64,000 bases of DNA. Origin: Sinorhizobium alkalisoli. GTDB taxonomy: Bacteria; Pseudomonadota; Alphaproteobacteria; Rhizobiales; Rhizobiaceae. Position numbers and translations under genes: made by a program. The stretch covers positions 310,001 through 374,000 of the forward strand of contig NZ_CP034909.1 in NCBI RefSeq assembly GCF_008932245.1. The letters are read 5' to 3'. Of the stretch, positions 1 through 64,000 are shown piece after piece (the first letter of the stretch is position 1; each line of letters opens with the position of its first letter). The notes below the pieces were generated by a model. It ran no database searches. It saw nothing but the letters and a program-made list of their open reading frames with translations, and was not told where the DNA came from.

Positions 1-420
1 ATGGACAATGCCGGCCACCGTTTGCGCCGGGCGGGAGCGCAGGGTTTCCCCCATGCCCGCTTCGGCGGCGCCTGTCCCAAGCTAAATGTCCATGCCGCCT
101 TCGCCGTCCCCGGCCAGATTCTCGTCGACCGCGTTGAAATGCCCGACGGCGGTGCCTTCCTGGTGATTGCCCGCACGGTAGACGGTCCGCAGGCGAGCTA
201 TGAGGAGCGGGTCAGGCGCACCGCTCTACTGATCGGCTGCGAGGCCGGGTTTGCCGATGACACCGTCTATGGTGCTGCGCGCATGCCCGCAATCGCCGTG
301 GGGCCGGCCTGTCGCCTTTGTGAGCGGCAGGGATGTCTCGCCCGAGCCGAGCCGCCCGTGACGCGACCGCTTGGCCTTGACGAAATGACGGCGGGTTTGA
401 GTGTCTTCGATTTTCAGTAG
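1..420 (+). CDS. C-terminal part of an XRE-family short-chain fatty-acyl regulator (ScfR/RamB-like), 5' truncated
   Basis: The window opens inside this gene; 139 codons remain and end in TAG. The visible C-terminus has the cysteine-containing pattern CRLCERQGCLARAEPP followed by the terminal GLDEMTAGLSVFDFQ. These are typical of the C-terminal domain of HTH regulators that sense short-chain fatty acyl-CoA and control the glyoxylate or methylcitrate pathways. The N-terminal HTH lies outside the window, so the true start cannot be given and the ATG at base 1 is only an internal codon. The family call rests on motif memory and the exact target pathway is unknown. Confidence 0.7.
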   Translation: MDNAGHRLRRAGAQGFPHARFGGACPKLNVHAAFAVPGQILVDRVEMPDGGAFLVIARTVDGPQASYEERVRRTALLIGCEAGFADDTVYGAARMPAIAVGPACRLCERQGCLARAEPPVTRPLGLDEMTAGLSVFDFQ

Positions 421-695
421 GCGCTGGGCCGTTTCGGCGGCAGCAGGGCTTTGCCGCGCCGACGAAACCGCGCCCCGTCCCGGCGGCAGCGGCGTGGGCG
501 GCATCGTCTGTTAAGTGCTCGATTTTGCTCATGCTTGGCGAAACGCGAGCGCGCCGCAATACTCGCCTTTTCCGGCGCGAAAGCGCTTGAGGTTATTGCG
601 AAACATGCCTAACCTCGGCACCGCAACGAACAACGGACGGGGCATGACCGCACGGGTAAAGATTTGCCCCGACCTGACAACAAGAGGGGAGTTTC

Positions 696-1790
696 ATGTC
701 CAAACTCATCGTCGCAACTTTGGCAGCCGCTTTGTTGGCGGGCTCGGCGACGCTTGCATCGGCACAGGAGCGGGTCGTCAACGTCTATAACTGGTCGGAC
801 TATATCGACGACAGCATCCTCGAGGACTTCACGAAGGAGACCGGGATCAAGGTCGTCTATGACGTCTTCGACTCCAACGAAATCCTCGAAACGAAGCTGC
901 TTGCCGGCGGCTCCGGCTACGACGTCGTGGTGCCGTCCGCATACTTCCTGCAGCGCCAGATCGCTGCGGGCGTGTTCCAAAAGCTCGACAAGTCGAAGCT
1001 GCCGAACCTGTCGAACATGTGGGACATGATCATGGAGCGTACAGCCAAGTACGATCCAGGCAACGAATATGCCGTCGACTACATGTGGGGCACCACCGGA
1101 ATCGGCTACAATGTCGACAAGATGAAGGAAATCCTTGGTGCTGACGAGAAGCCGAACTGGGACGTCATCTTCGACCCGGAGGTCGCCGCCAAGTTCAAGG
1201 ACTGCGGTATCCACCTGCTCGATTCGCCGACCGACATCATACCTTCGGCACTCGCCTATCTTGGCCTTGATCCGGACAGCCATGAACAGGCCGATCTCGA
1301 AAAGGCGGCCGAGGTACTGATGAAGGTCCGCCCCTATATCCGCAAGTTCCATTCGGCGGAATATATCAATGCGCTGGCCAATGGCGACATTTGCCTGGCA
1401 GTCGGCTTCTCCGGTGACATCTTCCAGGCGCGCGATCGCGCGGCCGAGGCGAATGCCGGCGTGAGCGTCGACTATTCGATCCCCGAGCAGGGAGCGCAGA
1501 TGTGGTTCGACATGCTGGCGATCCCCGCCGATGCGCCGCATGTCGACGAGGCCCACGAGTTCATTAACTATCTGATGAAGCCCGAGGTCATCGCCAAGGC
1601 CTCGAACTACGTCTTCTATGCCAATGGCAACAAGGCGTCGCAGCAGTTCCTCGACAAGGACGTGCTCGAGGACACCGCCATCTACCCGTCGGACGCGGTC
1701 ATGCAGAAGCTTTTCACGGTGACGCCGTTCGAGCCACGGGAGCAGAGAGTGCTCACGCGACTCTGGACGAAGATCGTGACCGGCCAATAG
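696..1790 (+). CDS. potF: Polyamine (putrescine-type) ABC transporter periplasmic binding protein
   Basis: 364 aa. It has a Sec signal peptide with probable cleavage after ASA around residue 23, then the PotD/PotF signature VYNWSDYIDDSILEDF and a full-length type 2 periplasmic binding fold. It should capture putrescine or a related polyamine and deliver it to the PotGHI complex encoded just downstream. A strong ribosome site (GAGGGGAG) precedes the ATG. A hairpin terminator lies between this gene and potG, an arrangement often used to keep the binding protein more abundant than the membrane components. Putrescine is inferred from homology; related amines are possible. Confidence 0.9.
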   Translation: MSKLIVATLAAALLAGSATLASAQERVVNVYNWSDYIDDSILEDFTKETGIKVVYDVFDSNEILETKLLAGGSGYDVVVPSAYFLQRQIAAGVFQKLDKSKLPNLSNMWDMIMERTAKYDPGNEYAVDYMWGTTGIGYNVDKMKEILGADEKPNWDVIFDPEVAAKFKDCGIHLLDSPTDIIPSALAYLGLDPDSHEQADLEKAAEVLMKVRPYIRKFHSAEYINALANGDICLAVGFSGDIFQARDRAAEANAGVSVDYSIPEQGAQMWFDMLAIPADAPHVDEAHEFINYLMKPEVIAKASNYVFYANGNKASQQFLDKDVLEDTAIYPSDAVMQKLFTVTPFEPREQRVLTRLWTKIVTGQ

Positions 1791-1804
1791 GCGTGGAAGG
1801 AATT

Positions 1805-1832
1805 GCCCGGACCTCGATCCGGGCGATTTTTT
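1805..1832 (+). terminator. Rho-independent-type hairpin after potF
   Basis: A 7-bp GC stem (GCCCGGA/TCCGGGC) with a 6-nt loop is followed by G, A and six T residues. It lies 14 nt past the potF stop and before potG, so it probably acts as a partial terminator within the operon. Confidence 0.75.
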
Positions 1833-1925
1833 GTGGGCCGATCAAACATGTATGGTGTTTCGGCCCACCAGAGAAATGGGCGTCGGTTGCCGTGCCGGGT
1901 CCATCGGCTGTGGCATCGGGGATAG

Positions 1926-3071
1926 ATGATGAAGTCTCTCGGCAGTATACGGCGGGCCTTCGCCCCCTGGACGGATCCGGCGTCCAAACCATTCATTTCG
2001 TTCAGGAACGTAACCAAGAGATTCGGCGATTTCACCGCCGTCGACGATCTTTCGCTGAACATCTACACGCGCGAGTTCTTCGCGTTGCTTGGCGCCTCGG
2101 GTTGCGGAAAGTCGACACTCTTGCGCATGCTTGCCGGGTTCGAGCAGCCAACTTCGGGCGAGATCATCCTCGATGGCCAGAACCTCGCGGGCATCCCGCC
2201 CTACCGGCGGCCCGTCAACATGATGTTTCAGTCCTATGCGCTGTTTCCGCACATGACGGTGGAGAACAACATCGCTTTCGGCCTGAAGCAGGACGGCATG
2301 CCGAAGGCGGACATGGCCGAGCGCGTCCAGCAGATGCTGAAGCTCGTGAAGCTTGAGAAATTTGCCAAACGCAAGCCGCACCAGCTTTCCGGCGGGCAGC
2401 GCCAGCGGGTGGCGCTCGCCCGCTCGCTTGCCAAGCGGCCGAAGGTGCTGCTGCTCGACGAGCCGCTCGGTGCCCTCGATAAGAAGCTGCGCGAGGAGAC
2501 CCAGTTCGAGCTGATGGATTTGCAGCAGGAACTCGGCCTCACCTTCGTAGTCGTCACCCATGACCAGGAGGAGGCCATGACCATGGCCGATCGTATCGCC
2601 GTCATGAGCCATGGCACGGTCGTCCAGGTGGCGACGCCTGCGGAGATTTATGAGGCGCCGAACTCGCGGTTCGTCGCCGACTTCATCGGCGATGTGAACA
2701 TTTTCGACGGCGCCCTCACGGGAGCCGAGGCGGGCTTTGTCCAGCTCGAAACGACCGGCGGCATTCCGATCCGGATGATGTCACCGGACGGGTTCGCGAA
2801 GGGCACGCGGGTGGCCGTCGCCATTCGTCCGGAGAAGATCAGAATCGGCCGCCAGACGCCCGCCCATGCACCCATGAATACGGCCGCGGGTGAAATCTGG
2901 GATATCGGCTATCTCGGCGACATGACCGTCTTTCACATCCGGCTGAAGAACGGACAGGTCATCAAGGCTTCGACGCTCAACGCCGTGCGCGCAGTCGAGG
3001 ATCCGCTCGGCTACGACCAGGAGGTCTGGATCTCGTTCGGTGACGACGCCGGCGTCGTGCTGAAGGATTGA
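1926..3071 (+). CDS. potG: Polyamine ABC transporter ATP-binding protein
   Basis: 381 aa. The Walker A motif GASGCGKST is at about residues 56-64, the ABC signature LSGGQ at about 154-158, and Walker B VLLLDEP at about 174-180. A C-terminal TOBE-like regulatory domain follows (about residues 290-375), as in PotA/PotG proteins. It energises uptake through PotH and PotI. Two ATG codons are adjacent at 1926 and 1929; either could be used. It lies four bases upstream of potH, consistent with one operon. Confidence 0.9.
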   Translation: MMKSLGSIRRAFAPWTDPASKPFISFRNVTKRFGDFTAVDDLSLNIYTREFFALLGASGCGKSTLLRMLAGFEQPTSGEIILDGQNLAGIPPYRRPVNMMFQSYALFPHMTVENNIAFGLKQDGMPKADMAERVQQMLKLVKLEKFAKRKPHQLSGGQRQRVALARSLAKRPKVLLLDEPLGALDKKLREETQFELMDLQQELGLTFVVVTHDQEEAMTMADRIAVMSHGTVVQVATPAEIYEAPNSRFVADFIGDVNIFDGALTGAEAGFVQLETTGGIPIRMMSPDGFAKGTRVAVAIRPEKIRIGRQTPAHAPMNTAAGEIWDIGYLGDMTVFHIRLKNGQVIKASTLNAVRAVEDPLGYDQEVWISFGDDAGVVLKD

Positions 3072-3075
3072 AGCC

Positions 3076-3987
3076 ATGGCGAAAATTGCCTCGAGCCTGG
3101 TCAGCCGCCTGGTAATCATCATTCCCTATGCCTGGTTGTTGTTCTTCTTTCTCATCCCTTTCTTCATCGTCTTTCGCATCTCGCTGTCGCAGACCGCGAT
3201 CGCCATGCCTCCCTACACGCCAGTCTTCAATCTTGCCGAAGGGCTGTCGGGCATTCTCGAAAGCATGCGCGAGTTCTCGGCGGATAATTATGTCTGGCTG
3301 ACGGAGGACGCTCTCTACTTCAATGCCTATGTATCGAGCATCGTCATTGCCACCGTCTCCACTGTGCTCACGTTGCTGATCGGCTATCCGATCGCTTACG
3401 GCATGGCGAAGGCGCCGCGATCGATGCGACCGATGCTCTTGATGATGGTGATCCTGCCGTTCTGGACGAGCTTTCTTATCCGCGTCTATGCCTGGATCGC
3501 GATATTGAAGCCCGAGGGACTGCTGAACCAGTTCCTGATCGCAACCGGCCTCATCGACCAGCCGCTGATCATCCTCAACACCAACGCCGCAGTCTATATC
3601 GGCATTGTCTATTCCTATCTGCCCTTCATGGTTCTGCCGATCTACTCGGCGCTCGAGAAGATGGATCACGCGTTGATCGAAGCGGCCCAGGATCTCGGCT
3701 GCACGCCGACCGCCGCATTCTGGCGTGTGACCTTTCCGCTATCCCTGCCAGGGGTCATCGCGGGCTGCCTGCTGGTCTTCATCCCGGCCGTCGGCGAGTT
3801 TGTCATTCCGGACCTGCTCGGCGGATCGGAAACGCTGATGATCGGCAAGACGCTCTGGAACGAATTCAATGCCAACCGCGATTGGCCGGTATCGTCCGCC
3901 GTGGCGACGATCCTGCTCCTGATCCTGGTCATTCCGATTGTCTATTTCCAGAATGTCCAGTCCCGGGCCGACGGCGAGGAGAGGTGA
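3076..3987 (+). CDS. potH: Polyamine ABC transporter inner-membrane permease 1
   Basis: 303 aa, with about six hydrophobic segments and the EAAQDLGCTPTAAFWRVTFP coupling loop (EAA motif) that contacts the ATPase. It pairs with the next gene to form the heterodimeric channel. The first segment begins near residue 13, so the annotated start fits a cytoplasmic N-terminus. Tight spacing to potG and potI (4 and 3 bp) supports co-transcription. Confidence 0.9.
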   Translation: MAKIASSLVSRLVIIIPYAWLLFFFLIPFFIVFRISLSQTAIAMPPYTPVFNLAEGLSGILESMREFSADNYVWLTEDALYFNAYVSSIVIATVSTVLTLLIGYPIAYGMAKAPRSMRPMLLMMVILPFWTSFLIRVYAWIAILKPEGLLNQFLIATGLIDQPLIILNTNAAVYIGIVYSYLPFMVLPIYSALEKMDHALIEAAQDLGCTPTAAFWRVTFPLSLPGVIAGCLLVFIPAVGEFVIPDLLGGSETLMIGKTLWNEFNANRDWPVSSAVATILLLILVIPIVYFQNVQSRADGEER

Positions 3988-3990
3988 ACG

Positions 3991-4812
3991 ATGGTCAGGT
4001 GGTCCCGCTTCAACATCGCCTCAGTCGTTCTCGGCTTCGGTTTCCTCTACTTGCCGATCGTCCTCCTGGTAATTTTCTCTTTCAACGAGTCGAGGCTCGT
4101 CACGGTATGGGCCGGCTTTTCCACCAAGTGGTACACGCAGCTCTGGTACAACAGGGGACTTCTGGATGCCGCCTGGGTCACCATCCGGGTGGCGCTGCTA
4201 TCGGCGACCGTCGCAACGGTTCTCGGCACGATGGCGGCTCTGACGCTGGTGCGCTATTTGCGCTTCCGTGGGCGCGTGCTCTTTTCCGGCATGGTCTATG
4301 CGCCGCTGGTGATGCCGGAGGTGATCACCGGCCTGTCGCTGCTCTTGCTTTTCGTGGCGATCGGGCTAGACCGGGGTTTCTGGACGATCACGCTTGCGCA
4401 CATCACTTTTACAATGTGCTTCGTTGCCGTTGTCGTTCAGTCGCGGCTGTTGAGCTTCGACCGGTCGATCGAGGAGGCGGCGCTGGATCTCGGGGCCACC
4501 CCGATCAGGGCATTTTTTGCCATCACCCTGCCGGTCATTGCGCCGGCGGTCTTTTCCGGTTGGGTGCTGGCCTTCACCCTTTCGCTCGACGACCTCGTTA
4601 TTGCGAGCTTCACGACGGGACCGGGCGCCACGACCCTGCCGATGAAGATCTACAGCCAGGTGCGCCTCGGCGTGACGCCGGAGATAAACGCCATCTGCAC
4701 GATCCTCATTGGCATCGTCGCCCTCGGTGTGGTCATTGCCTCGGCTGTCACGAGGCGCCGGGAAATTCAGCGGGAGAGGGATGAGCGCGCAGCCTTCGCG
4801 GTGAGCGGCTGA
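3991..4812 (+). CDS. potI: Polyamine ABC transporter inner-membrane permease 2
   Basis: 273 aa, a multi-pass permease with the EAA loop EEAALDLGATPIRAFFAITL at about residues 160-180. It is the last gene of the potFGHI operon and ends 10 bp before the convergent AsmA-like gene, so the operon terminates at or inside that gene's 3' end. Sequence length and topology are normal for PotI. Confidence 0.9.
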   Translation: MVRWSRFNIASVVLGFGFLYLPIVLLVIFSFNESRLVTVWAGFSTKWYTQLWYNRGLLDAAWVTIRVALLSATVATVLGTMAALTLVRYLRFRGRVLFSGMVYAPLVMPEVITGLSLLLLFVAIGLDRGFWTITLAHITFTMCFVAVVVQSRLLSFDRSIEEAALDLGATPIRAFFAITLPVIAPAVFSGWVLAFTLSLDDLVIASFTTGPGATTLPMKIYSQVRLGVTPEINAICTILIGIVALGVVIASAVTRRREIQRERDERAAFAVSG

Positions 4813-4822
4813 TTGAGGGCGT

Positions 4823-6646
4823 TCAATTCGGCCCGACGAGGACCGAGAGGGGCGTGACCACGGCGTTCGGCCATGACCCGCCGACGAAGAAGCGCAGAGG
4901 CTGATCGTCGGCGGCGCTGGCGTCTTCGAGTGCTCCGGCAAAAGCCAGGCTGCCGTTGCGATAGGGTATCATGCCGGTCACGGACATTGTGCCGGATGGG
5001 CTGACGAAGCGCGCCCGATCGAGACGTGCCGTGCCGTCGGCGAAAGTCGCTTCGAAATCGGCGGTCTGGAAGTCGAACGTGGCGTCGCTTGCCTGTGACA
5101 GCGAGAAAAATTCGCCCTTGCGGACGAGGTCGGTAAAGGCATGCACGTCGAAGCCGACCAGACTGCCGTTCCTGAGCCTGTAGGTGAGGCGACCCGAGAG
5201 GTCTCCGGTCGCGGTTTCCCAGAAGGCTCGCTCGGAAGCGACATCCAGGTTCAGGATCCCATTGCCCACGGGTATTGGACCTTTCAGGCCGAAGTCGGCG
5301 AACACGGCGGCGAAGTCGGCATTCTTGAGCGTGACCTGCAGCCGACCGCCATGTTCCAAGCCCTTCGTGGAGAGCTGCACGCGGCCCGACAGACGGCCGC
5401 CAGCATAGGTGCTGTCGCCTATGTCGAGCGAAGCCCGGCCGCCGTCGACCATCACACCGGTGGCGACATCTTCCAAATGCAGCGGTCCGAGGAGCACGTC
5501 CTGGGCTGAAATGCGAAGGTCCGTGCGCCAGCCATTGATATAGATTTCCGCCATCTGCCACAGCCGGTCGCTTCGCTCGGGCCGAGCGGGCATGGAGGCC
5601 GGCAGACCGTTGAAGTCGATGCGATCGAAGGCGAGGGTTCCTGCGATGTGCGGCGACCCGCCGCCCGGAAGTGCGACGTCGAGGACGCCTGTGGCGGCCG
5701 CGTCACCCATCGTCAGTTGCAGTTCGTCCAGCTTGATCGATTTTCCGCCCGTCGTCACCTTGGCATCGATGCTGAAACCGGCCGGCGGCAGCACCATGTC
5801 CGCCGATCCGCGATACCAGGCCACGAGTGTCCCAAGCGAGGGCGCGGAAAGTTGCAGGTGGCCGGAGGCAAACGGCGTGAGGGAAAGATGACCGATGCCT
5901 TCGAATGACAGGGTGAGTTGTGCCGACGTGATCGACGTTTTGACGGGCGTATTTCGCCTGGCAAAAAGGTCGAGCGGACGGTCGCAGACGAATGCCCAGG
6001 CGACCTGCTGTCCGCCAAGCATCGTCGAGAATTGTGCGCTTAGCCGATCGCCATAGGAAGGCCACTTGACCGTGCCGGCGATGCCGGAAAGATCGATGCC
6101 GTCGCCGTTGCCGGAAAACGCGTCCGATATGCGCAGCCGCCCGTTTTCGACGGCGATGTCGCCGAAAGGGCTGTCATCCTCCTGCGTTGCGGCCTCTGGG
6201 GCGATCAGCCAATGCGGCCGTTGCCAATTGAGCGTGCCGTCTGCGCGGCGCTCGATCGTGATGAGCGGCGCGACAAGCGTGATGTCGTCGAGCGCAGACT
6301 CGCCGCGAAGCGCCGAGATCAGGCTGAATGAGGCTGTGATGCGGTCGATTTGCGCAAGCAGGTGCGGCTCCGGCCCGCGCGACACGATCTTCACGGAAGG
6401 CAGCGTCACCAAGGGCTCCGGCCAGAACCGGATTTCCGGCTCGCCGCCGATCGTGGTCTTGCCGCCCGACCAGCCGTCGAGCATCCGCTCCATCGTCGCG
6501 CGCGCGTCCGTGTTCGACACGAGCAGGGGGACCGCCGCGTTATAGCCTATGGCGAGAGCAACTCCGGCCGCGGCCGACCAGGCGATATGACGGCCGCGCA
6601 GCCGATGCCTCAAGGCGCCCGATGCCCTCAGGATATGTCTTTTCAT
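4823..6646 (-). CDS. AsmA family envelope protein
   Basis: 607 aa from the chosen start. There is one N-terminal transmembrane anchor (about residues 20-45: AWSAAAGVALAIGYNAAVPL), then a long beta-rich periplasmic region with repeated DI/LxL patterns and a C-terminal AsmA-like module. Family members are thought to act in outer-membrane biogenesis or lipid transport between membranes. The start at 6646 is preferred because GGAG lies six bases upstream; an upstream in-frame ATG at 6673 lacks such a site. It stands alone, convergent with potI and divergent from the acetoacetyl-CoA synthetase. The precise role is unknown. Confidence 0.75.
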   Translation of the reverse strand: MKRHILRASGALRHRLRGRHIAWSAAAGVALAIGYNAAVPLLVSNTDARATMERMLDGWSGGKTTIGGEPEIRFWPEPLVTLPSVKIVSRGPEPHLLAQIDRITASFSLISALRGESALDDITLVAPLITIERRADGTLNWQRPHWLIAPEAATQEDDSPFGDIAVENGRLRISDAFSGNGDGIDLSGIAGTVKWPSYGDRLSAQFSTMLGGQQVAWAFVCDRPLDLFARRNTPVKTSITSAQLTLSFEGIGHLSLTPFASGHLQLSAPSLGTLVAWYRGSADMVLPPAGFSIDAKVTTGGKSIKLDELQLTMGDAAATGVLDVALPGGGSPHIAGTLAFDRIDFNGLPASMPARPERSDRLWQMAEIYINGWRTDLRISAQDVLLGPLHLEDVATGVMVDGGRASLDIGDSTYAGGRLSGRVQLSTKGLEHGGRLQVTLKNADFAAVFADFGLKGPIPVGNGILNLDVASERAFWETATGDLSGRLTYRLRNGSLVGFDVHAFTDLVRKGEFFSLSQASDATFDFQTADFEATFADGTARLDRARFVSPSGTMSVTGMIPYRNGSLAFAGALEDASAADDQPLRFFVGGSWPNAVVTPLSVLVGPN

Positions 6647-6819
6647 GTTGCTCCGTTTGCCGTCGCCCCGCATGACACCGTCTGGATAGGCCGATGATTT
6701 GCATAAAGCAAATGCGCCCGGCCGAAAAATGTCGTCGTCGTCGCCTCGGGGACCGGGGCATGCTGTTTATCTTGCATTGCAGCATGATATAGAAGCAGAA
6801 ACAGGGAGAGGAGGAATAC

Positions 6820-8772
6820 ATGAACACAGATCGTCCTTTGTGGGTCCCGGATGCCGAGACGCTCGAGCGAAGCCCGATGGCTGAGTTCATCGCCTGGTGC
6901 GGCCGGCGCTTCGGCCGGACGTTCTCCGATTACGACGCCTTTCACGACTGGTCCGTAGCTGAGCGCGGCTATTTCTGGAGCGGCCTATGGGAGCACTGCG
7001 GCGTCCTCGGCGAGCGCGGCGAGACGGCGCTCGCCAATGGCGATCAGATGCTGGAGGCGCGCTTTTTTCCCGATGCAGAACTCAATTTCGCCGAAAACCT
7101 GCTGCGCGGCAGCGGCAACGATGATGCCCTGATTTTCCGCGGCGAGGATAAGGTCCGCTACCGGCTCTCCTGGGACGAACTGCTGCGTCTGGTATCGCGG
7201 CTGCAGCAGGCGTTCAAGGCGCAAGGCATCGGGGTCGGCGACCGCGTCGCCGCGATGATGCCGAACCTGCCGGAGACGATCGCGCTGATGCTGGCCACGG
7301 CCTCCGTCGGCGCCATCTGGTCGTCCTGTTCGCCCGATTTCGGCGAGCAGGGCGTGCTCGACCGCTTCGGCCAGATCGGTCCGAAGCTGTTCATCGCCTG
7401 CGACGGCTACTGGTACAACGGCAAACGCCAGGACGTCGACGCCAAGGTGCGCGCCATTGCAAAGAGCCTCGGCGTGCCGACGCTGATCGTTCCCTATGCG
7501 GGCGACAGCGCCGCGCTGGCCTCATCAATCACGGGCGGCATCGCCCTTGCGGATTTCATTGCCGGCCTCGAGGCAAAACCGCTCGCCTTCGAGCGATTGC
7601 CCTTTGCCCATCCGCTCTACATCCTTTTCTCCTCCGGCACCACCGGCGTGCCGAAATGCATCGTGCATTCCGCCGGCGGAACGCTGCTCCAACACCTCAA
7701 GGAACATCGCTTCCATTGCGGACTTGTGCCCGGCGAGAGACTCTTCTACTTCACCACCTGCGGATGGATGATGTGGAACTGGCTGGCGTCCGGTCTGGCA
7801 GTCGGCGCGACCCTCTGCCTTTATGATGGTTCGCCCTTCTATCCGGACGGCAACGTGCTCTTCGACTATGCGGCCGAGGAGCGCTTTGCCGTCTTCGGCA
7901 CGTCGGCGAAGTACATCGACGCGGTTCGTAAAGGCGGCTTCAAGCCGGTGGAAACCCACGATCTGTCCACCCTGCGCCTCATCACCTCGACCGGCTCGCC
8001 GCTGTCACCCGAGGGGTTCTCCTTCGTCTATGAAGGCGTCAAGTCCGATGTCCAGCTCGCCTCCATTTCCGGCGGCACCGATATCGTTTCCTGCTTCGTC
8101 CTTGGTAACCCGTTGAAGCCCGTCTGGCGCGGCGAAATCCAGGGCCCCGGCCTCGGCCTCGCGGTCGACGTCTGGAACGATGAGGGCAAGCCGGTCCGCG
8201 GAGAGAAGGGCGAACTCGTCTGCGCCAAGGCATTCCCGTCGATGCCCGTGAAGTTCTGGAACGACCCAGACGGCGCCAAGTACCGGGCGGCCTATTTCGA
8301 GCGGTTCGAAAATGTCTGGTGCCATGGCGACTTTGCAGAATGGACCCCACATGGCGGCATCATCATTCACGGTCGATCGGACGCGACGCTCAACCCGGGC
8401 GGCGTGCGCATCGGTACGGCGGAGATCTATAACCAGGTCGAACTGATGCCGGAAGTCGCCGAGGCGCTCTGCATTGGCCAGGATTGGCAGGACGACGTAC
8501 GCGTCATCCTTTTCGTTCGCTTGGCGCCGGGTGTCGAACTGACCGATGAACTGACGCAGGCGATCAAGAACCGCATCCGCAGGGGCGCTTCGCCGCGGCA
8601 CGTGCCGGCGAAGGTCATTGCCGTCGCCGATATTCCGCGCACCAAATCCGGCAAAATCGTCGAACTGGCCGTCCGCGACGTTGTGCATGGCCGTCCCGTC
8701 AAGAACAAGGAGGCGCTGGCGAATCCCGAGGCCCTCGATCTCTTCGCGGGACTGGATGCTTTGAGGAGCTAA
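6820..8772 (+). CDS. acsA: Acetoacetyl-CoA synthetase
   Basis: 650 aa, with full length for the ANL adenylate-forming superfamily. It includes the AMP-binding P-loop [17 protein letters not shown] (about residues 268-284) and the C-terminal [10 protein letters not shown] motif with the catalytic lysine. The N-terminal segment ([17 protein letters not shown]...) is diagnostic of acetoacetate-CoA ligase rather than acetyl-CoA synthetase. The enzyme activates acetoacetate released from poly-3-hydroxybutyrate or ketone-body breakdown. A strong AGGAGG ribosome site precedes the ATG. A phasin gene in the same window fits a PHB-cycling theme. The symbol follows rhizobial usage (aacS elsewhere). Confidence 0.9.
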
Positions 8773-9176
8773 GCCGGTGACCGTGATTTTTCTATCGGCA
8801 GTTGATTATGGCTTGACGATGATTTTTTGGTTGCGCCGAGCCGGCACAATGGTGGTCTATTCCGATACGGCATGCGCGCCGAAACGTGACGGACGACCGT
8901 TAACTTTCTTGCGCCTGCGAAATTAACCAACAGCGTTGAGTTGCATATCATTCCCTAAAATTTTCGGATCGGGAAGTAAGGTTCTGTTAGGATTTGGCAG
9001 CGCAAGGTCTCGTTAACTTGAGGCCGACCGACCCCGGGCACGGTACCGCAGCAGAGATGCTGCCGCCGACATGACGTCGCGAGTTCTCGAGCATTTGTTG
9101 GTTAGCATCGACTTGAGGGGCGGCTCGGAGCTGCCTCTTTTTTTGTCTGCGGCAGGCTGCCGCCTTCCTGCTCAGT
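8773..9176. ncRNA. Candidate small RNA or long 3' UTR region downstream of acsA
   Basis: About 400 bases without a credible reading frame lie between acsA and a repeat. AT-rich patches (around 8800-8980) that could hold a promoter precede a convincing plus-strand terminator at 9119-9144, some 350 bases past acsA. This geometry suits an independent sRNA ending at 9144, or an unusually long acsA 3' UTR. No known RNA family was recognised. Confidence 0.35.
9119..9144 (+). terminator. Rho-independent terminator
   Basis: A 7-bp stem (GGCGGCT/AGCTGCC, one G-T pair) with a CGG loop is followed by TC and then seven T residues. It is oriented with acsA but lies about 350 bases beyond its stop codon. 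Confidence 0.75.
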
Positions 9177-9275
9177 CGCGCGTCTTTTCTGACAGGCAAG
9201 GAGCCACTGTAACTCTTTGAATCTGCGCTTCACGCTTTCCGAAGATCGGGTACGATTTTCGAACCGATGCGCTAC
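9177..9275. repeat. Palindromic intergenic repeat, copy A (RIME-like)
   Basis: About 100 bp. It carries the family core AATCTGCGC...CTTTCCGAA...CGATTTTCG...CCGATGCGCTA found at five further places in the window. The right end overlaps the stop codon of the iron permease gene (CTA at 9272-9274 on this strand). Confidence 0.75.
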
Positions 9276-10963
9276 GACCGATTTTCCAGAGAACGCGAAA
9301 CGAGAATGACCGGGATCATGCCGGCAATGACGATGATGATCGCCGCGACGGAGGCGTCTTCCACCCTTGCACGCGAAGCGTCCTCGTAAACGAGTGTGGC
9401 GAGCGTGTTGAAGTTGAAGGGGCGCAGCATGATGGTGGCCGAGAGCTCCTTCATCGTCTCGATGAAGACGAGAAGGGCGGCGGTTAGAACCGCCGGCCGC
9501 ATCATGGGCAATAGCACGGTGCGGAGCGTCTGGGCGCTGGTCCGGCCGAGCGCGCGTGCGGCCATGTCGAGATGTGGCGAGAGCTTGTGAAAACCGGCCT
9601 CGAGCGTGCCCTCGGCCATGGTGAGGAAGCGCACCGTGCAGGCGTAGATGATCGCAAAGCCGGTCCCGCTCATGATCAGGCCGGTGGAAACGTCGAAATA
9701 CGTGCGCATCCGGGCATCCAAGGCGTTATCGATTGCGGCGAGCGGGAAGAGGACACCGATCGCAAGCACCGTTCCCGGTACTCCATAGCCAAAGGAGGCA
9801 AGCCGCCCCGCGACGTCCGTGATCGGCGAGCGTCCCGTGCGGGCGGCGTAGGCGAGTACGAAGCCGAGGAACACCGACGCGAGCGCCGTCAGGCCGGAAA
9901 CCAGGACACTGTGCAGGAAGGCGTCCAGGAGCCGTGGCGCGAGGAACTGGTCGAGACGCCTCAAAGCAAAGTTGCCGAGGACGAGGAAGGGAACTCCAAA
10001 ACCTGAGAGCACGGGAAGGAGGCAGGCGGCGGTAGCCGCCCACTTCTTCCAGCCGGCCAGCTTGACCCGCACCACGTCGTGGACGGCTGCCGTCGTCTTG
10101 TGGCTTGCAAAGCGCTGCCTGCGCCGCGCCGCGCGCTCGATCATCATCAGCCCGATGACGAAGACGAGCATGATGCAGGCGATCTGCGCCGCACCGGCGA
10201 GGCTGCCGCGGTTGAGCCAGGTGTCGTAGATGGAGAAGGTGAGCGTCTGAACGCCGAGGAATTCGACCGCGCCGATGTCGTTCAGCGTTTCCATGGCCAC
10301 CAGGGTGAGGCCGATCATGATCGCCGGCCGTGCCATGGGAGCCTGCACAAGCAGGAAGACCCTCACCGGGCCTGCGCCGAGGGTGCGCGCGACATCCGCA
10401 GCCGCGCGACCCTGCATCAGGAACATGGAGCGGCAGGCGAGATAGATATAGGGGTAAAGGACCGAACTCATCACCAGCACGGCGCCGCCGAGCGAGCGAA
10501 CGTCGGGGAACCAGTAGTCACGGCTCGACTGGAAGCCGAAGAGCGCCCGCACCAGCCCCTGAACCGGACCGGTGAAAGTCAGGAATTCACCGAAGGCGTA
10601 AGCCGCCAGATAGGCGGGGATCGCAAGCGGCAGCACGAGGGCGGCGGAGAGCATGCGGCGCATCGGAAAGTCGCAGGTGGCCGCCAGCCACGCGGTCAGA
10701 ATGCCGATGATTGCCGTGAACGCGCCGGTCAGCGCCACAAGCAGGAGCGTTCGCGTGACGGCGCGCGGGACGACATTCTCCACCAGGTGCGGCCAGTCCG
10801 CATTGCCGCCGGAGACTGCAAGCCATGCGATAGCAAGAATCGGCATCAGCACGACGGCCGAAGAAAGCCCCGCCCAGCTCGCGAGCATCCGATGGGTAAG
10901 GCCGGTGCCGGAGTTGGCATGCCGTCGTCTGAGGCTTTTGGCGATGAAGTGCAATCGATCCAT
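9272..10963 (-). CDS. Iron(III) ABC transporter permease (FbpB/SfuB type, two fused permease domains)
   Basis: 563 aa with about 12 hydrophobic segments arranged as two homologous permease halves. Each half has an EAA-type coupling loop: DVARTLGAGPVRVFLLVQAP in the N-terminal half and DMAARALGRTSAQTLRTVLL in the C-terminal half. This fused layout is typical of FbpB-like ferric iron permeases. The matching binding protein, FbpA, is encoded about 10 kb away at 21353-22396; no ATPase gene is adjacent here. The final codon lies inside a palindromic repeat. Substrate is inferred from family and from the fbpA gene. Confidence 0.8.
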   Translation of the reverse strand: MDRLHFIAKSLRRRHANSGTGLTHRMLASWAGLSSAVVLMPILAIAWLAVSGGNADWPHLVENVVPRAVTRTLLLVALTGAFTAIIGILTAWLAATCDFPMRRMLSAALVLPLAIPAYLAAYAFGEFLTFTGPVQGLVRALFGFQSSRDYWFPDVRSLGGAVLVMSSVLYPYIYLACRSMFLMQGRAAADVARTLGAGPVRVFLLVQAPMARPAIMIGLTLVAMETLNDIGAVEFLGVQTLTFSIYDTWLNRGSLAGAAQIACIMLVFVIGLMMIERAARRRQRFASHKTTAAVHDVVRVKLAGWKKWAATAACLLPVLSGFGVPFLVLGNFALRRLDQFLAPRLLDAFLHSVLVSGLTALASVFLGFVLAYAARTGRSPITDVAGRLASFGYGVPGTVLAIGVLFPLAAIDNALDARMRTYFDVSTGLIMSGTGFAIIYACTVRFLTMAEGTLEAGFHKLSPHLDMAARALGRTSAQTLRTVLLPMMRPAVLTAALLVFIETMKELSATIMLRPFNFNTLATLVYEDASRARVEDASVAAIIIVIAGMIPVILVSRSLENRS

Positions 10964-11028
10964 TCCAAGGCGATATTGCCCGACGCGCCGGAAACCGGTT
11001 CTCGCGGGTCAAGTTTTCGTTACAGCAT

Positions 11029-11130
11029 TAGCGCATCGGCCCGGGAATCGGAACCGATTTTCGGAAGGTCCGGTTGCGCAGATTCCAAGAGGTGCAGCGA
11101 CCTGAGCGCGTCTGCAAGAACGTGCGGCGG
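11029..11130. repeat. Palindromic intergenic repeat, copy B (RIME-like)
   Basis: Inverted relative to copy A. It starts TAGCGCATCGGCC, contains CCGATTTTCGGAAGG, and ends in a GAGCGCGTCTGC...GTGCGGCG arm. It fills most of the gap between the iron permease and the CbrA-like kinase. Confidence 0.75.
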
Positions 11131-11155
11131 TGGAGAGCCTGAAAGGCTCCGCGCG

Positions 11156-14100
11156 TCAGTTCGCCAGGACGCGTTGCGAGGGGAAGGCGATCTCCACCAG
11201 AGTGCCCTCGTTCGGGGCGGAATTGATCGAGAACTGGGCGCGGTTGGCCTCCGCCATGGCCTTGGTCAGCGGCAGGCCGAGCCCCGTGCCGTCGCCTCGC
11301 TTGCGCCCACCGGTCGTGACCTGCCTGAACGGCTTCATCGCCTGGTCGAGTTCGTTGCGCGTCATGCCGACGCCGGTGTCGCGGATCCGCAGGATGACGC
11401 TGCCGTTTGCCTCGTAGGCGGTCGACACCACGATCTGTCCGCCGGACGGGGTGAATCGGATAGCATTCGCCAGTATGTTGAGCGCGATCTGTTTGATCGA
11501 CCGGCCGTCGGCGACGACCTCCGGCACGGAGGTCGAGAGCGATGTGCGGACGATCACGCGCTGGCTGTTGGCCTGCGGTTGAACCAGCGAAACCGCCTCG
11601 GACACCGCCTCGTTGAGATCCACGGCGCTGAAATCGAGCTCCATTTCGCCCGCTTCGATTTTAGAGATATCGAGCAGGTCGTTGACGATGTCGAGCACAT
11701 GGCGTCCCGAGCGGCCGATATCGCCGGCATATTCGATATAGCGCGGATGACCGATCGGACCGAAATGCTCGCTCGCCATCATGTCGGAAAAGCCGATGAT
11801 GGCGTTGAGCGGTGTGCGGATCTCGTGACTGACGCGAGCCAGGAACTCCGTCTTGTGGGCATTCGCCGTCTCCGCCGCCCGTTTGGCATTGCGCAATTCA
11901 TCCTCGGTGCGTTTCCACTGGGTGATGTCGCGGATGACAGCGCAATAGCCGTTCGAGGAGGAGAGGCGGCCGATCGTCATGAACAGCGGGATGAAGCCGC
12001 CACCTGCTTCGCGTCCGATCACCTCGCGGCCATCATTGAGAACGCTCGCGACGCCGTGGCCGGAAAGCCCCTGGAGATAGTCGATCACCGCTCTCTGGCT
12101 CTCATGAGCGAAAAGGGCGGCAAAGGGTTTACCGCGCATTGCGTCCTCGTCATAGTTGAAGAGCGCGCTCGCCGACCTGTTCATCGTGCGGATGTCGCCG
12201 TCCTGGCCGAGGACCACGACGCCGTCGGTGGCGGTCTCCAGGATCGAGCGAAGCTCGTCGATTTCGGTCCGCAGCTGCGCTTCCGTTTCCGCGAACCTGA
12301 CGGCGTCCTGCGGCTCGCTCGCATCCGCACGCGCTGCGGTCGGACTGATGGCGAGCATGAGCGCGCTTCGTCCTTCCCAGCGGATCGAATGCAGATGGGC
12401 GGTGACAGGTGTGAACTCGCCGCTTTCGCGGACGAGCGTCATTGTGCCGTCCGGCTTGGACGCCTGGGACTCGTCGCCAGTGGTAAAGAGCGCCGCAAGG
12501 CCCCCTTCGCGGGCAAAGGCCCCGAGATCCGCGTAGCCGGTGAGCCGCAGGAATTCCGGATTGGCGTGCAGCAGATCGTCGCCGTGATGGACGAGAAGCG
12601 CGACAGGCAGGCGGTCGAGGATCTCGCTGCTCATGGCAAGGCCCGTGCGCGCCGGAACGGCTTCGTCGCCGGCTGGCGCGCGAGACCCTTCGCTGCCGGT
12701 CGCCGGTTCGGGCGGCTTGCTCTCGATTGCCGGAGCGGATGGCGTCTCTTCGGCGAAGGGCGCTTGTGCTGCCGTTGGCGTTTCGCCTGCGGCATCCGCC
12801 GCCGCCGGCGCGCCGAAACGGGTGCCGAGCTGCCGCGCAATCTCGCGGAAGGCGGCCTGTTCGCCGCGGGTCAAGGTTCCCGAGCCAGCCGGCCGGCGCA
12901 GGTCGAGATCGATGATCTTGTCCGAAGATGGCCGTTCCGGCGGATCGACAACGCGAAGCGCGGGCCGCTCGCCGCCAAAGGCGTCCTCTGCCGCAGCCGT
13001 TTGTTGATCGGAGCTCGTTTCGGAATCCGAACCGGTACCGATCGCGGGCTCTGCCTCGGTTTCGGTTTCCGGCTTCGGACCAGCGGCTGCCTCTGGCTGC
13101 CCGTCCGCAGCCTCTGAGGGGGTGTTCTCCTGGTGCAGCGTGCCTCCAAGCGAAAGACCGCTCGCCTTTTCATCCACCACCGCATCGGCGCCCCGCACGA
13201 TGCCGAAGCCGCGGAAACCGTCGAATTCGCGTGTTCGGGAGTAGGTGGGGAGGGCGGCGAGATCGACCGGCACCTTGAGCCTCGTCCCCTCCACCGGCCA
13301 GAGGATCGTCTTGCCCGACCAGGTATCGCGGCGATGCAGAAGCTCGTTGATCTTGTTGTCGGGGTCGAGGTCGTAGCGGGAGGCAAGCTCTTCGAAGGTC
13401 AGACCCACGACGTCGGCAGCGTTCGGCCCGACCGCGGAGGCGAATTCCTCGGAAATCTCGCTGAAACGCCCTTCCGCATCGATCTTCCAGACGAAACGGA
13501 CGGCGCGCCCGCCCGGATCGAAGCTGAATTCAGTCGTCGGCGCTGCGCCTTCACGCGCGTCCCTTGCCGCCTCATCCGGCTCTGTGGCTTGCTCGCTCGG
13601 CGCGTTCGCCTCGTTCAGAGACTCTGGCAGCGCTTCTCCTCGCGCCTCGGCGAAGGCAGCGTCGCCGACCTCCCGCGCCATCGCCGCGGTGGAGGCCGCG
13701 CCCGAAGCCGGGTCCTCCGTCATTTGCGCCGGCTGCTCCGGCACGGCCGCCTGCGTCTCGGTCGTCGAGGCAGCCGCTTCCTCCTTCGCCGGCTCGGTCG
13801 TGTTCTCGATCGCTGCGGCGGTCGCTTCCTCGATAACGGCTTCCACGGCGAAGAGGAGATGGAGAGCCGGGTAGTCGGAAATCTTGCCGATGGCGGCCGG
13901 CAACTGCCCCTTATCGGTGGCGACCGGACGCTTGATCAGCCTGTCCTTGTCGCGCGCGACTGCTGTCACGAGTGTCCGCCGTACCGGCGCCGGCAGTCCC
14001 AATCGCTCGAAGCCCGAGGACTGGGCAATGATCTCTCCCTCGTCGTCGAGCACGGCCATGTGCGTGTCCGGTCCGTCGAGGCCAGCGATCATCGCAGCGG

Positions 14101-14497
14101 CGCGCTCCTCGGTCGAGAGCGCCTTGCCGTTGTGCGGGGTTGTGAAGAGGACGGCCTCCTCGTCCGGCCCGATGCGGATCAGTTCCACTGTCGCATTGAG
14201 GGGAAGTCTGCGGAAGCCGGAGGACATCCGGATGAGGAGCTGCCGACGGTCGCCGACCGTGACGAGCTGGGCCGCGGCGGTGCGCAACTGGCGCAGAGAA
14301 AGATCGCCCGGGTCGAGCGCGCTGTCGATGAAGTCGTAGACCGAGGCCATGCCGAACAGCCTGGCGCCTTGATCGTTGGCCCAAAGCACCCGCGCGAGAT
14401 TCTTGGAAAATAGGACAGATGCATTCCCGTGGGCAAAATGCTCCCGCACCCGTGCATGCACGGCAATGTCGATGAAGGGGTATCGTCTCGCGGGCAT
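11156..14497 (-). CDS. cbrA: Multi-PAS sensor histidine kinase, CbrA-like
   Basis: 1113 aa. The N-terminal half has PAS-like sensor modules separated by an Ala/Glu/Pro-rich low-complexity stretch (about residues 215-310 and again about 465-620). A canonical PAS domain follows (about 730-850). The kinase core has the H-box SHEIRTPLNAIIGF with His891, N-box around Asn1007-1011, G1 DTGVGM at about 1040 and G2 GTGLGL at about 1070. No clear transmembrane segment is seen, suggesting a soluble kinase. In S. meliloti a kinase of this architecture and chromosomal neighbourhood, CbrA, controls envelope properties and cell cycle through DivK. That identification is from memory of gene order. Confidence 0.75.
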   Translation of the reverse strand: MPARRYPFIDIAVHARVREHFAHGNASVLFSKNLARVLWANDQGARLFGMASVYDFIDSALDPGDLSLRQLRTAAAQLVTVGDRRQLLIRMSSGFRRLPLNATVELIRIGPDEEAVLFTTPHNGKALSTEERAAAMIAGLDGPDTHMAVLDDEGEIIAQSSGFERLGLPAPVRRTLVTAVARDKDRLIKRPVATDKGQLPAAIGKISDYPALHLLFAVEAVIEEATAAAIENTTEPAKEEAAASTTETQAAVPEQPAQMTEDPASGAASTAAMAREVGDAAFAEARGEALPESLNEANAPSEQATEPDEAARDAREGAAPTTEFSFDPGGRAVRFVWKIDAEGRFSEISEEFASAVGPNAADVVGLTFEELASRYDLDPDNKINELLHRRDTWSGKTILWPVEGTRLKVPVDLAALPTYSRTREFDGFRGFGIVRGADAVVDEKASGLSLGGTLHQENTPSEAADGQPEAAAGPKPETETEAEPAIGTGSDSETSSDQQTAAAEDAFGGERPALRVVDPPERPSSDKIIDLDLRRPAGSGTLTRGEQAAFREIARQLGTRFGAPAAADAAGETPTAAQAPFAEETPSAPAIESKPPEPATGSEGSRAPAGDEAVPARTGLAMSSEILDRLPVALLVHHGDDLLHANPEFLRLTGYADLGAFAREGGLAALFTTGDESQASKPDGTMTLVRESGEFTPVTAHLHSIRWEGRSALMLAISPTAARADASEPQDAVRFAETEAQLRTEIDELRSILETATDGVVVLGQDGDIRTMNRSASALFNYDEDAMRGKPFAALFAHESQRAVIDYLQGLSGHGVASVLNDGREVIGREAGGGFIPLFMTIGRLSSSNGYCAVIRDITQWKRTEDELRNAKRAAETANAHKTEFLARVSHEIRTPLNAIIGFSDMMASEHFGPIGHPRYIEYAGDIGRSGRHVLDIVNDLLDISKIEAGEMELDFSAVDLNEAVSEAVSLVQPQANSQRVIVRTSLSTSVPEVVADGRSIKQIALNILANAIRFTPSGGQIVVSTAYEANGSVILRIRDTGVGMTRNELDQAMKPFRQVTTGGRKRGDGTGLGLPLTKAMAEANRAQFSINSAPNEGTLVEIAFPSQRVLAN

Positions 14498-14622
14498 TGG
14501 CAGGCCTATTGACTGGTCGCGTGCGCGTTAACACTCTATTAATATCCGGCCCTATCGCGAGGGTCCAGCAGTGCCCCCTGATCCGCAGCGAGTTTCACGA
14601 CGCAAGGTTAATGGGCGCCATC

Positions 14623-14658
14623 TTGTGCATCGCACAAAAAATGTTGCATCGCACAAAA
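14623..14658. promoter_or_regulatory. Tandem operator-like repeats upstream of the phasin gene
   Basis: A 6-3-6 inverted repeat TTGTGC-ATC-GCACAA (14623-14637) is followed by a second copy of GCATCGCACAAAA at 14646-14658. The two 13-bp copies are spaced 19 bp start to start. They lie about 50 bp before phaP. A PHB-responsive repressor of the PhaR/AniA type is a plausible binder; this is inference. Confidence 0.5.
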
Positions 14659-14706
14659 CTTTCGGTTATAAGATGTCCAACACCCACACACCAAGGAGCA
14701 AATGCC

Positions 14707-15156
14707 ATGGCCACTGCCAAGAAGACCGAAGATGCCTTTGCGATGTCCTTCGACCCGTCGAAGTTCGTCGGGAGCTTCCGTGAATTTGCCGAAAAGGGCG
14801 CCGTCCAGTCGAAAGAGGCGTACGCCAAGATGAAGACTGCAGCCGAAGAGGCAACGAAGACGGTCGAAGCAACGTTCGAAAACGCTCAGTCGGGCTCTGT
14901 CGAACTCGGCCTCAAGGCCATCGACGCGTTGCGCACCAATGCTGAAACCTCGCTTTCGCACATGGAAGCACTACTCGGCGTGAAGTCGATCTCGGAACTC
15001 GTCGAACTGCAGACGGCCTTCATCCGCAAGCAGGCCGAGCTCGCCGTCGAGCAGGCCAAGTCGATGCAGGAAGCCACTCGCAAGGTCGCTGAGAATGTTG
15101 CCAAGCCCGGCAAGCAAGCCGCCGAAAAGGCGATGTCCAGCTTCAAGGGCGCTTGA
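14707..15156 (+). CDS. phaP: Phasin, PHB granule surface protein
   Basis: 149 aa, mostly amphipathic helix with many Ala, Lys and Glu residues. The typical phasin_2 pattern runs from FDPSKFVGSFREFAEKG through VELGLKAIDALRTNAETSL to a C-terminal GKQAAEKAMSSFKG. Phasins coat polyhydroxybutyrate granules and influence their number and size. The start at 14707 is set by AAGGAG eight bases upstream; longer in-frame extensions cover the promoter repeats and are unlikely. A strong terminator follows. It lies divergent to the CbrA-like kinase. Confidence 0.9.
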   Translation: MATAKKTEDAFAMSFDPSKFVGSFREFAEKGAVQSKEAYAKMKTAAEEATKTVEATFENAQSGSVELGLKAIDALRTNAETSLSHMEALLGVKSISELVELQTAFIRKQAELAVEQAKSMQEATRKVAENVAKPGKQAAEKAMSSFKGA

Positions 15157-15190
15157 TCGTCACTCCCGTTTCGATCGATACCATTGCAAG

Positions 15191-15220
15191 AGACCGGGTG
15201 GCTTGCCATCCGGTCTTTTT
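15191..15220 (+). terminator. Rho-independent terminator after phaP
   Basis: An 11-bp stem (AGACCGGGTGG/CCATCCGGTCT, one G-T pair) with a CTTG loop runs into five T residues. It starts 35 bases after the phasin stop. Confidence 0.9.
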
Positions 15221-15306
15221 GCTGGATAATCCGAACATAAGGCTTGCAAATCGATGTGAGTGACCGTATGTGAGCCGCCAAGCGACTTGAGGGTCGCTGC
15301 CCGAGT

Positions 15307-15383
15307 GCGGTTGTAGCTCAGTTGGTTAGAGCGCAGGTTTGTGGCACCTGAGGTCGGTGGTTCGAGACCACCCAACCGTACCA
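15307..15383 (+). tRNA. tRNA-His (GTG anticodon)
   Basis: 77 nt with encoded CCA. The cloverleaf is complete: acceptor GCGGTTG/CAACCGT, D arm GCTC...GAGC, anticodon stem CAGGT/ACCTG with loop TTGTGGC (anticodon GTG), and T arm GGTGG/CCACC. Position 73 is A and there is no encoded G at -1. This is the divergent alphaproteobacterial form of tRNA-His. Confidence 0.95.
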
Positions 15384-15397
15384 CTCTTTTCATCCTT

Positions 15398-16279
15398 TCA
15401 CGCGAAGATCTGATGCTCGGCCGTCACCAGTTCCTGCAGGAACGAGACGACCGTGCGCACGCGCACCAGATCGCGCGCGCTTTCGTGATAGGTCGTCCAG
15501 TAGGCGCGGCGGATCGTCGTCCCTGGCAGAAGGCGGACCAGTTCCGGATATTGCCGGGCAATGTAGTTGTGCAGGATGCCGATGCCGGCGCTGGAGCGGA
15601 CGGCCTCGGTCTGTCCGGTGGCGCTGGAGATTTCGAAGGAGGCGTCCCAGCTGCGCATGATCTCGGCGGAGAAATTGAGCGAGGGCGTGAAGATCAGGTC
15701 CTCCACATAGCCGATGCGGCGGTGGTTCTTGAGATCGTCGACCGCCTTCGGCGTGCCGTATCGGCCAAGATAATCCGCCGATGCGAAGAGACCCAGTGTA
15801 TAATCGGTGAGTTTGGACGATACGAGACGCCCCTGTTCCGGCCGCTCAATGGTAATGGCGATATCGGCCTCGCGCTGCGACAGGGAGAAGGAGCGCGGTA
15901 CCGGCACAAGCTGCAACTTGAGCTCGGGATAGCGTGCGGTCAGGCGACCGAGGCGCGGTGCCAGGAAGGAAACGCCGAAACCGTCTGGAGCGCCGATGCG
16001 CACCGTGCCGGCGATGGCCGTGTCGATCCGCCCGATCTGTGACTGGGCCGCCAGCATTTCCGTTTCCATGCGCTCGGCGGCCGCGAGAAAGACTTCGCCC
16101 TCGGCGGTCAGTTCGCAGCCGCTCGGGCGCCGCACGAGAAGCCGCGTCTTCAGGGTTTCTTCAAGTGCGGTGACGCGCCGGCTGAGCGTGGCATGGTTGA
16201 GCCCGAGGCGCTTTGAAGCGGCGAGAATCTGGCCCGTCCGCGCTACGGCGAGAAACACTCTGACGTCGTCCCAGTCCAT
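15398..16279 (-). CDS. LysR-family transcriptional regulator, divergent from mmsA
   Basis: 293 aa. The N-terminal winged helix-turn-helix (DDVRVFLAVARTGQILAASK, then LNHATLSRRVTALEE) is followed by a substrate-binding effector domain (about residues 90-290). It is divergently transcribed from mmsA with about 110 bp between them, the classical arrangement for a LysR activator of the neighbouring catabolic gene. The start at 16279 is preferred because GGAG lies seven bases upstream; a start at 16312 is possible. The inducer is not known. Confidence 0.85.
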   Translation of the reverse strand: MDWDDVRVFLAVARTGQILAASKRLGLNHATLSRRVTALEETLKTRLLVRRPSGCELTAEGEVFLAAAERMETEMLAAQSQIGRIDTAIAGTVRIGAPDGFGVSFLAPRLGRLTARYPELKLQLVPVPRSFSLSQREADIAITIERPEQGRLVSSKLTDYTLGLFASADYLGRYGTPKAVDDLKNHRRIGYVEDLIFTPSLNFSAEIMRSWDASFEISSATGQTEAVRSSAGIGILHNYIARQYPELVRLLPGTTIRRAYWTTYHESARDLVRVRTVVSFLQELVTAEHQIFA

Positions 16280-16392
16280 GCCGTCGCTCCAGGTGCTTTG
16301 ATTTTTGCACAACGGTTCCTGAATATCGGAAATTGAATTGTTGAAATCGTAGTGCGATCATGCGCTCCAGATCAAGACCAGGAGGAACCCCC

Positions 16393-17889
16393 ATGTATGA
16401 AATCGGACATTTCATCGACGGCAAGCGCGTCCCCGGCACGAGCGGCCGCGTAAGCAACATCTTCAATCCGGCGACGGGCGAAGTTCAGGGCACCGTGGCG
16501 CTCGCGAGCGACGCCGAGCTTGCCGCTGCGGTGGAAAGCGCCAAGGCGGCTCAGCCGAAGTGGGCGGCTACCAACCCGCAGCGTCGTGCGCGCATCTTCA
16601 TCAAGTTCGTGCAACTCTTGAACGAGCATATGAACGAATTGGCCGAGTTGCTCTCCCGCGAGCACGGCAAGACCATCGAAGACGCCAAGGGTGACGTCGT
16701 TCGCGGCCTTGAGGTCTGCGAATTCGTCATCGGCATACCGCATCTGCAGAAGAGCGAATTCACCGAAGGCGCCGGCCCCGGCATTGACATGTATTCGATC
16801 CGTCAGCCGGTCGGCGTCGGCGCCGGCATCACGCCGTTCAACTTTCCGGCGATGATCCCCATGTGGATGTTCGCTCCGGCGATCGCCTGCGGCAACGCCT
16901 TCATCCTGAAGCCGTCCGAACGCGATCCGTCCGTGCCAATCCGCCTCGCCGAACTGATGATCGAAGCCGGCCTGCCGGCGGGCGTGCTCAACGTCGTCAA
17001 TGGCGACAAGGGCGCGGTCGACGCGATCCTGACGAATCCGGACATCGGCGCCGTCTCCTTCGTCGGCTCGACGCCGATCGCCCGCTATGTCTACGGCACC
17101 GCGGCGATGAACGGCAAGCGCGCGCAGTGCTTCGGCGGCGCCAAGAACCATATGATCATCATGCCTGATGCCGATCTTGACCAGGCCGCCAATGCGCTGA
17201 TCGGCGCCGGCTACGGCTCCGCCGGCGAGCGCTGCATGGCGATCTCGGTTGCCGTTCCGGTCGGCGAGGAGACCGCGAACCGCCTCGTCGACAAGCTGGT
17301 GCCGATGGTTGAAAGCCTGCGCATCGGCCCCTATACGGACGAAAAGGCCGATATGGGCCCGGTCGTCACCAAGGAGGCGGAGGCGCGCATCCGGAGCCTG
17401 ATCGACAGCGGCATCGAGCAGGGCGCCAAGCTCGTCGTCGACGGCCGCGACTTCAAGCTGCAGGGCTATGAAAACGGCCATTTCGTCGGCGGCTGCCTGT
17501 TCGATCACGTCACGCCGGACATGGACATCTACAAGACGGAAATCTTCGGCCCCGTGCTGTCGGTCGTGCGTGCCAAGAACTACGAGGACGCCCTGTCGCT
17601 GCCGATGAAGCATGAATACGGCAATGGTGTCGCGATCTACACCCGCGATGGCGATGCGGCGCGCGACTTCGCCTCCCGCATCAATATCGGCATGGTTGGT
17701 GTCAACGTTCCGATCCCGGTGCCGCTCGCCTACCACTCCTTCGGCGGCTGGAAGTCCTCGTCCTTCGGCGATCTCAACCAGCACGGCACGGACTCGATCA
17801 AGTTCTGGACCCGGACGAAGACCATCACCTCGCGCTGGCCCTCGGGCATCAAGGACGGCGCCGAGTTCTCGATCCCGACGATGCGATAA
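16393..17889 (+). CDS. mmsA: CoA-acylating methylmalonate-semialdehyde dehydrogenase
   Basis: 498 aa, aldehyde dehydrogenase superfamily. It converts methylmalonate semialdehyde or malonate semialdehyde to propionyl-CoA or acetyl-CoA in valine and myo-inositol catabolism. The MmsA-type motif GVGAGITPFNFPAMIPMW and the catalytic cysteine in GSAGERCMAI (residue 281) are present. The start is set by AGGAGGA upstream of the ATG at 16393. A terminator with a TTCG loop follows. The divergent LysR gene probably controls it. It is also called iolA in inositol pathways, but no other iol genes are nearby. Confidence 0.93.
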   Translation: MYEIGHFIDGKRVPGTSGRVSNIFNPATGEVQGTVALASDAELAAAVESAKAAQPKWAATNPQRRARIFIKFVQLLNEHMNELAELLSREHGKTIEDAKGDVVRGLEVCEFVIGIPHLQKSEFTEGAGPGIDMYSIRQPVGVGAGITPFNFPAMIPMWMFAPAIACGNAFILKPSERDPSVPIRLAELMIEAGLPAGVLNVVNGDKGAVDAILTNPDIGAVSFVGSTPIARYVYGTAAMNGKRAQCFGGAKNHMIIMPDADLDQAANALIGAGYGSAGERCMAISVAVPVGEETANRLVDKLVPMVESLRIGPYTDEKADMGPVVTKEAEARIRSLIDSGIEQGAKLVVDGRDFKLQGYENGHFVGGCLFDHVTPDMDIYKTEIFGPVLSVVRAKNYEDALSLPMKHEYGNGVAIYTRDGDAARDFASRINIGMVGVNVPIPVPLAYHSFGGWKSSSFGDLNQHGTDSIKFWTRTKTITSRWPSGIKDGAEFSIPTMR

Positions 17890-17944
17890 CCACTACAGCG
17901 TTTCTCAGACGCAAGGTCGATGCGCTAGATCTCCTCCCTCTGCT

Positions 17945-17970
17945 GAGCCTCCTTCGGGAGGCTCTTTTTT
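17945..17970 (+). terminator. Rho-independent terminator after mmsA
   Basis: A perfect 8-bp stem GAGCCTCC/GGAGGCTC with a TTCG tetraloop is followed by six T residues. Just upstream (17893-17927) is a decayed remnant of the palindromic repeat family. Confidence 0.92.
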
Positions 17971-18116
17971 GTTGCATTGCGCGCGGCTATACAACTAACT
18001 AACCCCGATAAGCCGGGTGATCGTGTGACGATTCGCACTGTGGTGGACGAACCATACGGCTGATCGCCTGGGGGGTGCTCACGCAGGGCCGGCCTGTCTG
18101 ATCGAGGGGATACGTC

Positions 18117-19235
18117 ATGGTGTTGGTCGAACCATTGCCCGCGCAGAGCGTCGGGCAGGGCAGTTTCGGGCGCGCGGCCGAGGGGAACGTTCAACGTCTC
18201 TCCTTCACGGGTAGCGCCGGTGAATATTTCGGGATCTGGATCGTCAATATCCTGCTGACGATCGTCACCCTCGGCATCTATTCGGCTTGGGCCAAGGTGC
18301 GCCGCAATCGCTATTTCTATGGCAACACCGTACTGCTCGGCCGCGGCTTCGACTATCACGCCAGGGGTGGCCAGATCCTGCTCGGCCGCCTGATCGTCTT
18401 TGCCTATCTGGTTTTCTACAATGTCATGCTGACCTTCGTTCCCTTTGTCGGCATCGGCCTCGGCGTGGCTCTCCTGTTCCTGGTTCCGTGGCTGCTTGCG
18501 CGAGGCCTGCGCTTCAGCGCCAGGGTGACGAGCTACCGCAATGTCCGTTTCGATTTCCTCGGACGCGCCGGCGGCGCGTTTCTTGCCTTCGTAGTCGGAC
18601 CGGTCATGGCGGCGATCACCCTCGGCATTCTGGCGCCGCTCGCCAGCCGCTGGACCTATCGTTACATCGGTAACAACCTGCGCTACGGGGACAAGGGCTT
18701 TTCGACCGCTCCCTCCCTCGGCTCGATCTACAGAACCTGGGGCATCTCCGCAGCGGTGATCGTTCTCGGGCTGCTGATCGTCGCCTTCATCGCCTTTCTC
18801 AACCTGGCGGTCGTTGCCGCAGCGGTCGGGAATCCCGATGTGCTTCCGCCGGAAATGCAGGTGTCGCTCGGCCTGCTCGCAGCGCTCGCCTATATCATGG
18901 TTCTGGCGATCTTCGGCACGGCGGCGCTCATCTATCGCGCCGGCGTCCGCAATGTCGCCTGGTCCGCCACCAGTTTCGATGGCAAGCACCGGCTCTTGAG
19001 CGACCTCTCGCGTCCGCGCTATGCTTGGATCGCCGTCTCGAACTTCGTTGTCACGCTCGTTACCCTCGGCCTCATGCGGCCTTGGGCCGCCGTTCGAATG
19101 GCGCGCTACGTGAACGAGCATACGGGCGTCCGCTTCGAAGGGAATGTCGGCGAGGTCTTCTCGTCGAGTGCAGCACAGGGTTCGGCGGTCGGCGCCGAGT
19201 TCATGGATATAGAAGGCTTCGACTTTGGCTTCTGA
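18117..19235 (+). CDS. DUF898 (YjgN-like) multi-pass membrane protein
   Basis: 372 aa. Two similar halves each begin with an RLSFTGSAGEYFGIWI-like or SATSFDGKHRLLSDLS-like segment and contain three or more hydrophobic helices; the motif ITLGIYSAWAKVRRNRYFYG is typical of the YjgN/DUF898 family. Function of the family is not established. Its stop codon overlaps the start of the following M48 protease by 11 bases, so the two are translationally coupled. This pairing suggests a role in membrane-protein quality control (inference). Confidence 0.8.
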   Translation: MVLVEPLPAQSVGQGSFGRAAEGNVQRLSFTGSAGEYFGIWIVNILLTIVTLGIYSAWAKVRRNRYFYGNTVLLGRGFDYHARGGQILLGRLIVFAYLVFYNVMLTFVPFVGIGLGVALLFLVPWLLARGLRFSARVTSYRNVRFDFLGRAGGAFLAFVVGPVMAAITLGILAPLASRWTYRYIGNNLRYGDKGFSTAPSLGSIYRTWGISAAVIVLGLLIVAFIAFLNLAVVAAAVGNPDVLPPEMQVSLGLLAALAYIMVLAIFGTAALIYRAGVRNVAWSATSFDGKHRLLSDLSRPRYAWIAVSNFVVTLVTLGLMRPWAAVRMARYVNEHTGVRFEGNVGEVFSSSAAQGSAVGAEFMDIEGFDFGF

Positions 19236-20277
19236 GACGGCGGCGATTGCCGAGGGCGAGTGGCATCCGGCGGGATCGAGCCGCTCCGTGCCCTGCCGCC
19301 TGGTCGAAGATGGCGAGCGCCTCGTCGTCTGCGACCAGACGCAATCCGAACTTGCAGGCGGCAGCTTGTCCTCGCTGGAGATTTCCGCCCGCGTCGGCCG
19401 CATTCCGCGGCGGATCACCTTTCCCGACGGGTCTCTCTTCGAAACGGGCGAAAACGATGCGGTCGACCGGTTTCTCGCTCGAGCGGGCCGAGGCCGGCAG
19501 GGCATCATCCATTGGCTGGAGCAGTTCCATCCGCGGCTGATCGCTTTCGTCGCCACAACCATCCTGCTCGGTGCGCTGGTCTACCGCATTGCGTTGCCTG
19601 CGCTCGTGGAGGTGGCCGTCGCCGTCACGCCTCCGATCGTGCCGCAGATCATGTCGGCCAGCACGCTGGAGACTATGGACCGGACGGTCCTTGGCCCTTC
19701 GAAGCTCAATGAGGCGCTACGCGGCCGAGTTCTCGACGGGTTCCGGCGCATTGCGGCGCTTTCCCAGGGCGGTGAGGCGGCTTACGCGCTCAACTTCCGC
19801 GAAGGCGGACCCGTCGGCCCCAATGCCTTTGCGCTGCCCGACGGCACGCTGATCCTCACCGACGAACTGGTGGAGCTTGCAGGCGGCGACATAGAGATGA
19901 TCGTTGGGGTGCTGGCGCACGAAATCGGCCATGTCGAGCACAAGCACAGCCTCCGGCAGTTCTATCGTGCCGCGGGCGTTGCCGGTCTCGTCATGTTGAT
20001 TGCGGGCGACATAGGTTCCGGCGCAGAGGACGTCCTGGTGCAGGGGAGCGGCCTGCTCGCGCTCTCCTACTCGCGCGCCGCCGAGGCGGAGGCGGACCGC
20101 CATTCCGTGGCGTTGATGATTAGGGCAGGCTTCGATCCGACCGCGATCGCCCGCTTCTTCGAACTGCTGGAGACGAAGCTTCACGACCGCTCCGAAACAA
20201 GCATTTTCTCCACCCATCCTGGCACGTCGGAGCGCCGCAAGGCCATCCTGGAGATCGCCGCAGAGCGGAAGGACTGA
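19225..20277 (+). CDS. M48-family membrane metalloprotease (Oma1/BepA-like catalytic domain)
   Basis: 350 aa beginning at TTG. An N-terminal cytoplasmic segment is followed by one transmembrane helix (about residues 103-125) and the zinc protease domain with HEIGH at residues 232-236. The third-ligand region is SRAAEAEADRHSV at about 283-295. It is coupled to the upstream DUF898 gene by an 11-base overlap. M48 enzymes degrade damaged membrane or periplasmic proteins; the substrate here is unknown. The N-terminal 100 residues do not match a domain I recognise. Confidence 0.82.
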   Translation: MASETAAIAEGEWHPAGSSRSVPCRLVEDGERLVVCDQTQSELAGGSLSSLEISARVGRIPRRITFPDGSLFETGENDAVDRFLARAGRGRQGIIHWLEQFHPRLIAFVATTILLGALVYRIALPALVEVAVAVTPPIVPQIMSASTLETMDRTVLGPSKLNEALRGRVLDGFRRIAALSQGGEAAYALNFREGGPVGPNAFALPDGTLILTDELVELAGGDIEMIVGVLAHEIGHVEHKHSLRQFYRAAGVAGLVMLIAGDIGSGAEDVLVQGSGLLALSYSRAAEAEADRHSVALMIRAGFDPTAIARFFELLETKLHDRSETSIFSTHPGTSERRKAILEIAAERKD

Positions 20278-20318
20278 CGGCATCTACTCTTCGCCGGCAT
20301 CGCCCTACGGCACACTTT

Positions 20319-20426
20319 GCGCGCTTTTTCAGGCGCGCAAAGGGCGCTGTGATTCCTGGAATCTGCGCATCGGGCTGCGCACCACGCTTTCCGAAAATCG
20401 GCGACGTTTTCGGGCCGATGCGCTAC
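20319..20426. repeat. Palindromic intergenic repeat, copy C (RIME-like)
   Basis: Starts with a GCGCGC...GCGCGC arm around a CTTTTTCAG loop, contains GAATCTGCGCATCGG and CTTTCCGAAAATCGG, and ends CCGATGCGCTAC. It is directly followed by copy D. Confidence 0.8.
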
Positions 20427-20531
20427 TACAGCGCCGCGCGTCTCTCAGACGCGCAAAGGTCGCTGTAACTCTTTGAATCTGCGCATCGAGCTTTCCGAAA
20501 ATCCGGTACGATTTTCGGGCCGATGTGCTAG
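20427..20531. repeat. Palindromic intergenic repeat, copy D (RIME-like)
   Basis: Tandem with copy C and in the same orientation. The outer arm is CGCGCGTCTCTCAGACGCGC. The inner palindrome is CTTTCCGAAAATCCGGTACG followed by ATTTTCGGGCCGATG. Its right end overlaps the stop codon of the thioesterase gene (CTA at 20528). Confidence 0.82.
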
Positions 20532-21010
20532 GAACCTGCCGCCCGGAAGCGCTCCTCGAACTCCCGACGCAGCTCCCGCCTGACCTCGGCAGCGCGGTGG
20601 CGGCGCTCCCTTGTGCCCGGCTCAGGGGCGTAGGGCGGCACGCTCGTCGGACGCCCGTCGGCATCGACGGCGACCATCGTGAAATAGCAGGAATTCGTAT
20701 GCCGTCTCTCGCCGGTGCGGATATTCTCGGCCTCGACCCGGATGCCGACCTCCATCGACGTCCGGCCGGCATAGTTGATGGAGGCGCGAAAGTGGACCAG
20801 TTCGCCGACATGGATCGGCTGGCGGAAGACGACTTGATCGACCGAAAGGGTCACGGCGTACTGTTTCGAGTAGCGCGAAGCGCAGGAAAACGCGACCCGG
20901 TCGAGCAGGTTGAGGAGTGCCCCGCCATGAACCTTGCCGCTGAAGTTCGCCATGTCGGGCGTCATCAGCACGACCATTTCAAGCTGGCTCGAGTCATGCA
21001 TCTTGTCCAA
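20528..21010 (-). CDS. Acyl-CoA thioesterase, hotdog fold (YciA/BACH-like)
   Basis: About 160 aa. The single hotdog domain has the motif MTPDMANFSGKVHGGALLNL, with the catalytic acidic/Asn region before the long helix, followed by ASRYSKQYAVTLSVDQVVF. It hydrolyses acyl-CoA thioesters. A TTG at 21010 sits five bases after GGAGG and is the better start; ATG at 21001 is the alternative. A longer frame up to 21166 would read into palindromic repeat E and is unlikely. The C-terminal 40 residues are Arg/Glu rich. The gene is bracketed by inverted repeat copies D and E. Confidence 0.8.
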   Translation of the reverse strand: MDKMHDSSQLEMVVLMTPDMANFSGKVHGGALLNLLDRVAFSCASRYSKQYAVTLSVDQVVFRQPIHVGELVHFRASINYAGRTSMEVGIRVEAENIRTGERRHTNSCYFTMVAVDADGRPTSVPPYAPEPGTRERRHRAAEVRRELRREFEERFRAAGS

Positions 21011-21108
21011 TTTTCCCTCCGGATCCCGGCGGCGCCGCCGTTGTTTCTCAGCTTTGAAGAGAATCGCCGCTTCGTGTCTATCGGTCAATTGCAGAGGTGT
21101 CGTGCCCC

Positions 21109-21213
21109 TAGCGCATCGGCCCGAAAATCGTACCCGATTTTCGGAAAGCTCGATGCGCAGGTTCAAAGCGTTACAGCGACCTTTGCGCGTCTGAAAAGAC
21201 GCGCGGCGCTGTA
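21109..21213. repeat. Palindromic intergenic repeat, copy E (RIME-like)
   Basis: Inverted relative to copy D. It begins TAGCGCATCGGCCCGAAAAT and ends with GCGCGTCTGAAAAGACGCGC, GGCGCTGTA. It lies 100 bp upstream of the thioesterase start. Confidence 0.82.
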
Positions 21214-21222
21214 AACGAAGAA

Positions 21223-21242
21223 CAGCGGGCTTTCGCCCGCTG
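21223..21242. terminator. Bidirectional hairpin downstream of fbpA
   Basis: A perfect 8-bp stem CAGCGGGC/GCCCGCTG with a TTTC loop (GAAA on the other strand). On the minus strand it is followed by TTCTTCG, about 110 bases after the fbpA stop, so it may end fbpA transcripts. Confidence 0.55.
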
Positions 21243-21249
21243 CTCTATG

Positions 21250-21343
21250 GCGCCGTGCGTCCTTTAGGACTCACAAAGAATGCTGGACTTCGAATCTGCG
21301 CATCGACCCCGAAAGCCGAGCCCGATTTCCGGGGTCGATGCGA
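21250..21343. repeat. Palindromic intergenic repeat, variant copy F
   Basis: Shares GAATCTGCGCATCGA with the family but its inner palindrome is CGACCCCGAAAGC...GGGGTCG, showing a diverged centre. It ends ten bases before the fbpA stop codon. Confidence 0.65.
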
Positions 21344-21352
21344 GAATGTGCC

Positions 21353-22396
21353 TCAATCTTGCGGACCTTCGTTGTAGCCCACCTTGTCGACCAGTTCCGA
21401 GGCCTTCTTGCGGTTTGCTGCGATCTCGGCGAGTGGCAGCGTATCGGGCTTGATCGGTCCGAAGGATTTGACCACTTCGGACGGTTCGACGCCCGGCATG
21501 ACCGGATATTCGAAGACCTGCTCGGCATAGATCTTCTGCGCTTCGCCTGAAGAGAGGTATTCCATCAGCTTGATCGCATTGTCCTTGTTCGGTGCGTTCT
21601 TGGCGAGCGCCATGCCGGAAATGTTCACATGCGTTCCGCGGTCCTGGGCATTCGGGAACAGGACCTTGATGGCGGATGCCCACTCCTTCTGCTCTGGCTC
21701 CCGTTCGTTGGTCATCATCAGGCCGACATAGTAGCTGTTGCCGAGCGCCAGGTCGCACTCGCCTGCAAAGATGGCCTTCGCCTGGCTGCGGTCACTGCCG
21801 TCCGGCTTCCTGGCCAGGTTGTTCTTGAGGCCGGTCAGCCATGTTTCCGCCTCGGCCTCGCCGTGATGCGCGATCATGGAGGCGAACAGGCCGATATTGT
21901 AGGAATGCTGGCCATCGCGGGTGCAGATTTTTCCCTTCCATTTCGGGTCTGCCAGCTCCTCATAGGTGATGTCGTCCTGGGCCACGCGGTCCCTGGAGGC
22001 GTAGACGACGCGGCCGCGGGTCGTCAGGCCGAACCAGTTGCCGTCCGGGTCGCGGAAATGCTCCGGGATGTCTTCGTTGATCGTTTCGTTGACGACCGGC
22101 TGCGTCACGCCGCCTTCCTCGGCTTCGGTTAGACGGCTGATGTCGACCGTGAGGATGACATCAGCCGGCGAGTTCGCGCCTTCCGCCTGGATGCGCTCGA
22201 CGAGGCCCTTGTCGAGAAAGAGGACATTGGTCGCAATGCCGGTTTCCTTGGTAAACGCGTCCAGGAGCGGCTGAATCAGGTCCGGCTGCCGATAGGAATA
22301 GATGTTGACCTCGCCCTCGGCACGGGCCGTGACCGAGCATGCCAGGAAGGTCGCCGCCATCGACAGAATGCCGATCAGCGCTTTAGAGACGTGCAT
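21353..22396 (-). CDS. fbpA: Iron(III) ABC transporter periplasmic binding protein
   Basis: 347 aa with a signal peptide ending near TARAEG (residues 24-27). It has the FbpA pattern EVNIYSYRQPDLIQPLLDAF and the adjacent tyrosines Tyr222-Tyr223 in GNSYYVG, which coordinate ferric iron in this family. It should bind periplasmic Fe3+. The permease partner is probably the FbpB-like gene at 9272-10963. It is divergent from rirA, sharing a 187-bp regulatory region, which fits iron-responsive control. In S. meliloti an fbpA gene sits next to rirA in the same way (from memory). Confidence 0.88.
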   Translation of the reverse strand: MHVSKALIGILSMAATFLACSVTARAEGEVNIYSYRQPDLIQPLLDAFTKETGIATNVLFLDKGLVERIQAEGANSPADVILTVDISRLTEAEEGGVTQPVVNETINEDIPEHFRDPDGNWFGLTTRGRVVYASRDRVAQDDITYEELADPKWKGKICTRDGQHSYNIGLFASMIAHHGEAEAETWLTGLKNNLARKPDGSDRSQAKAIFAGECDLALGNSYYVGLMMTNEREPEQKEWASAIKVLFPNAQDRGTHVNISGMALAKNAPNKDNAIKLMEYLSSGEAQKIYAEQVFEYPVMPGVEPSEVVKSFGPIKPDTLPLAEIAANRKKASELVDKVGYNEGPQD

Positions 22397-22513
22397 GGTG
22401 TTTCTCCATTTCTTGCTTAAACTTAACCAAGCCGATCATATTTGTTTACCGCGCCGGTGAAGGCAGTCAACCGGGAAAGGGTGAAGTTGACTGCGTTCGT
22501 ATGTTTTTCCCTT

Positions 22514-22530
22514 TTTGGAATTGTTCCAAA
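22514..22530. promoter_or_regulatory. ICE-like (Irr-type) palindrome in the fbpA-rirA intergenic region
   Basis: A perfect 7-3-7 inverted repeat TTTGGAA-TTG-TTCCAAA. It closely matches the iron control element recognised by Irr in rhizobia as I recall it (TTTAGAA-N3-TTCTAAA), with one substitution per arm. It lies 54 bp before the rirA ATG. No clear RirA IRO-box (TGA-N9-TCA) was found beside it. Confidence 0.55.
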
Positions 22531-22583
22531 CTGCAATCCGTCCTATATGATGGGGAACCGAATTCTCGATTCCGGAGTGGACG

Positions 22584-23048
22584 ATGCGTCTGACGAAGCA
22601 AACGAACTACGCGGTTCGCATGTTGATGTACTGCGCTGCGAACAGCGACAAGCTCAGCCGCATTCCCGAGATCGCCAAGGCCTACGGCGTTTCCGAGCTG
22701 TTCCTGTTCAAGATTCTGCAGCCGCTGACGAAGGCGGGCCTGGTTGAAACCGTGCGCGGGCGCAATGGCGGCGTAAGGCTGCCGAGGCCGGCGTCGGAGA
22801 TCAGCCTCTTCGACGTCGTCAAGGTTACCGAGGACAGCTTCGCGATGGCGGAATGCTTCGAGGCTGGTGAAATCGAGTGTCCGCTCGTCGACAGCTGCGG
22901 CCTCAACGCCGCTTTGCGTAAAGCGCTGAATGCCTTCTTCGAAGTGCTTGAGGGCTATACGATCGACGACCTGGTCAAGGCCCGGCCGCAGATCCACTTC
23001 CTGCTGGGCATCGAGGAGCCGGCACGCCCCCAGACCTCGGCAGCCTAA
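22584..23048 (+). CDS. rirA: Rhizobial iron regulator RirA (Rrf2 family, Fe-S)
   Basis: 154 aa. The Rrf2 winged helix (MRLTKQTNYAVRMLMYCA, with RIPEIAKAYGVSELFLFKIL) is followed by the cluster-binding cysteines Cys91, Cys99 and Cys105, the three positions known for RirA. RirA uses its Fe-S cluster to repress iron-uptake genes when iron is sufficient. It sits between the ferric-binding fbpA gene and the dpp operon. The upstream palindrome at 22514-22530 suggests Irr control of rirA itself, a cross-talk described in related rhizobia. The start matches the conserved N-terminus of the family. Confidence 0.95.
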   Translation: MRLTKQTNYAVRMLMYCAANSDKLSRIPEIAKAYGVSELFLFKILQPLTKAGLVETVRGRNGGVRLPRPASEISLFDVVKVTEDSFAMAECFEAGEIECPLVDSCGLNAALRKALNAFFEVLEGYTIDDLVKARPQIHFLLGIEEPARPQTSAA

Positions 23049-23065
23049 GGCTTTCCGAGTGAATG

Positions 23066-23086
23066 AGGGCGGCTTTCGCGCCCTCT
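23066..23086 (+). terminator. Hairpin after rirA
   Basis: A perfect 7-bp stem GAGGGCG/CGCCCTC with a 7-nt loop, 18 bases past the rirA stop. Only a weak T run follows, so efficiency is uncertain. Confidence 0.5.
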
Positions 23087-23331
23087 TGGCAAACGTGCGT
23101 CCTTCAGGAGGCACGCAGCGGGTTGTTGAATCCCTGCAGATTTCCGTGACCCCGTGGGGAACCCGCGTGGCAGAGAGTGCCCGTAGCGGCGCGCCTGCGC
23201 GTCGGCGCAGGCAACCTGTGCGAGCGGCCGCATTCAGAAATCGCATATTGCCGGCCATCTCTATTTGTGGAACAATTTTTCGCCTAGACAAATTTCTGGG
23301 GCGACTTATTGCATTGCGACGGCAAATATCG

Positions 23332-23357
23332 TTCCATCCGTTCTTGACCGGATGGAA
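23332..23357. promoter_or_regulatory. Inverted repeat in the dppA leader
   Basis: A perfect 9-8-9 inverted repeat TTCCATCCG-N8-CGGATGGAA whose right arm ends 58 bp before the dppA ATG. It could be an operator or a leader hairpin. The interval 23087-23331 holds no credible gene. Confidence 0.5.
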
Positions 23358-23414
23358 AATTTCTTGCCGCGTCGGAAATACGAGAACAAAAAAGCAAAAC
23401 TGGGAAGCAAGCTC

Positions 23415-25010
23415 ATGAAAAAGCTCACGACTCTCTTCGCAGCGACGGCGCTTGCCACGCTGATGGCCGGTTCCGCCTGGTCGAAAACGTTCGTCTATTG
23501 CTCGGAAGGCTCGCCGGAGGGTTTTGACCCCGGCCTCTACACGGCCGGTACGACGTTCGATGCCGCGGCGCATACAGTTTACAACCGCCTGTTGGAATTC
23601 AAGAAGGGCACCACGGAGACCGAGCCCGGACTCGCCGAGAGCTGGACGATTTCCGATGACGGCCTCGAATACACCTTCAAGCTTCGCCCCGGCGTGAAGT
23701 TTCAGACGACCGAATTCTTCACGCCGACCCGTGACCTGAATGCCGACGACGTGATTTTCTCGCTCGAGCGCCAGTGGAAATCCGACCACCCGTGGCACGG
23801 CTATGTATCCGGCGCATCCTGGGAATACTTCTCTGGCATGGGCATGCCGGACCTGATCGAAGCGATCGAGAGGGTCGACGACATGACCGTCAAGATCAAG
23901 CTGAAGCGCAAGGAAGCGCCGTTCCTCGCCAATCTTGCCATGCCCTTCGCCTCGATCATGTCGAAGGAATATGCCGACAAGCTCGAAGCCGACGGCAAGA
24001 TGAACCAGCTCAACCAGATGCCCTTGGGCACCGGCCCCTTTGCTTTCGTCGGCTACCAGCAGGATGCGGTCATCCGTTACAAGGCCCATCCGGACTATTG
24101 GGACGGCAAGCAGAAGATCGATGATCTGGTCTTCTCGATCACCACCGACGCGGCTGTTCGCTATCAGAAGCTGAAGGCAGGCGAGTGTCACCTGATGCCC
24201 TATCCGAATGCGGCCGACGTCGAATCCATGAAGGCCGACCCGAACCTGAAGGTCATGGAGCAGGCCGGCCTCAACGTCGCCTATCTCGCCTATAACACGA
24301 CCCAGGCACCGTTCGACAAGGTCGAGGTTCGCAAGGCGCTGAACAAGGCGATCAACAAGCAGGCGATCGTCGATGCCGTCTTCCAGGGCCAGGCAACGCC
24401 GGCGACGAACCCGATCCCGCCGACCATGTGGTCCTATAACGACAATATCGAGGACGATACCTACGAGCCGGAAGTCGCGAAGAAAATGCTGGAGGATGCC
24501 GGCGTCACCAACCTGTCGATGAAAGTCTGGGCGATGCCGGTTGCGCGGCCGTACATGTTGAACGCGCGCCGTGCCGCCGAACTGATGCAGGCCGACTTTG
24601 CCAAGATCGGCGTCAACGTCGAGATCGTCACCTACGAATGGGCCGAGTATCTCGAGAAGTCGAAGGACAAGAATCGTGACGGCGCGGTGATCCTGGGCTG
24701 GACGGGCGACAACGGCGACCCGGACAACTTCCTCGACACGCTGCTTGGTTGCGATGCGGTCGGAGGCAATAACCGCGCGCAATGGTGCAATCAGGAATTC
24801 GACGACCTGGTGACGAAGGCGAAGGAGGCCTCCAGCATCGCGGAGCGCACCAAACTCTATGAAGACGCCCAGGTCGTGTTCAAGCGCGAAGCCCCTTGGG
24901 CAACGCTCGACCATTCGCTGTCGATCGTGCCGATGCGCAAGAATGTCGAAGGCTTCGTACAGAGCCCGCTGGGCGACTTTGCTTTCGACGGCGTTGATAT
25001 TGTAGAGTAA
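23415..25010 (+). CDS. dppA: Dipeptide/ALA-type ABC transporter periplasmic binding protein
   Basis: 531 aa from the chosen ATG. A signal peptide (MKKLTTLFAATALATLMAGS, cleavage near SAWS-K) is followed by the SBP_bac_5 fold with FVYCSEGSPEGFDPGLYTAG and the long lobe-swapped domain typical of DppA. In rhizobia, Dpp imports dipeptides and the heme precursor delta-aminolevulinic acid. The location beside rirA hints at a heme/iron connection (inference). A longer frame from 23265 would place the signal peptide internally, so the start at 23415 is preferred. The cargo has not been shown for this gene. Confidence 0.88.
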   Translation: MKKLTTLFAATALATLMAGSAWSKTFVYCSEGSPEGFDPGLYTAGTTFDAAAHTVYNRLLEFKKGTTETEPGLAESWTISDDGLEYTFKLRPGVKFQTTEFFTPTRDLNADDVIFSLERQWKSDHPWHGYVSGASWEYFSGMGMPDLIEAIERVDDMTVKIKLKRKEAPFLANLAMPFASIMSKEYADKLEADGKMNQLNQMPLGTGPFAFVGYQQDAVIRYKAHPDYWDGKQKIDDLVFSITTDAAVRYQKLKAGECHLMPYPNAADVESMKADPNLKVMEQAGLNVAYLAYNTTQAPFDKVEVRKALNKAINKQAIVDAVFQGQATPATNPIPPTMWSYNDNIEDDTYEPEVAKKMLEDAGVTNLSMKVWAMPVARPYMLNARRAAELMQADFAKIGVNVEIVTYEWAEYLEKSKDKNRDGAVILGWTGDNGDPDNFLDTLLGCDAVGGNNRAQWCNQEFDDLVTKAKEASSIAERTKLYEDAQVVFKREAPWATLDHSLSIVPMRKNVEGFVQSPLGDFAFDGVDIVE

Positions 25011-25030
25011 TCTTAACAACCGAACCGAAG

Positions 25031-25069
25031 GGGGCGTTTGCCGCCGGGCGAACGCCCCTCTTCCTTTTT
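25031..25069 (+). terminator. Intra-operon hairpin between dppA and dppB
   Basis: An 8-bp stem GGGGCGTT/AACGCCCC with a 12-nt GC-rich loop is followed by a TC-rich tract ending in five T residues. Such structures usually lower expression of membrane components relative to the binding protein. Confidence 0.75.
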
Positions 25070-25119
25070 GCCCGGTGGCGCCGCTAGCGAGGCCGCGCAC
25101 CATGGCATGAGGTTTGACT

Positions 25120-26124
25120 ATGTTCCGATTCTTGCTGGGGCGACTGGCGGTGCTGATTCCGACGTTCATCGGCGTCTCCATCATCGCCTTCTCCTTCATC
25201 CGTCTCCTTCCCGGCGACCCTGTGGCGCTGCTTTCGGGAGAGCGGGTCATGTCGCCGGAGCGGCATGCCGAAATATCCCACCAACTCGGCTTCGATCGGC
25301 CGATCGTCGTGCAGTATCTCGATTATCTTTGGGGTGTTGTGCGCGGCGATTTCGGCGTGTCGATCGTCACCAAGAGGCCGGTAATCGACCAGTTCTTCGA
25401 ACTTTTCCCCGCGACGGTCGAACTGTCGATCTGCGCGATCGTCTTTGCCATCGTTCTCGGCATTCCCGCGGGCGTGATCGCCGCCATCAAGCGCGGCTCG
25501 GTCATCGATCAGATCATCATGGGCACGGCGCTGGTTGGATTCTCGATGCCGATCTTCTGGTGGGGCCTGCTGCTGATCATCGTCGTTTCCGGCATTTTGC
25601 AGTGGACTCCGGTTTCCGGCCGTATATCGCTCATGTTCTTCTTTCCGTCGGTCACCGGTTTCATGCTGATCGACTCCCTCTTGTCGGGGCAGGAGGGCGC
25701 GTTCCAGTCCGCCTTCAATCACCTGATTTTGCCGACGATCGTGCTCGGTACCATTCCGCTTGCCGTCATCGCCCGCCAGACGCGCTCGGCGATGCTGGAG
25801 GTGCTTTCCGAGGACTATGTGCGCACCGCCCGCGCGAAAGGGCTCTCCACCTTCCGGGTCGTCGGTATCCACGCGCTGCGCAATGCCATGATTCCGGTCG
25901 TCACCACGATCGGCCTCCAGGTCGGCGTCATGCTGGCGGGCGCCATCCTGACGGAAACGATCTTCTCCTGGCCGGGAATCGGCAAATGGATGGTCGATTC
26001 CGTATTCCGGCGCGACTATGCCGTCATTCAGGGCGGGCTCTTGATCATCGCTGGCGTCATCATGCTGGTGAACCTCGCCGTGGATCTGCTCTACGGCCTT
26101 ATCAACCCGCGCATCCGGCATTGA
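25120..26124 (+). CDS. dppB: Dipeptide ABC transporter permease
   Basis: 334 aa, with the DppB/OppB N-terminal helix FRFLLGRLAVLIPTFIGVSI and the conserved coupling loop YVRTARAKGLSTFRVVGIHA at about residues 230-250. The ATG at 25120 has GAGG seven bases upstream; TTG at 25114 is less likely. It forms the membrane channel with DppC. Confidence 0.9.
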   Translation: MFRFLLGRLAVLIPTFIGVSIIAFSFIRLLPGDPVALLSGERVMSPERHAEISHQLGFDRPIVVQYLDYLWGVVRGDFGVSIVTKRPVIDQFFELFPATVELSICAIVFAIVLGIPAGVIAAIKRGSVIDQIIMGTALVGFSMPIFWWGLLLIIVVSGILQWTPVSGRISLMFFFPSVTGFMLIDSLLSGQEGAFQSAFNHLILPTIVLGTIPLAVIARQTRSAMLEVLSEDYVRTARAKGLSTFRVVGIHALRNAMIPVVTTIGLQVGVMLAGAILTETIFSWPGIGKWMVDSVFRRDYAVIQGGLLIIAGVIMLVNLAVDLLYGLINPRIRH

Positions 26125-26134
26125 GGAGGACGAT

Positions 26135-27043
<909 letters not shown>

Positions 27044-27044
27044 C

Positions 27045-27899
27045 ATGGCGCTACTCGAAATTGAAAACCTCGTCGTCGAATTCCAGACGGCTTCGGGCCT
27101 GTTCCGGGCGGTCGACGGCGTGTCGCTCAAGGTCCACGAGCGCGAGGTGCTGGCGATCGTCGGAGAATCCGGGTCGGGCAAATCCGTCTCCATGCTTGCT
27201 GCAATGGGTCTCCTGCCTTGGACCGCGAATGTCACGGCGGACAAGCTCACCTTCGACGGACGGGATCTTCTGACCATGTCGGCCGCCGAGCGGCGCAAGA
27301 TCATCGGCAAGGAGATCGCGATGATCTTCCAGGAGCCGATTGCGAGCCTCAATCCGTGCTTCACGGTCGGTTTCCAGATCGAGGAAGTGCTGCGCATCCA
27401 TATGCGGCTCGACCGGGCGGCGCGGCGCAAACGGGCAATCGAGCTCTTCGAAGCCGTCGGCATCCCCGATCCGGCCGAGCGCCTCGGCCATTTCCCACAC
27501 CAGATGTCGGGCGGCCAGTGCCAGCGCGTGATGATCGCGATCGCGCTTGCCTGCAATCCGAAACTCCTGATCGCCGACGAGCCGACGACGGCGCTGGACG
27601 TGACGATCCAGAAGCAAATTCTCGATCTTTTGATGAGGTTGCAGGCAAAGCATGGCATGGGTCTCATCATGATCACCCACAATATGGGAGTCGTGGCGGA
27701 GACGGCGGATCGCGTCGTCGTACAGTACAAGGGCCGCAAGATCGAAGAGGCGGACGTGCTGTCGCTGTTCGAAGCGCCGAAGAGCAATTACACGCGCGCG
27801 CTGCTTGCGGCGCTCCCGGAAAACGCGACCGGCGACCGGCTGCCGACGATCTCCGAACTGTTCAACGATCAGCAGATCCTCGAGGGAGCCGCGCGATGA
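27045..27899 (+). CDS. dppD: Dipeptide ABC transporter ATPase
   Basis: 284 aa. Walker A GESGSGKS is at residues 40-47. The signature is MSGGQCQR, with Cys in place of the usual Arg after the glutamine, followed by Walker B LLIADEPTTALD. A C-terminal oligopeptide/dipeptide-type extension is short. It overlaps dppF by four bases (ATGA), implying translational coupling. Confidence 0.9.
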   Translation: MALLEIENLVVEFQTASGLFRAVDGVSLKVHEREVLAIVGESGSGKSVSMLAAMGLLPWTANVTADKLTFDGRDLLTMSAAERRKIIGKEIAMIFQEPIASLNPCFTVGFQIEEVLRIHMRLDRAARRKRAIELFEAVGIPDPAERLGHFPHQMSGGQCQRVMIAIALACNPKLLIADEPTTALDVTIQKQILDLLMRLQAKHGMGLIMITHNMGVVAETADRVVVQYKGRKIEEADVLSLFEAPKSNYTRALLAALPENATGDRLPTISELFNDQQILEGAAR

Positions 27900-28723
27900 C
27901 CCCTGTTCTCGAAGCCCGGAATCTCGCGCGCGACTATCATGTGCCCGGCAGCCTTTTCCGCAAGGCGCGCACCGTTCACGCGCTGAAGGGCGTCAGCTTC
28001 ACGCTTGATGAAGGCAAGACGCTTGCGATCGTCGGCGAAAGCGGCTGCGGCAAGTCGACGCTCGGGCGCATCCTCACGCTGATCGATCCGGCAACGGCCG
28101 GTGAGCTGCTGATCGACGGTCGCAAGGTCGACATCGCCCGGGAGGGGCTGACGTCGGAGATGCGCCGCAAGGTGCAGATCATTTTCCAGAACCCGTATGG
28201 CTCCTTGAATCCGCGCCAGAAGATCGGCGATATCCTGACCGAGCCGCTCGTCATCAATACCAAGGTGCCGGCAAACGAGCGCCGCGACCGGGCGATGGCC
28301 ATGCTCAAGAAGGTCGGTCTCGAGGAGAAGCACTATAATCGCTATCCGCACATGTTCTCCGGCGGGCAGCGGCAACGCGTCGCGATCGCCCGCGCTCTCA
28401 TGCTCAACCCGAAACTTCTGGTACTGGACGAACCGGTGTCGGCGCTAGATCTTTCCGTCCAGGCGCAGGTCCTGAACCTGCTCGCGGACCTGCAGGATGA
28501 ATTCCAGCTCACCTATGTCTTCATCAGCCATGACCTGTCGGTGGTGCGCTACATCGCCGATGACGTGATGGTGATGTATTTCGGTGAGGCGGTGGAATAT
28601 GGCAGCCGCGACGCGGTGTTTTCCGACCCGCAGCATAGCTATACGAAGACATTGTTTGCGGCCACGCCGCGCGCCGACGTGGCCAGCATCAAGGCGCGGC
28701 TGGCACGCAAGAATGCGGCCTGA
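27896..28723 (+). CDS. dppF: Dipeptide ABC transporter ATPase
   Basis: 275 aa. Walker A GESGCGKST is at about residues 47-55, the signature is FSGGQRQR, and Walker B is LLVLDEPVSALD. It heterodimerises with DppD to energise DppBC. The start at 27896 overlaps the dppD stop; much longer in-frame upstream starts would run inside dppD and are rejected. Last gene of the operon. Confidence 0.9.
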   Translation: MTPVLEARNLARDYHVPGSLFRKARTVHALKGVSFTLDEGKTLAIVGESGCGKSTLGRILTLIDPATAGELLIDGRKVDIAREGLTSEMRRKVQIIFQNPYGSLNPRQKIGDILTEPLVINTKVPANERRDRAMAMLKKVGLEEKHYNRYPHMFSGGQRQRVAIARALMLNPKLLVLDEPVSALDLSVQAQVLNLLADLQDEFQLTYVFISHDLSVVRYIADDVMVMYFGEAVEYGSRDAVFSDPQHSYTKTLFAATPRADVASIKARLARKNAA

Positions 28724-28976
28724 GCCACGTCTCTTTTCGACGGAAGGAGACAACTTCTTGGAGTTCTCCTCCCGATCATGTAGAGCTTCGCCGCCCCGAC
28801 CGCATGTCCTGCTGAATCGACCGCCAGTTGAGGAAGAGGACATGTCGGGATTGTAGCTGCTGCCGCACCTTTGCGCCTCCGATTGACGCTACGGCGCCGC
28901 AGTGAAAAGGCCCTGCGGCGGTCAGCCATTCCCGGCCGGCATATTCCTGCCCGGCCCCAACATCAGGATGAGGATT

Positions 28977-29321
28977 ATGGAAATCAAGCGCTTCGAAACC
29001 GGCCCGCGGATGAGCCAGGCCGTTGTACACAATAATACGGTCTACCTGGCCGGTCAGGTCGGCAACGCCGGTGACGACGTCGCCACCCAGACGAAGCAGG
29101 CGCTCGCCGAAGTCGATCGCCTGCTCGCGCTTGCCGGCACGGACAAGACGCGCATCCTTTCGGCAACGGTCTGGCTCGCCGATATGGCCGACTTTGCCAA
29201 GATGAACTCCGTCTGGGATGTATGGGTCCCGCAGGGTCACACGCCAGCCCGCGCCACCGGCGAAGCAAAGCTTGCGACGCCTGAATATCTCGTCGAGGTG
29301 ATCGTCACGGCGGCGCTGTAA
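28977..29321 (+). CDS. RidA family (YjgF/UK114) enamine/imine deaminase-like protein
   Basis: 114 aa covering one complete Rid domain: the motif VVHNNTVYLAGQVG near the N-terminus and SATVWLADMADFAKMNSVWD in the middle. The RidA active-site arginine position appears to fall at ARATGEAKLATPEYLVEV. Rid proteins hydrolyse reactive enamine intermediates such as 2-aminoacrylate; some members have other roles. An alternative ATG lies nine bases upstream. It follows dppF by about 250 bp without a visible gene. Confidence 0.82.
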   Translation: MEIKRFETGPRMSQAVVHNNTVYLAGQVGNAGDDVATQTKQALAEVDRLLALAGTDKTRILSATVWLADMADFAKMNSVWDVWVPQGHTPARATGEAKLATPEYLVEVIVTAAL

Positions 29322-29353
29322 GACCTGCTGCCATTGAACTAGTCATTGCGGGT

Positions 29354-29381
29354 ACGCCGCCGGTTGCCACGCCGGCGGCGT
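29354..29381 (+). terminator. Hairpin terminator after the RidA gene
   Basis: A 10-bp stem ACGCCGCCGG/CCGGCGGCGT with an 8-nt loop is followed by TCTTGCTTTT. The T run is interrupted, so strength is uncertain. The following 29400-29480 stretch is a degraded palindromic repeat. Confidence 0.65.
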
Positions 29382-29498
29382 CTTGCTTTTGCGGCTGCAT
29401 GTCTTTGTCCTTACGGCGTCGCGCGTCTTTTCGAATCCGCGCAATTCCGAAAATCGATGCGCGAGACCGAGGTGGATTTGAGGGGACGTCGCTTAACA

Positions 29499-29523
29499 GG
29501 AACGATTTTCCGATCGATGCGTT
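29499..29523 (+). promoter_or_regulatory. EcfG-type (RpoE2) promoter motif upstream of the AI-2E transporter
   Basis: GGAAC at 29499-29503, a 16-bp spacer and CGTT at 29520-29523, an exact match to the alphaproteobacterial general-stress consensus. The -10 element lies about 175 bp before the transporter start, implying a long leader. It falls partly within a decayed repeat, so a chance match is possible. Confidence 0.45.
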
Positions 29524-29696
29524 TCTCAGCAACCCCGCATGTGACCGGTGCCTTGCGTACTCTATGGCTTACGCGATGCGGGATGGTGATGGGGTTGGAC
29601 CACTTACCGTGATGCGTTGCAGTTCCTGAAGGGACAGCTTGAAACAACGGCTTGTCCTGCAAGAGTTACGCATTCGGTTCTCTCGGAGAGACTTCG

Positions 29697-30854
29697 TTGA
29701 AGAAGGTACCGGTGGACACGGAAAAAGACGCAATGGCGCTTGACGCACGCCGGCGCGACGCCCGGAACGTTGTAGCCGACGAGGTTGCTGCGGGCGAGGC
29801 CCGGACGGCACTTGCGCCCGGCCATGGGGGCATGGACCCGCTGGTTGTCTGCAGCATAGTGGGCCTGTTCGTCATCGCTTGTGCGTCCGCCCTTTCCGCG
29901 CTGGCGGCGGTGCTGGTGCCGATAGCCTTTGCGATCATCGTCGGCATCGTACTGGGCAGGGCGGCGGATGGATTGACCCGCTTCGGCTTGCCGCCGCTTC
30001 TCGGCGGCCTGCTTTTGGCGCTCTGCTTCGTCGTCGGATTGTTCTTCCTGGTGAACGCCCTTCTCGTGGCCGTCACGGAGGTAGCGAGCGAAGCCCCGCG
30101 ACTGGCGGAGAACATCATCGAACGGGTCTTGCCGTTCTTCAATCGCTTTAGCTGGCTGCGGCTGGCGCTCGCCCGAGGGGCAAGCGAGGAGGCGCTCGCC
30201 GATGCCGCGGTGGAAAATGCGGGTCCGCTTCTCGGCACCGTCGCCACCAGCCTCACGCCGGCGCTCATTCAAACCCTGGTATTCCTGGCGGCGCTCGTCC
30301 TGTTCCTGCTTGGCCGGATCCATCTGCGCAGCACGATCATTCTGGCGGTCCCGAGCCGCGACGGGCGTCTAGGCGCAATCCGGATTATGAATGCGATCGA
30401 GGAGGCCCTTACGCGGTACTTCGCGACCACGAGCCTGATCTATATGGCGCTTGGCGTGTTCACGATGGTGATTGCCCTGGTCGGGGGCCTGCCTATGGCG
30501 CCGCTCTGGGGCCTCTTCGCCTTCGTCTCGAGCTACATTCCCTATCTCGGGGTGACCTTGATGACACTTTCCCTGCTGGTCGGCGGCTTGATGATCCACG
30601 ACGCGCTGATCGTTGCCCTGGCGCCGGTGATCGCCTTCACCGTCATTCACCTGACGATGGAGAACCTGATCGTGCCGGCAATCCTCGGCCAACGCTTCGA
30701 AATGAACCCGTTCCTCATTTTCATCGCGATCATCTTCTGGACATGGATGTGGGGTGCGGTCGGGGCCATTCTCGCCATGCCGCTTGCGCTGATTGGGATG
30801 ACGATCTTCGAGCAGGTCCGCGACACGTCTAGCGAGCCTCAACTGCCGGGGTAA
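29697..30854 (+). CDS. AI-2E family (PerM/TqsA-like) membrane transporter
   Basis: About 385 aa with seven to eight hydrophobic helices and the family motif PLWGLFAFVSSYIPYLGV in the C-terminal half. It also carries FILE-like ENLIVPAILGQRFEMNP near the end. The N-terminus is a 40-residue charged cytoplasmic tail. Starts at TTG 29697 (after GGAGAG) or GTG 29712 (after AGAAGG) are equally supported. Members export diverse small molecules or act in stress tolerance; autoinducer-2 export is shown only for some. The upstream stress-type promoter motif suggests general-stress control. Confidence 0.75.
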   Translation: MKKVPVDTEKDAMALDARRRDARNVVADEVAAGEARTALAPGHGGMDPLVVCSIVGLFVIACASALSALAAVLVPIAFAIIVGIVLGRAADGLTRFGLPPLLGGLLLALCFVVGLFFLVNALLVAVTEVASEAPRLAENIIERVLPFFNRFSWLRLALARGASEEALADAAVENAGPLLGTVATSLTPALIQTLVFLAALVLFLLGRIHLRSTIILAVPSRDGRLGAIRIMNAIEEALTRYFATTSLIYMALGVFTMVIALVGGLPMAPLWGLFAFVSSYIPYLGVTLMTLSLLVGGLMIHDALIVALAPVIAFTVIHLTMENLIVPAILGQRFEMNPFLIFIAIIFWTWMWGAVGAILAMPLALIGMTIFEQVRDTSSEPQLPG

Positions 30855-30955
30855 TGCTACTGCATGTCTCCGTAATCTGACCTTGCTTCCTGCGCGTCTG
30901 ATAGGATGCGCGGCGCTGTCGGTCGCGAGAATGCAGCCGCCGCGTTTCGTGGCTA

Positions 30956-31753
30956 TCAGCGATGCCCCGCATGGGCCTGTTCGTCGAAAAACAGCGCCTG
31001 GCTGATCAGCGCCTTCACCATTTCCGGATTGAACGGCTTGGTTACCAGGAAGGCAGGCTCAGGTTTGTTGCCGGTCAGAAGCCGTTCCGGGAAGGCGGTG
31101 ATGAAGATCACCGGGACGGCCGCTTCCGTGAGAATTTCGTTGACCGCGTCAATCCCGGAGCTGCCGTCGGCAAGCTGAATGTCCGCAAGCACCATCTTGG
31201 GGGATGTCTTGTGATAGAGGTCGAGCGCCTCCTTATGCGTGCGGGCAATTCCCGTCACCCGATGTCCGAGGCTTTCGACCATATCCTCGATATCCATCGC
31301 GATGAGCGGCTCGTCCTCGATGATCAGGACATCTGTTGCGACCTGCTGCGAGATTTCTTCCGACGCACTGGAAAGCAGCGTGGAAAATCCGCTCTGGTCA
31401 AGAGACATGATTTCGGCCGCCTCGTCCATCGAAAACCCTTCGACCGCGACGAGCAGGAACGCCTGCCGGGGTGCGGGCGCGATCAGCGACAGATTGGCCG
31501 CGGCCCTCCGTTCCCAGGCATACGACGACACCAACTGGGATCGGTCGACCTTCAGCTTGTCGAAAAGCGAGCAGAACAGCTTGTAGAGGCCGATTCGGTC
31601 ATTGGAAGCCGTTGGGAAGAGGCTGACATCGTCGATGAGTTCTTCCAGCACGGCGGCGACATAGGCATCGCCTGCCGCTTGCGAGCCGGTGACGGCCCGA
31701 GCATAGCGTCGCAGATAAGGAAGATGGGGCGCAATTCTGGTGGAAAGTGACAT
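30956..31753 (-). CDS. rsiB2: PhyR-type anti-anti-sigma response regulator (RsiB2-like)
   Basis: 265 aa. The N-terminal 130 residues form a sigma-factor-like domain (YLRRYARAVTGSQAAGDAYV, then RQAFLLVAVEGFSMDEAAEI). A receiver domain follows, with acidic pocket EDE at 146-148, phospho-acceptor Asp191 in ADIQLADGSSG, Lys239 and the PhyR-specific FITAFPERLLTG. When phosphorylated, PhyR proteins bind the anti-sigma factor NepR and free the general-stress sigma factor EcfG/RpoE2. A NepR gene lies divergently at 31923. S. meliloti has two such pairs; context fits the second. AGGAAGG precedes the start. Confidence 0.88.
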   Translation of the reverse strand: MSLSTRIAPHLPYLRRYARAVTGSQAAGDAYVAAVLEELIDDVSLFPTASNDRIGLYKLFCSLFDKLKVDRSQLVSSYAWERRAAANLSLIAPAPRQAFLLVAVEGFSMDEAAEIMSLDQSGFSTLLSSASEEISQQVATDVLIIEDEPLIAMDIEDMVESLGHRVTGIARTHKEALDLYHKTSPKMVLADIQLADGSSGIDAVNEILTEAAVPVIFITAFPERLLTGNKPEPAFLVTKPFNPEMVKALISQALFFDEQAHAGHR

Positions 31754-31922
31754 TTAGACCTTCCTAAACTATTGTGCGTTACGATCCCGATTTTGCAGAC
31801 GGTGGGGCATGCGGCGGGATACGTCAAGGTGTCGATCACGTCTTTGGGAATGCGGAGGGAATTGAGCAATCGATGACGGCATTTATCTCGACAGCGGCCG
31901 GCACGGTGCGTGGGTTCCCGCA

Positions 31923-32099
31923 ATGAAGGGCTCCTCGAGGGGAGGTACGCGAGGCGCCGAAAGCCGGGATCCCCATGCCCACATCGTGTCGAAGCTGAAG
32001 GCGCTCTATGGGGCGGTCGAGGACGAGCCCGTGCCGCAGCATTTCCTCGACCTTCTTCGGCGACTCGACGAGGCCGAACGGAACCACTCGGGCGACTGA
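31923..32099 (+). CDS. rsiA2: NepR-type anti-sigma factor, 58 aa (RsiA2-like)
   Basis: A 58-aa frame too short for usual cut-offs. Its core IVSKLKALYGAVEDEPVP followed by QHFLDLLRRLDEAE matches the NepR family core (helix, acidic EPVP turn, second helix), which clamps the EcfG sigma factor. It lies 169 bp from, and divergent to, the PhyR-like gene, as in other alphaproteobacteria. The ATG lacks a clear ribosome site; the N-terminal 18 residues are variable in the family, so a slightly different start is possible. No rpoE2/ecfG gene is adjacent, consistent with a secondary pair. Confidence 0.85.
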   Translation: MKGSSRGGTRGAESRDPHAHIVSKLKALYGAVEDEPVPQHFLDLLRRLDEAERNHSGD

Positions 32100-32251
32100 C
32101 GCTCCGGTGCTCCAGGGGCGGGCAGGGTCGCGTAAAACACGCGACGGGCGGGTGCCTGCCTTGCGAAAACCGCTCTGACCCACGCCAACTTCATCCTCGG
32201 TTCCGAATTCGAGTAGGCCTTTACAACTTGAACGCACAAAGGTGCTTAATA

Positions 32252-32285
32252 GCAGATAGTCACGGGGTTACCCATGACTATCTGC
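32252..32285. terminator. Strong hairpin between rsiA2-like gene and the lipoprotein gene
   Basis: Perfect 11-bp arms GCAGATAGTCA/TGACTATCTGC close a 12-nt centre with a further GGG/CCC pairing. It lies between convergent genes and may terminate both, although neither side has a T run. The rest of 32100-32351 shows nothing else. Confidence 0.5.
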
Positions 32286-32351
32286 GTAGATTCCTCAGGT
32301 TTGCGGCAGGCACTGATCGCGGAACCCTGGGACGCTTTCGCGGAAATCCGC

Positions 32352-32600
32352 TTAGCAGCGGGCGGTGTAGCGGCGGCCGTAGCGGTCGCGATAGATACAA
32401 TAGCCCGGTTCGCTCGCGCGGCCGATCAAGGCACCTGCAACGCCGCCGACCGCTGCGCCGACCGCAGCACCTTCGACATCGCCGCCCACGACTCCACCGA
32501 TGATCGCGCCTGAGGTGGCACCGACTGCCGCACCCTTTTCCGTCTGGGTGCAGGCTGCCAAGGGAAGGATGAGAGCTGCAACGAGAAGCATTTTCTTCAT
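32352..32600 (-). CDS. Glycine-zipper small lipoprotein
   Basis: 82 aa. A lipoprotein signal with lipobox LAAC (Cys17) is followed by a glycine-zipper region (GAAVGATSGAIIGGVVGG through GAAVGAAVGGVAGALIG) and a short C-terminal tail ending RRYTARC. Such proteins insert in the envelope and are often stress-induced. An EcfG-type promoter motif lies about 200 bp upstream on the same strand (32826-32802), so it may belong to the general-stress regulon. Confidence 0.8.
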   Translation of the reverse strand: MKKMLLVAALILPLAACTQTEKGAAVGATSGAIIGGVVGGDVEGAAVGAAVGGVAGALIGRASEPGYCIYRDRYGRRYTARC

Positions 32601-32801
32601 GACACGTTCCTATCCTTTGGTTCTACTGATTTAAGAGGATTCCGGATTTGCTTCATCCGGTTTACTGCGAGTCCAAGCCTGCTGTCGCTGAGTGCACGGC
32701 GTATACCCGTGGATGTTTGAAGTGACAGCGCAGCGAAGGCTCGCATCCTCTTCTCCCATGTGGATAAAGAGCGCCGCCGCGGCGCTTGTTATCGCCGTGC
32801 A

Positions 32802-32826
32802 AACGCCGAATGACGCCTTTTGTTCC
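32802..32826 (-). promoter_or_regulatory. EcfG-type promoter motif, minus strand
   Basis: On the minus strand GGAAC (32826-32822), a 16-bp spacer, CGTT (32805-32802). It points toward the glycine-zipper lipoprotein gene 200 bp away. The intervening leader contains only a 42-codon frame (32759-32631) without ribosome site and a small CCGGAT/ATCCGG hairpin (32642-32660). Confidence 0.6.
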
Positions 32827-32875
32827 GCGTGTCGAGCGACAGTGGCGCATGCTTGTTGTGAAATCCCGGTCAAGA

Positions 32876-33070
32876 CTAGTTCTGTCTTTTCCGCTCGGCT
32901 GTCTCAAGTTCCTCAAGTAGAGCCTGGATCCGCTTGTTGGGCTTTCCTTCCGTATGCGTTTCAAGGTCGCGCATCGTCCTGCCGATATGCAGATTGTGCT
33001 TGCGCAAATCCGCTCGGTATCCGGCGATGGTCGCCACTGTCTTCCAGATATGGCGCGAAGGAATCACCAT
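32876..33070 (-). CDS. Small unknown protein with a stress-type promoter
   Basis: 64 aa, basic and predicted helical: RADLRKHNLHIGRTMRDLET, then a coiled-coil-like RIQALLEELETAERKRQN at the C-terminus. No family recognised. Support for a real gene comes from GGAA upstream of the ATG and an exact EcfG-type promoter whose -10 lies 28 bp before the start. It may be a small stress-induced protein. Confidence 0.55.
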   Translation of the reverse strand: MVIPSRHIWKTVATIAGYRADLRKHNLHIGRTMRDLETHTEGKPNKRIQALLEELETAERKRQN

Positions 33071-33097
33071 TTCATTTCCAGTGCTTGGTCATGGTCA

Positions 33098-33122
33098 AAC
33101 GTCCCGACGAGCCGAAGGTTCC
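33098..33122 (-). promoter_or_regulatory. EcfG-type promoter for the 64-aa gene
   Basis: On the minus strand GGAAC (33122-33118), a 16-bp spacer, CGTT (33101-33098), ending 28 bp upstream of the start codon at 33070. Exact consensus match at an ideal distance. Confidence 0.7.
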
Positions 33123-33223
33123 TGCCGCCTGGGTATGTCCTTGGAGCCCGAGAAGGGCATGTTTTGCCGCCATTTGCCCCTGATGTTCAGAAAATCCGAA
33201 GTGTCGAGCAGGAGTTTGCTCCC

Positions 33224-33249
33224 GGAACAAAGATGAGATCCCGCGCGTT
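33224..33249 (+). promoter_or_regulatory. EcfG-type promoter for the DUF1328 gene
   Basis: GGAAC at 33224-33228, a 17-bp spacer, CGTT at 33246-33249, 34 bp before the ATG of the small membrane protein. It is divergent from the motif at 33098-33122, with about 100 bp between the two -35 elements. Confidence 0.72.
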
Positions 33250-33282
33250 TCGAGTTCAGCAACGCAGGCAAGGAGATGGAAT

Positions 33283-33447
33283 ATGCTCTACTATGCACTC
33301 ATCTTTCTAGTTATCGCCATCATTGCCGGTGTACTCGGTTTTGGCGGAATCGCCGGCGCTTCGGCTGGTATAGCCCAGGTTCTGTTCTTCCTGTTCCTCG
33401 TGCTCCTGGTGATCTCGCTCGTCGCAGGATTTATCCGACGAACATGA
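33283..33447 (+). CDS. DUF1328 (YtjA-like) small membrane protein
   Basis: 54 aa, two hydrophobic helices separated by the conserved [20 protein letters not shown] turn and ending in a short basic tail, FIRRT. This is the complete DUF1328/UPF0391 family length. AAGGAG lies seven bases before the ATG. These proteins are commonly stress-induced and of unknown mechanism; the EcfG promoter immediately upstream supports that here. Confidence 0.85.
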
Positions 33448-33625
33448 TGGAAAGCGTCCGTTTGTAAAGCTGCCGTCTTTTGATAAGCCGCAGGGGCGGT
33501 AAAGAAGGGCTAAGTGTGCCACTGCCCCTTTTTGTATTTTGTCGGCGGGCCCGTTCCCTTGCCCTTACCCGCTGGCTTGGCTATTCATGCGAATACCTTT
33601 CGCACGCATCCGAATGGCGAGCCCG

Positions 33626-33907
33626 ATGCAGTTCCTGCAAATTATTGTCGAGCGACCCATCCTTTCGAGCCGATGGTCGCTGGCCGTGTTCTATCCCGGA
33701 CTTGTCGCGGCCCTCGTGCTCTACGGCGTTTCCTTCCTTTTCAAGTTCCTGAAGGCGGTGATCGTTTATGACGGTGCCGATATGATCCTCGCGGTGTCCG
33801 GGCCAGGCGACACGGCGCTTGTTGCGGGTCTCGTCGGCGTGGAGATGATGTTCGGGTACGAGAATTTCCTCAGCCGCTTCGGTGAAGCGGAAATAGCGCG
33901 GCTATAG
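33626..33907 (+). pseudogene. UPF0114 (YqhA-like) membrane protein, C-terminally truncated
   Basis: 93 codons from the preferred ATG. The sequence ERPILSSRWSLAVFYPGL with the later DTALVAGLVGVEMMFGYENF matches the first half of YqhA/UPF0114 proteins, which normally run to about 165-180 aa and carry a third helix with a conserved ASIVAISSI-type region. Here the frame ends soon after GYENFLSRFGEAEIARL and the oxidoreductase gene starts 33 bp later, suggesting a deletion at the junction. Starts at 33614 or 33539 are possible. It may still make a short protein. Confidence 0.55.
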
Positions 33908-33939
33908 CCAATAGTTGAATGTAAGCGGGGCAGGTGTTC

Positions 33940-35193
33940 ATGAAGACTGACATAGTGGTCCTCGGTGCCGGGATCGTCGGCATTTCCGCGGCGATTCATC
34001 TGGCGCGGCGTGGAAAGTCGGTGGTGCTTCTCGACCGGCGCGGCCCGGGGGAGGAGACCTCCTACGGCAACGCCGGCCTCATCCAGCGCGAAGGTGTCTT
34101 TCCCTACGGCTTCCCGCATGATTTCGGCGCTCTGTTCCGCTACGCGCTGAACAATACCATCGATGCGAGCTACCATTTCCGGGCTCTGCCGGGGCTGGTG
34201 CCGTTCCTGGCGCGCTACTGGTGGCACTCGGGCTTTACCCAGCATCGGCGGATCGCCAACCTCTACGCTCCGCTCATCGAGAATTCGATCGCGGAGCATG
34301 AGGATCTGATCGCAGCCTCCGGCGCGGGCGATCTCATCTGCAAGAACGGCTGGATGAAGGTGTTTCGCACGGAAAAGGAGCGCGACGCCGCCTACAAGGA
34401 CGCCGAAGCGCTCTCCGCCGGCTTCGGCGTCAGCCATCAGAAACTTTCTGCCAGCGAGTTGAAGACCATGGAGCCATCCATCCAGGTGGAACTCGCCGGC
34501 GGCCTGCGCTGGACCGATCCGTGGTCGATCCGCGACCCGCATGGCCTGAACAAGGCCTATCTCGCCTATTTCCAGTCGCTCGGCGGTCGCCTCGTCTCGG
34601 GCGACGCGGCAACCCTCGAGCACATTCTCGAGGGTGCCGGCTGGCGCGTGGCGACACCCGAGGGTCCCATGGAGAGTCGCGAGGTCGTCGTCGCCCTCGG
34701 GCCCTGGGCCGATACCGTAACTCGCAAGCTCGGCTATCACTTCCCGCTCGCGGTGAAACGCGGCTATCACATGCATTACGGCACCAGGGACGGTGCTCAG
34801 CTCAACAATTGGGTGCTCGACGAGGAGATGGGCTATTTCCTGGCGCCGATGCTGCGCGGCATCCGGCTGACGACCGGCGCCGAATTTGCCCGGCGCGATG
34901 CGCCGAAGACGCCGGTGCAATTGACCCGGGCGGAGCGGGTCGCGCGCGAGTTTTTCCCGCTGGCCGAACGCCGCGACGAGGAACCGTGGATGGGGGCACG
35001 CCCCTGCACGCCCGACATGATGCCGATCATCGGCAGGGCGCCGAGGCACGAGGGGCTCTGGTTCGCCTTCGGCCATGCCCATCACGGCATGACCCTCGGC
35101 CCGGTGACTGGTCGGGCGCTGTCCGAGGCCATGACCGGCGAGAAGACGGTGATTGATATCCTTCCCTACAGGCCCGATCGCTTCCTCGCCTGA
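33940..35193 (+). CDS. FAD-dependent D-amino acid dehydrogenase-like oxidoreductase (DadA family)
   Basis: 417 aa. The N-terminal dinucleotide-binding motif VVLGAGIVGISAAIHLARRG (about residues 5-24) precedes a DAO-type catalytic domain. GARPCTPDMMPIIG and the C-terminal FGHAHHGMTLGPVTGR are typical of DadA-like flavoproteins. It likely oxidises a D-amino acid or a secondary amine such as hydroxyproline; the substrate is not decided by sequence alone. ATG at 33940 follows CAGG; GTG at 33934 is the alternative. No partner genes adjoin. Confidence 0.82.
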   Translation: MKTDIVVLGAGIVGISAAIHLARRGKSVVLLDRRGPGEETSYGNAGLIQREGVFPYGFPHDFGALFRYALNNTIDASYHFRALPGLVPFLARYWWHSGFTQHRRIANLYAPLIENSIAEHEDLIAASGAGDLICKNGWMKVFRTEKERDAAYKDAEALSAGFGVSHQKLSASELKTMEPSIQVELAGGLRWTDPWSIRDPHGLNKAYLAYFQSLGGRLVSGDAATLEHILEGAGWRVATPEGPMESREVVVALGPWADTVTRKLGYHFPLAVKRGYHMHYGTRDGAQLNNWVLDEEMGYFLAPMLRGIRLTTGAEFARRDAPKTPVQLTRAERVAREFFPLAERRDEEPWMGARPCTPDMMPIIGRAPRHEGLWFAFGHAHHGMTLGPVTGRALSEAMTGEKTVIDILPYRPDRFLA

Positions 35194-35444
35194 GCTTGCA
35201 GGGGCGGAATGATCTCGCCGCGCCCGTGCGACAAGCCGATTATGCGAGCGCGAACCGGGGCTTCCCGCGCTCTCCGGCCGCGGCATATCCGCCTCGGTGC
35301 GACCGGTCGAAATTTTGTTGATTTCCATCGGAACCAACGAGCGTGTGAGGTGTTTTACCATCGCTGAAGGATAGAGGCGGACGCTAGATCTGTGCCCAGC
35401 CGACAGCCGGTACGCCTTTCGAGGCGCAGGGAGGATCTCAAGGA
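35194..35444. other. Intergenic interval with a near-match stress promoter
   Basis: About 250 bp without a credible gene. It contains GGAAC at 35330-35334 with TGTT 16 bp further on, one mismatch from the EcfG consensus, about 90 bp before the next small gene. Confidence 0.3.
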
Positions 35445-35726
35445 ATGCGCAAACACACGATCGAATTCGCCGGCGAGGCTGTCGCCGCGTTGGTGCCGGC
35501 GAGCGACCAGTTTCGTTTTATCGCCGTCAAGTACAGCGTCTGGCCACTGGACGGTAAAACCTTTGCGAAGCCGGAGGACGCGGTGCGCGCGATTGCGATG
35601 CTGCACGGTCATCGCCATAGGCAGCCGATCGTCAATGCGGGCGCACGGCCCATCGGCGCGCGAGTCCCGGCAAATTCTGCTGTCGTCCTTGGGACAAGTG
35701 AACTCGCCCGACATCCAAGAGCCTGA
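35445..35726 (+). CDS. Small hypothetical protein
   Basis: 93 aa with no recognised family. The N-terminus (MRKHTIEFAGEAVAALVPAS, then FRFIAVKYSVWPLDGKTF) looks folded, while the C-terminal 30 residues are less convincing. AAGGA precedes the ATG. It converges with the MgtC-like gene 16 bp beyond its stop. Confidence 0.5.
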   Translation: MRKHTIEFAGEAVAALVPASDQFRFIAVKYSVWPLDGKTFAKPEDAVRAIAMLHGHRHRQPIVNAGARPIGARVPANSAVVLGTSELARHPRA

Positions 35727-35742
35727 CGCCCAAGAGACGGGC

Positions 35743-36297
35743 TCATTTTCTCTCGTCGTCGCTCGCCGGGGTCTCCGCGTCCCCCCGTTGCCCGTCCGCG
35801 GTTCCGGCGAACTCGTCCGGCGACTTCCAGTCCAGGGCGACCTCGAGCCGGCCGAGAACCAGGAGCACGACCAGGCTCGCAAAGGCGGCGAAGGCCGCGA
35901 TCCACCAGAAGCCGAAGCCGATCGCCAGTCCCACGGCGCCGGCAAGCCACATGCCGGCACCGGTGGTCAGGCCCCTGACTTCGCCCCTGGAAAAAACGAT
36001 CATGCCGGCGGCGAGAAATGCGACGCCCGCCGTCACAGCCTCGAGGACTCGGATCGGATCGATGCGGACCTCGGGCCCGGAGAGGCTCGCCATGTGGACG
36101 CTCTCGATCGCCAGGATCGCGAACACAGCGGATGCCAGGCTTACGAGAATGTGTGTCCTCAGACCGGCCGGGCGCTGCCGCCTTTCCCGTTCGACGCCGA
36201 TCAGCGCTCCGAGCAGGATAGCGCCGCTGAGGCGCGCGAGGACGACCTGATAGGGCGTATGGGTCGCGGAAAAGATATCGGCGACGATCTCGTTCAT
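35743..36297 (-). CDS. MgtC/SapB family inner-membrane protein
   Basis: 184 aa with four to five hydrophobic helices. The MgtC core ARLSGAILLGALIGVERERR with the conserved GLRTHILVSLASAVF is at about residues 20-60, followed by GVAFLAAGMIVF. MgtC-like proteins are linked to growth in low magnesium and to control of membrane ATP synthase in pathogens. The start at 36297 begins the conserved N-terminus; upstream codons to 36444 are Arg-rich and unlikely. It overlaps nothing; the next minus-strand gene ends 100 bp upstream. Confidence 0.8.
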   Translation of the reverse strand: MNEIVADIFSATHTPYQVVLARLSGAILLGALIGVERERRQRPAGLRTHILVSLASAVFAILAIESVHMASLSGPEVRIDPIRVLEAVTAGVAFLAAGMIVFSRGEVRGLTTGAGMWLAGAVGLAIGFGFWWIAAFAAFASLVVLLVLGRLEVALDWKSPDEFAGTADGQRGDAETPASDDERK

Positions 36298-36397
36298 CGA
36301 ACCGCGCCACCCTCGCCCGGGGCGGCGGCGCACTTCCGCCGCTTCTGCGACCGGAGAAGCGCGAGACACCGTCCCGCGGACGCGAAGCCCAGCTGCA

Positions 36398-36700
36398 TCA
36401 TTGGGCCGTCGGTGCCGTTTCCGGCGACTCCGGTGCCGCTTCATCGCCCGGAGGGGTAAGGGTGGCCGGCTGCGCCGGCTCGACGGTCGTGGATGAGGTG
36501 GTTTCCGGAACGTCCTCGACGCCTCTCGTCAGTTCCGCGGGTAGCCAGGCAAAGAGCGCAATCACGATTCCGACGAGCAGCGCGGACAAGAGCAGCCAGG
36601 TGCCGCGAGTGATGCCCGTTTCGCGTTCGGCGAGCGGTTGTGAAGGCTGGATCTCCCGCTCTTCCGGCGATCTGGCTCTTGATTGTTCCTCTCGGGTCAT
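36398..36700 (-). CDS. Single-pass membrane protein of unknown function
   Basis: 100 aa from the ATG at 36700. A charged N-terminal tail is followed by one transmembrane helix (GTWLLLSALLVGIVIALFAW at about residues 32-51) and a Thr/Pro/Glu-rich extracytoplasmic tail. AAGGA lies eight bases before this ATG; another ATG nine bases upstream overlaps that site. No family recognised. It may be cotranscribed with the MgtC-like gene. Confidence 0.5.
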   Translation of the reverse strand: MTREEQSRARSPEEREIQPSQPLAERETGITRGTWLLLSALLVGIVIALFAWLPAELTRGVEDVPETTSSTTVEPAQPATLTPPGDEAAPESPETAPTAQ

Positions 36701-36951
36701 GGCACTCATCCTTTCTACCGATGCCCTGTCGGCGGCAGTATTGGCAGCCATTTCAGCGTTGGCTGACGCAGGGCACTCGACCATCAGGTACTATTGCGGC
36801 CGCCAAGGACGGGCGGCCGAATGGTAAACGTTTCAGCTATTGCAGGGTTCCGACTTGCGTCGCCTGCAACAGGCGGTTGCCGATCGAAGGTGCTCTACAG
36901 TCAGGCGGTTCCGCTGCGAAAACCGCTTTCAAATGCAAGGGGAGACGGAGA

Positions 36952-38088
36952 ATGACGATGGCTTATGAAACCGGCGTCTTTGTCGGCCGCGTCTGGCGCC
37001 CGGATGTCGGCCCAAGCCTTGTGGTCGTCCGCAACGGCGTGTTGATCGACATCACTTCCAGTGCCGTGCCGACGATGCGCGACCTTCTCGATCTCGACGA
37101 TCCCGTGGCGCACGTCCGTTCGGCGCCGGGCGAAGCCCTCGCTTCCCTTGCCGATGCCATGGCCGGGGCGGAGCGGGGGGCGGGCGAGATCCACCTGCTT
37201 GCCCCATCGGACCTGCAGGCCATCAAGGCCTGCGGTGTCACCTTCGCCCGCTCGATGATCGAGCGCGTCATCGAGGAACGTGCCGCTGGCGACGCGGGGC
37301 GCGCCGAGGCGATCCGCCAGCGGATGGCGGCGATCATCGGCGACAGCCTCCGCAACCTCAAGGCCGGCTCTGCCGAAGCCGCGGGCGTCAAGCAGGCGCT
37401 GATCGAGGAGGGCGTCTGGTCGCAATATCTGGAAGTCGGCATCGGCCCGGACGCGGAGGTCTTCACCAAGGCGCAGCCGCTCTCGGCAGTCGGCTACGGG
37501 GCTGCCGTCGGGCTCCATCCGATCTCGCGCTGGAACAATCCGGAGCCGGAGGTCGTGCTCGCGGTCTCCGCCGACGGCCGCGTCAAGGGCGCGACGCTAG
37601 GAAACGACGTGAACCTGCGCGACGTCGAGGGCCGCTCGGCCCTGCTCCTCGGAAAGGCGAAGGACAACAATGCCTCCTGCGCCATCGGTCCCTTCATCCG
37701 CCTCTTCGACGAGACCTATTCGATCGACGACGTGCGCAAGGCCGATCTCGACCTCCTGATCGAAGGCCCGGATGGCTTCCGGCTCGAGGGCACGAGCACC
37801 ATGCGCGAGATCAGCCGCGATCCGCTCGATCTCGTCGCCCAGACGATTGGCCCGCATCACCAGTATCCGGACGGGCTGATGCTCTTCATGGGAACGCTCT
37901 TCGCCCCGGTCGAGGACCGCGGCGAGCCCGGCCAGGGCTTCACCCATCAGATCGGCGACGTGGTGACGATCTCGAGCCCGGCGCTCGGCAGCCTCGTCAA
38001 CAGCGTGCGGCTGTCGACCGACTGCCCGCCCTGGACCTTCGGCATGGCGGCGCTGATGCGCAATCTTGCAAAGCGGGGACTGCTGTAG
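36952..38088 (+). CDS. Fumarylacetoacetate hydrolase (FAH) superfamily enzyme
   Basis: 378 aa. The C-terminal FAH domain carries the metal-site pattern PEPEVVLAVSADGRVKGATL and NDVNLRDVEGRSALLLGKAK, with the acidic residues expected to bind Mg2+. The N-terminal 130 residues include CGVTFARSMIERVIEERAAG. This longer form resembles 2-keto-3-deoxy-sugar acid dehydratases and other FAH-fold hydrolases; the exact reaction is not decidable here. GGAG upstream supports the ATG at 36952 (36958 is an alternative). It stands alone. Confidence 0.75.
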   Translation: MTMAYETGVFVGRVWRPDVGPSLVVVRNGVLIDITSSAVPTMRDLLDLDDPVAHVRSAPGEALASLADAMAGAERGAGEIHLLAPSDLQAIKACGVTFARSMIERVIEERAAGDAGRAEAIRQRMAAIIGDSLRNLKAGSAEAAGVKQALIEEGVWSQYLEVGIGPDAEVFTKAQPLSAVGYGAAVGLHPISRWNNPEPEVVLAVSADGRVKGATLGNDVNLRDVEGRSALLLGKAKDNNASCAIGPFIRLFDETYSIDDVRKADLDLLIEGPDGFRLEGTSTMREISRDPLDLVAQTIGPHHQYPDGLMLFMGTLFAPVEDRGEPGQGFTHQIGDVVTISSPALGSLVNSVRLSTDCPPWTFGMAALMRNLAKRGLL

Positions 38089-38169
38089 CTGCGTATGAGG
38101 CGCGGCGGATTGCCTCCGGGGGCAGTCCGTCGCAATCTCGGGTGCAGTGAAATCGGGGCCGATCGATAG

Positions 38170-38535
38170 ATGAAATTGCTTGTCGCCTGCGCCATGTCCG
38201 GCGCGCTTCTCCTCTCACAAGCGGGACCTTTGTTCGCGGAGCCGCTCCGCACCGTTGGCGAGGTCAGCGATGCCCTCGGCAGATGCTGGACCCCGCCCGC
38301 TGGCATCAAGGACTCCTTCGTCACCCTCAAATTCGCCTTCCGCGCCGATGGCAGCCTCATGGGCCCGCCCCAGCCGACCGCGGTCCGCGTGACCGGCGAC
38401 GAGGCGCAACGCAAGACCTTCGTCGCGGCCGCGACCGCGGCCTTGGAGGGTTGCATGCCGCTCGAGTTCTCGCAGGAAGTGGCCGACGAGATCGCGGGGG
38501 TGGTGTTTACGCTGCGGTTCAATTCGGCGGAGTGA
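38170..38535 (+). CDS. Secreted hypothetical protein
   Basis: 121 aa with a signal peptide (MKLLVACAMSGALLLSQAGP, cleavage near LFA-E). The mature part has two cysteines (in ALGRCW and LEGCMP), which could form a disulfide, and ends in FTLRFNSAE. The layout resembles small periplasmic proteins with a TonB-C-like fold, but similarity is weak. Function unknown. Confidence 0.6.
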   Translation: MKLLVACAMSGALLLSQAGPLFAEPLRTVGEVSDALGRCWTPPAGIKDSFVTLKFAFRADGSLMGPPQPTAVRVTGDEAQRKTFVAAATAALEGCMPLEFSQEVADEIAGVVFTLRFNSAE

Positions 38536-38691
38536 GGGGCGGCGCCAGCGCGCCAATTTGCGCGGCCTCGGTTCTCGGTTCACAGCAGCAGGTCGGGAAT
38601 AAATCATCCATCTGAAGCGTCAGTGGTAGTAATCGCCCTCGCCGCAGAGCGCCGCTGCCACGTGGCATGGGAACCGGAGGAGGAATCTCAC

Positions 38692-38994
38692 ATGCGCATT
38701 GCCCTGACAGTTGCCATCTTTGCCCTTGCCTTGCCCGCCTATGCTGCCGGTCACGCCGTCCAAATCAAGGGCATGAAATTCAATCCGGCCAAGCTGAATG
38801 TCGCCGCCGGCGACACGATCACCTTCACCAACGGCGATTCCAGACGCCATACCGCCACGGCGCTGGACGGCTCCTTCGACACCGGGCGGCTTGCCAGCGG
38901 CAAGAATGCCACCGTGCGGATCGTCACCGCTGGTAGGCATGACTTCAAATGTGTGATTCACCCGTCGATGAAAGGCACCGTCACTGCGAAATAG
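38692..38994 (+). CDS. Periplasmic cupredoxin (plastocyanin/amicyanin-like)
   Basis: 100 aa with a signal peptide (cleavage near YAAG). The copper-site residues are visible: His in SRRHTATA and the Cys-His-Met set in DFKCVIHPSMKG. The fold length suits a single-domain blue copper protein acting as a periplasmic electron carrier or copper handler. AGGAGGA lies seven bases before the ATG at 38692. The partner enzyme is not in this window. Confidence 0.82.
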   Translation: MRIALTVAIFALALPAYAAGHAVQIKGMKFNPAKLNVAAGDTITFTNGDSRRHTATALDGSFDTGRLASGKNATVRIVTAGRHDFKCVIHPSMKGTVTAK

Positions 38995-39377
38995 TGGACG
39001 GGCGGCTATACGGCATTGATGTCGCCGCGTGCCCACACACGCAAATCGCGCTGTTGGCGCCCCTGGGCGGCGGCCGGGTATCAGCGCCGGAGATGCGAAA
39101 CCCCACAGCTCGGCGAGGAGGTCGAGGGGCTCCGTAACAGTCGCCGGCTCCGAGCTTTCCCTTTGCGGCCAGAACCAGTCATGTCTGCTCTACAGCTAAG
39201 TGTGGACGCGGGTCTCGCTGGCGCGGTAGGTGTCACCGCATTTGCGCTCGAGATAGCTTCTTCGCGGGTGAGCACTCCGCAACAAATGATGAAGAAGAAC
39301 GGTAGGAACGCACGGGGGCTGATCGAGCCGTGAGTGAGCCCGGCAACGTCAAGCGTCAAATGGTGGGAGGCATCAAC
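38995..39377. other. Gene-poor interval
   Basis: About 380 bp between the cupredoxin and chrA stop codons. I see no convincing reading frame, promoter or repeat. It is the left border of the metal-resistance block. Confidence 0.4.
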
Positions 39378-40778
39378 CTAAATCACAGTCCAAACGAGTC
39401 CGGCGACGGCGCAGGCAAGCAACGTCGCGATGATAGAAGCTCGGAAGCGGAAGATCGCGACCGCGGCCGCCGCCGTCAGCACGAGTGATGGCAACACCAG
39501 TGAGGATGGATCGGGGACGTCGAGCGCAAGCCATCCGAGCCTCCAAGCCACCACCTCTGCAAACAGCGTGTGCAGGCCGAACCAGACGGCAAGATTGAGG
39601 ATTACGCCGACGACAGCAGCGGTAATTGCCGACATTGCGCCGGTCAGCGCCACGTTGTTGCGAAGGCGCTCAATGAAGGGCGCTCCGAGGAAAATCCAAA
39701 GGAAGCAGGGAACGAAGGTCACCCAGGTCGTCAGGATCGCCGCAAGCGTCGCCCCCGTCATCGGGTTCAGCGAGCCCGGATCACGGTAGGCTCCCATGAA
39801 ACCGACGAACTGGACCACCATGATCAACGGGCCAGGCGTCGTCTCGGCCATGCCGAGACCGTCGAGCATCTCGCCGGGCTCCAGCCAGCCGTAATGCTGA
39901 ACCGCCTCCTGGGCGACATAGGCGAGCACGGCATAAGCTCCGCCAAAGGTGACGACGGCCATCTGGCTGAAGAACAGCCCGATCTTCGTGAAGACATCGT
40001 CCACGCCGAGGAAGGCTGTAAGCAGCATCAAGGGAACGAGCCAGAGTGCGAAGAACACCGCCGAAACGCGAAGGGACCAGGAAAGGTTCGGACGGGCATG
40101 GGCCGGAATTTCCTCTCCGAGCAGCGAATCTTCGTCCTTCAGGACCGGACTGGACCCTGCCTTGTGGCCGCCGCCAATCCGGAAGAGCGGCGAACCAGAC
40201 CGGCCGCCGACATAGCCGAATACACCCGCGGCCAAGATGATCAGCGGGAAGGGGACGCGGAAGAAGAAAATGGCGACGAAGGCGGCCGCCGCGATGCCGA
40301 TCATCAGCCGGTTCTTGAGCGCCCTGCCACCGATCCGGAAGACGGCATGAACGACGACGGCGAGCACCGCCGCCTTCAGGCCGAAGAACAGCCCTTCGAC
40401 GACGGTGACATTGCCGAAGGCGGCGTAGATGTAGCTCAGGCCGAGAATGGCGAGGAACCCCGGTAGCACGAACAGCGTGCCGGCGACGAGGCCGCCGGCG
40501 GTGCGGTGCAGGAGCCAGCCGATATAGACGGCAAGCTGCTGCGCCTCGGGTCCCGGTAGCAGCATGCAGTAGTTCAAGGCATGCAGAAAACGGTGCTCGC
40601 CGATCCAGCGCTTTTCGTCGACAAGGATGCGGTGCATCACCGCAATTTGGCCGGCCGGTCCGCCGAAACTCAAGGCCGCAATTCTTGCCCAGACCCGTAC
40701 GGCCTCGCCGAAGGAAATCCCGTGAGCGTATTCCTGCCGCGCCGTGCCCGGCGCGGCCCTGTTTGCAGTCTCGGTCAT
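39378..40778 (-). CDS. chrA: Chromate efflux transporter ChrA (two-domain)
   Basis: 466 aa with two homologous CHR halves. The N-terminal half has LSFGGPAGQIAVMHRILVDE and LPGPEAQQLAVYIGW; the C-terminal half repeats these as VTFGGAYAVLAYVAQEAV and AETTPGPLIMVVQFVGFMGA. ChrA exports chromate and so gives Cr(VI) resistance. It begins directly after the stop of the upstream rhodanese-ChrB gene, so the two are one operon (chrB-chrA). Confidence 0.9.
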   Translation of the reverse strand: MTETANRAAPGTARQEYAHGISFGEAVRVWARIAALSFGGPAGQIAVMHRILVDEKRWIGEHRFLHALNYCMLLPGPEAQQLAVYIGWLLHRTAGGLVAGTLFVLPGFLAILGLSYIYAAFGNVTVVEGLFFGLKAAVLAVVVHAVFRIGGRALKNRLMIGIAAAAFVAIFFFRVPFPLIILAAGVFGYVGGRSGSPLFRIGGGHKAGSSPVLKDEDSLLGEEIPAHARPNLSWSLRVSAVFFALWLVPLMLLTAFLGVDDVFTKIGLFFSQMAVVTFGGAYAVLAYVAQEAVQHYGWLEPGEMLDGLGMAETTPGPLIMVVQFVGFMGAYRDPGSLNPMTGATLAAILTTWVTFVPCFLWIFLGAPFIERLRNNVALTGAMSAITAAVVGVILNLAVWFGLHTLFAEVVAWRLGWLALDVPDPSSLVLPSLVLTAAAAVAIFRFRASIIATLLACAVAGLVWTVI

Positions 40779-41600
40779 TCACGAATCCTTTTTCGGCGAT
40801 GGCCAGTTATGCGTCTCGTTGGTAGCGTCCCGGCACCAGCGGTAAAAGGCGTCATAGAGCAGCATCCCGGCCTCCAGTTGCTCAAGATCGTCGGCATACA
40901 TACGCGACAGGCCGAGTGATGCCGCCAAAAGACCGGGCGCTTCTGGGGCGAGATCGAGGCGGGCGGTGTCCGCGCCGCGCACGATCGTGGCGAGCCGCTG
41001 CAGCGGTTCGGTCGAAAGACCGAATTCCTCGACCATGACGTCGAAGGTGCAAAGCTCGCCCTCGTGGCTCCAGCGGATCGGGGCATCTATGTCAAAGGGC
41101 GTCGCGCCGAAGCGCTCGCCCACCACCTCGACCTCCGACGGCGACACGTACAGGAACACTGCCTGCGGATCGACGAAGCGGCGAATGAGCCATGGACAGG
41201 CGATGCGGTCGATCTTCGGTCGCGCCCTTGTCACCCATACCGTGTGTCCGCTCGCATCCCGCTTCGGTATTGCAGAAGCGGGTACGGCTGGATAGCCCCC
41301 CTCAGCCCAGCCTTCGAAGCCGCCTTCGAGCACGTCGGCGGCAATGCCATAGTGGCGAAGCCAGGCGGCGACACCGTAGCTGAGCTTCTTGCCGCGATGG
41401 CAGATGACCACCGCTGCGTCGCGATCGAGCTCCGCAACCCACTCCTGTACGTTGCGATAATCGCGCCGCATCGAGCCTGGCACCAAACGCGGATCGGCGT
41501 CGAAATCCTCGTCGATCCGGACATCGATAAGTGCGGGGCACTTGGGTGTGCCGACAAGGCGGACAAGTTTCTCGGGGGAAATTTCAAGAAGTGACGACAT
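40779..41600 (-). CDS. chrB: Chromate resistance protein: rhodanese-like domain fused to a ChrB C-terminal domain
   Basis: 273 aa. Residues about 1-105 are a rhodanese-like domain with the loop CHRGKKLSYG, whose cysteine is in the catalytic position (VVICHRG). Residues about 118-265 match the ChrB C-terminal domain (VTRARPKIDRIACPWLIRRF, then YVSPSEVE). ChrB-type proteins sense or detoxify chromate. The usual ChrB N-terminal winged helix is replaced by the rhodanese module, so a direct repressor role is doubtful. It is coupled to chrA. Confidence 0.8.
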   Translation of the reverse strand: MSSLLEISPEKLVRLVGTPKCPALIDVRIDEDFDADPRLVPGSMRRDYRNVQEWVAELDRDAAVVICHRGKKLSYGVAAWLRHYGIAADVLEGGFEGWAEGGYPAVPASAIPKRDASGHTVWVTRARPKIDRIACPWLIRRFVDPQAVFLYVSPSEVEVVGERFGATPFDIDAPIRWSHEGELCTFDVMVEEFGLSTEPLQRLATIVRGADTARLDLAPEAPGLLAASLGLSRMYADDLEQLEAGMLLYDAFYRWCRDATNETHNWPSPKKDS

Positions 41601-41925
41601 GACGCGTCCTCCCGTGTGAGCGGTTGATTGGACGCGATACTTCGGCTGTCGCCTCGTGGGGTGATCGCAACCCCATGCGCCGTGTTTTCCGCTCTTTGGC
41701 CGGCGCTGTCAAGCCGCTCGGCTCGAAGGAAACGCAGAGACCTGATCACCGTGGAAGACGTCGATAATCCGCCTAGAGCGGCGACTTGGTTGGCCCGGAA
41801 GGTTGAAGCAGGAGGGCCATTGGCAACCAAGACTCTATTTCGGCATCATATCTCAATTCGACTTTTCGTAAGCCGCTAGAGCCATAAGGCCGAAGCGAGC
41901 GACCAACGATCGAGAGACCAGATCG
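41601..41925. other. Divergent promoter region of the chr operon
   Basis: About 325 bp between divergent starts of the chrB-like gene and an MFS gene. An AT-rich patch at 41820-41880 may hold a promoter. No gene is supported. Confidence 0.35.
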
Positions 41926-43119
41926 GTGCTGCGGATTCATCCGGCGATGTTCCTTTTCGCGGCGCGCGCCCTGCGCGACATCGGCGACGGCTTCGTCGCC
42001 GTGCTGCTGCCGATCTACCTACTCACCCTCGGATTTACTCCGCTCGAAGTCGGTGTCATCGCCACCGCGTCGCTCCTCGGTTCCGCGCTGCTGACGATAT
42101 GTGTCGGCTTCCTCGGAGCCCGGCACGATCACCGCCAGCTTCTGCTGGCTGGCGCGAGCTTGATGATCGCGACGGGTGTGGCCTTTGCCATTGTCCACGA
42201 CTACGCGCTGCTTCTGGTCATAGCGTTTGCCGGCACGATCAATCCGTCGGCCGGCAGCGTCAGCGTGTTCGTGCCATTGGAGCACGCCGTGCTCACGCGC
42301 GAAATGACGGAGCGTGAGCGAACCAGCATGTTCGCGCGCTACAGCCTCGTCGGCGCGTTCGCCGGAGCCATAGGTGGACTCGCTGCAGCGGTGCCCGACC
42401 TTCTCGGCCCCTTTGGTCTCGAACGGCTTGGCGGCATCAGGGCCATGTTCATCCTTTACGCGTTTCTGGGCCTGCTCGGCGGCTTGCTCTACGCGCGGAT
42501 CCCACGCCGCCCGGCTCCAGACGCGAGGGCCACAGCCGCGCTCGGCCCGTCGCGCCACATCGTTTTCAAGCTGGCGGCCCTATTCAGTCTCGACGCCTTC
42601 GCCGGCGGCTTCGTCGTCCAATCCCTGCTGGCTCTCTGGCTATTTGAGCGATTCGGCCTGTCGCTTTCAGAGGCCGGTGTTTTCTTCTTCTGGTCAGGCT
42701 TGCTCTCGGCTCTCTCGTTTCCTGTGGCCGCATGGATGTCGAGACGCATTGGCCTGATCAACACGATGGTGTTCACGCACGTTCCCTCCAGCATCGCTTT
42801 GATACTTGCGGCCATTTCGCCCACACTCCCCCTCGCACTGGCCTTTCTGCTTGTCCGGGCGGCACTGTCACAGATGGACGTACCGACGCGCTCATCTTAC
42901 GTGATGGCCGTCGTCACAGAGGCGGAGCGGGCCGCCGCCGCAAGCTTCACCTCGGTGCCGCGCAGTCTTGCCGCCGCGGCCAGCCCCGCCCTGGCGGGCG
43001 CTCTGTTCGCCGCCTCGTCCCGAGCATGGCCGTTGCTCATCTGCGGTGCATTGAAGATCGTCTACGATCTGCTGTTGCTGATGCAGTTCCGGCGGCTGAA
43101 GCCGCCGGAGGAATCCTGA
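41926..43119 (+). CDS. MFS transporter
   Basis: 397 aa with 12 hydrophobic helices starting at GTG. The first helix pair has the RDIGDGFVAVLLPIYLLTLG pattern and the loop between helices 2 and 3 reads GARHDHRQLLLAG. MFS genes of this type accompany chrA in some rhizobia, but the substrate is unknown. It is divergent from chrBA and converges with the Ni/Co-type exporter. The ribosome site is weak. Confidence 0.7.
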   Translation: MLRIHPAMFLFAARALRDIGDGFVAVLLPIYLLTLGFTPLEVGVIATASLLGSALLTICVGFLGARHDHRQLLLAGASLMIATGVAFAIVHDYALLLVIAFAGTINPSAGSVSVFVPLEHAVLTREMTERERTSMFARYSLVGAFAGAIGGLAAAVPDLLGPFGLERLGGIRAMFILYAFLGLLGGLLYARIPRRPAPDARATAALGPSRHIVFKLAALFSLDAFAGGFVVQSLLALWLFERFGLSLSEAGVFFFWSGLLSALSFPVAAWMSRRIGLINTMVFTHVPSSIALILAAISPTLPLALAFLLVRAALSQMDVPTRSSYVMAVVTEAERAAAASFTSVPRSLAAAASPALAGALFAASSRAWPLLICGALKIVYDLLLLMQFRRLKPPEES

Positions 43120-43141
43120 CGCAATCGGCGGCGAAACCTCG

Positions 43142-43861
43142 TCAGCGAACGAGGATCTCCCGCATTGCGACGATCACCAGGATCAGCCCTGTGAGGGCCT
43201 CGACAGCCTTCGAGATCTTGGCCAGTAGGGTGTGCCGGGTCGCCAGCAGTTTCTCCACCCGCGTACGGAAGAAGACAGTCGCGAGTGCCACCGTGGAGAG
43301 GGTGAGGGCCACGCCCGTCATCATGACGAGTGCAAACATGATCCCGGCCACGGGCACGCCGCGCGACATGGCGAAAGTCATGACGAACAGCGTCAAGGGG
43401 CAGGGGATCAGCCCGGCCATGAATCCGACCGCGACACCTTCCCCTTCACCGTGAACATGTGGCGGGCGGAAGAAGGCGCTCCACAGCATCCAGGCTCCGA
43501 TCATGCCGAGCAGGCCCCGGCTCAGATCTTCGAGCACCGGCGCCGAGCCGGCGCTCCCAAGCATCACCGACACCAGTGGCAGCGAGAACAAGGCTATGGC
43601 TACGGCCATCGTCACATGCGTTGCGGAGAGTGCCAGGGAGACCATCAGCGCACGCCGCATGCCCGCCGAAGCGCCGGTCAGGTAGGTGGCAAGCACGGCC
43701 TTGCTGTGACCGGGCGTCATCGCATGCACTGCGCCAAAAACAATACCCATGGGCAGGAAGGCGAGGAAGGCCGTCCAGCCGCCGCCGTTTGCGAAGGTTT
43801 TGATATGTTCGGCGAAGGCGAGATAGATCTCCCGCTGGATGTCCAAGATCGCTTGCAGCAA
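43142..43861 (-). CDS. Nickel/cobalt-type exporter (RcnA/NicO family)
   Basis: About 239 aa from TTG at 43861, which follows GAGG and lies five bases after the yqaA stop. Six hydrophobic helices carry the family signature GAVHAMTPGHSKAVLATYL and the second conserved helix GFMAGLIPCPLTLFVMTFA. NicO/RcnA proteins export Ni2+ and Co2+. A longer frame to 44026 overlaps the yqaA-like gene and is unlikely. Part of a minus-strand set with a CsoR/RcnR-type repressor. Confidence 0.72.
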   Translation of the reverse strand: MLQAILDIQREIYLAFAEHIKTFANGGGWTAFLAFLPMGIVFGAVHAMTPGHSKAVLATYLTGASAGMRRALMVSLALSATHVTMAVAIALFSLPLVSVMLGSAGSAPVLEDLSRGLLGMIGAWMLWSAFFRPPHVHGEGEGVAVGFMAGLIPCPLTLFVMTFAMSRGVPVAGIMFALVMMTGVALTLSTVALATVFFRTRVEKLLATRHTLLAKISKAVEALTGLILVIVAMREILVR

Positions 43862-43866
43862 TGCCT

Positions 43867-44303
43867 CTATGCCCAGTTCATGGAATTGGCCGCCACCGCC
43901 AGATAGCGGCCGATATTGGCGATTGAGACCAGAATCAGGAATCGCGCCAACGGCTCCCTCATGATGCCCGCCGCAATGGTGAGCGGATCGCCGATCACCG
44001 GCATCCAGCTCAGGAGCAGCGACCACTGGCCATAGCGTCTATACCACCTTCCGGCGCGATCGAGCGTCCCCCGGCCTACCGGAAACCGGCACCTGTCGCC
44101 GAAGTGCTCGACGCCGCGGCCAAGCAGCCAATTGACGGTCGACCCAAGCACATTCCCAGTGCTCGCCACGCCGATCAGTACCGCAAGCGGATAGTCGCCC
44201 GTCAGGAGAAGGCCGGCGAGGACCGCTTCCGATTGCATCGGCAGGACCGTGGCGCTGCAAAGGACACGAGAAAGAGGCCAGCGTAAACGGCGAGATCAGT
44301 CAT
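43867..44303 (-). pseudogene. YqaA/DedA-like membrane protein, frameshifted
   Basis: The natural start at 44303 (MTDLAVYAGLFLVSFAA) runs in one frame until about 44255. The rest (from MQSEAVLAGLLLTGDYPLAV to the stop at 43867) continues in the next frame. Inserting one base at about 44255 restores SFAAATVLPMQSEAVLAG, the expected YqaA sequence. So one base has been lost, by mutation or sequencing error. The intact gene would give about 145 aa with SNARE-associated/VTT-type helices. Confidence 0.7.
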
Positions 44304-44334
44304 TTCATGGTCGAGGAGGTTGCTGATCCGTATT

Positions 44335-45657
44335 TCATGGCCTCGATGGCCATTCGGGATGGCGGCTGTCGATGACATAGGCGTGACTATGGCGATGGCC
44401 GTTGCCGACACGTTCGGCCCCGATCAGGTGCGGATGCCCATCGGCCAGTGTCACGTGGACGTGCTCAACCTCGTCTGGATCATGCGCCGGCCAGAGCCGC
44501 ATCGCAATGAAAACCGCGGCCACGGCTATTGCTCCGAGCGCTGCAAAAGTCGCCGGCAAGCCGATCGTAGCGCCGAGCCATCCCGCCAGCGGATAGGTGA
44601 TCAGCCAGCAGGCATGCGACAACGCGAACTGTGCGGCAAAGAGCGCAGGCCTGTCCTCCGGATGCGACGACCGACGCAGGAGCCGGGCGGTAGGCGTCTG
44701 CGCCAGCGAATAGCCGAAGCCGATCGTTAGCCACAGCGGCAGCAGCAGCGCAAAGCTCGGCACGAAGACGCCGATGAACAGCCCGGCGACGAGAACGACC
44801 GCCCCCGCCAGCATGGCGGTACGATCAGCCGTCTTATCGAGAAGACGCGGCAGCAGAAGTGCGGCGATCATCGAGCCACCGCCAAAGGCCGCAAGCGCAA
44901 GGGCGGTCTCACGCTGAGTAAGGCCGAATTGCGCCTGGACCAGCACCACGGTGTTGACGATGACCATCGATCCGGCCGCTGCGACCGCGAGGTTGAGCGC
45001 GAAGAGGCCGCGCAGCCGCGGCGTGGCGAGATAGATGCGCAGGCCACGCGTCGTCCGCTCGTAGATGCCGCGGTGTTCTGCCGCCTTCGGACTCGGCAGA
45101 ACGACCGAAACGACCAAGGCCGCCGAGGCGAGGAAGCCGACGACCGTTCCGGCAAACAGGCTGTGGAAGCTGACGACCGTCAGAAGGGCAGCCGCCAGCA
45201 TGGGGCTCGCAACGCTTTCGAGATCATAGGCGAGGCGCGAGAGCGACAGGGCGCGGGTATATTCCTCCTTGTCGGGCAGGACATCTGGAATCGTCGCCTG
45301 GAAGGTCGGCGTAAAGCCGGCGGACGCGGATTGCAGAATGAAGATCAGGACATAGACCTGCCAGACCTCGCTCACGAAGGGCAGCGACAGCGCGACCGCA
45401 GCGCGCACAAGGTCGAGGTAGACGAGCATCGCACGCCGGGGCAGCCGTTCGGCGAAGGCGGCCGCGACAGGGGCAACGCCGACATAGGCGATCATTTTGA
45501 TGGCGAGCGCCGTGCCGAGCACCGCTCCGGCATCGGGTCCAGCAAGATCATAGGCGAGAAGCCCGAGCGCGACGGTGGCGAGACCGGTTCCGACGAGCGC
45601 GATCACCTGCGCCAGGAACAGGTGGCGGTACGTGCGATTGCGCAGGACGCCAAGCAC
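44335..45657 (-). CDS. MFS efflux transporter with histidine-rich C-terminus
   Basis: 440 aa, 12 hydrophobic helices. The C-terminal cytoplasmic tail is rich in His (HDPDEVEHVHV, then GHPH and NGHRHSHAY), a feature of nickel/cobalt exporters such as NreB. It follows a CsoR/RcnR-type repressor by 10 bp, implying a metal-induced operon. Substrate is inferred as Ni2+ or Co2+. Confidence 0.78.
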   Translation of the reverse strand: MLGVLRNRTYRHLFLAQVIALVGTGLATVALGLLAYDLAGPDAGAVLGTALAIKMIAYVGVAPVAAAFAERLPRRAMLVYLDLVRAAVALSLPFVSEVWQVYVLIFILQSASAGFTPTFQATIPDVLPDKEEYTRALSLSRLAYDLESVASPMLAAALLTVVSFHSLFAGTVVGFLASAALVVSVVLPSPKAAEHRGIYERTTRGLRIYLATPRLRGLFALNLAVAAAGSMVIVNTVVLVQAQFGLTQRETALALAAFGGGSMIAALLLPRLLDKTADRTAMLAGAVVLVAGLFIGVFVPSFALLLPLWLTIGFGYSLAQTPTARLLRRSSHPEDRPALFAAQFALSHACWLITYPLAGWLGATIGLPATFAALGAIAVAAVFIAMRLWPAHDPDEVEHVHVTLADGHPHLIGAERVGNGHRHSHAYVIDSRHPEWPSRP

Positions 45658-45667
45658 GAGACGCCCC

Positions 45668-45943
45668 TTAGAGATACTTGGTGATCGACTTGAACTCGTC
45701 GATCGACTGGCGCTGGTCGCGCGGAAGCGCGCCCAGCGTCTCTTCGAGGCAGTGGTCGAGATGGTCCTGGATCAATGTCCGTTTCGCCTGCGCAATCGCC
45801 TTCTCCACTGCATGGAGCTGCTGGGCGATGTCGGGGCAGGGCCTGCCCGACTCGATCATGGCGATGACGCTTTTCAGGTGTCCCTCGGCCCGCTTCAGCC
45901 GCTTGACGATCTCCGGATGCCTTTCATGTCTGTGTTCCGTCAT
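45668..45943 (-). CDS. CsoR/RcnR-family metal-sensing repressor (DmeR-like)
   Basis: 91 aa, all-helical DUF156 protein. Candidate metal ligands are the N-terminal histidines (MTEHRHERH), Cys36 in RPCPDIAQQL, His61, His64 and Cys65. That set is closer to Ni/Co sensors (RcnR/DmeR) than to copper CsoR. It represses until metal binds. It heads an operon with the His-rich MFS pump, yqaA-like and RcnA-like genes. A CsoR-type palindrome lies just upstream of its start. Confidence 0.85.
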   Translation of the reverse strand: MTEHRHERHPEIVKRLKRAEGHLKSVIAMIESGRPCPDIAQQLHAVEKAIAQAKRTLIQDHLDHCLEETLGALPRDQRQSIDEFKSITKYL

Positions 45944-45952
45944 GCTTTCTCC

Positions 45953-45971
45953 TATCCTCCTGGAGGGGATA
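45953..45971. promoter_or_regulatory. Putative operator for the CsoR/RcnR-type repressor
   Basis: An imperfect palindrome TATCCTCCTGGAGGGGATA, with five perfect outer pairs and a G/C-rich centre. It resembles the operators of CsoR/RcnR proteins and lies 10-28 bp upstream of the repressor ATG. Confidence 0.5.
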
Positions 45972-46176
45972 TTTCAAGTCGAACAGCTCGTTTCGATTGA
46001 CCTCGTGGCGCACGGCCATGATGAGTGCCCTGTCTTTCCCCGAGGGCTTGTCCATCGCGCTCGATCGGCGTGGGCATCACCTTTGGGCTACAGTTCTGGG
46101 CATCAGGTCGCCAATGACGCCAAAACGATATCCGGCACGATGGAAAATCAAGAAATTAAAGGCCTTTAGGGAGAAT

Positions 46177-46220
46177 TGGCTGGGGAACCTGGATTCGAAC
46201 CAGGACTAACGGAGTCAGAG
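46177..46220. repeat. attL, 44-bp copy of the tRNA-Gln 3' end
   Basis: Identical to 62406-62449. It carries only the T arm, variable loop, acceptor 3' strand, part of the anticodon arm and CCA, so it is not a tRNA gene by itself. Confidence 0.92.
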
Positions 46221-46227
46221 ACTTTTA

Positions 46228-47478
46228 TCACCCCGTGTTTTTATTATATTTTCGCGCTTTTTGTGCCATCGGTGTGCCATTGATTCCCAACAGGAGGTTG
46301 CGCTCGGCGTCCGCAAGCATATCGGCATCGTCCGTGCTCGGGAAAAGGTGAGAATAAGTGTCCATCGTCACTTGGATCGACGAATGGCCCATGCGTTCCT
46401 GCACCATCTTGCCGGGAAGCTCTAACCCGCCATCCACGCGCCTGTTGATGCACCACGAGGCGAACCAGTGTCGCAAGGCATGCATCCCCGTGTACTTCGC
46501 GCCCACGACCGGGTTGCCCTCTTCATCTATCTCGCCGGTCGGCTTCACGACGCCGGCAGCGATTTGAACGGGGTGCAGCCCGCGCTTGATGATATTCGGG
46601 TGCCATTCGACGTTGCCCTCGCCGTTGGGGAAGACGAGGTTTAGATCCCCCTTAGGGCAGGTGAGTTTCCATTCCTTGAGCGTGTTGACGACAATCGGGG
46701 GCAGCGGAATCGTTCGTTGCCCGGCGTCTGACTTCGGCATGCCGATGACATGATATTTGTCGGCGCGTTGCCGCACGTGAACCTGTGCCTTTTCGAGATC
46801 GACATTATCCCAAGGTAAACCGCGAAGCTCTGAGGCGCGCAAGCCAGTAAAGATCGCCGTCAATAGCAACGGACGATAACGACCCTCAGCATGCTGGATA
46901 ATGTTGCGTATCTCCTCAGTGGTCGGGATATCGGCGCCGACGCGCAACCGGGCCTTCTGTCGGCGTTCTCTCGTGACGGCGCCCTTCTTCCGGCGGCTCA
47001 TCTCATGGACGGCATTGCGCATTACAAGCCCACGCTCCTGTGCGTCAGCAAGGATGCTGCCGAGGCTGACGGTGACGCGCTTGACCATTGCCACTGACCG
47101 GCCGTTTTCCCGCAACTGATCCTGAAACTGCCGGATGGTCGGCACGTTGATCTTCGAGAGCTTCAGGGTGCCCAAGAAGGGCGCGATGTGCAGATTGAGG
47201 TGTTGGCGATATTGATCGAGGGTCGAGCGCTCAAGCCCGGCCGCCTCGCCGCTGGTGATCCATTGCTGAGCGGCCTCCTTCACGGTGACGGTATCGGTGT
47301 CGGCGATATATGTACCTGCCCTTATCTCCACCTTGGCCTTCTCAACATAGGCGTCGGCATCCTTTTTTTTATCGAAGCTCTTCCGATGCCGACGGCCCTT
47401 GGCGTCCGTGTAATCGGCCAGCCACGCCTCTTTCTCGGTCCCATCCGGGCCTTTCCATTTTCGCTTGCGTACCGCCAT
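46228..47478 (-). CDS. int: Tyrosine recombinase (phage-type integrase)
   Basis: 416 aa. An N-terminal arm-binding region is followed by a core-binding SAM-like domain (about residues 60-165) and the catalytic domain. Catalytic residues visible are Arg214 in TGLRASEL, His333 and Arg336 in HALRHW, His365 in MGHSS and Tyr375 in DTYSHLF. It should recombine attP with the tRNA-Gln site. The start at 47478 follows GGGGGTG and lies one base after the stop of the ribbon-helix-helix gene, so the two are coupled. It sits eight bases inside attL. Confidence 0.93.
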   Translation of the reverse strand: MAVRKRKWKGPDGTEKEAWLADYTDAKGRRHRKSFDKKKDADAYVEKAKVEIRAGTYIADTDTVTVKEAAQQWITSGEAAGLERSTLDQYRQHLNLHIAPFLGTLKLSKINVPTIRQFQDQLRENGRSVAMVKRVTVSLGSILADAQERGLVMRNAVHEMSRRKKGAVTRERRQKARLRVGADIPTTEEIRNIIQHAEGRYRPLLLTAIFTGLRASELRGLPWDNVDLEKAQVHVRQRADKYHVIGMPKSDAGQRTIPLPPIVVNTLKEWKLTCPKGDLNLVFPNGEGNVEWHPNIIKRGLHPVQIAAGVVKPTGEIDEEGNPVVGAKYTGMHALRHWFASWCINRRVDGGLELPGKMVQERMGHSSIQVTMDTYSHLFPSTDDADMLADAERNLLLGINGTPMAQKARKYNKNTG

Positions 47479-47479
47479 A

Positions 47480-47785
47480 TCACACCCCCTTGTTTTTAAG
47501 CATTTCGAGAAGTTGCTCATTGGTAGCCCGCTCCCTATCGAGCGCCGTCTTCAGCATTTCGATCATCTGTTCGTGGCCTTTCGCCAGTTCCTGCTGGTGG
47601 AGAATTCGCTCCTTGGCGAGCCGGAAGTCTTCGAGAAACCCCGAAACATTTTCCGAGTTTTCCAGCCGCGCCACTATTTCGGCATTCAGGGAGCGCCCGA
47701 CTTTCGCGGCCTCGTCCACCAGGTGATCGCGTATGGTGGCCGGCATTCGCAGCGTCAGCCTGACCTCCTCTGATCCATCGTTCAT
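47480..47785 (-). CDS. Arc-type ribbon-helix-helix DNA-binding protein
   Basis: 101 aa. The N-terminal 45 residues are a ribbon-helix-helix domain (VRLTLRMPATIRDHLVDEAA, then GRSLNAEIVARLE), as in phage P22 Arc. The C-terminal half is a predicted coiled coil (about residues 55-98). It is transcribed ahead of int and probably controls int and the divergent excisionase gene through the palindrome at 47834-47876. Confidence 0.82.
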   Translation of the reverse strand: MNDGSEEVRLTLRMPATIRDHLVDEAAKVGRSLNAEIVARLENSENVSGFLEDFRLAKERILHQQELAKGHEQMIEMLKTALDRERATNEQLLEMLKNKGV

Positions 47786-47833
47786 TTTCTTGTCTCCGAA
47801 AAAAACTTACACCACATTGACATCACATTGACA

Positions 47834-47876
47834 CTATAACTGACATGACACTACCATGGTGTCATTCTAGTTATAG
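47834..47876. promoter_or_regulatory. Operator-like double palindrome between the RHH and excisionase genes
   Basis: Nested arms CTATAACT-N3-ATGACAC are mirrored by GTGTCAT-N3-AGTTATAG about a 7-bp centre. Upstream (47811-47835) are further CATTGACA direct repeats. The block ends at the excisionase ribosome site. A ribbon-helix-helix or Xis protein is a likely binder. Confidence 0.7.
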
Positions 47877-47889
47877 GAGGCTGATTCAA

Positions 47890-48087
47890 ATGGCAACGGA
47901 TGACATGGCTGTACCCGCAAACTTTGAGCTTGTTTGGGGCGTGCATGAAATTGCAAAGCTGATCGGCCGTACACCGCGGCAGACCTTTCATATGCTGTCG
48001 AAAGGTGAACTGCCCGCACGGAAAGTGGGTGGGCGCTGGGTCGCAGAGCGCGGCAAGCTGATCGCCTTTTTTATGGAAGCCGCATGA
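47890..48087 (+). CDS. Excisionase-like helix-turn-helix protein
   Basis: 65 aa. A MerR/Xis-type winged helix is visible: WGVHEIAKLIGRTPRQTFHM, then KGELPARKVGGRWVAERGKL. Such proteins direct excision or act as regulators in integrative elements. GGAGG lies nine bases before the ATG at 47890. It is divergent from the RHH-int operon and shares its operator region. Confidence 0.8.
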   Translation: MATDDMAVPANFELVWGVHEIAKLIGRTPRQTFHMLSKGELPARKVGGRWVAERGKLIAFFMEAA

Positions 48088-48203
48088 CCGCCGCGACTCG
48101 CACGGCGGCTACATGGGTGGGTCAGCGTCTTCGGGCACGTTCGAAAAAATGCTTCAACCCAGCAGCTTCGTGCAATTCGCGGCGTCACCACGAGGTGAAT
48201 GCG

Positions 48204-48473
48204 ATGAATCAACAGCGCACTATTTTGAAAGTCGCCGCCCTTCAGGCGCAAGGTTCGGATGATCTTCGCGACGGAGACGACACCGCGCCGCTCAAGGCGC
48301 GGATCGCTGAACTTGAGGCCGAAGTCAGTGACCTCGAAGATGAGGTTGCTGATCTTGAGATAGAGCTAGAGGCTGCGCCCGACCCCGACTTGCTCGCAGA
48401 TATTCGCCGGGACCTGGAACAAGGCGATGTCGAGTACGCGCTAATCAGGATCGGCAGGGCGATTGGATGGTGA
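48204..48473 (+). CDS. Coiled-coil hypothetical protein
   Basis: 89 aa. The central part, ARIAELEAEVSDLEDEVADL, is a clear acidic heptad coiled coil, followed by a small helical C-terminus. GAGGTG precedes the ATG at 48204. No family recognised. It ends just before the next small gene, suggesting an early operon of the element. Confidence 0.6.
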   Translation: MNQQRTILKVAALQAQGSDDLRDGDDTAPLKARIAELEAEVSDLEDEVADLEIELEAAPDPDLLADIRRDLEQGDVEYALIRIGRAIGW

Positions 48474-48477
48474 TGAC

Positions 48478-48723
48478 ATGCCTAACGTCACTCGCCTCAA
48501 CCGACAAACCAGCATTCCCATGCCGAAATGGCGGCCACCGCACGATACCACCGGAATGTCCGATGCAGAGGTTGCGAAATGGTGCCTCGACCATGGAACC
48601 GGCAGGCTCTCGCGGAAAGAACGCGAGTTCCTTTTTTTCGTGTCGACACGGTCTGAACCATTATCGGCCAATCAACGCCAACAGCTTGCCGGCCTGCATG
48701 AACGGCTGAGTATACGGACGTAG
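48478..48723 (+). CDS. Small hypothetical element protein
   Basis: 81 aa. Pattern DAEVAKWCLDHGTGRLSRKE, then FFVSTRSEPLSANQRQQLAG. Charged and helical, without a recognised domain. It starts four bases after the coiled-coil gene and ends 11 bp before the replication gene. Confidence 0.6.
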   Translation: MPNVTRLNRQTSIPMPKWRPPHDTTGMSDAEVAKWCLDHGTGRLSRKEREFLFFVSTRSEPLSANQRQQLAGLHERLSIRT

Positions 48724-48734
48724 CGAGGGGCACG

Positions 48735-49541
48735 ATGAAAGGTTTCGCCAGTTGGAAACTCGATCTTCTCGACCGTATGTCGGCTGACAGCCGCCTTTCG
48801 GCGACTGATTTCCGGGTAGCTTATCGCCTGCTTTCCTACATGGACGCGAAAACCGGCGCTTGCTTTCCGAAGCAAGAAACGATCGCCTCGGATCTAGATG
48901 TAACGGACCGCACGGTGCGGAACGCGCTCGCCAAACTCCGCGCGTGCGGTTGGCTCCAAATCGAAGAACGGCCGCTGGCTAAGGGCCGCGGCAAATCGAA
49001 TCTCTATCATTTTGAAGATGCGACCACCGGAAGCACTTTTCCGGTGGTTGATATGACTATCGGAAACAGGGTTCCGGTAAACGACGCGACCACCGGAAAT
49101 TCGGCGCGGGACTTCCGGAAGTCTGCTTCCGGTGCCTCTAATATAGAACCCGTTGAAAAGAACACGTTGAATCGAGAGAGTGCGAAATGCGTTCCGCGCG
49201 CTCGAACACTTCCTGATGATTTCAGACCCGATCTGAGTGTTGCTCTCGCGGCTGGTATGAGCCAGTCCCAGGCCGAGCGGCAGGCTGCGATCTTCCTCGA
49301 CTACTACCGTGCCAACGGAAAGCCAATGCGCGACTGGAACGCCACCTGGCGCAACTGGATTCGCCGCGCACCCGATTTCGATCGCCGTTCGCAGGGGCAG
49401 GATCGCCAGCATATCGCCCACCAAGCTTACGAAGAGGCCCGCCAAGCCTTCGACAGAGAACATGAAGGAGGAGTTTTCGATGATGGCGTCGAACGTGCCG
49501 ACGATCCAGCCGGATATCTACCGCCCGGCGTCAGACACTGA
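48735..49541 (+). CDS. Replication initiator-like winged-helix protein (lambda O-like organisation)
   Basis: 268 aa. The N-terminal 90 residues form a winged helix-turn-helix (RLSATDFRVAYRLLSYMDAK, then QETIASDLDVTDRTVRNALA). The C-terminal region has a DnaT-like motif (FLDYYRANGKPMRDWNATWR, then NWIRRA). Between them the DNA carries a cluster of TTCCGGT repeats, which looks like an origin inside the gene, as in lambda O. It overlaps the next gene by 62 bases. Function as an initiator is inferred from these features. Confidence 0.72.
   Translation: MKGFASWKLDLLDRMSADSRLSATDFRVAYRLLSYMDAKTGACFPKQETIASDLDVTDRTVRNALAKLRACGWLQIEERPLAKGRGKSNLYHFEDATTGSTFPVVDMTIGNRVPVNDATTGNSARDFRKSASGASNIEPVEKNTLNRESAKCVPRARTLPDDFRPDLSVALAAGMSQSQAERQAAIFLDYYRANGKPMRDWNATWRNWIRRAPDFDRRSQGQDRQHIAHQAYEEARQAFDREHEGGVFDDGVERADDPAGYLPPGVRH
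49024..49134. repeat. Iteron-like cluster inside the replication gene (candidate origin)
   Basis: At least five full TTCCGGT/ACCGGAA cores and two near-cores occur in 111 bp: CCACCGGAAG (49024), TTCCGGTGG (49039), ATCGGAAAC (49059, one mismatch), TTCCGGT (49072), CCACCGGAAAT (49090), ACTTCCGGAAGT (49111) and CTTCCGGTG (49126). Copies alternate in orientation. Confidence 0.6.
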
Positions 49542-50007
49542 AAAACTGACCGTGCTGACCCGCCTGCTCGCCGCCTACCCATGCCGAGCGCCAAGCGACT
49601 TTAAGCTCATTAAACCCGCTTACCTGATGGCGCTCGAAGGGGTCAGCCGGTGGGCGCTTTTCACGGCGGAAAAACAGATCAATCAGGGCTCCCTCGGCCA
49701 TGGCTTTATGCCGTCTCCGTCGGAGTTGCGGCGCGAAATCGACCGCGTGATGCAGCCGTTCCGAGAGCGCGAGCGGCGGGCCGCCGAGGAACGGCGACGC
49801 TACGGATGGCCGGAAGAACCAGCAGTGATCCATGATGAAGCGTCCCGAGAGCGCATCCTTAAGGGTTTTCGGCAGTTGCGTGCGAACCATCCGGTCTCAC
49901 AGAAAACGCCACCGCCACCGCCGGCGCCGAAAATTCCCGACTATTCGCGGGAGCGGATCGAAATTAGTGCCGCGCTGCGCAGAACGCTGAGGGCAAAGAA
50001 GGATTGA
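49480..50007 (+). CDS. Replication-associated protein, possible helicase-loader partner
   Basis: 175 aa. The N-terminal part TEKLTVLTRLLAAYPCRAPS and the segment QGSLGHGFMPSPSELRREID occur in rhizobial prophage genes downstream of O-like initiators. The C-terminus is Pro/Arg-rich. AAGGAGGAG lies seven bases before the ATG at 49480 and the start lies inside the replication gene, so the two are coupled. A role analogous to lambda P (loading DnaB) is inferred from position, not from a motif. Confidence 0.55.
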   Translation: MMASNVPTIQPDIYRPASDTEKLTVLTRLLAAYPCRAPSDFKLIKPAYLMALEGVSRWALFTAEKQINQGSLGHGFMPSPSELRREIDRVMQPFRERERRAAEERRRYGWPEEPAVIHDEASRERILKGFRQLRANHPVSQKTPPPPPAPKIPDYSRERIEISAALRRTLRAKKD

Positions 50008-50019
50008 AGGGAGACGCTG

Positions 50020-50511
50020 ATGAAGGCCTTCGACTATTCCATTATGCCCGTCAAAGCCGCAGACGCAGCCCGCGCCGCGGCCAGCGAGACGCTCACGCTC
50101 GCCGACGTTAAGGCGATGAAAGCTGCATGGGAAAAGACGGAGAAGTGCAAGCGGACGCCAATCGAAAATTCGCAGAAGGAGGAGCAGGTCAAGCACCTGC
50201 TCGACGCTTGGAATGCCGCTGACGATAAAGCCCGCTGGGTATTCTTGCTGCGCACGACCTTACACCGCGAGCTTCAGTGGAGGAGGGGAACAGTGGGTCT
50301 CACCTCCCGAGAGCGCCAGCGCCGCTACCGTGAACGGCGCAAGGTCGGCCGCCGTGTGATCCGGGTAGAGATCGACGAGGTCGCACTTTGCGTCGTGCTG
50401 GAGGGGCTGAATTTTCTCGATCCGCAGGACGGGGATGACGGCGAAGCAATCGGGCGGGGGCTCACTGAAATGATCCAGGTCCTCTGCCGGGGGCTGGAAG
50501 GTGACGCGTAA
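50020..50511 (+). CDS. Hypothetical element protein with basic centre
   Basis: 163 aa. The N-terminal 90 residues are helical and charged. A strongly basic segment (LTSRERQRRYRERRKVGRRV at about residues 95-114) is followed by an acidic tail, REIDEVALCVV-like. The basic patch suggests nucleic acid binding. GGGAG precedes the ATG. No family recognised. Confidence 0.6.
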   Translation: MKAFDYSIMPVKAADAARAAASETLTLADVKAMKAAWEKTEKCKRTPIENSQKEEQVKHLLDAWNAADDKARWVFLLRTTLHRELQWRRGTVGLTSRERQRRYRERRKVGRRVIRVEIDEVALCVVLEGLNFLDPQDGDDGEAIGRGLTEMIQVLCRGLEGDA

Positions 50512-50546
50512 CGGCGCGCTCCCCGGGGATCTGGTAGGATTGGCCA

Positions 50547-50981
50547 ATGAGCGAACCGATATCAAACGAAATTGCTTTGCACGAAGCCGCCCACTGCGTG
50601 GCGGCCCTCCGGCACGAGATCGGCGTCCGCCACGTGTCAGTTGACGGCGAGGTTGCCCTAAATCCGCCCGGCGACCTTCTGGAACAGGGGCGCCATCACG
50701 GAGCCGTCGCCCTGGGATACGCAGTCGTTGCGCTAGCCGGCCAAGCTGCGGCGCCTACCACGGAAATGTCGAAATCGGATCAACAGCTTTTGGAACATTC
50801 GGTTTTTTTGGGGTCGTGGGGCGACGATCCCGATACCATGCGCCGCGCGCTTTCTGCGCTGGCAGCTCTCTTCGTTCAGCACCATCGCAAGGAGATCGAA
50901 AAGCTGGCGCTTGTCCTACATGAACGCGGCAGCATGTCGGGCACCGAGGTCGAGGAGTATCTGGGGAGCGTGAGGAAATGA
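50547..50981 (+). CDS. FtsH-protease-like (M41-type) domain without AAA ATPase
   Basis: 144 aa. HEAAH at residues 12-16 (ALHEAAHCVAALRHEIGVRH) and a downstream acidic helix match the zinc protease domain at the C-terminus of FtsH. The AAA module and membrane helices are absent. Such stand-alone domains occur in phages and integrative elements and may act as small metalloproteases. It overlaps the next gene by four bases (ATGA). Confidence 0.7.
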   Translation: MSEPISNEIALHEAAHCVAALRHEIGVRHVSVDGEVALNPPGDLLEQGRHHGAVALGYAVVALAGQAAAPTTEMSKSDQQLLEHSVFLGSWGDDPDTMRRALSALAALFVQHHRKEIEKLALVLHERGSMSGTEVEEYLGSVRK

Positions 50982-51385
50982 CGGACAAGGACAACGAGGA
51001 ACTCGCCAAGATCACGGCGCGTGCCACCGAGATCCAGGCCCGCCTCAATACCGCCTACTCGGCGGAAGAACTTCGTCGGCCGCTAAGCACGCGTGTTGTG
51101 CACTCGCTGATCGCAAGTTCAATCGCCAGCGTCGCTGTGAAGTTGGCGTCACTTTCTTCCCGTATCGCCTTACTTGAGGAAGGCGGGATCAGATACGCGG
51201 GCATTTACCAACGCGCGGTCGCGTACTCAAAAGGCGACGCCGTCACACACGCCGGCAGCCTATGGATCGCATTAAAGACTGTTCCTGTAGGCGCCGCGCC
51301 CAGCAGCGATCCTGTCTATTGGCAATTGGCGGCTAAGGGCGGCAAACCGGTGAAGTGCACTCCGCAGGGGTCGAGGTCGGTATGA
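50978..51385 (+). CDS. Hypothetical protein with a carbohydrate-binding-module-like C-terminus
   Basis: 135 aa. The C-terminal segment GIYQRAVAYSKGDAVTHAGS, then LWIALKTVPVGAAPSSDPVY and WQLAAKGG, follows the short chitin-binding/tail-fibre-associated module pattern. The N-terminal part is helical. Coupled to the neighbours on both sides by ATGA overlaps. Its role in the element is unknown. Confidence 0.6.
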   Translation: MTDKDNEELAKITARATEIQARLNTAYSAEELRRPLSTRVVHSLIASSIASVAVKLASLSSRIALLEEGGIRYAGIYQRAVAYSKGDAVTHAGSLWIALKTVPVGAAPSSDPVYWQLAAKGGKPVKCTPQGSRSV

Positions 51386-51552
51386 CTGTCATCGATTTAC
51401 CTCCTCGAAAGGCCGATGCAATCGAAAGAGCTTGGGAGCTCGCTGCCGAGTACCTGCAAAGGCCCCTCACAGATGAGGAAGCTGCGATCATCGTTGCGGC
51501 CGTCTTTCGGTATTTCGACGAGCCCGATGCACCTACGACACAGCTCCAGTGA
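51382..51552 (+). CDS. Small acidic hypothetical protein
   Basis: 56 aa, acidic and helical (RAWELAAEYLQRPLTDEEAA, then IIVAAVFRYFDEPD). It starts in an ATGA overlap with the preceding gene, which supports translation. No family recognised. The 250 bp after it (51553-51801) show no gene. Confidence 0.55.
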   Translation: MTVIDLPPRKADAIERAWELAAEYLQRPLTDEEAAIIVAAVFRYFDEPDAPTTQLQ

Positions 51553-51801
51553 CGCTGAGGGCGTTATGATCTTCGGATCGGCCGCTGGCGGGACTTTAGC
51601 GCGCAAACATGAGCCACGTTGAGCGGAGTCCACGAATGAGAAGAGGCGATGTCCAGCGCCTCGTTAGTGCAGAGGCGGGATACCGCTTCCGACCCCAAGG
51701 CGACATTTGCTGAGTGACCCGGAATGCGAAACCCTTCACCGTTGCGGACCTTCCGACGCCGATTTTCTTTCCCAAAACGGCGAGCGTTAAACCACAGCAC
51801 A

Positions 51802-53586
51802 CTAAGCGCTTTGTTCAACGTCAGCGATTTTCGCCGCTATCACCTTATCCTGGGTTGCGTCTCCACCGTCGGCGGGTTGAACGTCCACACCAAATCGGGC
51901 CACGCGTCGTGCGTTAATCGGCGACTCCGAGCCGATCTGCTCGAGCGCTTCCCTAGCGCGCCGTGGGACCTCTCGCATCTCCTCAGACGCATTCACTATC
52001 CGCTCAAACTGGAACACGTTGGCGAGCATTTGCCGTAATTCCTGGCCCGAGTGCGACTTAAATGCCTTCCGATATTCCTCAACGGGCGCAGCCGCTAGGA
52101 CCCTCAACTGACCTTCACCCCAACCGCCCTTGATAGCCATCATTATTGCTGCAAGATCCGGCGCTTCTTCTATCTCAACAGCTCGCGCCTCGAATGCCGC
52201 GCGGACATCCCCATCATCGACGTTATCGCCAAACAGATTCTCCTGAAGATCGAAAAAACTCCGCTCCTCGTTCCGATTAGCCATATAGTGATCGAGCAAC
52301 TCTTTCGCCTGTTCAGGCCGTCCTAGTTCCTTGAATAGCTTAACCGTCCCGTTGAGGTTGGTGGGGGAGATGTATTTAACGTTCTTCAGGAAAGACTGAT
52401 AGATTCCATCCAGGACCTCGTCCTGATTGTTATCGAACGTATCATGGTAACTCCGCCATGCGTCCTCGAAGGACCCATCCGCCTTCGTGGCCACCACGCG
52501 TTCATGAACAACCTGCGCCGCCTTCTTCACCCGCATGGGATCGAAATGGCCATTGCAAACGCCATCGATAAGTACCAGATCAAGGTCGTCCGTCCACGTA
52601 TATCCATAGGCTTCGAGCAGACTGTTCCATGCTGCTTCTTTGGTCGGAAGGTCATCTTCCGACGGCCATCCGAACGTGTTCATTGTCTTATTCTTAAGGA
52701 AGGCCAACGACGGCGCGTGCTCGGGTTGATCATGGGACCATGAAAATAGTGCAATCGAACTGATTGCAATCTTCAGAACCTCGGGATCAAGCTCCTTAAG
52801 CATAGGCTGAATCGCTGTTGCGAAACGGAGAATTCGCTTTATGACACGAATATTGGTTATGCCAAGCGCCACGCACCGGTCCCGAATCTCCTGACCGACG
52901 GGATCAGGAATGTCGATCGCGATGCCGGAGGAAACCTCGGGAGACGGCTCGTAGACAAGGGAAACGTCGACCACTTTCTCGAGGTTCTTTTCGAAGTCGC
53001 GCTTACCGTCCCCATCCAGTTGCTCGTCGTTCAGGATCAAGACGATCTTGCAGTTCCGTTGTTCCCGCAAATAGGAAATCAGGCCGAGTACATCACTGAC
53101 ATCGAGGTTCTGTCCGCGGCGTTCGAGATCATCTATGCAGACGATCTGATCCCGTATCGTCATGAATGAGACGAGTGATGTGGCATCAGTGCCCACTACA
53201 TCTCTGATCACCGGCAATGATGACGCGATCCTCATCAGCTTTCGCCAGGAACCGAGTTTAGAAACGTATGCGTCGAGCGTTGCTAGGTCGGCCCTCCTGA
53301 CCCCTTCGCTCAAGGTGATTACGTTCTCGAAGATCGCAAACCTCAGTTCATCGAGGGAATTCACACCAAAAAGCGAAACATACGAGTATCGCGCCAGACC
53401 AATCTTGTTGGCCTTTTGCGCCACTTCCAGTCGCTTCGTCCACGTATATGTCTTGCCGACACCCCATCTGCCTCGGATGCACAACACTTCTGGTTCAGCA
53501 CGAAGTAGGAATTGCGAGATCTCCTCTTGCACAAGCTGTACTGACATAACGGTCCTCAGATCAAATCTCGTCTTTCTTTCATTCAA
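51802..53586 (-). CDS. KAP-type P-loop NTPase, putative defence protein
   Basis: 594 aa. Walker A GRWGVGKT is at residues 39-46 and Walker B QIVCIDDLER at 147-156; the IDDLER form is typical of KAP/STAND-like NTPases. The C-terminal 400 residues are helical without a recognised effector domain. There is no clear transmembrane segment. It lies downstream of a membrane coiled-coil protein on the same strand. KAP NTPases are often found in phage-defence loci; that role here is inference. The ATG has only a weak ribosome site. Confidence 0.75.
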   Translation of the reverse strand: MNERKTRFDLRTVMSVQLVQEEISQFLLRAEPEVLCIRGRWGVGKTYTWTKRLEVAQKANKIGLARYSYVSLFGVNSLDELRFAIFENVITLSEGVRRADLATLDAYVSKLGSWRKLMRIASSLPVIRDVVGTDATSLVSFMTIRDQIVCIDDLERRGQNLDVSDVLGLISYLREQRNCKIVLILNDEQLDGDGKRDFEKNLEKVVDVSLVYEPSPEVSSGIAIDIPDPVGQEIRDRCVALGITNIRVIKRILRFATAIQPMLKELDPEVLKIAISSIALFSWSHDQPEHAPSLAFLKNKTMNTFGWPSEDDLPTKEAAWNSLLEAYGYTWTDDLDLVLIDGVCNGHFDPMRVKKAAQVVHERVVATKADGSFEDAWRSYHDTFDNNQDEVLDGIYQSFLKNVKYISPTNLNGTVKLFKELGRPEQAKELLDHYMANRNEERSFFDLQENLFGDNVDDGDVRAAFEARAVEIEEAPDLAAIMMAIKGGWGEGQLRVLAAAPVEEYRKAFKSHSGQELRQMLANVFQFERIVNASEEMREVPRRAREALEQIGSESPINARRVARFGVDVQPADGGDATQDKVIAAKIADVEQSA

Positions 53587-53805
53587 TCACGTTAAGTAGC
53601 ACCAATCTACACTTACGGATTGCCAGTTAGACACCCGTGCCCGAATGTCGGCTTGGGAGCAGCCGGGAACGACAGCAAATGACGCGCTCCAGTCGTTCCG
53701 TCGCGCGAGACGAACGTTAATCTTTCACCCGACGCGATAGTTCAGCCTCGCCGCGGGGGGTGTAACTTAACGTCGCGCAGTGCCGACTGACGGAAGACGT
53801 GGCTA

Positions 53806-54321
53806 TCATTGTGGCTGCTTTAGAATGTAGAGGCCGTCCCAGTCTTTGGTGATCGTCTTTTGTAGCGTTTCGAGCCGCTCAGCGCTTGCATTATTGGTTT
53901 GCATGGCACGGTCGAATTTTTCCCTCAGGTCCAAAAACTTGTCGGGGTCTACGGCCGGCTTCAAAAGATCAGCACCCGGCTTAGACGCGTCGCTTTTCAG
54001 GACCTCTTGAATGGCGGTGATCTGTGACGACGTTTCCTCGAGCGCCGAGCTCAAGGTTTTCATACTCTCATTAAGGGAAACCTGCTCCTGGGCCAACTGT
54101 TTGACTTGGTCCGTAAGTTCAAGGGCAACCTCCTTGGTTGTGAGCTTAAAGCCGTCCTTCGTCCATTCGAAATTTGCGACAAAGGGCAAACAGAAGAGCA
54201 CGGCGGCCAAGCCCATTATCACTGAATGGCCGGTAGATACCTCCACTCCCTTGAAGATCATCGTCAGTACGCCACCACCTAACAAAAGGCCGGCGATCAC
54301 CACAATTGCTTCCAACACCAT
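53806..54321 (-). CDS. Membrane-anchored coiled-coil protein upstream of the KAP NTPase
   Basis: 171 aa from the ATG at 54321 (AAGGGG upstream). Two N-terminal hydrophobic helices (VLEAIVVIAGLLLGGGVLTM and HSVIMGLAAVLFCLPFVANF) are followed by a long cytoplasmic or periplasmic coiled coil (LTDQVKQLAQEQVSLNESMK, then LEETSSQITAIQEVLKSD). No family recognised. It is co-directional with the KAP gene 220 bp downstream, so it may be its membrane partner. Confidence 0.65.
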   Translation of the reverse strand: MVLEAIVVIAGLLLGGGVLTMIFKGVEVSTGHSVIMGLAAVLFCLPFVANFEWTKDGFKLTTKEVALELTDQVKQLAQEQVSLNESMKTLSSALEETSSQITAIQEVLKSDASKPGADLLKPAVDPDKFLDLREKFDRAMQTNNASAERLETLQKTITKDWDGLYILKQPQ

Positions 54322-54341
54322 TGTTGCCCCTTCGAAAAACG

Positions 54342-54397
54342 ACGCGTTCAACACATTAATCACTAAGACGATTTAACATGTCGCGTATTGAACGCGT
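54342..54397. promoter_or_regulatory. Divergent promoter region with a 10-bp inverted repeat
   Basis: ACGCGTTCAA at 54342-54351 and TTGAACGCGT at 54388-54397 are perfect inverted arms 36 bp apart. They sit between the membrane coiled-coil gene and the DpnI-like gene, so one regulator could control both directions. Confidence 0.5.
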
Positions 54398-54409
54398 AGG
54401 GAGCGCAAG

Positions 54410-54856
54410 ATGGCCACTGTCCGACAGGCGCTTGGAACATTTGGAGAGGACCGGGTTGTCCGAGATTGCGATTGTCCCAGATGCAAGAGGGAGAAGACCC
54501 TCGTTCGCCTTCCCCCCAACTTCAAATGCGCGGACGTCATCTGTGATTTTTGCGGCTATTTGGCCCAGGTTAAGGCTTGTAGTGCGAAACGGTTGGACCG
54601 CCTGCCGAAAACAATCTTAGGCGCGGCATGGGGTCCCCAGCTGGAGCGTATGCAGGCGGCCATCTATTTTCCTCTTTATGTCGTTGTGGTCGGCCCGACC
54701 GCAGATTACTCAATCTTCTATCTTGCTGCGGATTTGCAGGAACCGGAGATGTTTAAGCCTCGTAAGCCTCTCTCGGAAACAGCTCGCCGCGCAGGTTGGC
54801 AGGGCTTTATCTACGACATGGAGAGTGTTGAAGATCGTGCCGTCCGGCTGCGATAG
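54410..54856 (+). CDS. DpnI/Dam-replacing-type PD-(D/E)XK nuclease domain protein
   Basis: 148 aa. A zinc-finger-like set of cysteines (Cys20, Cys22, Cys25 and Cys45, Cys48) surrounds the catalytic-like segment ADVICDFCGYLAQVK, with Asp42 and Gln53-x-Lys55. This layout matches the N-terminal catalytic domain of DpnI and Dam-replacing proteins, which cut DNA according to its adenine methylation. The usual C-terminal winged helix is absent, so recognition may differ. GGGAG precedes the ATG. It may be a defence nuclease; substrate unknown. Confidence 0.65.
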   Translation: MATVRQALGTFGEDRVVRDCDCPRCKREKTLVRLPPNFKCADVICDFCGYLAQVKACSAKRLDRLPKTILGAAWGPQLERMQAAIYFPLYVVVVGPTADYSIFYLAADLQEPEMFKPRKPLSETARRAGWQGFIYDMESVEDRAVRLR

Positions 54857-55015
54857 ATCTTCGGTTTCACGACTCGCGGGAGGACCTACGCGCTGGTCTG
54901 CTTCCGACCGTTGCGGGCGGTGGCGACAAGCACGATGAAAGGCTGGAAAGGTACGCTCTTTATCGACAACAGCGTTTATGCCCCAAAAGGATCTGCCCCG
55001 TGATATCCATTATGG

Positions 55016-56302
55016 ATGGCGCGATTCGCAACAGACTTGAGCCCCGCCGCGCTGCCGGCCACGTTTCGGCAGATGGCAGAGATTGTTGGCTGGTCAACTT
55101 GGCAACGACGTATTGAGTTGCTCAGGGCGGAGCTGGCCGGGAATCCTCTCTGGGAGCAATTCTTGCGGGAAAGGCATGGGCTCGAACTGGCCTTCGGCGA
55201 TGTCCGTCAACATTTGCGCGCAACCGGGCGATACCGCTGGCCCCCGAAAACTGCCGAAGAGTACCGGCTTTACTCCTTCCTGGCAGGAGCTGTCGGCATA
55301 TACGCGTACCTGAGCGCGCATGCGCAACGGAGGTTTGCGGGTGCCCTTCGCACTGCACTCGATAAGGAGTTCGGACTTGGCCCGTTGGCTTTCGAGGTCA
55401 AGGTTGCCGTACACCTGGTATCGCGCGGCTTTGATGTTGAGTTCCATGACCTGGAGAGCGGCGGCGGATTCGACTTTCTGGCCGCCTCGGGCACGACCCG
55501 GATTGAGGTCGAATGCAAGCACCTGTCCGCTGATGTTGGACGACAGATTCATCGACGCAAGCTTTACGCTCTGAGCGGGGTTCTGCAAGCGCCGATGGAA
55601 AGGGCTTTGCGTGAAGTAAGCCAGGGCCAGCTCGTGCGCGTGACGCTGCCCGGCAGACTCTCAGGGAACAAGGACGAACAACAGGCGCTGGCGGACAGGA
55701 TCGGCGCGATTGTGCGCGGAAAGGCGGATATCATTGATGATCAGGTTTGTATTGCTACGGTGCAGCCGTTTGCGCTGGAAACCTCTCCGTTCACGCTAAA
55801 GCGTGGTCACAGTCTGGTCATGGAGGATGTACAGCATTACCTGCGGGAGGCATTTGGAATCGACGGTGCGAACGTGGTTTCGCATTGGCATCCAGGTCGT
55901 GCGGCAATCATCGTCTCAATTGAGAGCAGAGAGCGGGATCGGGTCCTTCATCAGATCTTCAGGCACCTGAAGGCTGACGCGAAGAAACAATTTTCCGGCG
56001 AGTTGCCTGCATTTTTGTGCGTGCATCTCGCGGACGTCACGGAAGCGCAGTTGCTGGAGCTTGCAGATGCGGAGCGAACGGGCACTGTGACTGGTCTTCA
56101 GCGGGTGGTGAGTGCTCTTCTGCAGCGTCGTCCCCACCTTTATGGCGTCGCCATCATGACGGACGGACATGTGCGGCAGTCGCGGCAGCGTGGACGAGGT
56201 GGCGTCACGACATCGGTGCGGGAGGTGGGACCATCTTACGTATTTCACAATCCCAATCATGCATTGGCTAGCGATCAGGTACTTGGCCAAGTTTTCCTTT
56301 AG
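55016..56302 (+). CDS. PD-(D/E)XK nuclease-like protein of unknown family
   Basis: 428 aa. The stretch PLAFEVKVAVHLVSRGFDVE, then GGGFDFLAASGTTRIEVECK, carries the restriction-like catalytic pattern: Glu127 in the first helix, Asp153, and Glu166-Cys-Lys168. The N-terminal 110 residues and C-terminal 250 residues match nothing I recognise; GHSLVMEDVQHYLREAFGID may be a helical module. The ribosome site is poor; another ATG lies four bases upstream out of frame. Likely a nuclease in the element's defence cargo. Confidence 0.6.
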   Translation: MARFATDLSPAALPATFRQMAEIVGWSTWQRRIELLRAELAGNPLWEQFLRERHGLELAFGDVRQHLRATGRYRWPPKTAEEYRLYSFLAGAVGIYAYLSAHAQRRFAGALRTALDKEFGLGPLAFEVKVAVHLVSRGFDVEFHDLESGGGFDFLAASGTTRIEVECKHLSADVGRQIHRRKLYALSGVLQAPMERALREVSQGQLVRVTLPGRLSGNKDEQQALADRIGAIVRGKADIIDDQVCIATVQPFALETSPFTLKRGHSLVMEDVQHYLREAFGIDGANVVSHWHPGRAAIIVSIESRERDRVLHQIFRHLKADAKKQFSGELPAFLCVHLADVTEAQLLELADAERTGTVTGLQRVVSALLQRRPHLYGVAIMTDGHVRQSRQRGRGGVTTSVREVGPSYVFHNPNHALASDQVLGQVFL

Positions 56303-56507
56303 ACGGCTTTAAGATGACCGCTGTTGGCTTACGATAGATGGTGAATTCCAGCTAAAACTATAAGTTCAGAATGGAGGCGGCTTATTTCCTGCTAAGGGGG
56401 GCGGGTAAAAGTTGCCAAGGTCATCGCCAGCGGACCGGCGCCGTCGTCATGCGGAGAATTTTTTTGGCGCCGCAGAATAGCGGTGAGGTGGGCACGAAGG
56501 TTCAGAT

Positions 56508-56708
56508 ATGTGGAAGGCGCTCAAAGTCGTAGTTAATTGGGTGTGGGTGATCTCCCTTCTGGTCGCGGGAACCACTTTCGGTGTGATGGACGGCTGGGCG
56601 CATCATGGCTGGGTAGGTGCAGTCATGCTGGGCTTCGTTGGATTCGCCGCAGGAGCAGCTCTTGCAAGCTCGCCTGCGCTAATTCTGCAAATCCTCTCCG
56701 CCCTGTGA
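56508..56708 (+). CDS. Small membrane protein
   Basis: 66 aa with two hydrophobic helices (VVVNWVWVISLLVAGTTFGV and a second, GAVMLGFVGFAAGAALASSP). AAGG lies before the ATG. Unknown family; could be a holin-like or accessory protein, without direct evidence. The 200 bp before it are non-coding. Confidence 0.5.
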   Translation: MWKALKVVVNWVWVISLLVAGTTFGVMDGWAHHGWVGAVMLGFVGFAAGAALASSPALILQILSAL

Positions 56709-56741
56709 TTCTGGCCGAAACGCGATTATTTTTCTACTGTC

Positions 56742-57053
56742 ATGGAAAACGCGGCACGACCAAGAGGAAGGCCGGCGCATGAGCCGGATGCAACCAGGCG
56801 CCGCTTCGTCGAGGCGATGGCCGGTGCGGGCGTACCTCAAGCGCAGATCGCAGCCGTGATTGAGGTCACCGTGCCGACCTTGCGGCGACATTATCGGTGC
56901 GAATTGAACAGGGGCGCGGCCAAGGTCGAGGCCAAGCTAGTAGCCAATCTGCTGACCATCGCCAACGGAACGGACGGCACGGCGCTCAAAGCGATCATCT
57001 TCACTTTGCAGTCCCGGTTTGGCTGGTCCCGCTATGCGCCGAGACGCAGCTAA
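56742..57053 (+). CDS. Short HTH protein resembling small terminase-type DNA-binding proteins
   Basis: 103 aa. The pattern RPRGRPAHEPDATRRRFVEA, then VPQAQIAAVIEVTVPTLRRHYRCEL, is a helix-turn-helix common in rhizobial prophages, often annotated near terminase genes. The end ALKAIIFTLQSRFGW also fits. No large terminase is present. If it is a small terminase subunit, it could redirect packaging of a helper phage, as in phage satellites (inference). Confidence 0.65.
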   Translation: MENAARPRGRPAHEPDATRRRFVEAMAGAGVPQAQIAAVIEVTVPTLRRHYRCELNRGAAKVEAKLVANLLTIANGTDGTALKAIIFTLQSRFGWSRYAPRRS

Positions 57054-57220
57054 AAGCATGCCATCTCAGTTGGTCGCAGCTCACCATCGCGACGGCGCCG
57101 GGCGGATTTCGCCCTCGATTCACGGGACGAACCCGAGAGACTTCTCCGCACGACGCAACGTTTTGACGATCACCCTTCGCGAGCTGTTTCCGCTGTGGGA
57201 CCATCAGGGACAAGGCGCCG

Positions 57221-57553
57221 CTATTTGCAGCCCTTGCTCTTGATGGTGGACTCGATTGCGTTGACCTTGCCCTTCGATACGGCAACTTGTCCTTCCTTAT
57301 CGCCGCCGAATGTGCTGGATGCGGGTACTCCTATCAAGAACACACCGATTGCGTCTCCCGTCGCGGCTTGGTTCTGCTGCTTTGAAACGGCGGCGAGGTT
57401 CGCCTGCTCCTTGAGCAGTTCTTGGGCCAGTCCCGCGCAACTCTGATTGCTGTATGCAGCCATCGGAATATCGACCGGCACTATGGCATCGGGCCGCTTG
57501 GCGCACGAAGAAATTGCCAGCGTAGCCGCCAGAGCGATCAAACGAAATTTCAT
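57221..57553 (-). CDS. Small lipoprotein
   Basis: 110 aa with signal MKFRLIALAATLAISSC (lipobox ISSC, Cys17). The mature part has Cys at CAGLAQ and the C-terminal KGC, and a glycine-containing centre, GDAIGVFLIGVPASSTFGG. GAGGGG lies before the ATG. Similar lipoproteins occur in rhizobial genomes and prophages; function unknown. Confidence 0.7.
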   Translation of the reverse strand: MKFRLIALAATLAISSCAKRPDAIVPVDIPMAAYSNQSCAGLAQELLKEQANLAAVSKQQNQAATGDAIGVFLIGVPASSTFGGDKEGQVAVSKGKVNAIESTIKSKGCK

Positions 57554-57777
57554 ATTGCCCCTCTAAGAAGAATCTCAAACCCGCATGCAACTAAGCATGG
57601 CCAGACAGAGCAGGAAAGGGCTGAAGTAGTGAAATTCCACAGTTGAGTTTTATCTTCCGGTTGGCGTCAACCGGGCACGGCCAGAGGTCGGATGAGCCAC
57701 CTTCCCGGCACCCGGATGTTCACGGTAGTGGACGCAAAGGAGCGTGTCCTGACGCGGCTTGCCGACGGCGCTCTGTC

Positions 57778-58233
57778 TCATCGCTCATCGGACTGCTTCC
57801 CTCGACGACGACCGAATTGCTCTTCGAACGCCCGCTCCCAATTGGAGTGACAGGACGTTCCCGCATGTTTCAGAGGCTCAAGGTGATATCGTTTCAGCAG
57901 TGCCGCGGCGATTATTTTCGCCATTGTATTGCGCGCTTGTTCGGCTTTCAAGCGATCCCGGTCACAGGCCGCGCGCCGCAACTCGATTGGTATCTCATAA
58001 AGCGTCCGCGCCAGGAAAGGGCTGATCGCTGGGTAGCGTAGCACCGTTTCGACGTCAAATATCGCGAATGCCTTAAAGGATTCGGCAATCGTCATGGCGA
58101 CTTCTTGGACGCCGCGCACCTCGACCGGACGGCGATAATGATCCAGCCCCGCATAGCCGCGTCTTTGGTGAGGCGGCAAAACTGCCAAATCCACTGCAAT
58201 CGCTGCTTCGATTTCATCTTCAAGTGTTCGCAT
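57778..58233 (-). CDS. Hypothetical element protein
   Basis: 151 aa from ATG 58233 (GGAAAGG upstream). Helical throughout: [20 protein letters not shown], then [20 protein letters not shown]. It ends in a basic tail. A longer frame to 58344 is possible but lacks support. No family recognised. Confidence 0.55.
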
Positions 58234-58491
58234 GGCGCACCTTTCCTGACCGCGCAAAGGCGGTTGCCTCGGTCCCCTGTTGTTGTCGGATTGGCGCGCC
58301 GCAGCGCCGATGAGTGTTCTCATTATGTTCTCCCGGTGGAGCAAGTCAATATGTCCCGGCGCATCGGTGATGAGCGGCGCGGAGACGCCAAAACGCGGCC
58401 TACCTGCAGACTAAGGTCGACAAAATCGATGCGTTGACCACAATCGGCCATTGAAACGCTTTTCCATCAGCACACGCAAAAAGAATGACCG

Positions 58492-58692
58492 TTGTCGTCT
58501 GTTCTCGAAGCCGTCGCCTATAACGTTTGGTTTCTCGGTGGCGCCGCAATCGTGCTTGGCCTCGCCTACTGGCTTCGCCGCAATGGCTACACCCTCCAAG
58601 CCTTTCTCAGCCTAGTGGTCGCTTTGCTGTTGCTTCTGAATTGGTCCGGTTTCCGTAGGCCGCCTGAAAGTCGCCGAAGGCGGCAATGCTAA
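58492..58692 (+). CDS. Possible small membrane protein (weak)
   Basis: 66 codons from TTG. Two hydrophobic stretches (VWFLGGAAIVLGLAYWLRRN and LQAFLSLVVALLLLLNW) look like real helices with a basic loop between, but there is no ribosome site. Could be a genuine small membrane protein or a chance frame. Confidence 0.35.
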   Translation: MSSVLEAVAYNVWFLGGAAIVLGLAYWLRRNGYTLQAFLSLVVALLLLLNWSGFRRPPESRRRRQC

Positions 58693-58794
58693 GGACTGAC
58701 GCTGCATAGGCGGGGTGAGCTAACCCAACTGGGTGAATTTCGCTATGCGCTCGCGCGGCTACAATCAGCGCGCGCAAGATGGCGGAGGGTTGGC

Positions 58795-59100
58795 ATGCTT
58801 CACGGTTATCGCAACACAAAAAAGAGGTCGTTGCTTTTCACGGCGCCGGGCTTGGTCATCGGGGCACTTGCAGTAGGTGCTGCCGGCGCCTCGACCGTGA
58901 GCGACCTTCTAGGTTCCGGCAGCTCGGGGGCAACCTGCAACATTAAAGGCAACATCAGCATTGATACGGGAGAGCGTATCTTTCATGTGCCCGGGCAACG
59001 ATACTATTCGAGCACGAAGATCAGTCCTCAGTATGGGGAACGCTGGTTTTGCTCGGAATTTGAAGCGTGGGCCGCCGGCTGGCGGAAGTCGAAGGTATGA
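58795..59100 (+). CDS. Sunset-domain secreted or membrane protein
   Basis: 101 aa. One hydrophobic segment (LLFTAPGLVIGALAVGAAGA) is followed by the domain CNIKGNISIDTGERIFHVPG, then YYSSTKISPQYGERWFCSEF and EAWAAGWRKSK. This Cys/His/Trp pattern is the 'sunset' domain found next to nucleases and in mobile DNA. A catalytic role is not established. The start at ATG 58795 is reasonable. Confidence 0.68.
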   Translation: MLHGYRNTKKRSLLFTAPGLVIGALAVGAAGASTVSDLLGSGSSGATCNIKGNISIDTGERIFHVPGQRYYSSTKISPQYGERWFCSEFEAWAAGWRKSKV

Positions 59101-59127
59101 GGGTCAAGCGAGAGTATATTGCCAGGT

Positions 59128-59756
59128 ATGACACAATCGGAAAACGCACGGATCTGGGCCAGCCGCGCCTTCATGGATTCAACACGCATAAAGGGATTTA
59201 CCGCTGATCCATTGCCGACGGGGATGAGCCTCGGCCAGATGGCCGAAATGAATGAAGCTGGCGAACGGATGTCTGCTGAGCATTTCCCAGAGAAAATTTT
59301 CGCCAAGTATCCCGACAAGATGGAAAGGAAGCAGTCCGATCTCGTGCTTGCCGCAGGAGCGGTGGTGGTTTCGGCGGCCTGCGCGGATGTGCTGCGGCAA
59401 TTCGATCTCGGCCATTCCTCGCTCTATCCGATCAAGCTTTTCCAGCATGACCGCAAGACGCCCGTGGAGGGCGAATATTTTTGTCTGAATATCGGCGAGC
59501 GCAAGGCTGCTTTCCTGCCCGAATACTCGCGGGGAGTCACTACGCTCGGCTCCGGAAAACTGCTTATGCCCCCAAATCTTCATGACGACGATGTGGCTAT
59601 CAGCCCGGACGCACTCGAGGGGCCCGATCTGTGGGTAAGCCCGCCCTTAATCCGCATTTTTTTTTTCTGAGCGAGCGTCTTACGCAGGCCCTGCGGGCCG
59701 GAAAAATGGGCAGGGTATTTGGTTTTCGCTCCTGCCGCGTCGTAAAACCTCACTGA
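59128..59756 (+). pseudogene. Imm11-like (DUF1629) protein, frame broken at a T10 run
   Basis: The frame from ATG 59128 (MTQSENARIWASRAFMDSTR) contains the DUF1629/Imm11-like core SDLVLAAGAVVVSAACADVL. It stops at TGA (59668-59670) directly after ten consecutive T residues (59657-59666). Reading one frame over after the run gives LSERLTQALRAGKMGRVFGF, then RSCRVVKPH and a stop at 59754-59756, the expected family C-terminus. Adding one T restores the full protein of about 209 aa. So this is a slippage, phase-variable or sequencing-error site. Imm11 proteins are immunity proteins of polymorphic toxins; no partner toxin is seen. Confidence 0.62.
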
Positions 59757-59803
59757 TTTCCCCTGGGCGGGATCAACTTAGCCGACCTACGAGTTTCTGT
59801 TTC

Positions 59804-60787
59804 ATGAACCGGCGCAAAGCAGAAACAAAGGCCGACCCGATGCCCGAGCGGGTCGAGCCGTGCCTCGCGCTTCTGGCATCCGAACCACCAAAAGGGCCGG
59901 AGTGGGTCCACGAGATCAAATGGGACGGTTACCGCGTCGCGGTCCATATCGAACCTGCTAGCGTCCGCATTCTCACGCGCAGGGGCTACGACTGGACACA
60001 TCGTTTCCCTGCTGTCGAGAGAGCGGCCGAAGCGCTTCAGCCAATTACGATGATTCTAGATGGTGAGGTGGTTGTCCTGGACGACCGGGGCCGGCCGGAT
60101 TTCGGGATGCTGCAACAGGCGCTCGGTGGCGTCGGCGGTATGAAGACAGCGGCCGCCGCGATCCTCTATGCATTTGACCTGCTGTACTACGACCGTCGCG
60201 ACATTCGCGCTCTGCCGCAGAGAGAGCGCCGACAGATGCTCGAAGGCGTCTTCTCCAGCCAGAGGGGCGCGATCCTGCTCTCGGAGGAGGTGCAGGCCGA
60301 TGGCGCGGAGCTGCTTCGTGTCGCGTGCGAGCACGGCCTTGAAGGCATTGTCAGCAAGAACCGGGAGAAGCCCTATCGGTCGGGGAGCCGCTCCGGCGAT
60401 TGGCTGAAGATCACCTGCTCTCGGCGCGATAGTTTCCTAATCGTGGGTTTCGAACCATCGGAAGCCTTACCAAGTGCCATCGCAAGATTGCTGCTGGCCG
60501 CGCGAAGAGGAGGCGAGCTAGTCTATGTCGGCGGCGTCGGAACCGGCTTCAGCGACAAGGAAGCTTTCGCCCTGAGGAAGGTCCTCAACGAGATTGCTAC
60601 CGACAAGCCAGCGGTGAGTTTGAAGCGCAAGGGCGTGATCTTCACCGAGCCCGTGCTCGTCGCTGAGATCCAGTATCGCGCTTGGACGCACGAGGGAAAG
60701 CTCCGGCACCCTTCCTTCAAGGGGCTACGCTCAAAAGCCGACGAAACAGATGTGTATGAAGTTGACGCCATCGGTGATTCAGAATGA
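59804..60787 (+). CDS. Stand-alone ATP-dependent DNA ligase (LigD ligase domain)
   Basis: 327 aa. Nucleotidyltransferase motif I EIKWDGYR with adenylated Lys39, motif III/IIIa LYAFDLLYYD, motif IV EGIVSK and motif V WLKITCSRRD are all present, followed by the OB fold with GGVGTGFSDKE and LRHPSFKGLR. The phosphoesterase and polymerase modules of full LigD are missing and no Ku gene is in the element. It may seal element DNA during repair or replication. ATG 59804 is first; 59840 is an alternative. Confidence 0.88.
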   Translation: MNRRKAETKADPMPERVEPCLALLASEPPKGPEWVHEIKWDGYRVAVHIEPASVRILTRRGYDWTHRFPAVERAAEALQPITMILDGEVVVLDDRGRPDFGMLQQALGGVGGMKTAAAAILYAFDLLYYDRRDIRALPQRERRQMLEGVFSSQRGAILLSEEVQADGAELLRVACEHGLEGIVSKNREKPYRSGSRSGDWLKITCSRRDSFLIVGFEPSEALPSAIARLLLAARRGGELVYVGGVGTGFSDKEAFALRKVLNEIATDKPAVSLKRKGVIFTEPVLVAEIQYRAWTHEGKLRHPSFKGLRSKADETDVYEVDAIGDSE

Positions 60788-60833
60788 GGGCAAGCATTAC
60801 GTCTGCCCTCATCGTTTTGCCTTCCAACGCGCA

Positions 60834-61511
60834 TCAGCGCATCACGAGTTCCCGCAAGAGCCAAGCGGGCAATGATGTGACGAGCCGCGGATGAAACGCA
60901 GTGCTCGCGACCACGCCGACAACGGTTCCACGAACCGTATCGAGGATTATCGGGCTTCCGCTCATCCCGGCCTCGCATCGCTCGCTGGTCCAAACGTATC
61001 GGGCGTTAACGTCCAAGCTGTGGCAAACCCATTTGCCTTCAAGCGTCAGCCACGCGCCTTTGCGATTGCCGGGGGGCAATGCCGCGTTCTGTTCGGCAGC
61101 AATAGGCAAGCCTTCCCGTTCCTCAACAAACGCGCGATAGGCTTCCGATTCATCCTCAAGTTCATGACCGTCTGGTTCGCCGAGCACTGCGACATCGGCT
61201 ACAGGATCGACGAACAGGCATTCCACGGTAATCGTTGGTTCGTCCCCGAGCATGCCCACCAGGCGGGGGTAGGTCCTCTCCTCGGTCATCATTATGCCGC
61301 CGATTGCAGGCGGCATATGCGGTAGGCAATGCGCACAAGTGATGATGACAGGCTTATCGACTGTTTGTGCTACGAATCCCCGGCCGTCCCCGACCCGGAT
61401 CACGGAGCTCTTGGCGTATTCAAGCGGATTGATGGCACCTGGCACTTGAGTGAGGCGCTGAGTGTCGCATTTCGGTTCAACCAGTTCTGCATGGGTGGTG
61501 TCTTCGGACAC
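60834..61511 (-). CDS. Cytoplasmic trypsin-like serine protease
   Basis: 225 aa. The catalytic triad is visible: His61 in ITCAHCLP, Asp106 in DPVADVAVLG and Ser184 in CEAGMSGSPIIL. There is no signal peptide, so it acts in the cytoplasm unless exported otherwise. Stand-alone trypsin-like proteases occur in defence systems where they process partner effectors; no clear partner adjoins. Function unknown. Confidence 0.75.
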   Translation of the reverse strand: MSEDTTHAELVEPKCDTQRLTQVPGAINPLEYAKSSVIRVGDGRGFVAQTVDKPVIITCAHCLPHMPPAIGGIMMTEERTYPRLVGMLGDEPTITVECLFVDPVADVAVLGEPDGHELEDESEAYRAFVEEREGLPIAAEQNAALPPGNRKGAWLTLEGKWVCHSLDVNARYVWTSERCEAGMSGSPIILDTVRGTVVGVVASTAFHPRLVTSLPAWLLRELVMR

Positions 61512-61773
61512 AGCGATGCCCTCCCATGTTTAGAGGTTGGATGGGAGGCGATACGACGGGCCTATCTGCTATGTGCCCTTTCCGCGCCAATCGAAACGGC
61601 GGCCGTTCCGACGCCCCACCATCTGGGACCAGATCGATGATGGAACTCGGTCTGCAACTGCGACCTATGCGATACGGTGCCACGGCAATCAAAGCTTTCA
61701 AACCCTTCAAAAAGAGGGGGAATGGCGAAAAGTGATCGAAAGAGATTGAACAGGCGGGTCCAGGATTGACAGC
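61512..61773. other. Interval without a supported gene
   Basis: About 260 bp upstream of the protease gene. Short frames here lack ribosome sites or known motifs. It probably contains the protease promoter. Confidence 0.35.
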
Positions 61774-62153
61774 TCACCTCTGCTGCGACGCCAGCCGCCA
61801 CATCGTCGCGAGATCATCCAGCCCCATTCTCAGCATGTCGGCCGCCACCAGCCTTGCCCGCTTTTCCTTGCCCGCGACTTCATGTCGGGACTTGCCCTCC
61901 CCACAGACACATTGATGAGCCGATACCGGGCTGGCGCCGAGGAGCGCCGGCACTTCGGCAGCCCGTTATCAAGCCCGCCACGGGTGTAGAACACGACCGC
62001 CGCGCTCTCCTTGATGTTGACGACGGCGTTGATCTCTTTGGGGTTCGTGGCGTCACCATCATAGGCCGGGCTGTAGTATGGGTTCGCGACTGTTACCGCC
62101 CGCAGGGTGCGATGCGGATCAGGAGCGGGCTTTCTTCTCGACGGCGCGGGCAT
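61774..62153 (-). pseudogene. Degraded rhizobial prophage gene (DUF6456-like)
   Basis: The 5' part reads MPAPSRRKPAPDPHRTLRAV, then ANPYYSPAYDGDATNPKEIN, as in intact prophage proteins. It then shifts frame after GGLDNGLPKC. The natural C-terminus (KEKRARLVAADMLRMGLDDL, then ATMWRLASQQR with stop at 61774-61776) is found in another frame. A middle section is missing. It is a remnant, showing that the element's right end is decaying. Confidence 0.6.
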
Positions 62154-62405
62154 GGCGGGAAGGATGCCGGATTCGCGGCAGAACGTCACTACATGTCGCA
62201 CCTGTGTTTCTGGCGGGCCTTTTTCTGGTGCATTTCCATGCCCTTACGGCGGACTTCATGTGCCATTCATGTGCCATGGAGCTGCCGTCGCCACGTGCCA
62301 ACCGTTGTAATCATTGGAAAATTAGACGCAGGATGTGCGAACTAGAATCGGCTACCTAGGGAGGCAAGGTAGCCGGTAAATACTTGTTTTTGTTAGAAAA
62401 GTCGA

Positions 62406-62449
62406 TGGCTGGGGAACCTGGATTCGAACCAGGACTAACGGAGTCAGAG
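62406..62449. repeat. attR, 44-bp repeat within tRNA-Gln
   Basis: Identical to 46177-46220. It coincides with the 3' 44 bases of the intact tRNA-Gln gene (minus strand). Confidence 0.92.
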
Positions 62450-62479
62450 TCCGCTGGTCTACCGTTAACCTATTCCCCA
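62406..62479 (-). tRNA. tRNA-Gln (CTG anticodon)
   Basis: 74 nt with encoded CCA on the minus strand. Acceptor TGGGGAA/TTCCCCA, anticodon arm GCGGA-CTCTGAC-TCCGT (anticodon CTG), T arm CCTGG/CCAGG with loop TTCGAAT. The 5' start TGGGGAA is typical of tRNA-Gln. It is the integration target of the element to its left. Confidence 0.95.
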
Positions 62480-62787
62480 AGGCCCGTCGGCGGAGTCTGG
62501 CCGCCGCGTCGGTGTGGCGGGCTTATAAACAAAAGAACGGCGGATGCAAATACCTTTTGGCAAAAAAAGTGCGGCCGGCTTGTGATCTCGGCGGTCCTCG
62601 TTGCGAGCGTCTGCGCGCCGCGATGCGCCGGTTGGGCGCTGTGCCCGAGGTGCCTTCTGCCGGTGGAACTGGAGCCGCAAAAACAATTTGGCGAAAGAGG
62701 GCGGCGCTGGTACAGTCGCCGCAACGCAAAATCGAGAGAGCGCCTTGAGCGGCCGCAAGGCTTCGCCCGGCGCCATGGTTGAGACAC

Positions 62788-64000
62788 GTGAAGGACCCCG
62801 ATCACGGCGAAAAGCCGTCTGAATCCGGGGCGTCGGCAGCAGGTCGTGGCGGGGCGCAGAAGCACGCGTCGCGCGGCGGCAAGGGCAAGCGGAAGAGGCG
62901 CAAGCCGTCCGGTTCGCCGTCTGCAATTGCCAGCGGATCCGGACTGACCGGAGAGGCAGGGCGCCCCGCAGCACTGGATGAAGCGGAGCCGGCGCGCAAG
63001 CGCAAGCGGCGCCGTCGCTCCAAGGCAGCAAGGCCCCAGGGCCAGGCTGCAGCCGCCTCCGGCGGCCTTGCCGCGCATTCGGACGCGGCGTCCACGGACA
63101 GGAATGGCCAGAATCGCGGTAAGAAGGCGCGCCATCGGCGCGGGCTTCAGGGCCGGCCTTTGGCATCGCGCGGCAAGCCGCTCGCTGCCGAGCGTGCCGG
63201 CGATCAGCCGCGGCCGCGCCCGGTCGAAGCCGCCGCGCCGCAGGCTCCACAGCCGGCCCGATCTGAAAATCTGCGCACCCCTTACGTCGCCCCCGGCGAC
63301 CTGCCGGCGCCGCTCTATGCCGCGCTTGACCTCGGTACCAACAATTGCCGCCTGCTCGTCGCGCAGCCGACCCGACCGGGCCAGTTCCGCGTCGTCGATG
63401 CCTTTTCGCGGATTGTCCGGCTTGGAGAGGGACTCGGTGCGAGCGGGCGGCTGTCGGACGGCGCGATGGAGCGCTCCATCGAGGCGCTGAAGATCTGCGC
63501 GGCGAAGCTCAACCTCCGTTCGATCCGCCGACGCCGGCTGATCGCCACCGAAGCGGCTCGTTCCGCCGCCAACGGCGAAACCTTCCTGAAGCGTGTGGCC
63601 GAGGAGACCGGGCTCGACCTGGAGATTATCAATCGCGAGACCGAGGCGCGGCTTGCGGTTTCCGGCTGCTCGTCGCTCGTCGACCGCGAGACCAAGTCGG
63701 TGGTGCTCTTCGATATCGGCGGCGGCTCCTCCGAAATTGCCGTGATCCGCATCGGCGAGAACCGCTCGAGCCGTCTTGCCAACCACATCACCCACTGGAC
63801 GTCGCTGCCGGTCGGCGTCGTCACGCTCTCGGAGCGCCATGGCGGCGAGCATGTGACGCCGCAGAGCTTCGAGACGATGGTGCGCGAGGTCGAGGCCATG
63901 CTCGCCAGCTTCGACAGCCCGTCTGTCGATATGCTGGCAAGCGGCACCTCAGACAGCGGCTTCCACCTGATCGGTACGTCCGGAACCGTGACGACGCTTG
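62788..64000 (+). CDS. Ppx/GppA family phosphatase with a basic N-terminal extension (3' end outside window)
   Basis: At least 404 codons from GTG at 62788; the frame is still open at 64000. About 175 residues rich in Lys, Arg, Ser and Ala (KGKRKRRKPSGSPSAIASGS, RKRKRRRRSKAARPQGQAAA) come before the catalytic domain. That domain begins at YAALDLGTNNCRLLV and has IATEAARSAANG and FDIGGGSSEIAVI, the phosphate-binding motifs of exopolyphosphatase/guanosine pentaphosphate phosphatase. It degrades polyphosphate or pppGpp. TTG at 62779 is an alternative start. Confidence 0.85.
   Translation, partial: MKDPDHGEKPSESGASAAGRGGAQKHASRGGKGKRKRRKPSGSPSAIASGSGLTGEAGRPAALDEAEPARKRKRRRRSKAARPQGQAAAASGGLAAHSDAASTDRNGQNRGKKARHRRGLQGRPLASRGKPLAAERAGDQPRPRPVEAAAPQAPQPARSENLRTPYVAPGDLPAPLYAALDLGTNNCRLLVAQPTRPGQFRVVDAFSRIVRLGEGLGASGRLSDGAMERSIEALKICAAKLNLRSIRRRRLIATEAARSAANGETFLKRVAEETGLDLEIINRETEARLAVSGCSSLVDRETKSVVLFDIGGGSSEIAVIRIGENRSSRLANHITHWTSLPVGVVTLSERHGGEHVTPQSFETMVREVEAMLASFDSPSVDMLASGTSDSGFHLIGTSGTVTTL

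Follow-up and report, generated by a model that had tools for sequence, protein, structure and literature searches.

Do the four adjacent genes at positions 51802 to 56302 of a 64,000-nucleotide stretch of Sinorhizobium alkalisoli DNA (NZ_CP034909.1; the window) act together as one undescribed defence cassette, as had been proposed from the sequence alone, or do they simply share a place in the genome? All four open reading frames are present and orientated as first stated: a KAP-type P-loop ATPase and a membrane protein are encoded on the reverse strand, a DpnI-like and a PD-(D/E)XK protein on the forward strand. The combination had not been recognised as a named system at first reading, and the four-gene set has no name in any of the profile libraries consulted (including Pfam, NCBIfam, PADLOC, and PHROG). 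PDC-S49, a PADLOC label matched in part by the ATPase, was named in no paper found, and none was recognised as an account of the ATPase, nuclease, or island family. An Rfam scan over 51000–57500 returned nothing at the gathering score.

The genes lie within an element of 16.2 kb at tRNA-Gln, bounded by identical 44-nt repeats 16,229 bp apart (46177..46220 on the left and 62406..62449, inside tRNA-Gln, on the right). From the left end, the element encodes a tyrosine integrase (46228..47520, reverse strand; phrog_1 1.5e-64, PF00589 2.5e-15), an Arc-like ribbon-helix-helix regulator (47480..47785, reverse; PF03869 1.1e-7), an excisionase-like HTH protein with a weak match (47845..48087, forward; phrog_1840 2.2e-4), and a replication initiator of the HTH_36 type (48735..49541, forward; phrog_270 3.6e-12, PF13730 1.9e-12), for which a viral-contig scan gave no relatives. 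Four backbone genes of unassigned function (49477, 50020, 50547, and 50978; together 49477..51385, forward) form the left edge of the cargo slot and have relatives in islands of the same genus: four in locus L209, three in L226, and one each in L207 and L208. The last of them (50978–51385) matches portal and tail-fibre profiles over only about 50 residues, at the C-terminus or in the interior of those profiles. The right edge is the gene of the small terminase subunit TerS (56742..57053, forward; phrog_309 1.3e-6, phrog_12540 1.1e-22), a 58% identical relative of which directly precedes a large-terminase gene in L224. An ATP-dependent DNA ligase (59804..60787, forward; PF01068 4.1e-33; 83% identical relative in L226) and a protein with a trypsin-like protease domain (60834..61511, reverse; PF13365 3e-6) follow. 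Tail, portal, capsid, or large-terminase genes were not recognised among the proteins scanned, which comprise all of the element except a few small frames. By the definitions of PICIs and capsid-forming PICIs, the likeness covers tRNA integration, integrase, excisionase-like protein, initiator, TerS, and a length of 10–19 kb. With an integrase and direct repeats at a tRNA, and with an initiator and TerS, the element is a PICI-like satellite as judged from its gene content.

For comparison, eight same-genus loci (nine regions) were fetched, including a 4.1-kb contig (L210), a locus without recognisable backbone (L223), and the prophage-like L224. Backbone genes are held in common with the S. 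alkalisoli island by four of the eight (three genes in L207, three in L208, six in L226, and seven in L209), all of which carry different cargo ahead of TerS; L225, a fifth island, has only TerS in common with it. Flanking repeats were found at tRNA-Glu in L207 (49 nt), tRNA-Arg in L225 (52 nt), and tRNA-Lys in L226 (46 nt). The 29-nt repeat of L208 at tRNA-Glu is less certain because several tRNA-Glu copies are located at the site, and a search for flanking repeats of L209 gave none. L207 resembles capsid-forming PICIs in having a prohead protease and a capsid protein (Pfam), and similar genes were seen by eye in L208 and L225. The S. alkalisoli element differs from these three islands in lacking their capsid genes; a non-systematic look noticed no portal or large terminase in the three. 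When nine selected proteins of the related islands were scanned with PADLOC, the slot of L226 yielded a CBASS cyclase (1.2e-125) and phospholipase (2.4e-164), and that of L207 yielded RT-Toprim_I-C (1.3e-190). A KAP protein of L225, split over two frames, matches the PDC-S20, QatA, and PifA models. Two slot proteins of L209 had no PADLOC match, and the slots of L208, L209, and L225 yielded no defence gene that was recognised, the scan covering neither the 660-aa protein of L208 nor the small proteins of L225. The proposed defence-island composition is supported in that defence-type cargo is carried on a mobile element.

The DpnI-like protein (54410..54856, forward; 148 aa) matches PF06044 (4.7e-15), as expected from the first assignment, and shows homology to the catalytic domain of R.DpnI (PDB 4esj, 6.6e-7). 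Among the DpnI residues Asp53, Glu64, and Lys66 (PMC4117772), the aligned counterparts of Asp53 and Lys66 are kept as D42 and K55, whereas Glu64 is aligned to Q53; the 4esj chain numbering runs 3 ahead of that of DpnI, as inferred from the motif. The protein also differs from R.DpnI in lacking the C-terminal winged helix, since it ends at 148 aa and its alignment to the 257-residue chain stops at residue 153 of the latter. The gene is present in one of 33 genomes of the genus (S. alkalisoli only, E 1e-3), and phage records gave no relative; the three relatives found all occur without the other three families. The profile of this family was built from 4 sequences. A D12-type adenine methyltransferase encoded elsewhere in the S. 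alkalisoli genome may methylate GATC, in which case the DpnI-like protein could be self-toxic.

For the PD-(D/E)XK protein (55016..56302, forward; 428 aa; AF2 pLDDT 91.8), the original assignment was confirmed by its motif. The similarity to Pfam Mrr_cat (0.0019, 18.8 bits) falls below the cut-off of 21, no Pfam family matches above its cut-off, NCBIfam and PADLOC give nothing, and a sequence search of the PDB returned only a match with E 0.87. The motif, on the other hand, is conserved in the 49 aligned sequences (D153 in 49, E166 in 47, and K168 in 48). Among the best 7996 candidates scored, 63 relatives besides the protein itself were found at E 1e-3; within the genus, the gene occurs in 1 of 33 genomes (S. 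alkalisoli only, E 1e-3), and a viral-contig scan with the alignment gave no relatives. Its neighbourhood was inspected at 15 loci, taken from 9 of 14 plasmid records and from 6 of the 7 foreign genomes with a match (385 searched), with G502 and five plasmid records left out. The near-duplicates L165 and L233 have neighbours in common, L183 and L184 have a single one, and weaker pairs are L179–L182 and L168–L183. A partner gene was rejected, as sharing among the 15 loci is limited to near-duplicates and isolated pairs.

These two proteins bear most directly on the reading that some or all of the four genes do not serve defence, the DpnI-like protein perhaps being catalytically dead and the larger nuclease perhaps acting in repair or DNA processing. 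Such a reading draws on the glutamine in place of DpnI Glu64, which is present in all three aligned relatives as well, and on the resemblance of the PD-(D/E)XK core to the archaeal Holliday-junction resolvase Hjc (Foldseek probability at most 0.85 over 45–52 columns, E 0.5 or worse), which is its closest known counterpart along with the Mrr-type nuclease core. However, PD-QXK nucleases have been described (PMC11037411), and the PD-(D/E)XK family is located on unrelated plasmids and chromosomes, with no island backbone genes found at any of the 15 loci. We regard a role outside defence as unlikely, though it deserves serious consideration.

The membrane protein is encoded at 53806..54321 (reverse), in a frame open to GTG 54363. 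Its start is probably ATG 54321, which lies near the starts of its three closest relatives; two Rhizobium relatives have earlier starts. In the 185-aa frame, hydrophobic segments lie at residues 19 and 47, in agreement with the proposed membrane anchor, and suggest two hydrophobic helices, while the coiled-coil part of that proposal is represented by weak coiled-coil-type matches only, besides a weak hit to part of a holin profile (phrog_9316, 0.0025). Within the genus, the gene is present in 2 of 33 genomes (S. alkalisoli and one other, E 1e-3), and a viral-contig scan gave no relatives. In the same-genus island L226, a relative stands behind the CBASS genes on the same strand, and further relatives follow a metallopeptidase-like (metzincin-like) gene on Rhizobium plasmids. 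Judged by sequence comparison, the membrane protein and the PD-(D/E)XK family are the new-looking pieces of the locus. A bolder reading, which we consider rather improbable, would make the two-helix protein a portable partner, joined by satellites and plasmids to modules as unrelated as the KAP ATPase, phospholipase-type CBASS (L226), and the metzincin-like peptidase, giving each a membrane-acting end, and would at the same time have the 428-aa protein found a new single-gene nuclease defence family.

The ATPase (51802..53547, reverse) starts more plausibly at ATG 53547, giving 581 aa, than at TTG 53586, on the basis of a database copy (P0001) and most aligned relatives. The predicted NTPase with an IDDLER Walker B motif was confirmed: PF07693 matches with 26.2 bits (gathering cut-off 20 bits), and K32 of Walker A and D139, D140, E142, and R143 of Walker B (IDDLERR) are identical in all 91 aligned relatives, T33 being kept in 89. 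The match to phrog_4740 is full-length (1.9e-58; residues 15–566 on profile positions 2–624 of 627). PDC-S49, a candidate label in PADLOC, is matched by the ATPase part only (6.1e-20; residues 37–211 of 594, profile positions 29–195 of 624), which falls short of a full-length match. KAP ATPases are known from defence systems such as Tmn; transmembrane helices between Walker A and B are typical of them, although not universal. No hydropathy window above 1.6 was found in this protein, and one lies between Walker A and B in a single sequence of the 91 aligned, so a membrane segment is not predicted. PifA and QatA have the KAP-type P-loop domain in common with it, yet neither's models match at E 1, and PDC-S20 reaches only 0.015. 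The AF2 model has a pLDDT of 89.2; the structure search effectively covered residues 1–282, and the PDB searched by sequence gave nothing.

The protein search for the ATPase scored the best 7995 candidates, and the 153 loci compared include the best 80 of 231 confirmed genome loci plus viral loci, with redundancy kept. In the order Rhizobiales, 7 of 249 genomes including S. alkalisoli have matches, mostly via the ATPase part. At 31 of the 153 loci, the gene sits in the gpA–gpQ interval of P2-like prophages, a position described as an anti-phage hotspot (Rousset et al., PMC9122126); Table S5B of that paper comprises 169 P2-hotspot systems, one of which may be the ATPase. One such copy (L101) is 35% identical to the ATPase of the window and has near relatives in 123 of 5426 E. 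coli genomes. Among island genes, one weak Arc-type match (L160) was found near the other ATPase loci. A conserved partner was sought and rejected, as a mechanical look upstream revealed no gene that the loci share. Neighbouring frames up to 600 nt away on either side recur by lineage only. Downstream, these are the P2 portal gene (35 viral loci) and a coiled-coil-like frame (five Desulfuromonadales-type genome loci); upstream, they are a gene of 224–265 aa, present at 12 of the 80 genome loci and confined to the Desulfuromonadales part of the list, and ParA-like and other frames in eight viral loci. Because of these regular neighbours (12 Desulfuromonadales-type and 8 viral loci), a partner is possible in some lineages.

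The arrangement in the window could instead indicate a two-gene unit of the ATPase as switch and the membrane protein as membrane effector, with the two nucleases separate. The two genes are neighbours on the same strand, both are GC-poor (53.3% and 51.7% vs 57.3% for the element), the membrane gene also stands behind the CBASS genes on the same strand in L226, and hydrophobic frames precede the ATPase gene in a minority of loci (e.g., L041, L053, L086, and L124). This pairing is nevertheless quite improbable: a profile from 6 sequences found no relative of the membrane protein at any of the 153 ATPase loci, even at E 1, and the 258 bp between the end of the membrane gene and the ATPase start codon are long for an operon. 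A shared divergent promoter, as had been suggested, was not confirmed. The inner genes are divergent, with 88 bp between the start codons ATG 54321 and 54410, but a scan of 51300–56900 limited to the sigma-70-like type found no promoter (2.6 expected by chance), and the start of the ATPase gene lies the above 258 bp past the membrane gene. Joint regulation of the two divergent pairs within the slot is conceivable.

That all four genes form one undescribed system, in which the ATPase senses infection, the membrane coiled coil serves as anchor or transmitter, and two nucleases cut DNA, is very improbable: the pairs are adjacent in one slot and three of the genes are as rare in the genus as given above, but none of the other three families is near the ATPase at any of the 153 loci (106 with at least 3 kb on both sides), 14 of the 15 PD-(D/E)XK loci lack every other family, and the membrane gene turns up behind CBASS and metallopeptidase-like genes instead. 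The one exception, L162 on a Cupriavidus plasmid, carries a fragmented KAP relative 2 kb from the PD-(D/E)XK gene, the DpnI-like and membrane families being absent from all 15. Recurrent co-occurrence, by which a conserved four-gene system would be recognised and whose absence the sequence-only reading had itself named beforehand as refuting, was not found; sequence comparison does not support a four-gene system or a conserved cassette.

The reading that we consider probable is that the defence-type genes in the slot of a PICI-like satellite were acquired separately and do not make up one system. This modular reading is based on the element ends, the backbone, the varied same-genus cargo, the known defence genes in two slots, and the finding that the four families are not linked elsewhere. 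The cargo slot would sit between the satellite's replication block and the TerS gene. The KAP protein would be a sensor-switch that depends on ATP and is probably oligomeric; its helical C-terminal half might recognise infection and stop phage production without need for any of the other three proteins. The 428-aa protein may be a DNA-cutting enzyme acting by itself, and the DpnI-like protein may cut adenine-methylated incoming DNA or may have lost cutting. The membrane protein would be an accessory that also joined a CBASS operon. By such cargo, the satellite would gain a host and helper-phage niche protected from competitors.

The apparently new cassette is placed in the cargo slot of a satellite, a position that in other islands of the genus is taken by CBASS and RT-Toprim genes; because these genes occupy same-genus slots, the slot may be mined for further defence genes. 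The soluble KAP ATPase is a testable single gene: members of its family are found repeatedly in the P2 hotspot, also in E. coli, for which laboratory phages exist. A second testable single gene is the nuclease, which belongs to a family outside the present reach of Pfam (at its cut-off), NCBIfam, and PADLOC.

The four open frames that a sequence-only reading had proposed as one undescribed defence cassette lie exactly where they had been placed. On the minus strand, a KAP-type ATPase (51802–53547, 581 aa) is preceded, 258 bp upstream, by a membrane protein with two hydrophobic helices (53806–54321). The plus strand carries a DpnI-family protein (54410–54856, 148 aa) and a protein with a PD-(D/E)XK site (55016–56302, 428 aa). 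The better start for the ATPase is ATG 53547, in agreement with the 581-aa length of database copy P0001. The ATPase residues K32, D139, D140, E142, R143, N173, and R234 are the ones expected to bind and hydrolyse ATP, and all 91 aligned sequences share them. The nuclease residues of the 428-aa protein are kept as well (D153 in 49, E166 in 47, and K168 in 48 of 49 aligned sequences). The frames are conserved genes, not products of chance.

The defence-type genes are real and the defence-island composition had been sensed correctly, but the four-gene cassette was not borne out, since the co-occurrence check revealed no conserved linkage of the four families. Profiles of the membrane, DpnI-like, and PD-(D/E)XK proteins gave no match, even at E 1, in 153 ATPase loci (the best 80 of 231 genome loci and 73 viral-contig loci; in 106 of them each flank spans 3 kb or more). 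Of 15 loci of the PD-(D/E)XK gene, one (L162) contained a KAP relative, in pieces; the membrane protein, the DpnI-like protein, and the element backbone genes were found in none of the 15. Three DpnI-like relatives (L167, L185, and L186, the last short on one side) had none of the other three families beside them. The families thus travel separately. A strictly solitary ATPase is opposed by its upstream neighbours: among the 80 genome loci, 12 that are of Desulfuromonadales type (L044, L048, L050, L051, L058, L059, L061, L064, L065, L067, L077, and L084) have a same-strand gene of about 224–265 aa in common, and other upstream frames are common to eight viral loci. The former may be a lineage-specific partner or may reflect a shared insertion site.

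The 44-nt repeat at 46177–46220 has an exact copy at 62406–62449, inside a tRNA-Gln gene. The DNA between them encodes an integrase and a replication initiator, together with an Arc-like regulator and an excisionase-like protein. A small terminase subunit (TerS, 56742–57053) is also encoded there; it was called from a phrog_309 match (1.3e-6) and from a 58%-identical relative directly before a large-terminase gene in L224. The element proteins that were scanned included no recognisable tail, portal, capsid, or large-terminase product. In gene content, the element is therefore organised like a PICI-type satellite. Its GC content is 57.3% versus 62.5% in the rest of the window. Two further genes of the element (59804–61511) encode an ATP-dependent DNA ligase, whose L226 relative is 83% identical, and a protein with a trypsin-like protease domain; 59119–59670 gave a weak Imm11 immunity-protein match below the cut-off (0.0075).

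TerS relatives occur in seven of 33 genus genomes, the window's genome counted and one of them weak. The same-genus set comprised eight loci, corresponding to nine regions; L210, L223, and L224 were uninformative or prophage. Four islands have backbone genes beyond TerS in common with the window (named by start position): L207 and L208 the initiator and 49477, L209 these two and 48463, 50020, 50547, and 50978, and L226 50020, 50547, 50978, 57778, and the ligase. L225 shares TerS only. Each related island has different genes ahead of TerS: an RT-Toprim_I-C reverse transcriptase in L207, one 660-aa protein in L208, several proteins without assigned function in L209, and small hydrophobic proteins in L225, where TerS is closely followed by a KAP ATPase of PDC-S20 type in two separate frames (L225:3764–5215). 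In L226, one strand (L226:7855–11535) carries CBASS genes for a phospholipase and a cyclase, a gene for a 359-aa protein whose C-terminus weakly matches mREase_IV, and a relative of the membrane protein gene; a transposase was recognised by eye. Flanking repeats at tRNA genes were found in L207, L225, and L226 (46–52 nt) and, less certainly, in L208 (29 nt); a search in L209 found none. L207, L208, and L225 contain a small terminase; portal and large terminase were not noticed. Pfam, run on L207 only, identified genes for a major capsid protein and for a prohead protease there (reverse strand frame 6200–8067), and similar genes were seen by eye in L208 and L225. Some related islands may thus encode their own capsid protein and could form a capsid-bearing type of satellite.

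Only the catalytic domain is present in the DpnI-like protein, whereas R.DpnI combines catalytic and winged-helix domains. Because each of these is specific for methylated GATC, according to PMC4117772, a one-domain enzyme is plausible. However, Glu64, given in that paper as a metal ligand, is replaced by Gln in the window's protein and in three of three aligned relatives. PD-QXK nucleases are on record (PMC11037411).

The membrane protein has a relative behind the CBASS genes of L226 and others in two Rhizobium plasmids (L163:6983–8420 and L164:6987–8420), where they directly follow the gene of a metallopeptidase-like, metzincin-like protein (Pfam on L163 only). For the 428-aa protein, 63 relatives, itself excluded, were found among the candidates scored. 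No Pfam family reached its cut-off with this protein, and NCBIfam and PADLOC gave no match. Its predicted model is confident (pLDDT 91.8, pTM 0.88), and the modelled core resembles Hjc resolvases, with no Foldseek match at 0.001 or better. Two distant PD-(D/E)XK loci, L183 and L184, have a large neighbour gene in common, with 68.6% identity across 707 residues.

The interval is best read as the cargo slot of a satellite that holds separate genes, for which we infer every functional step. Among these cargo genes, the membrane protein, which travels between modules, and the PD-(D/E)XK family are the least known.
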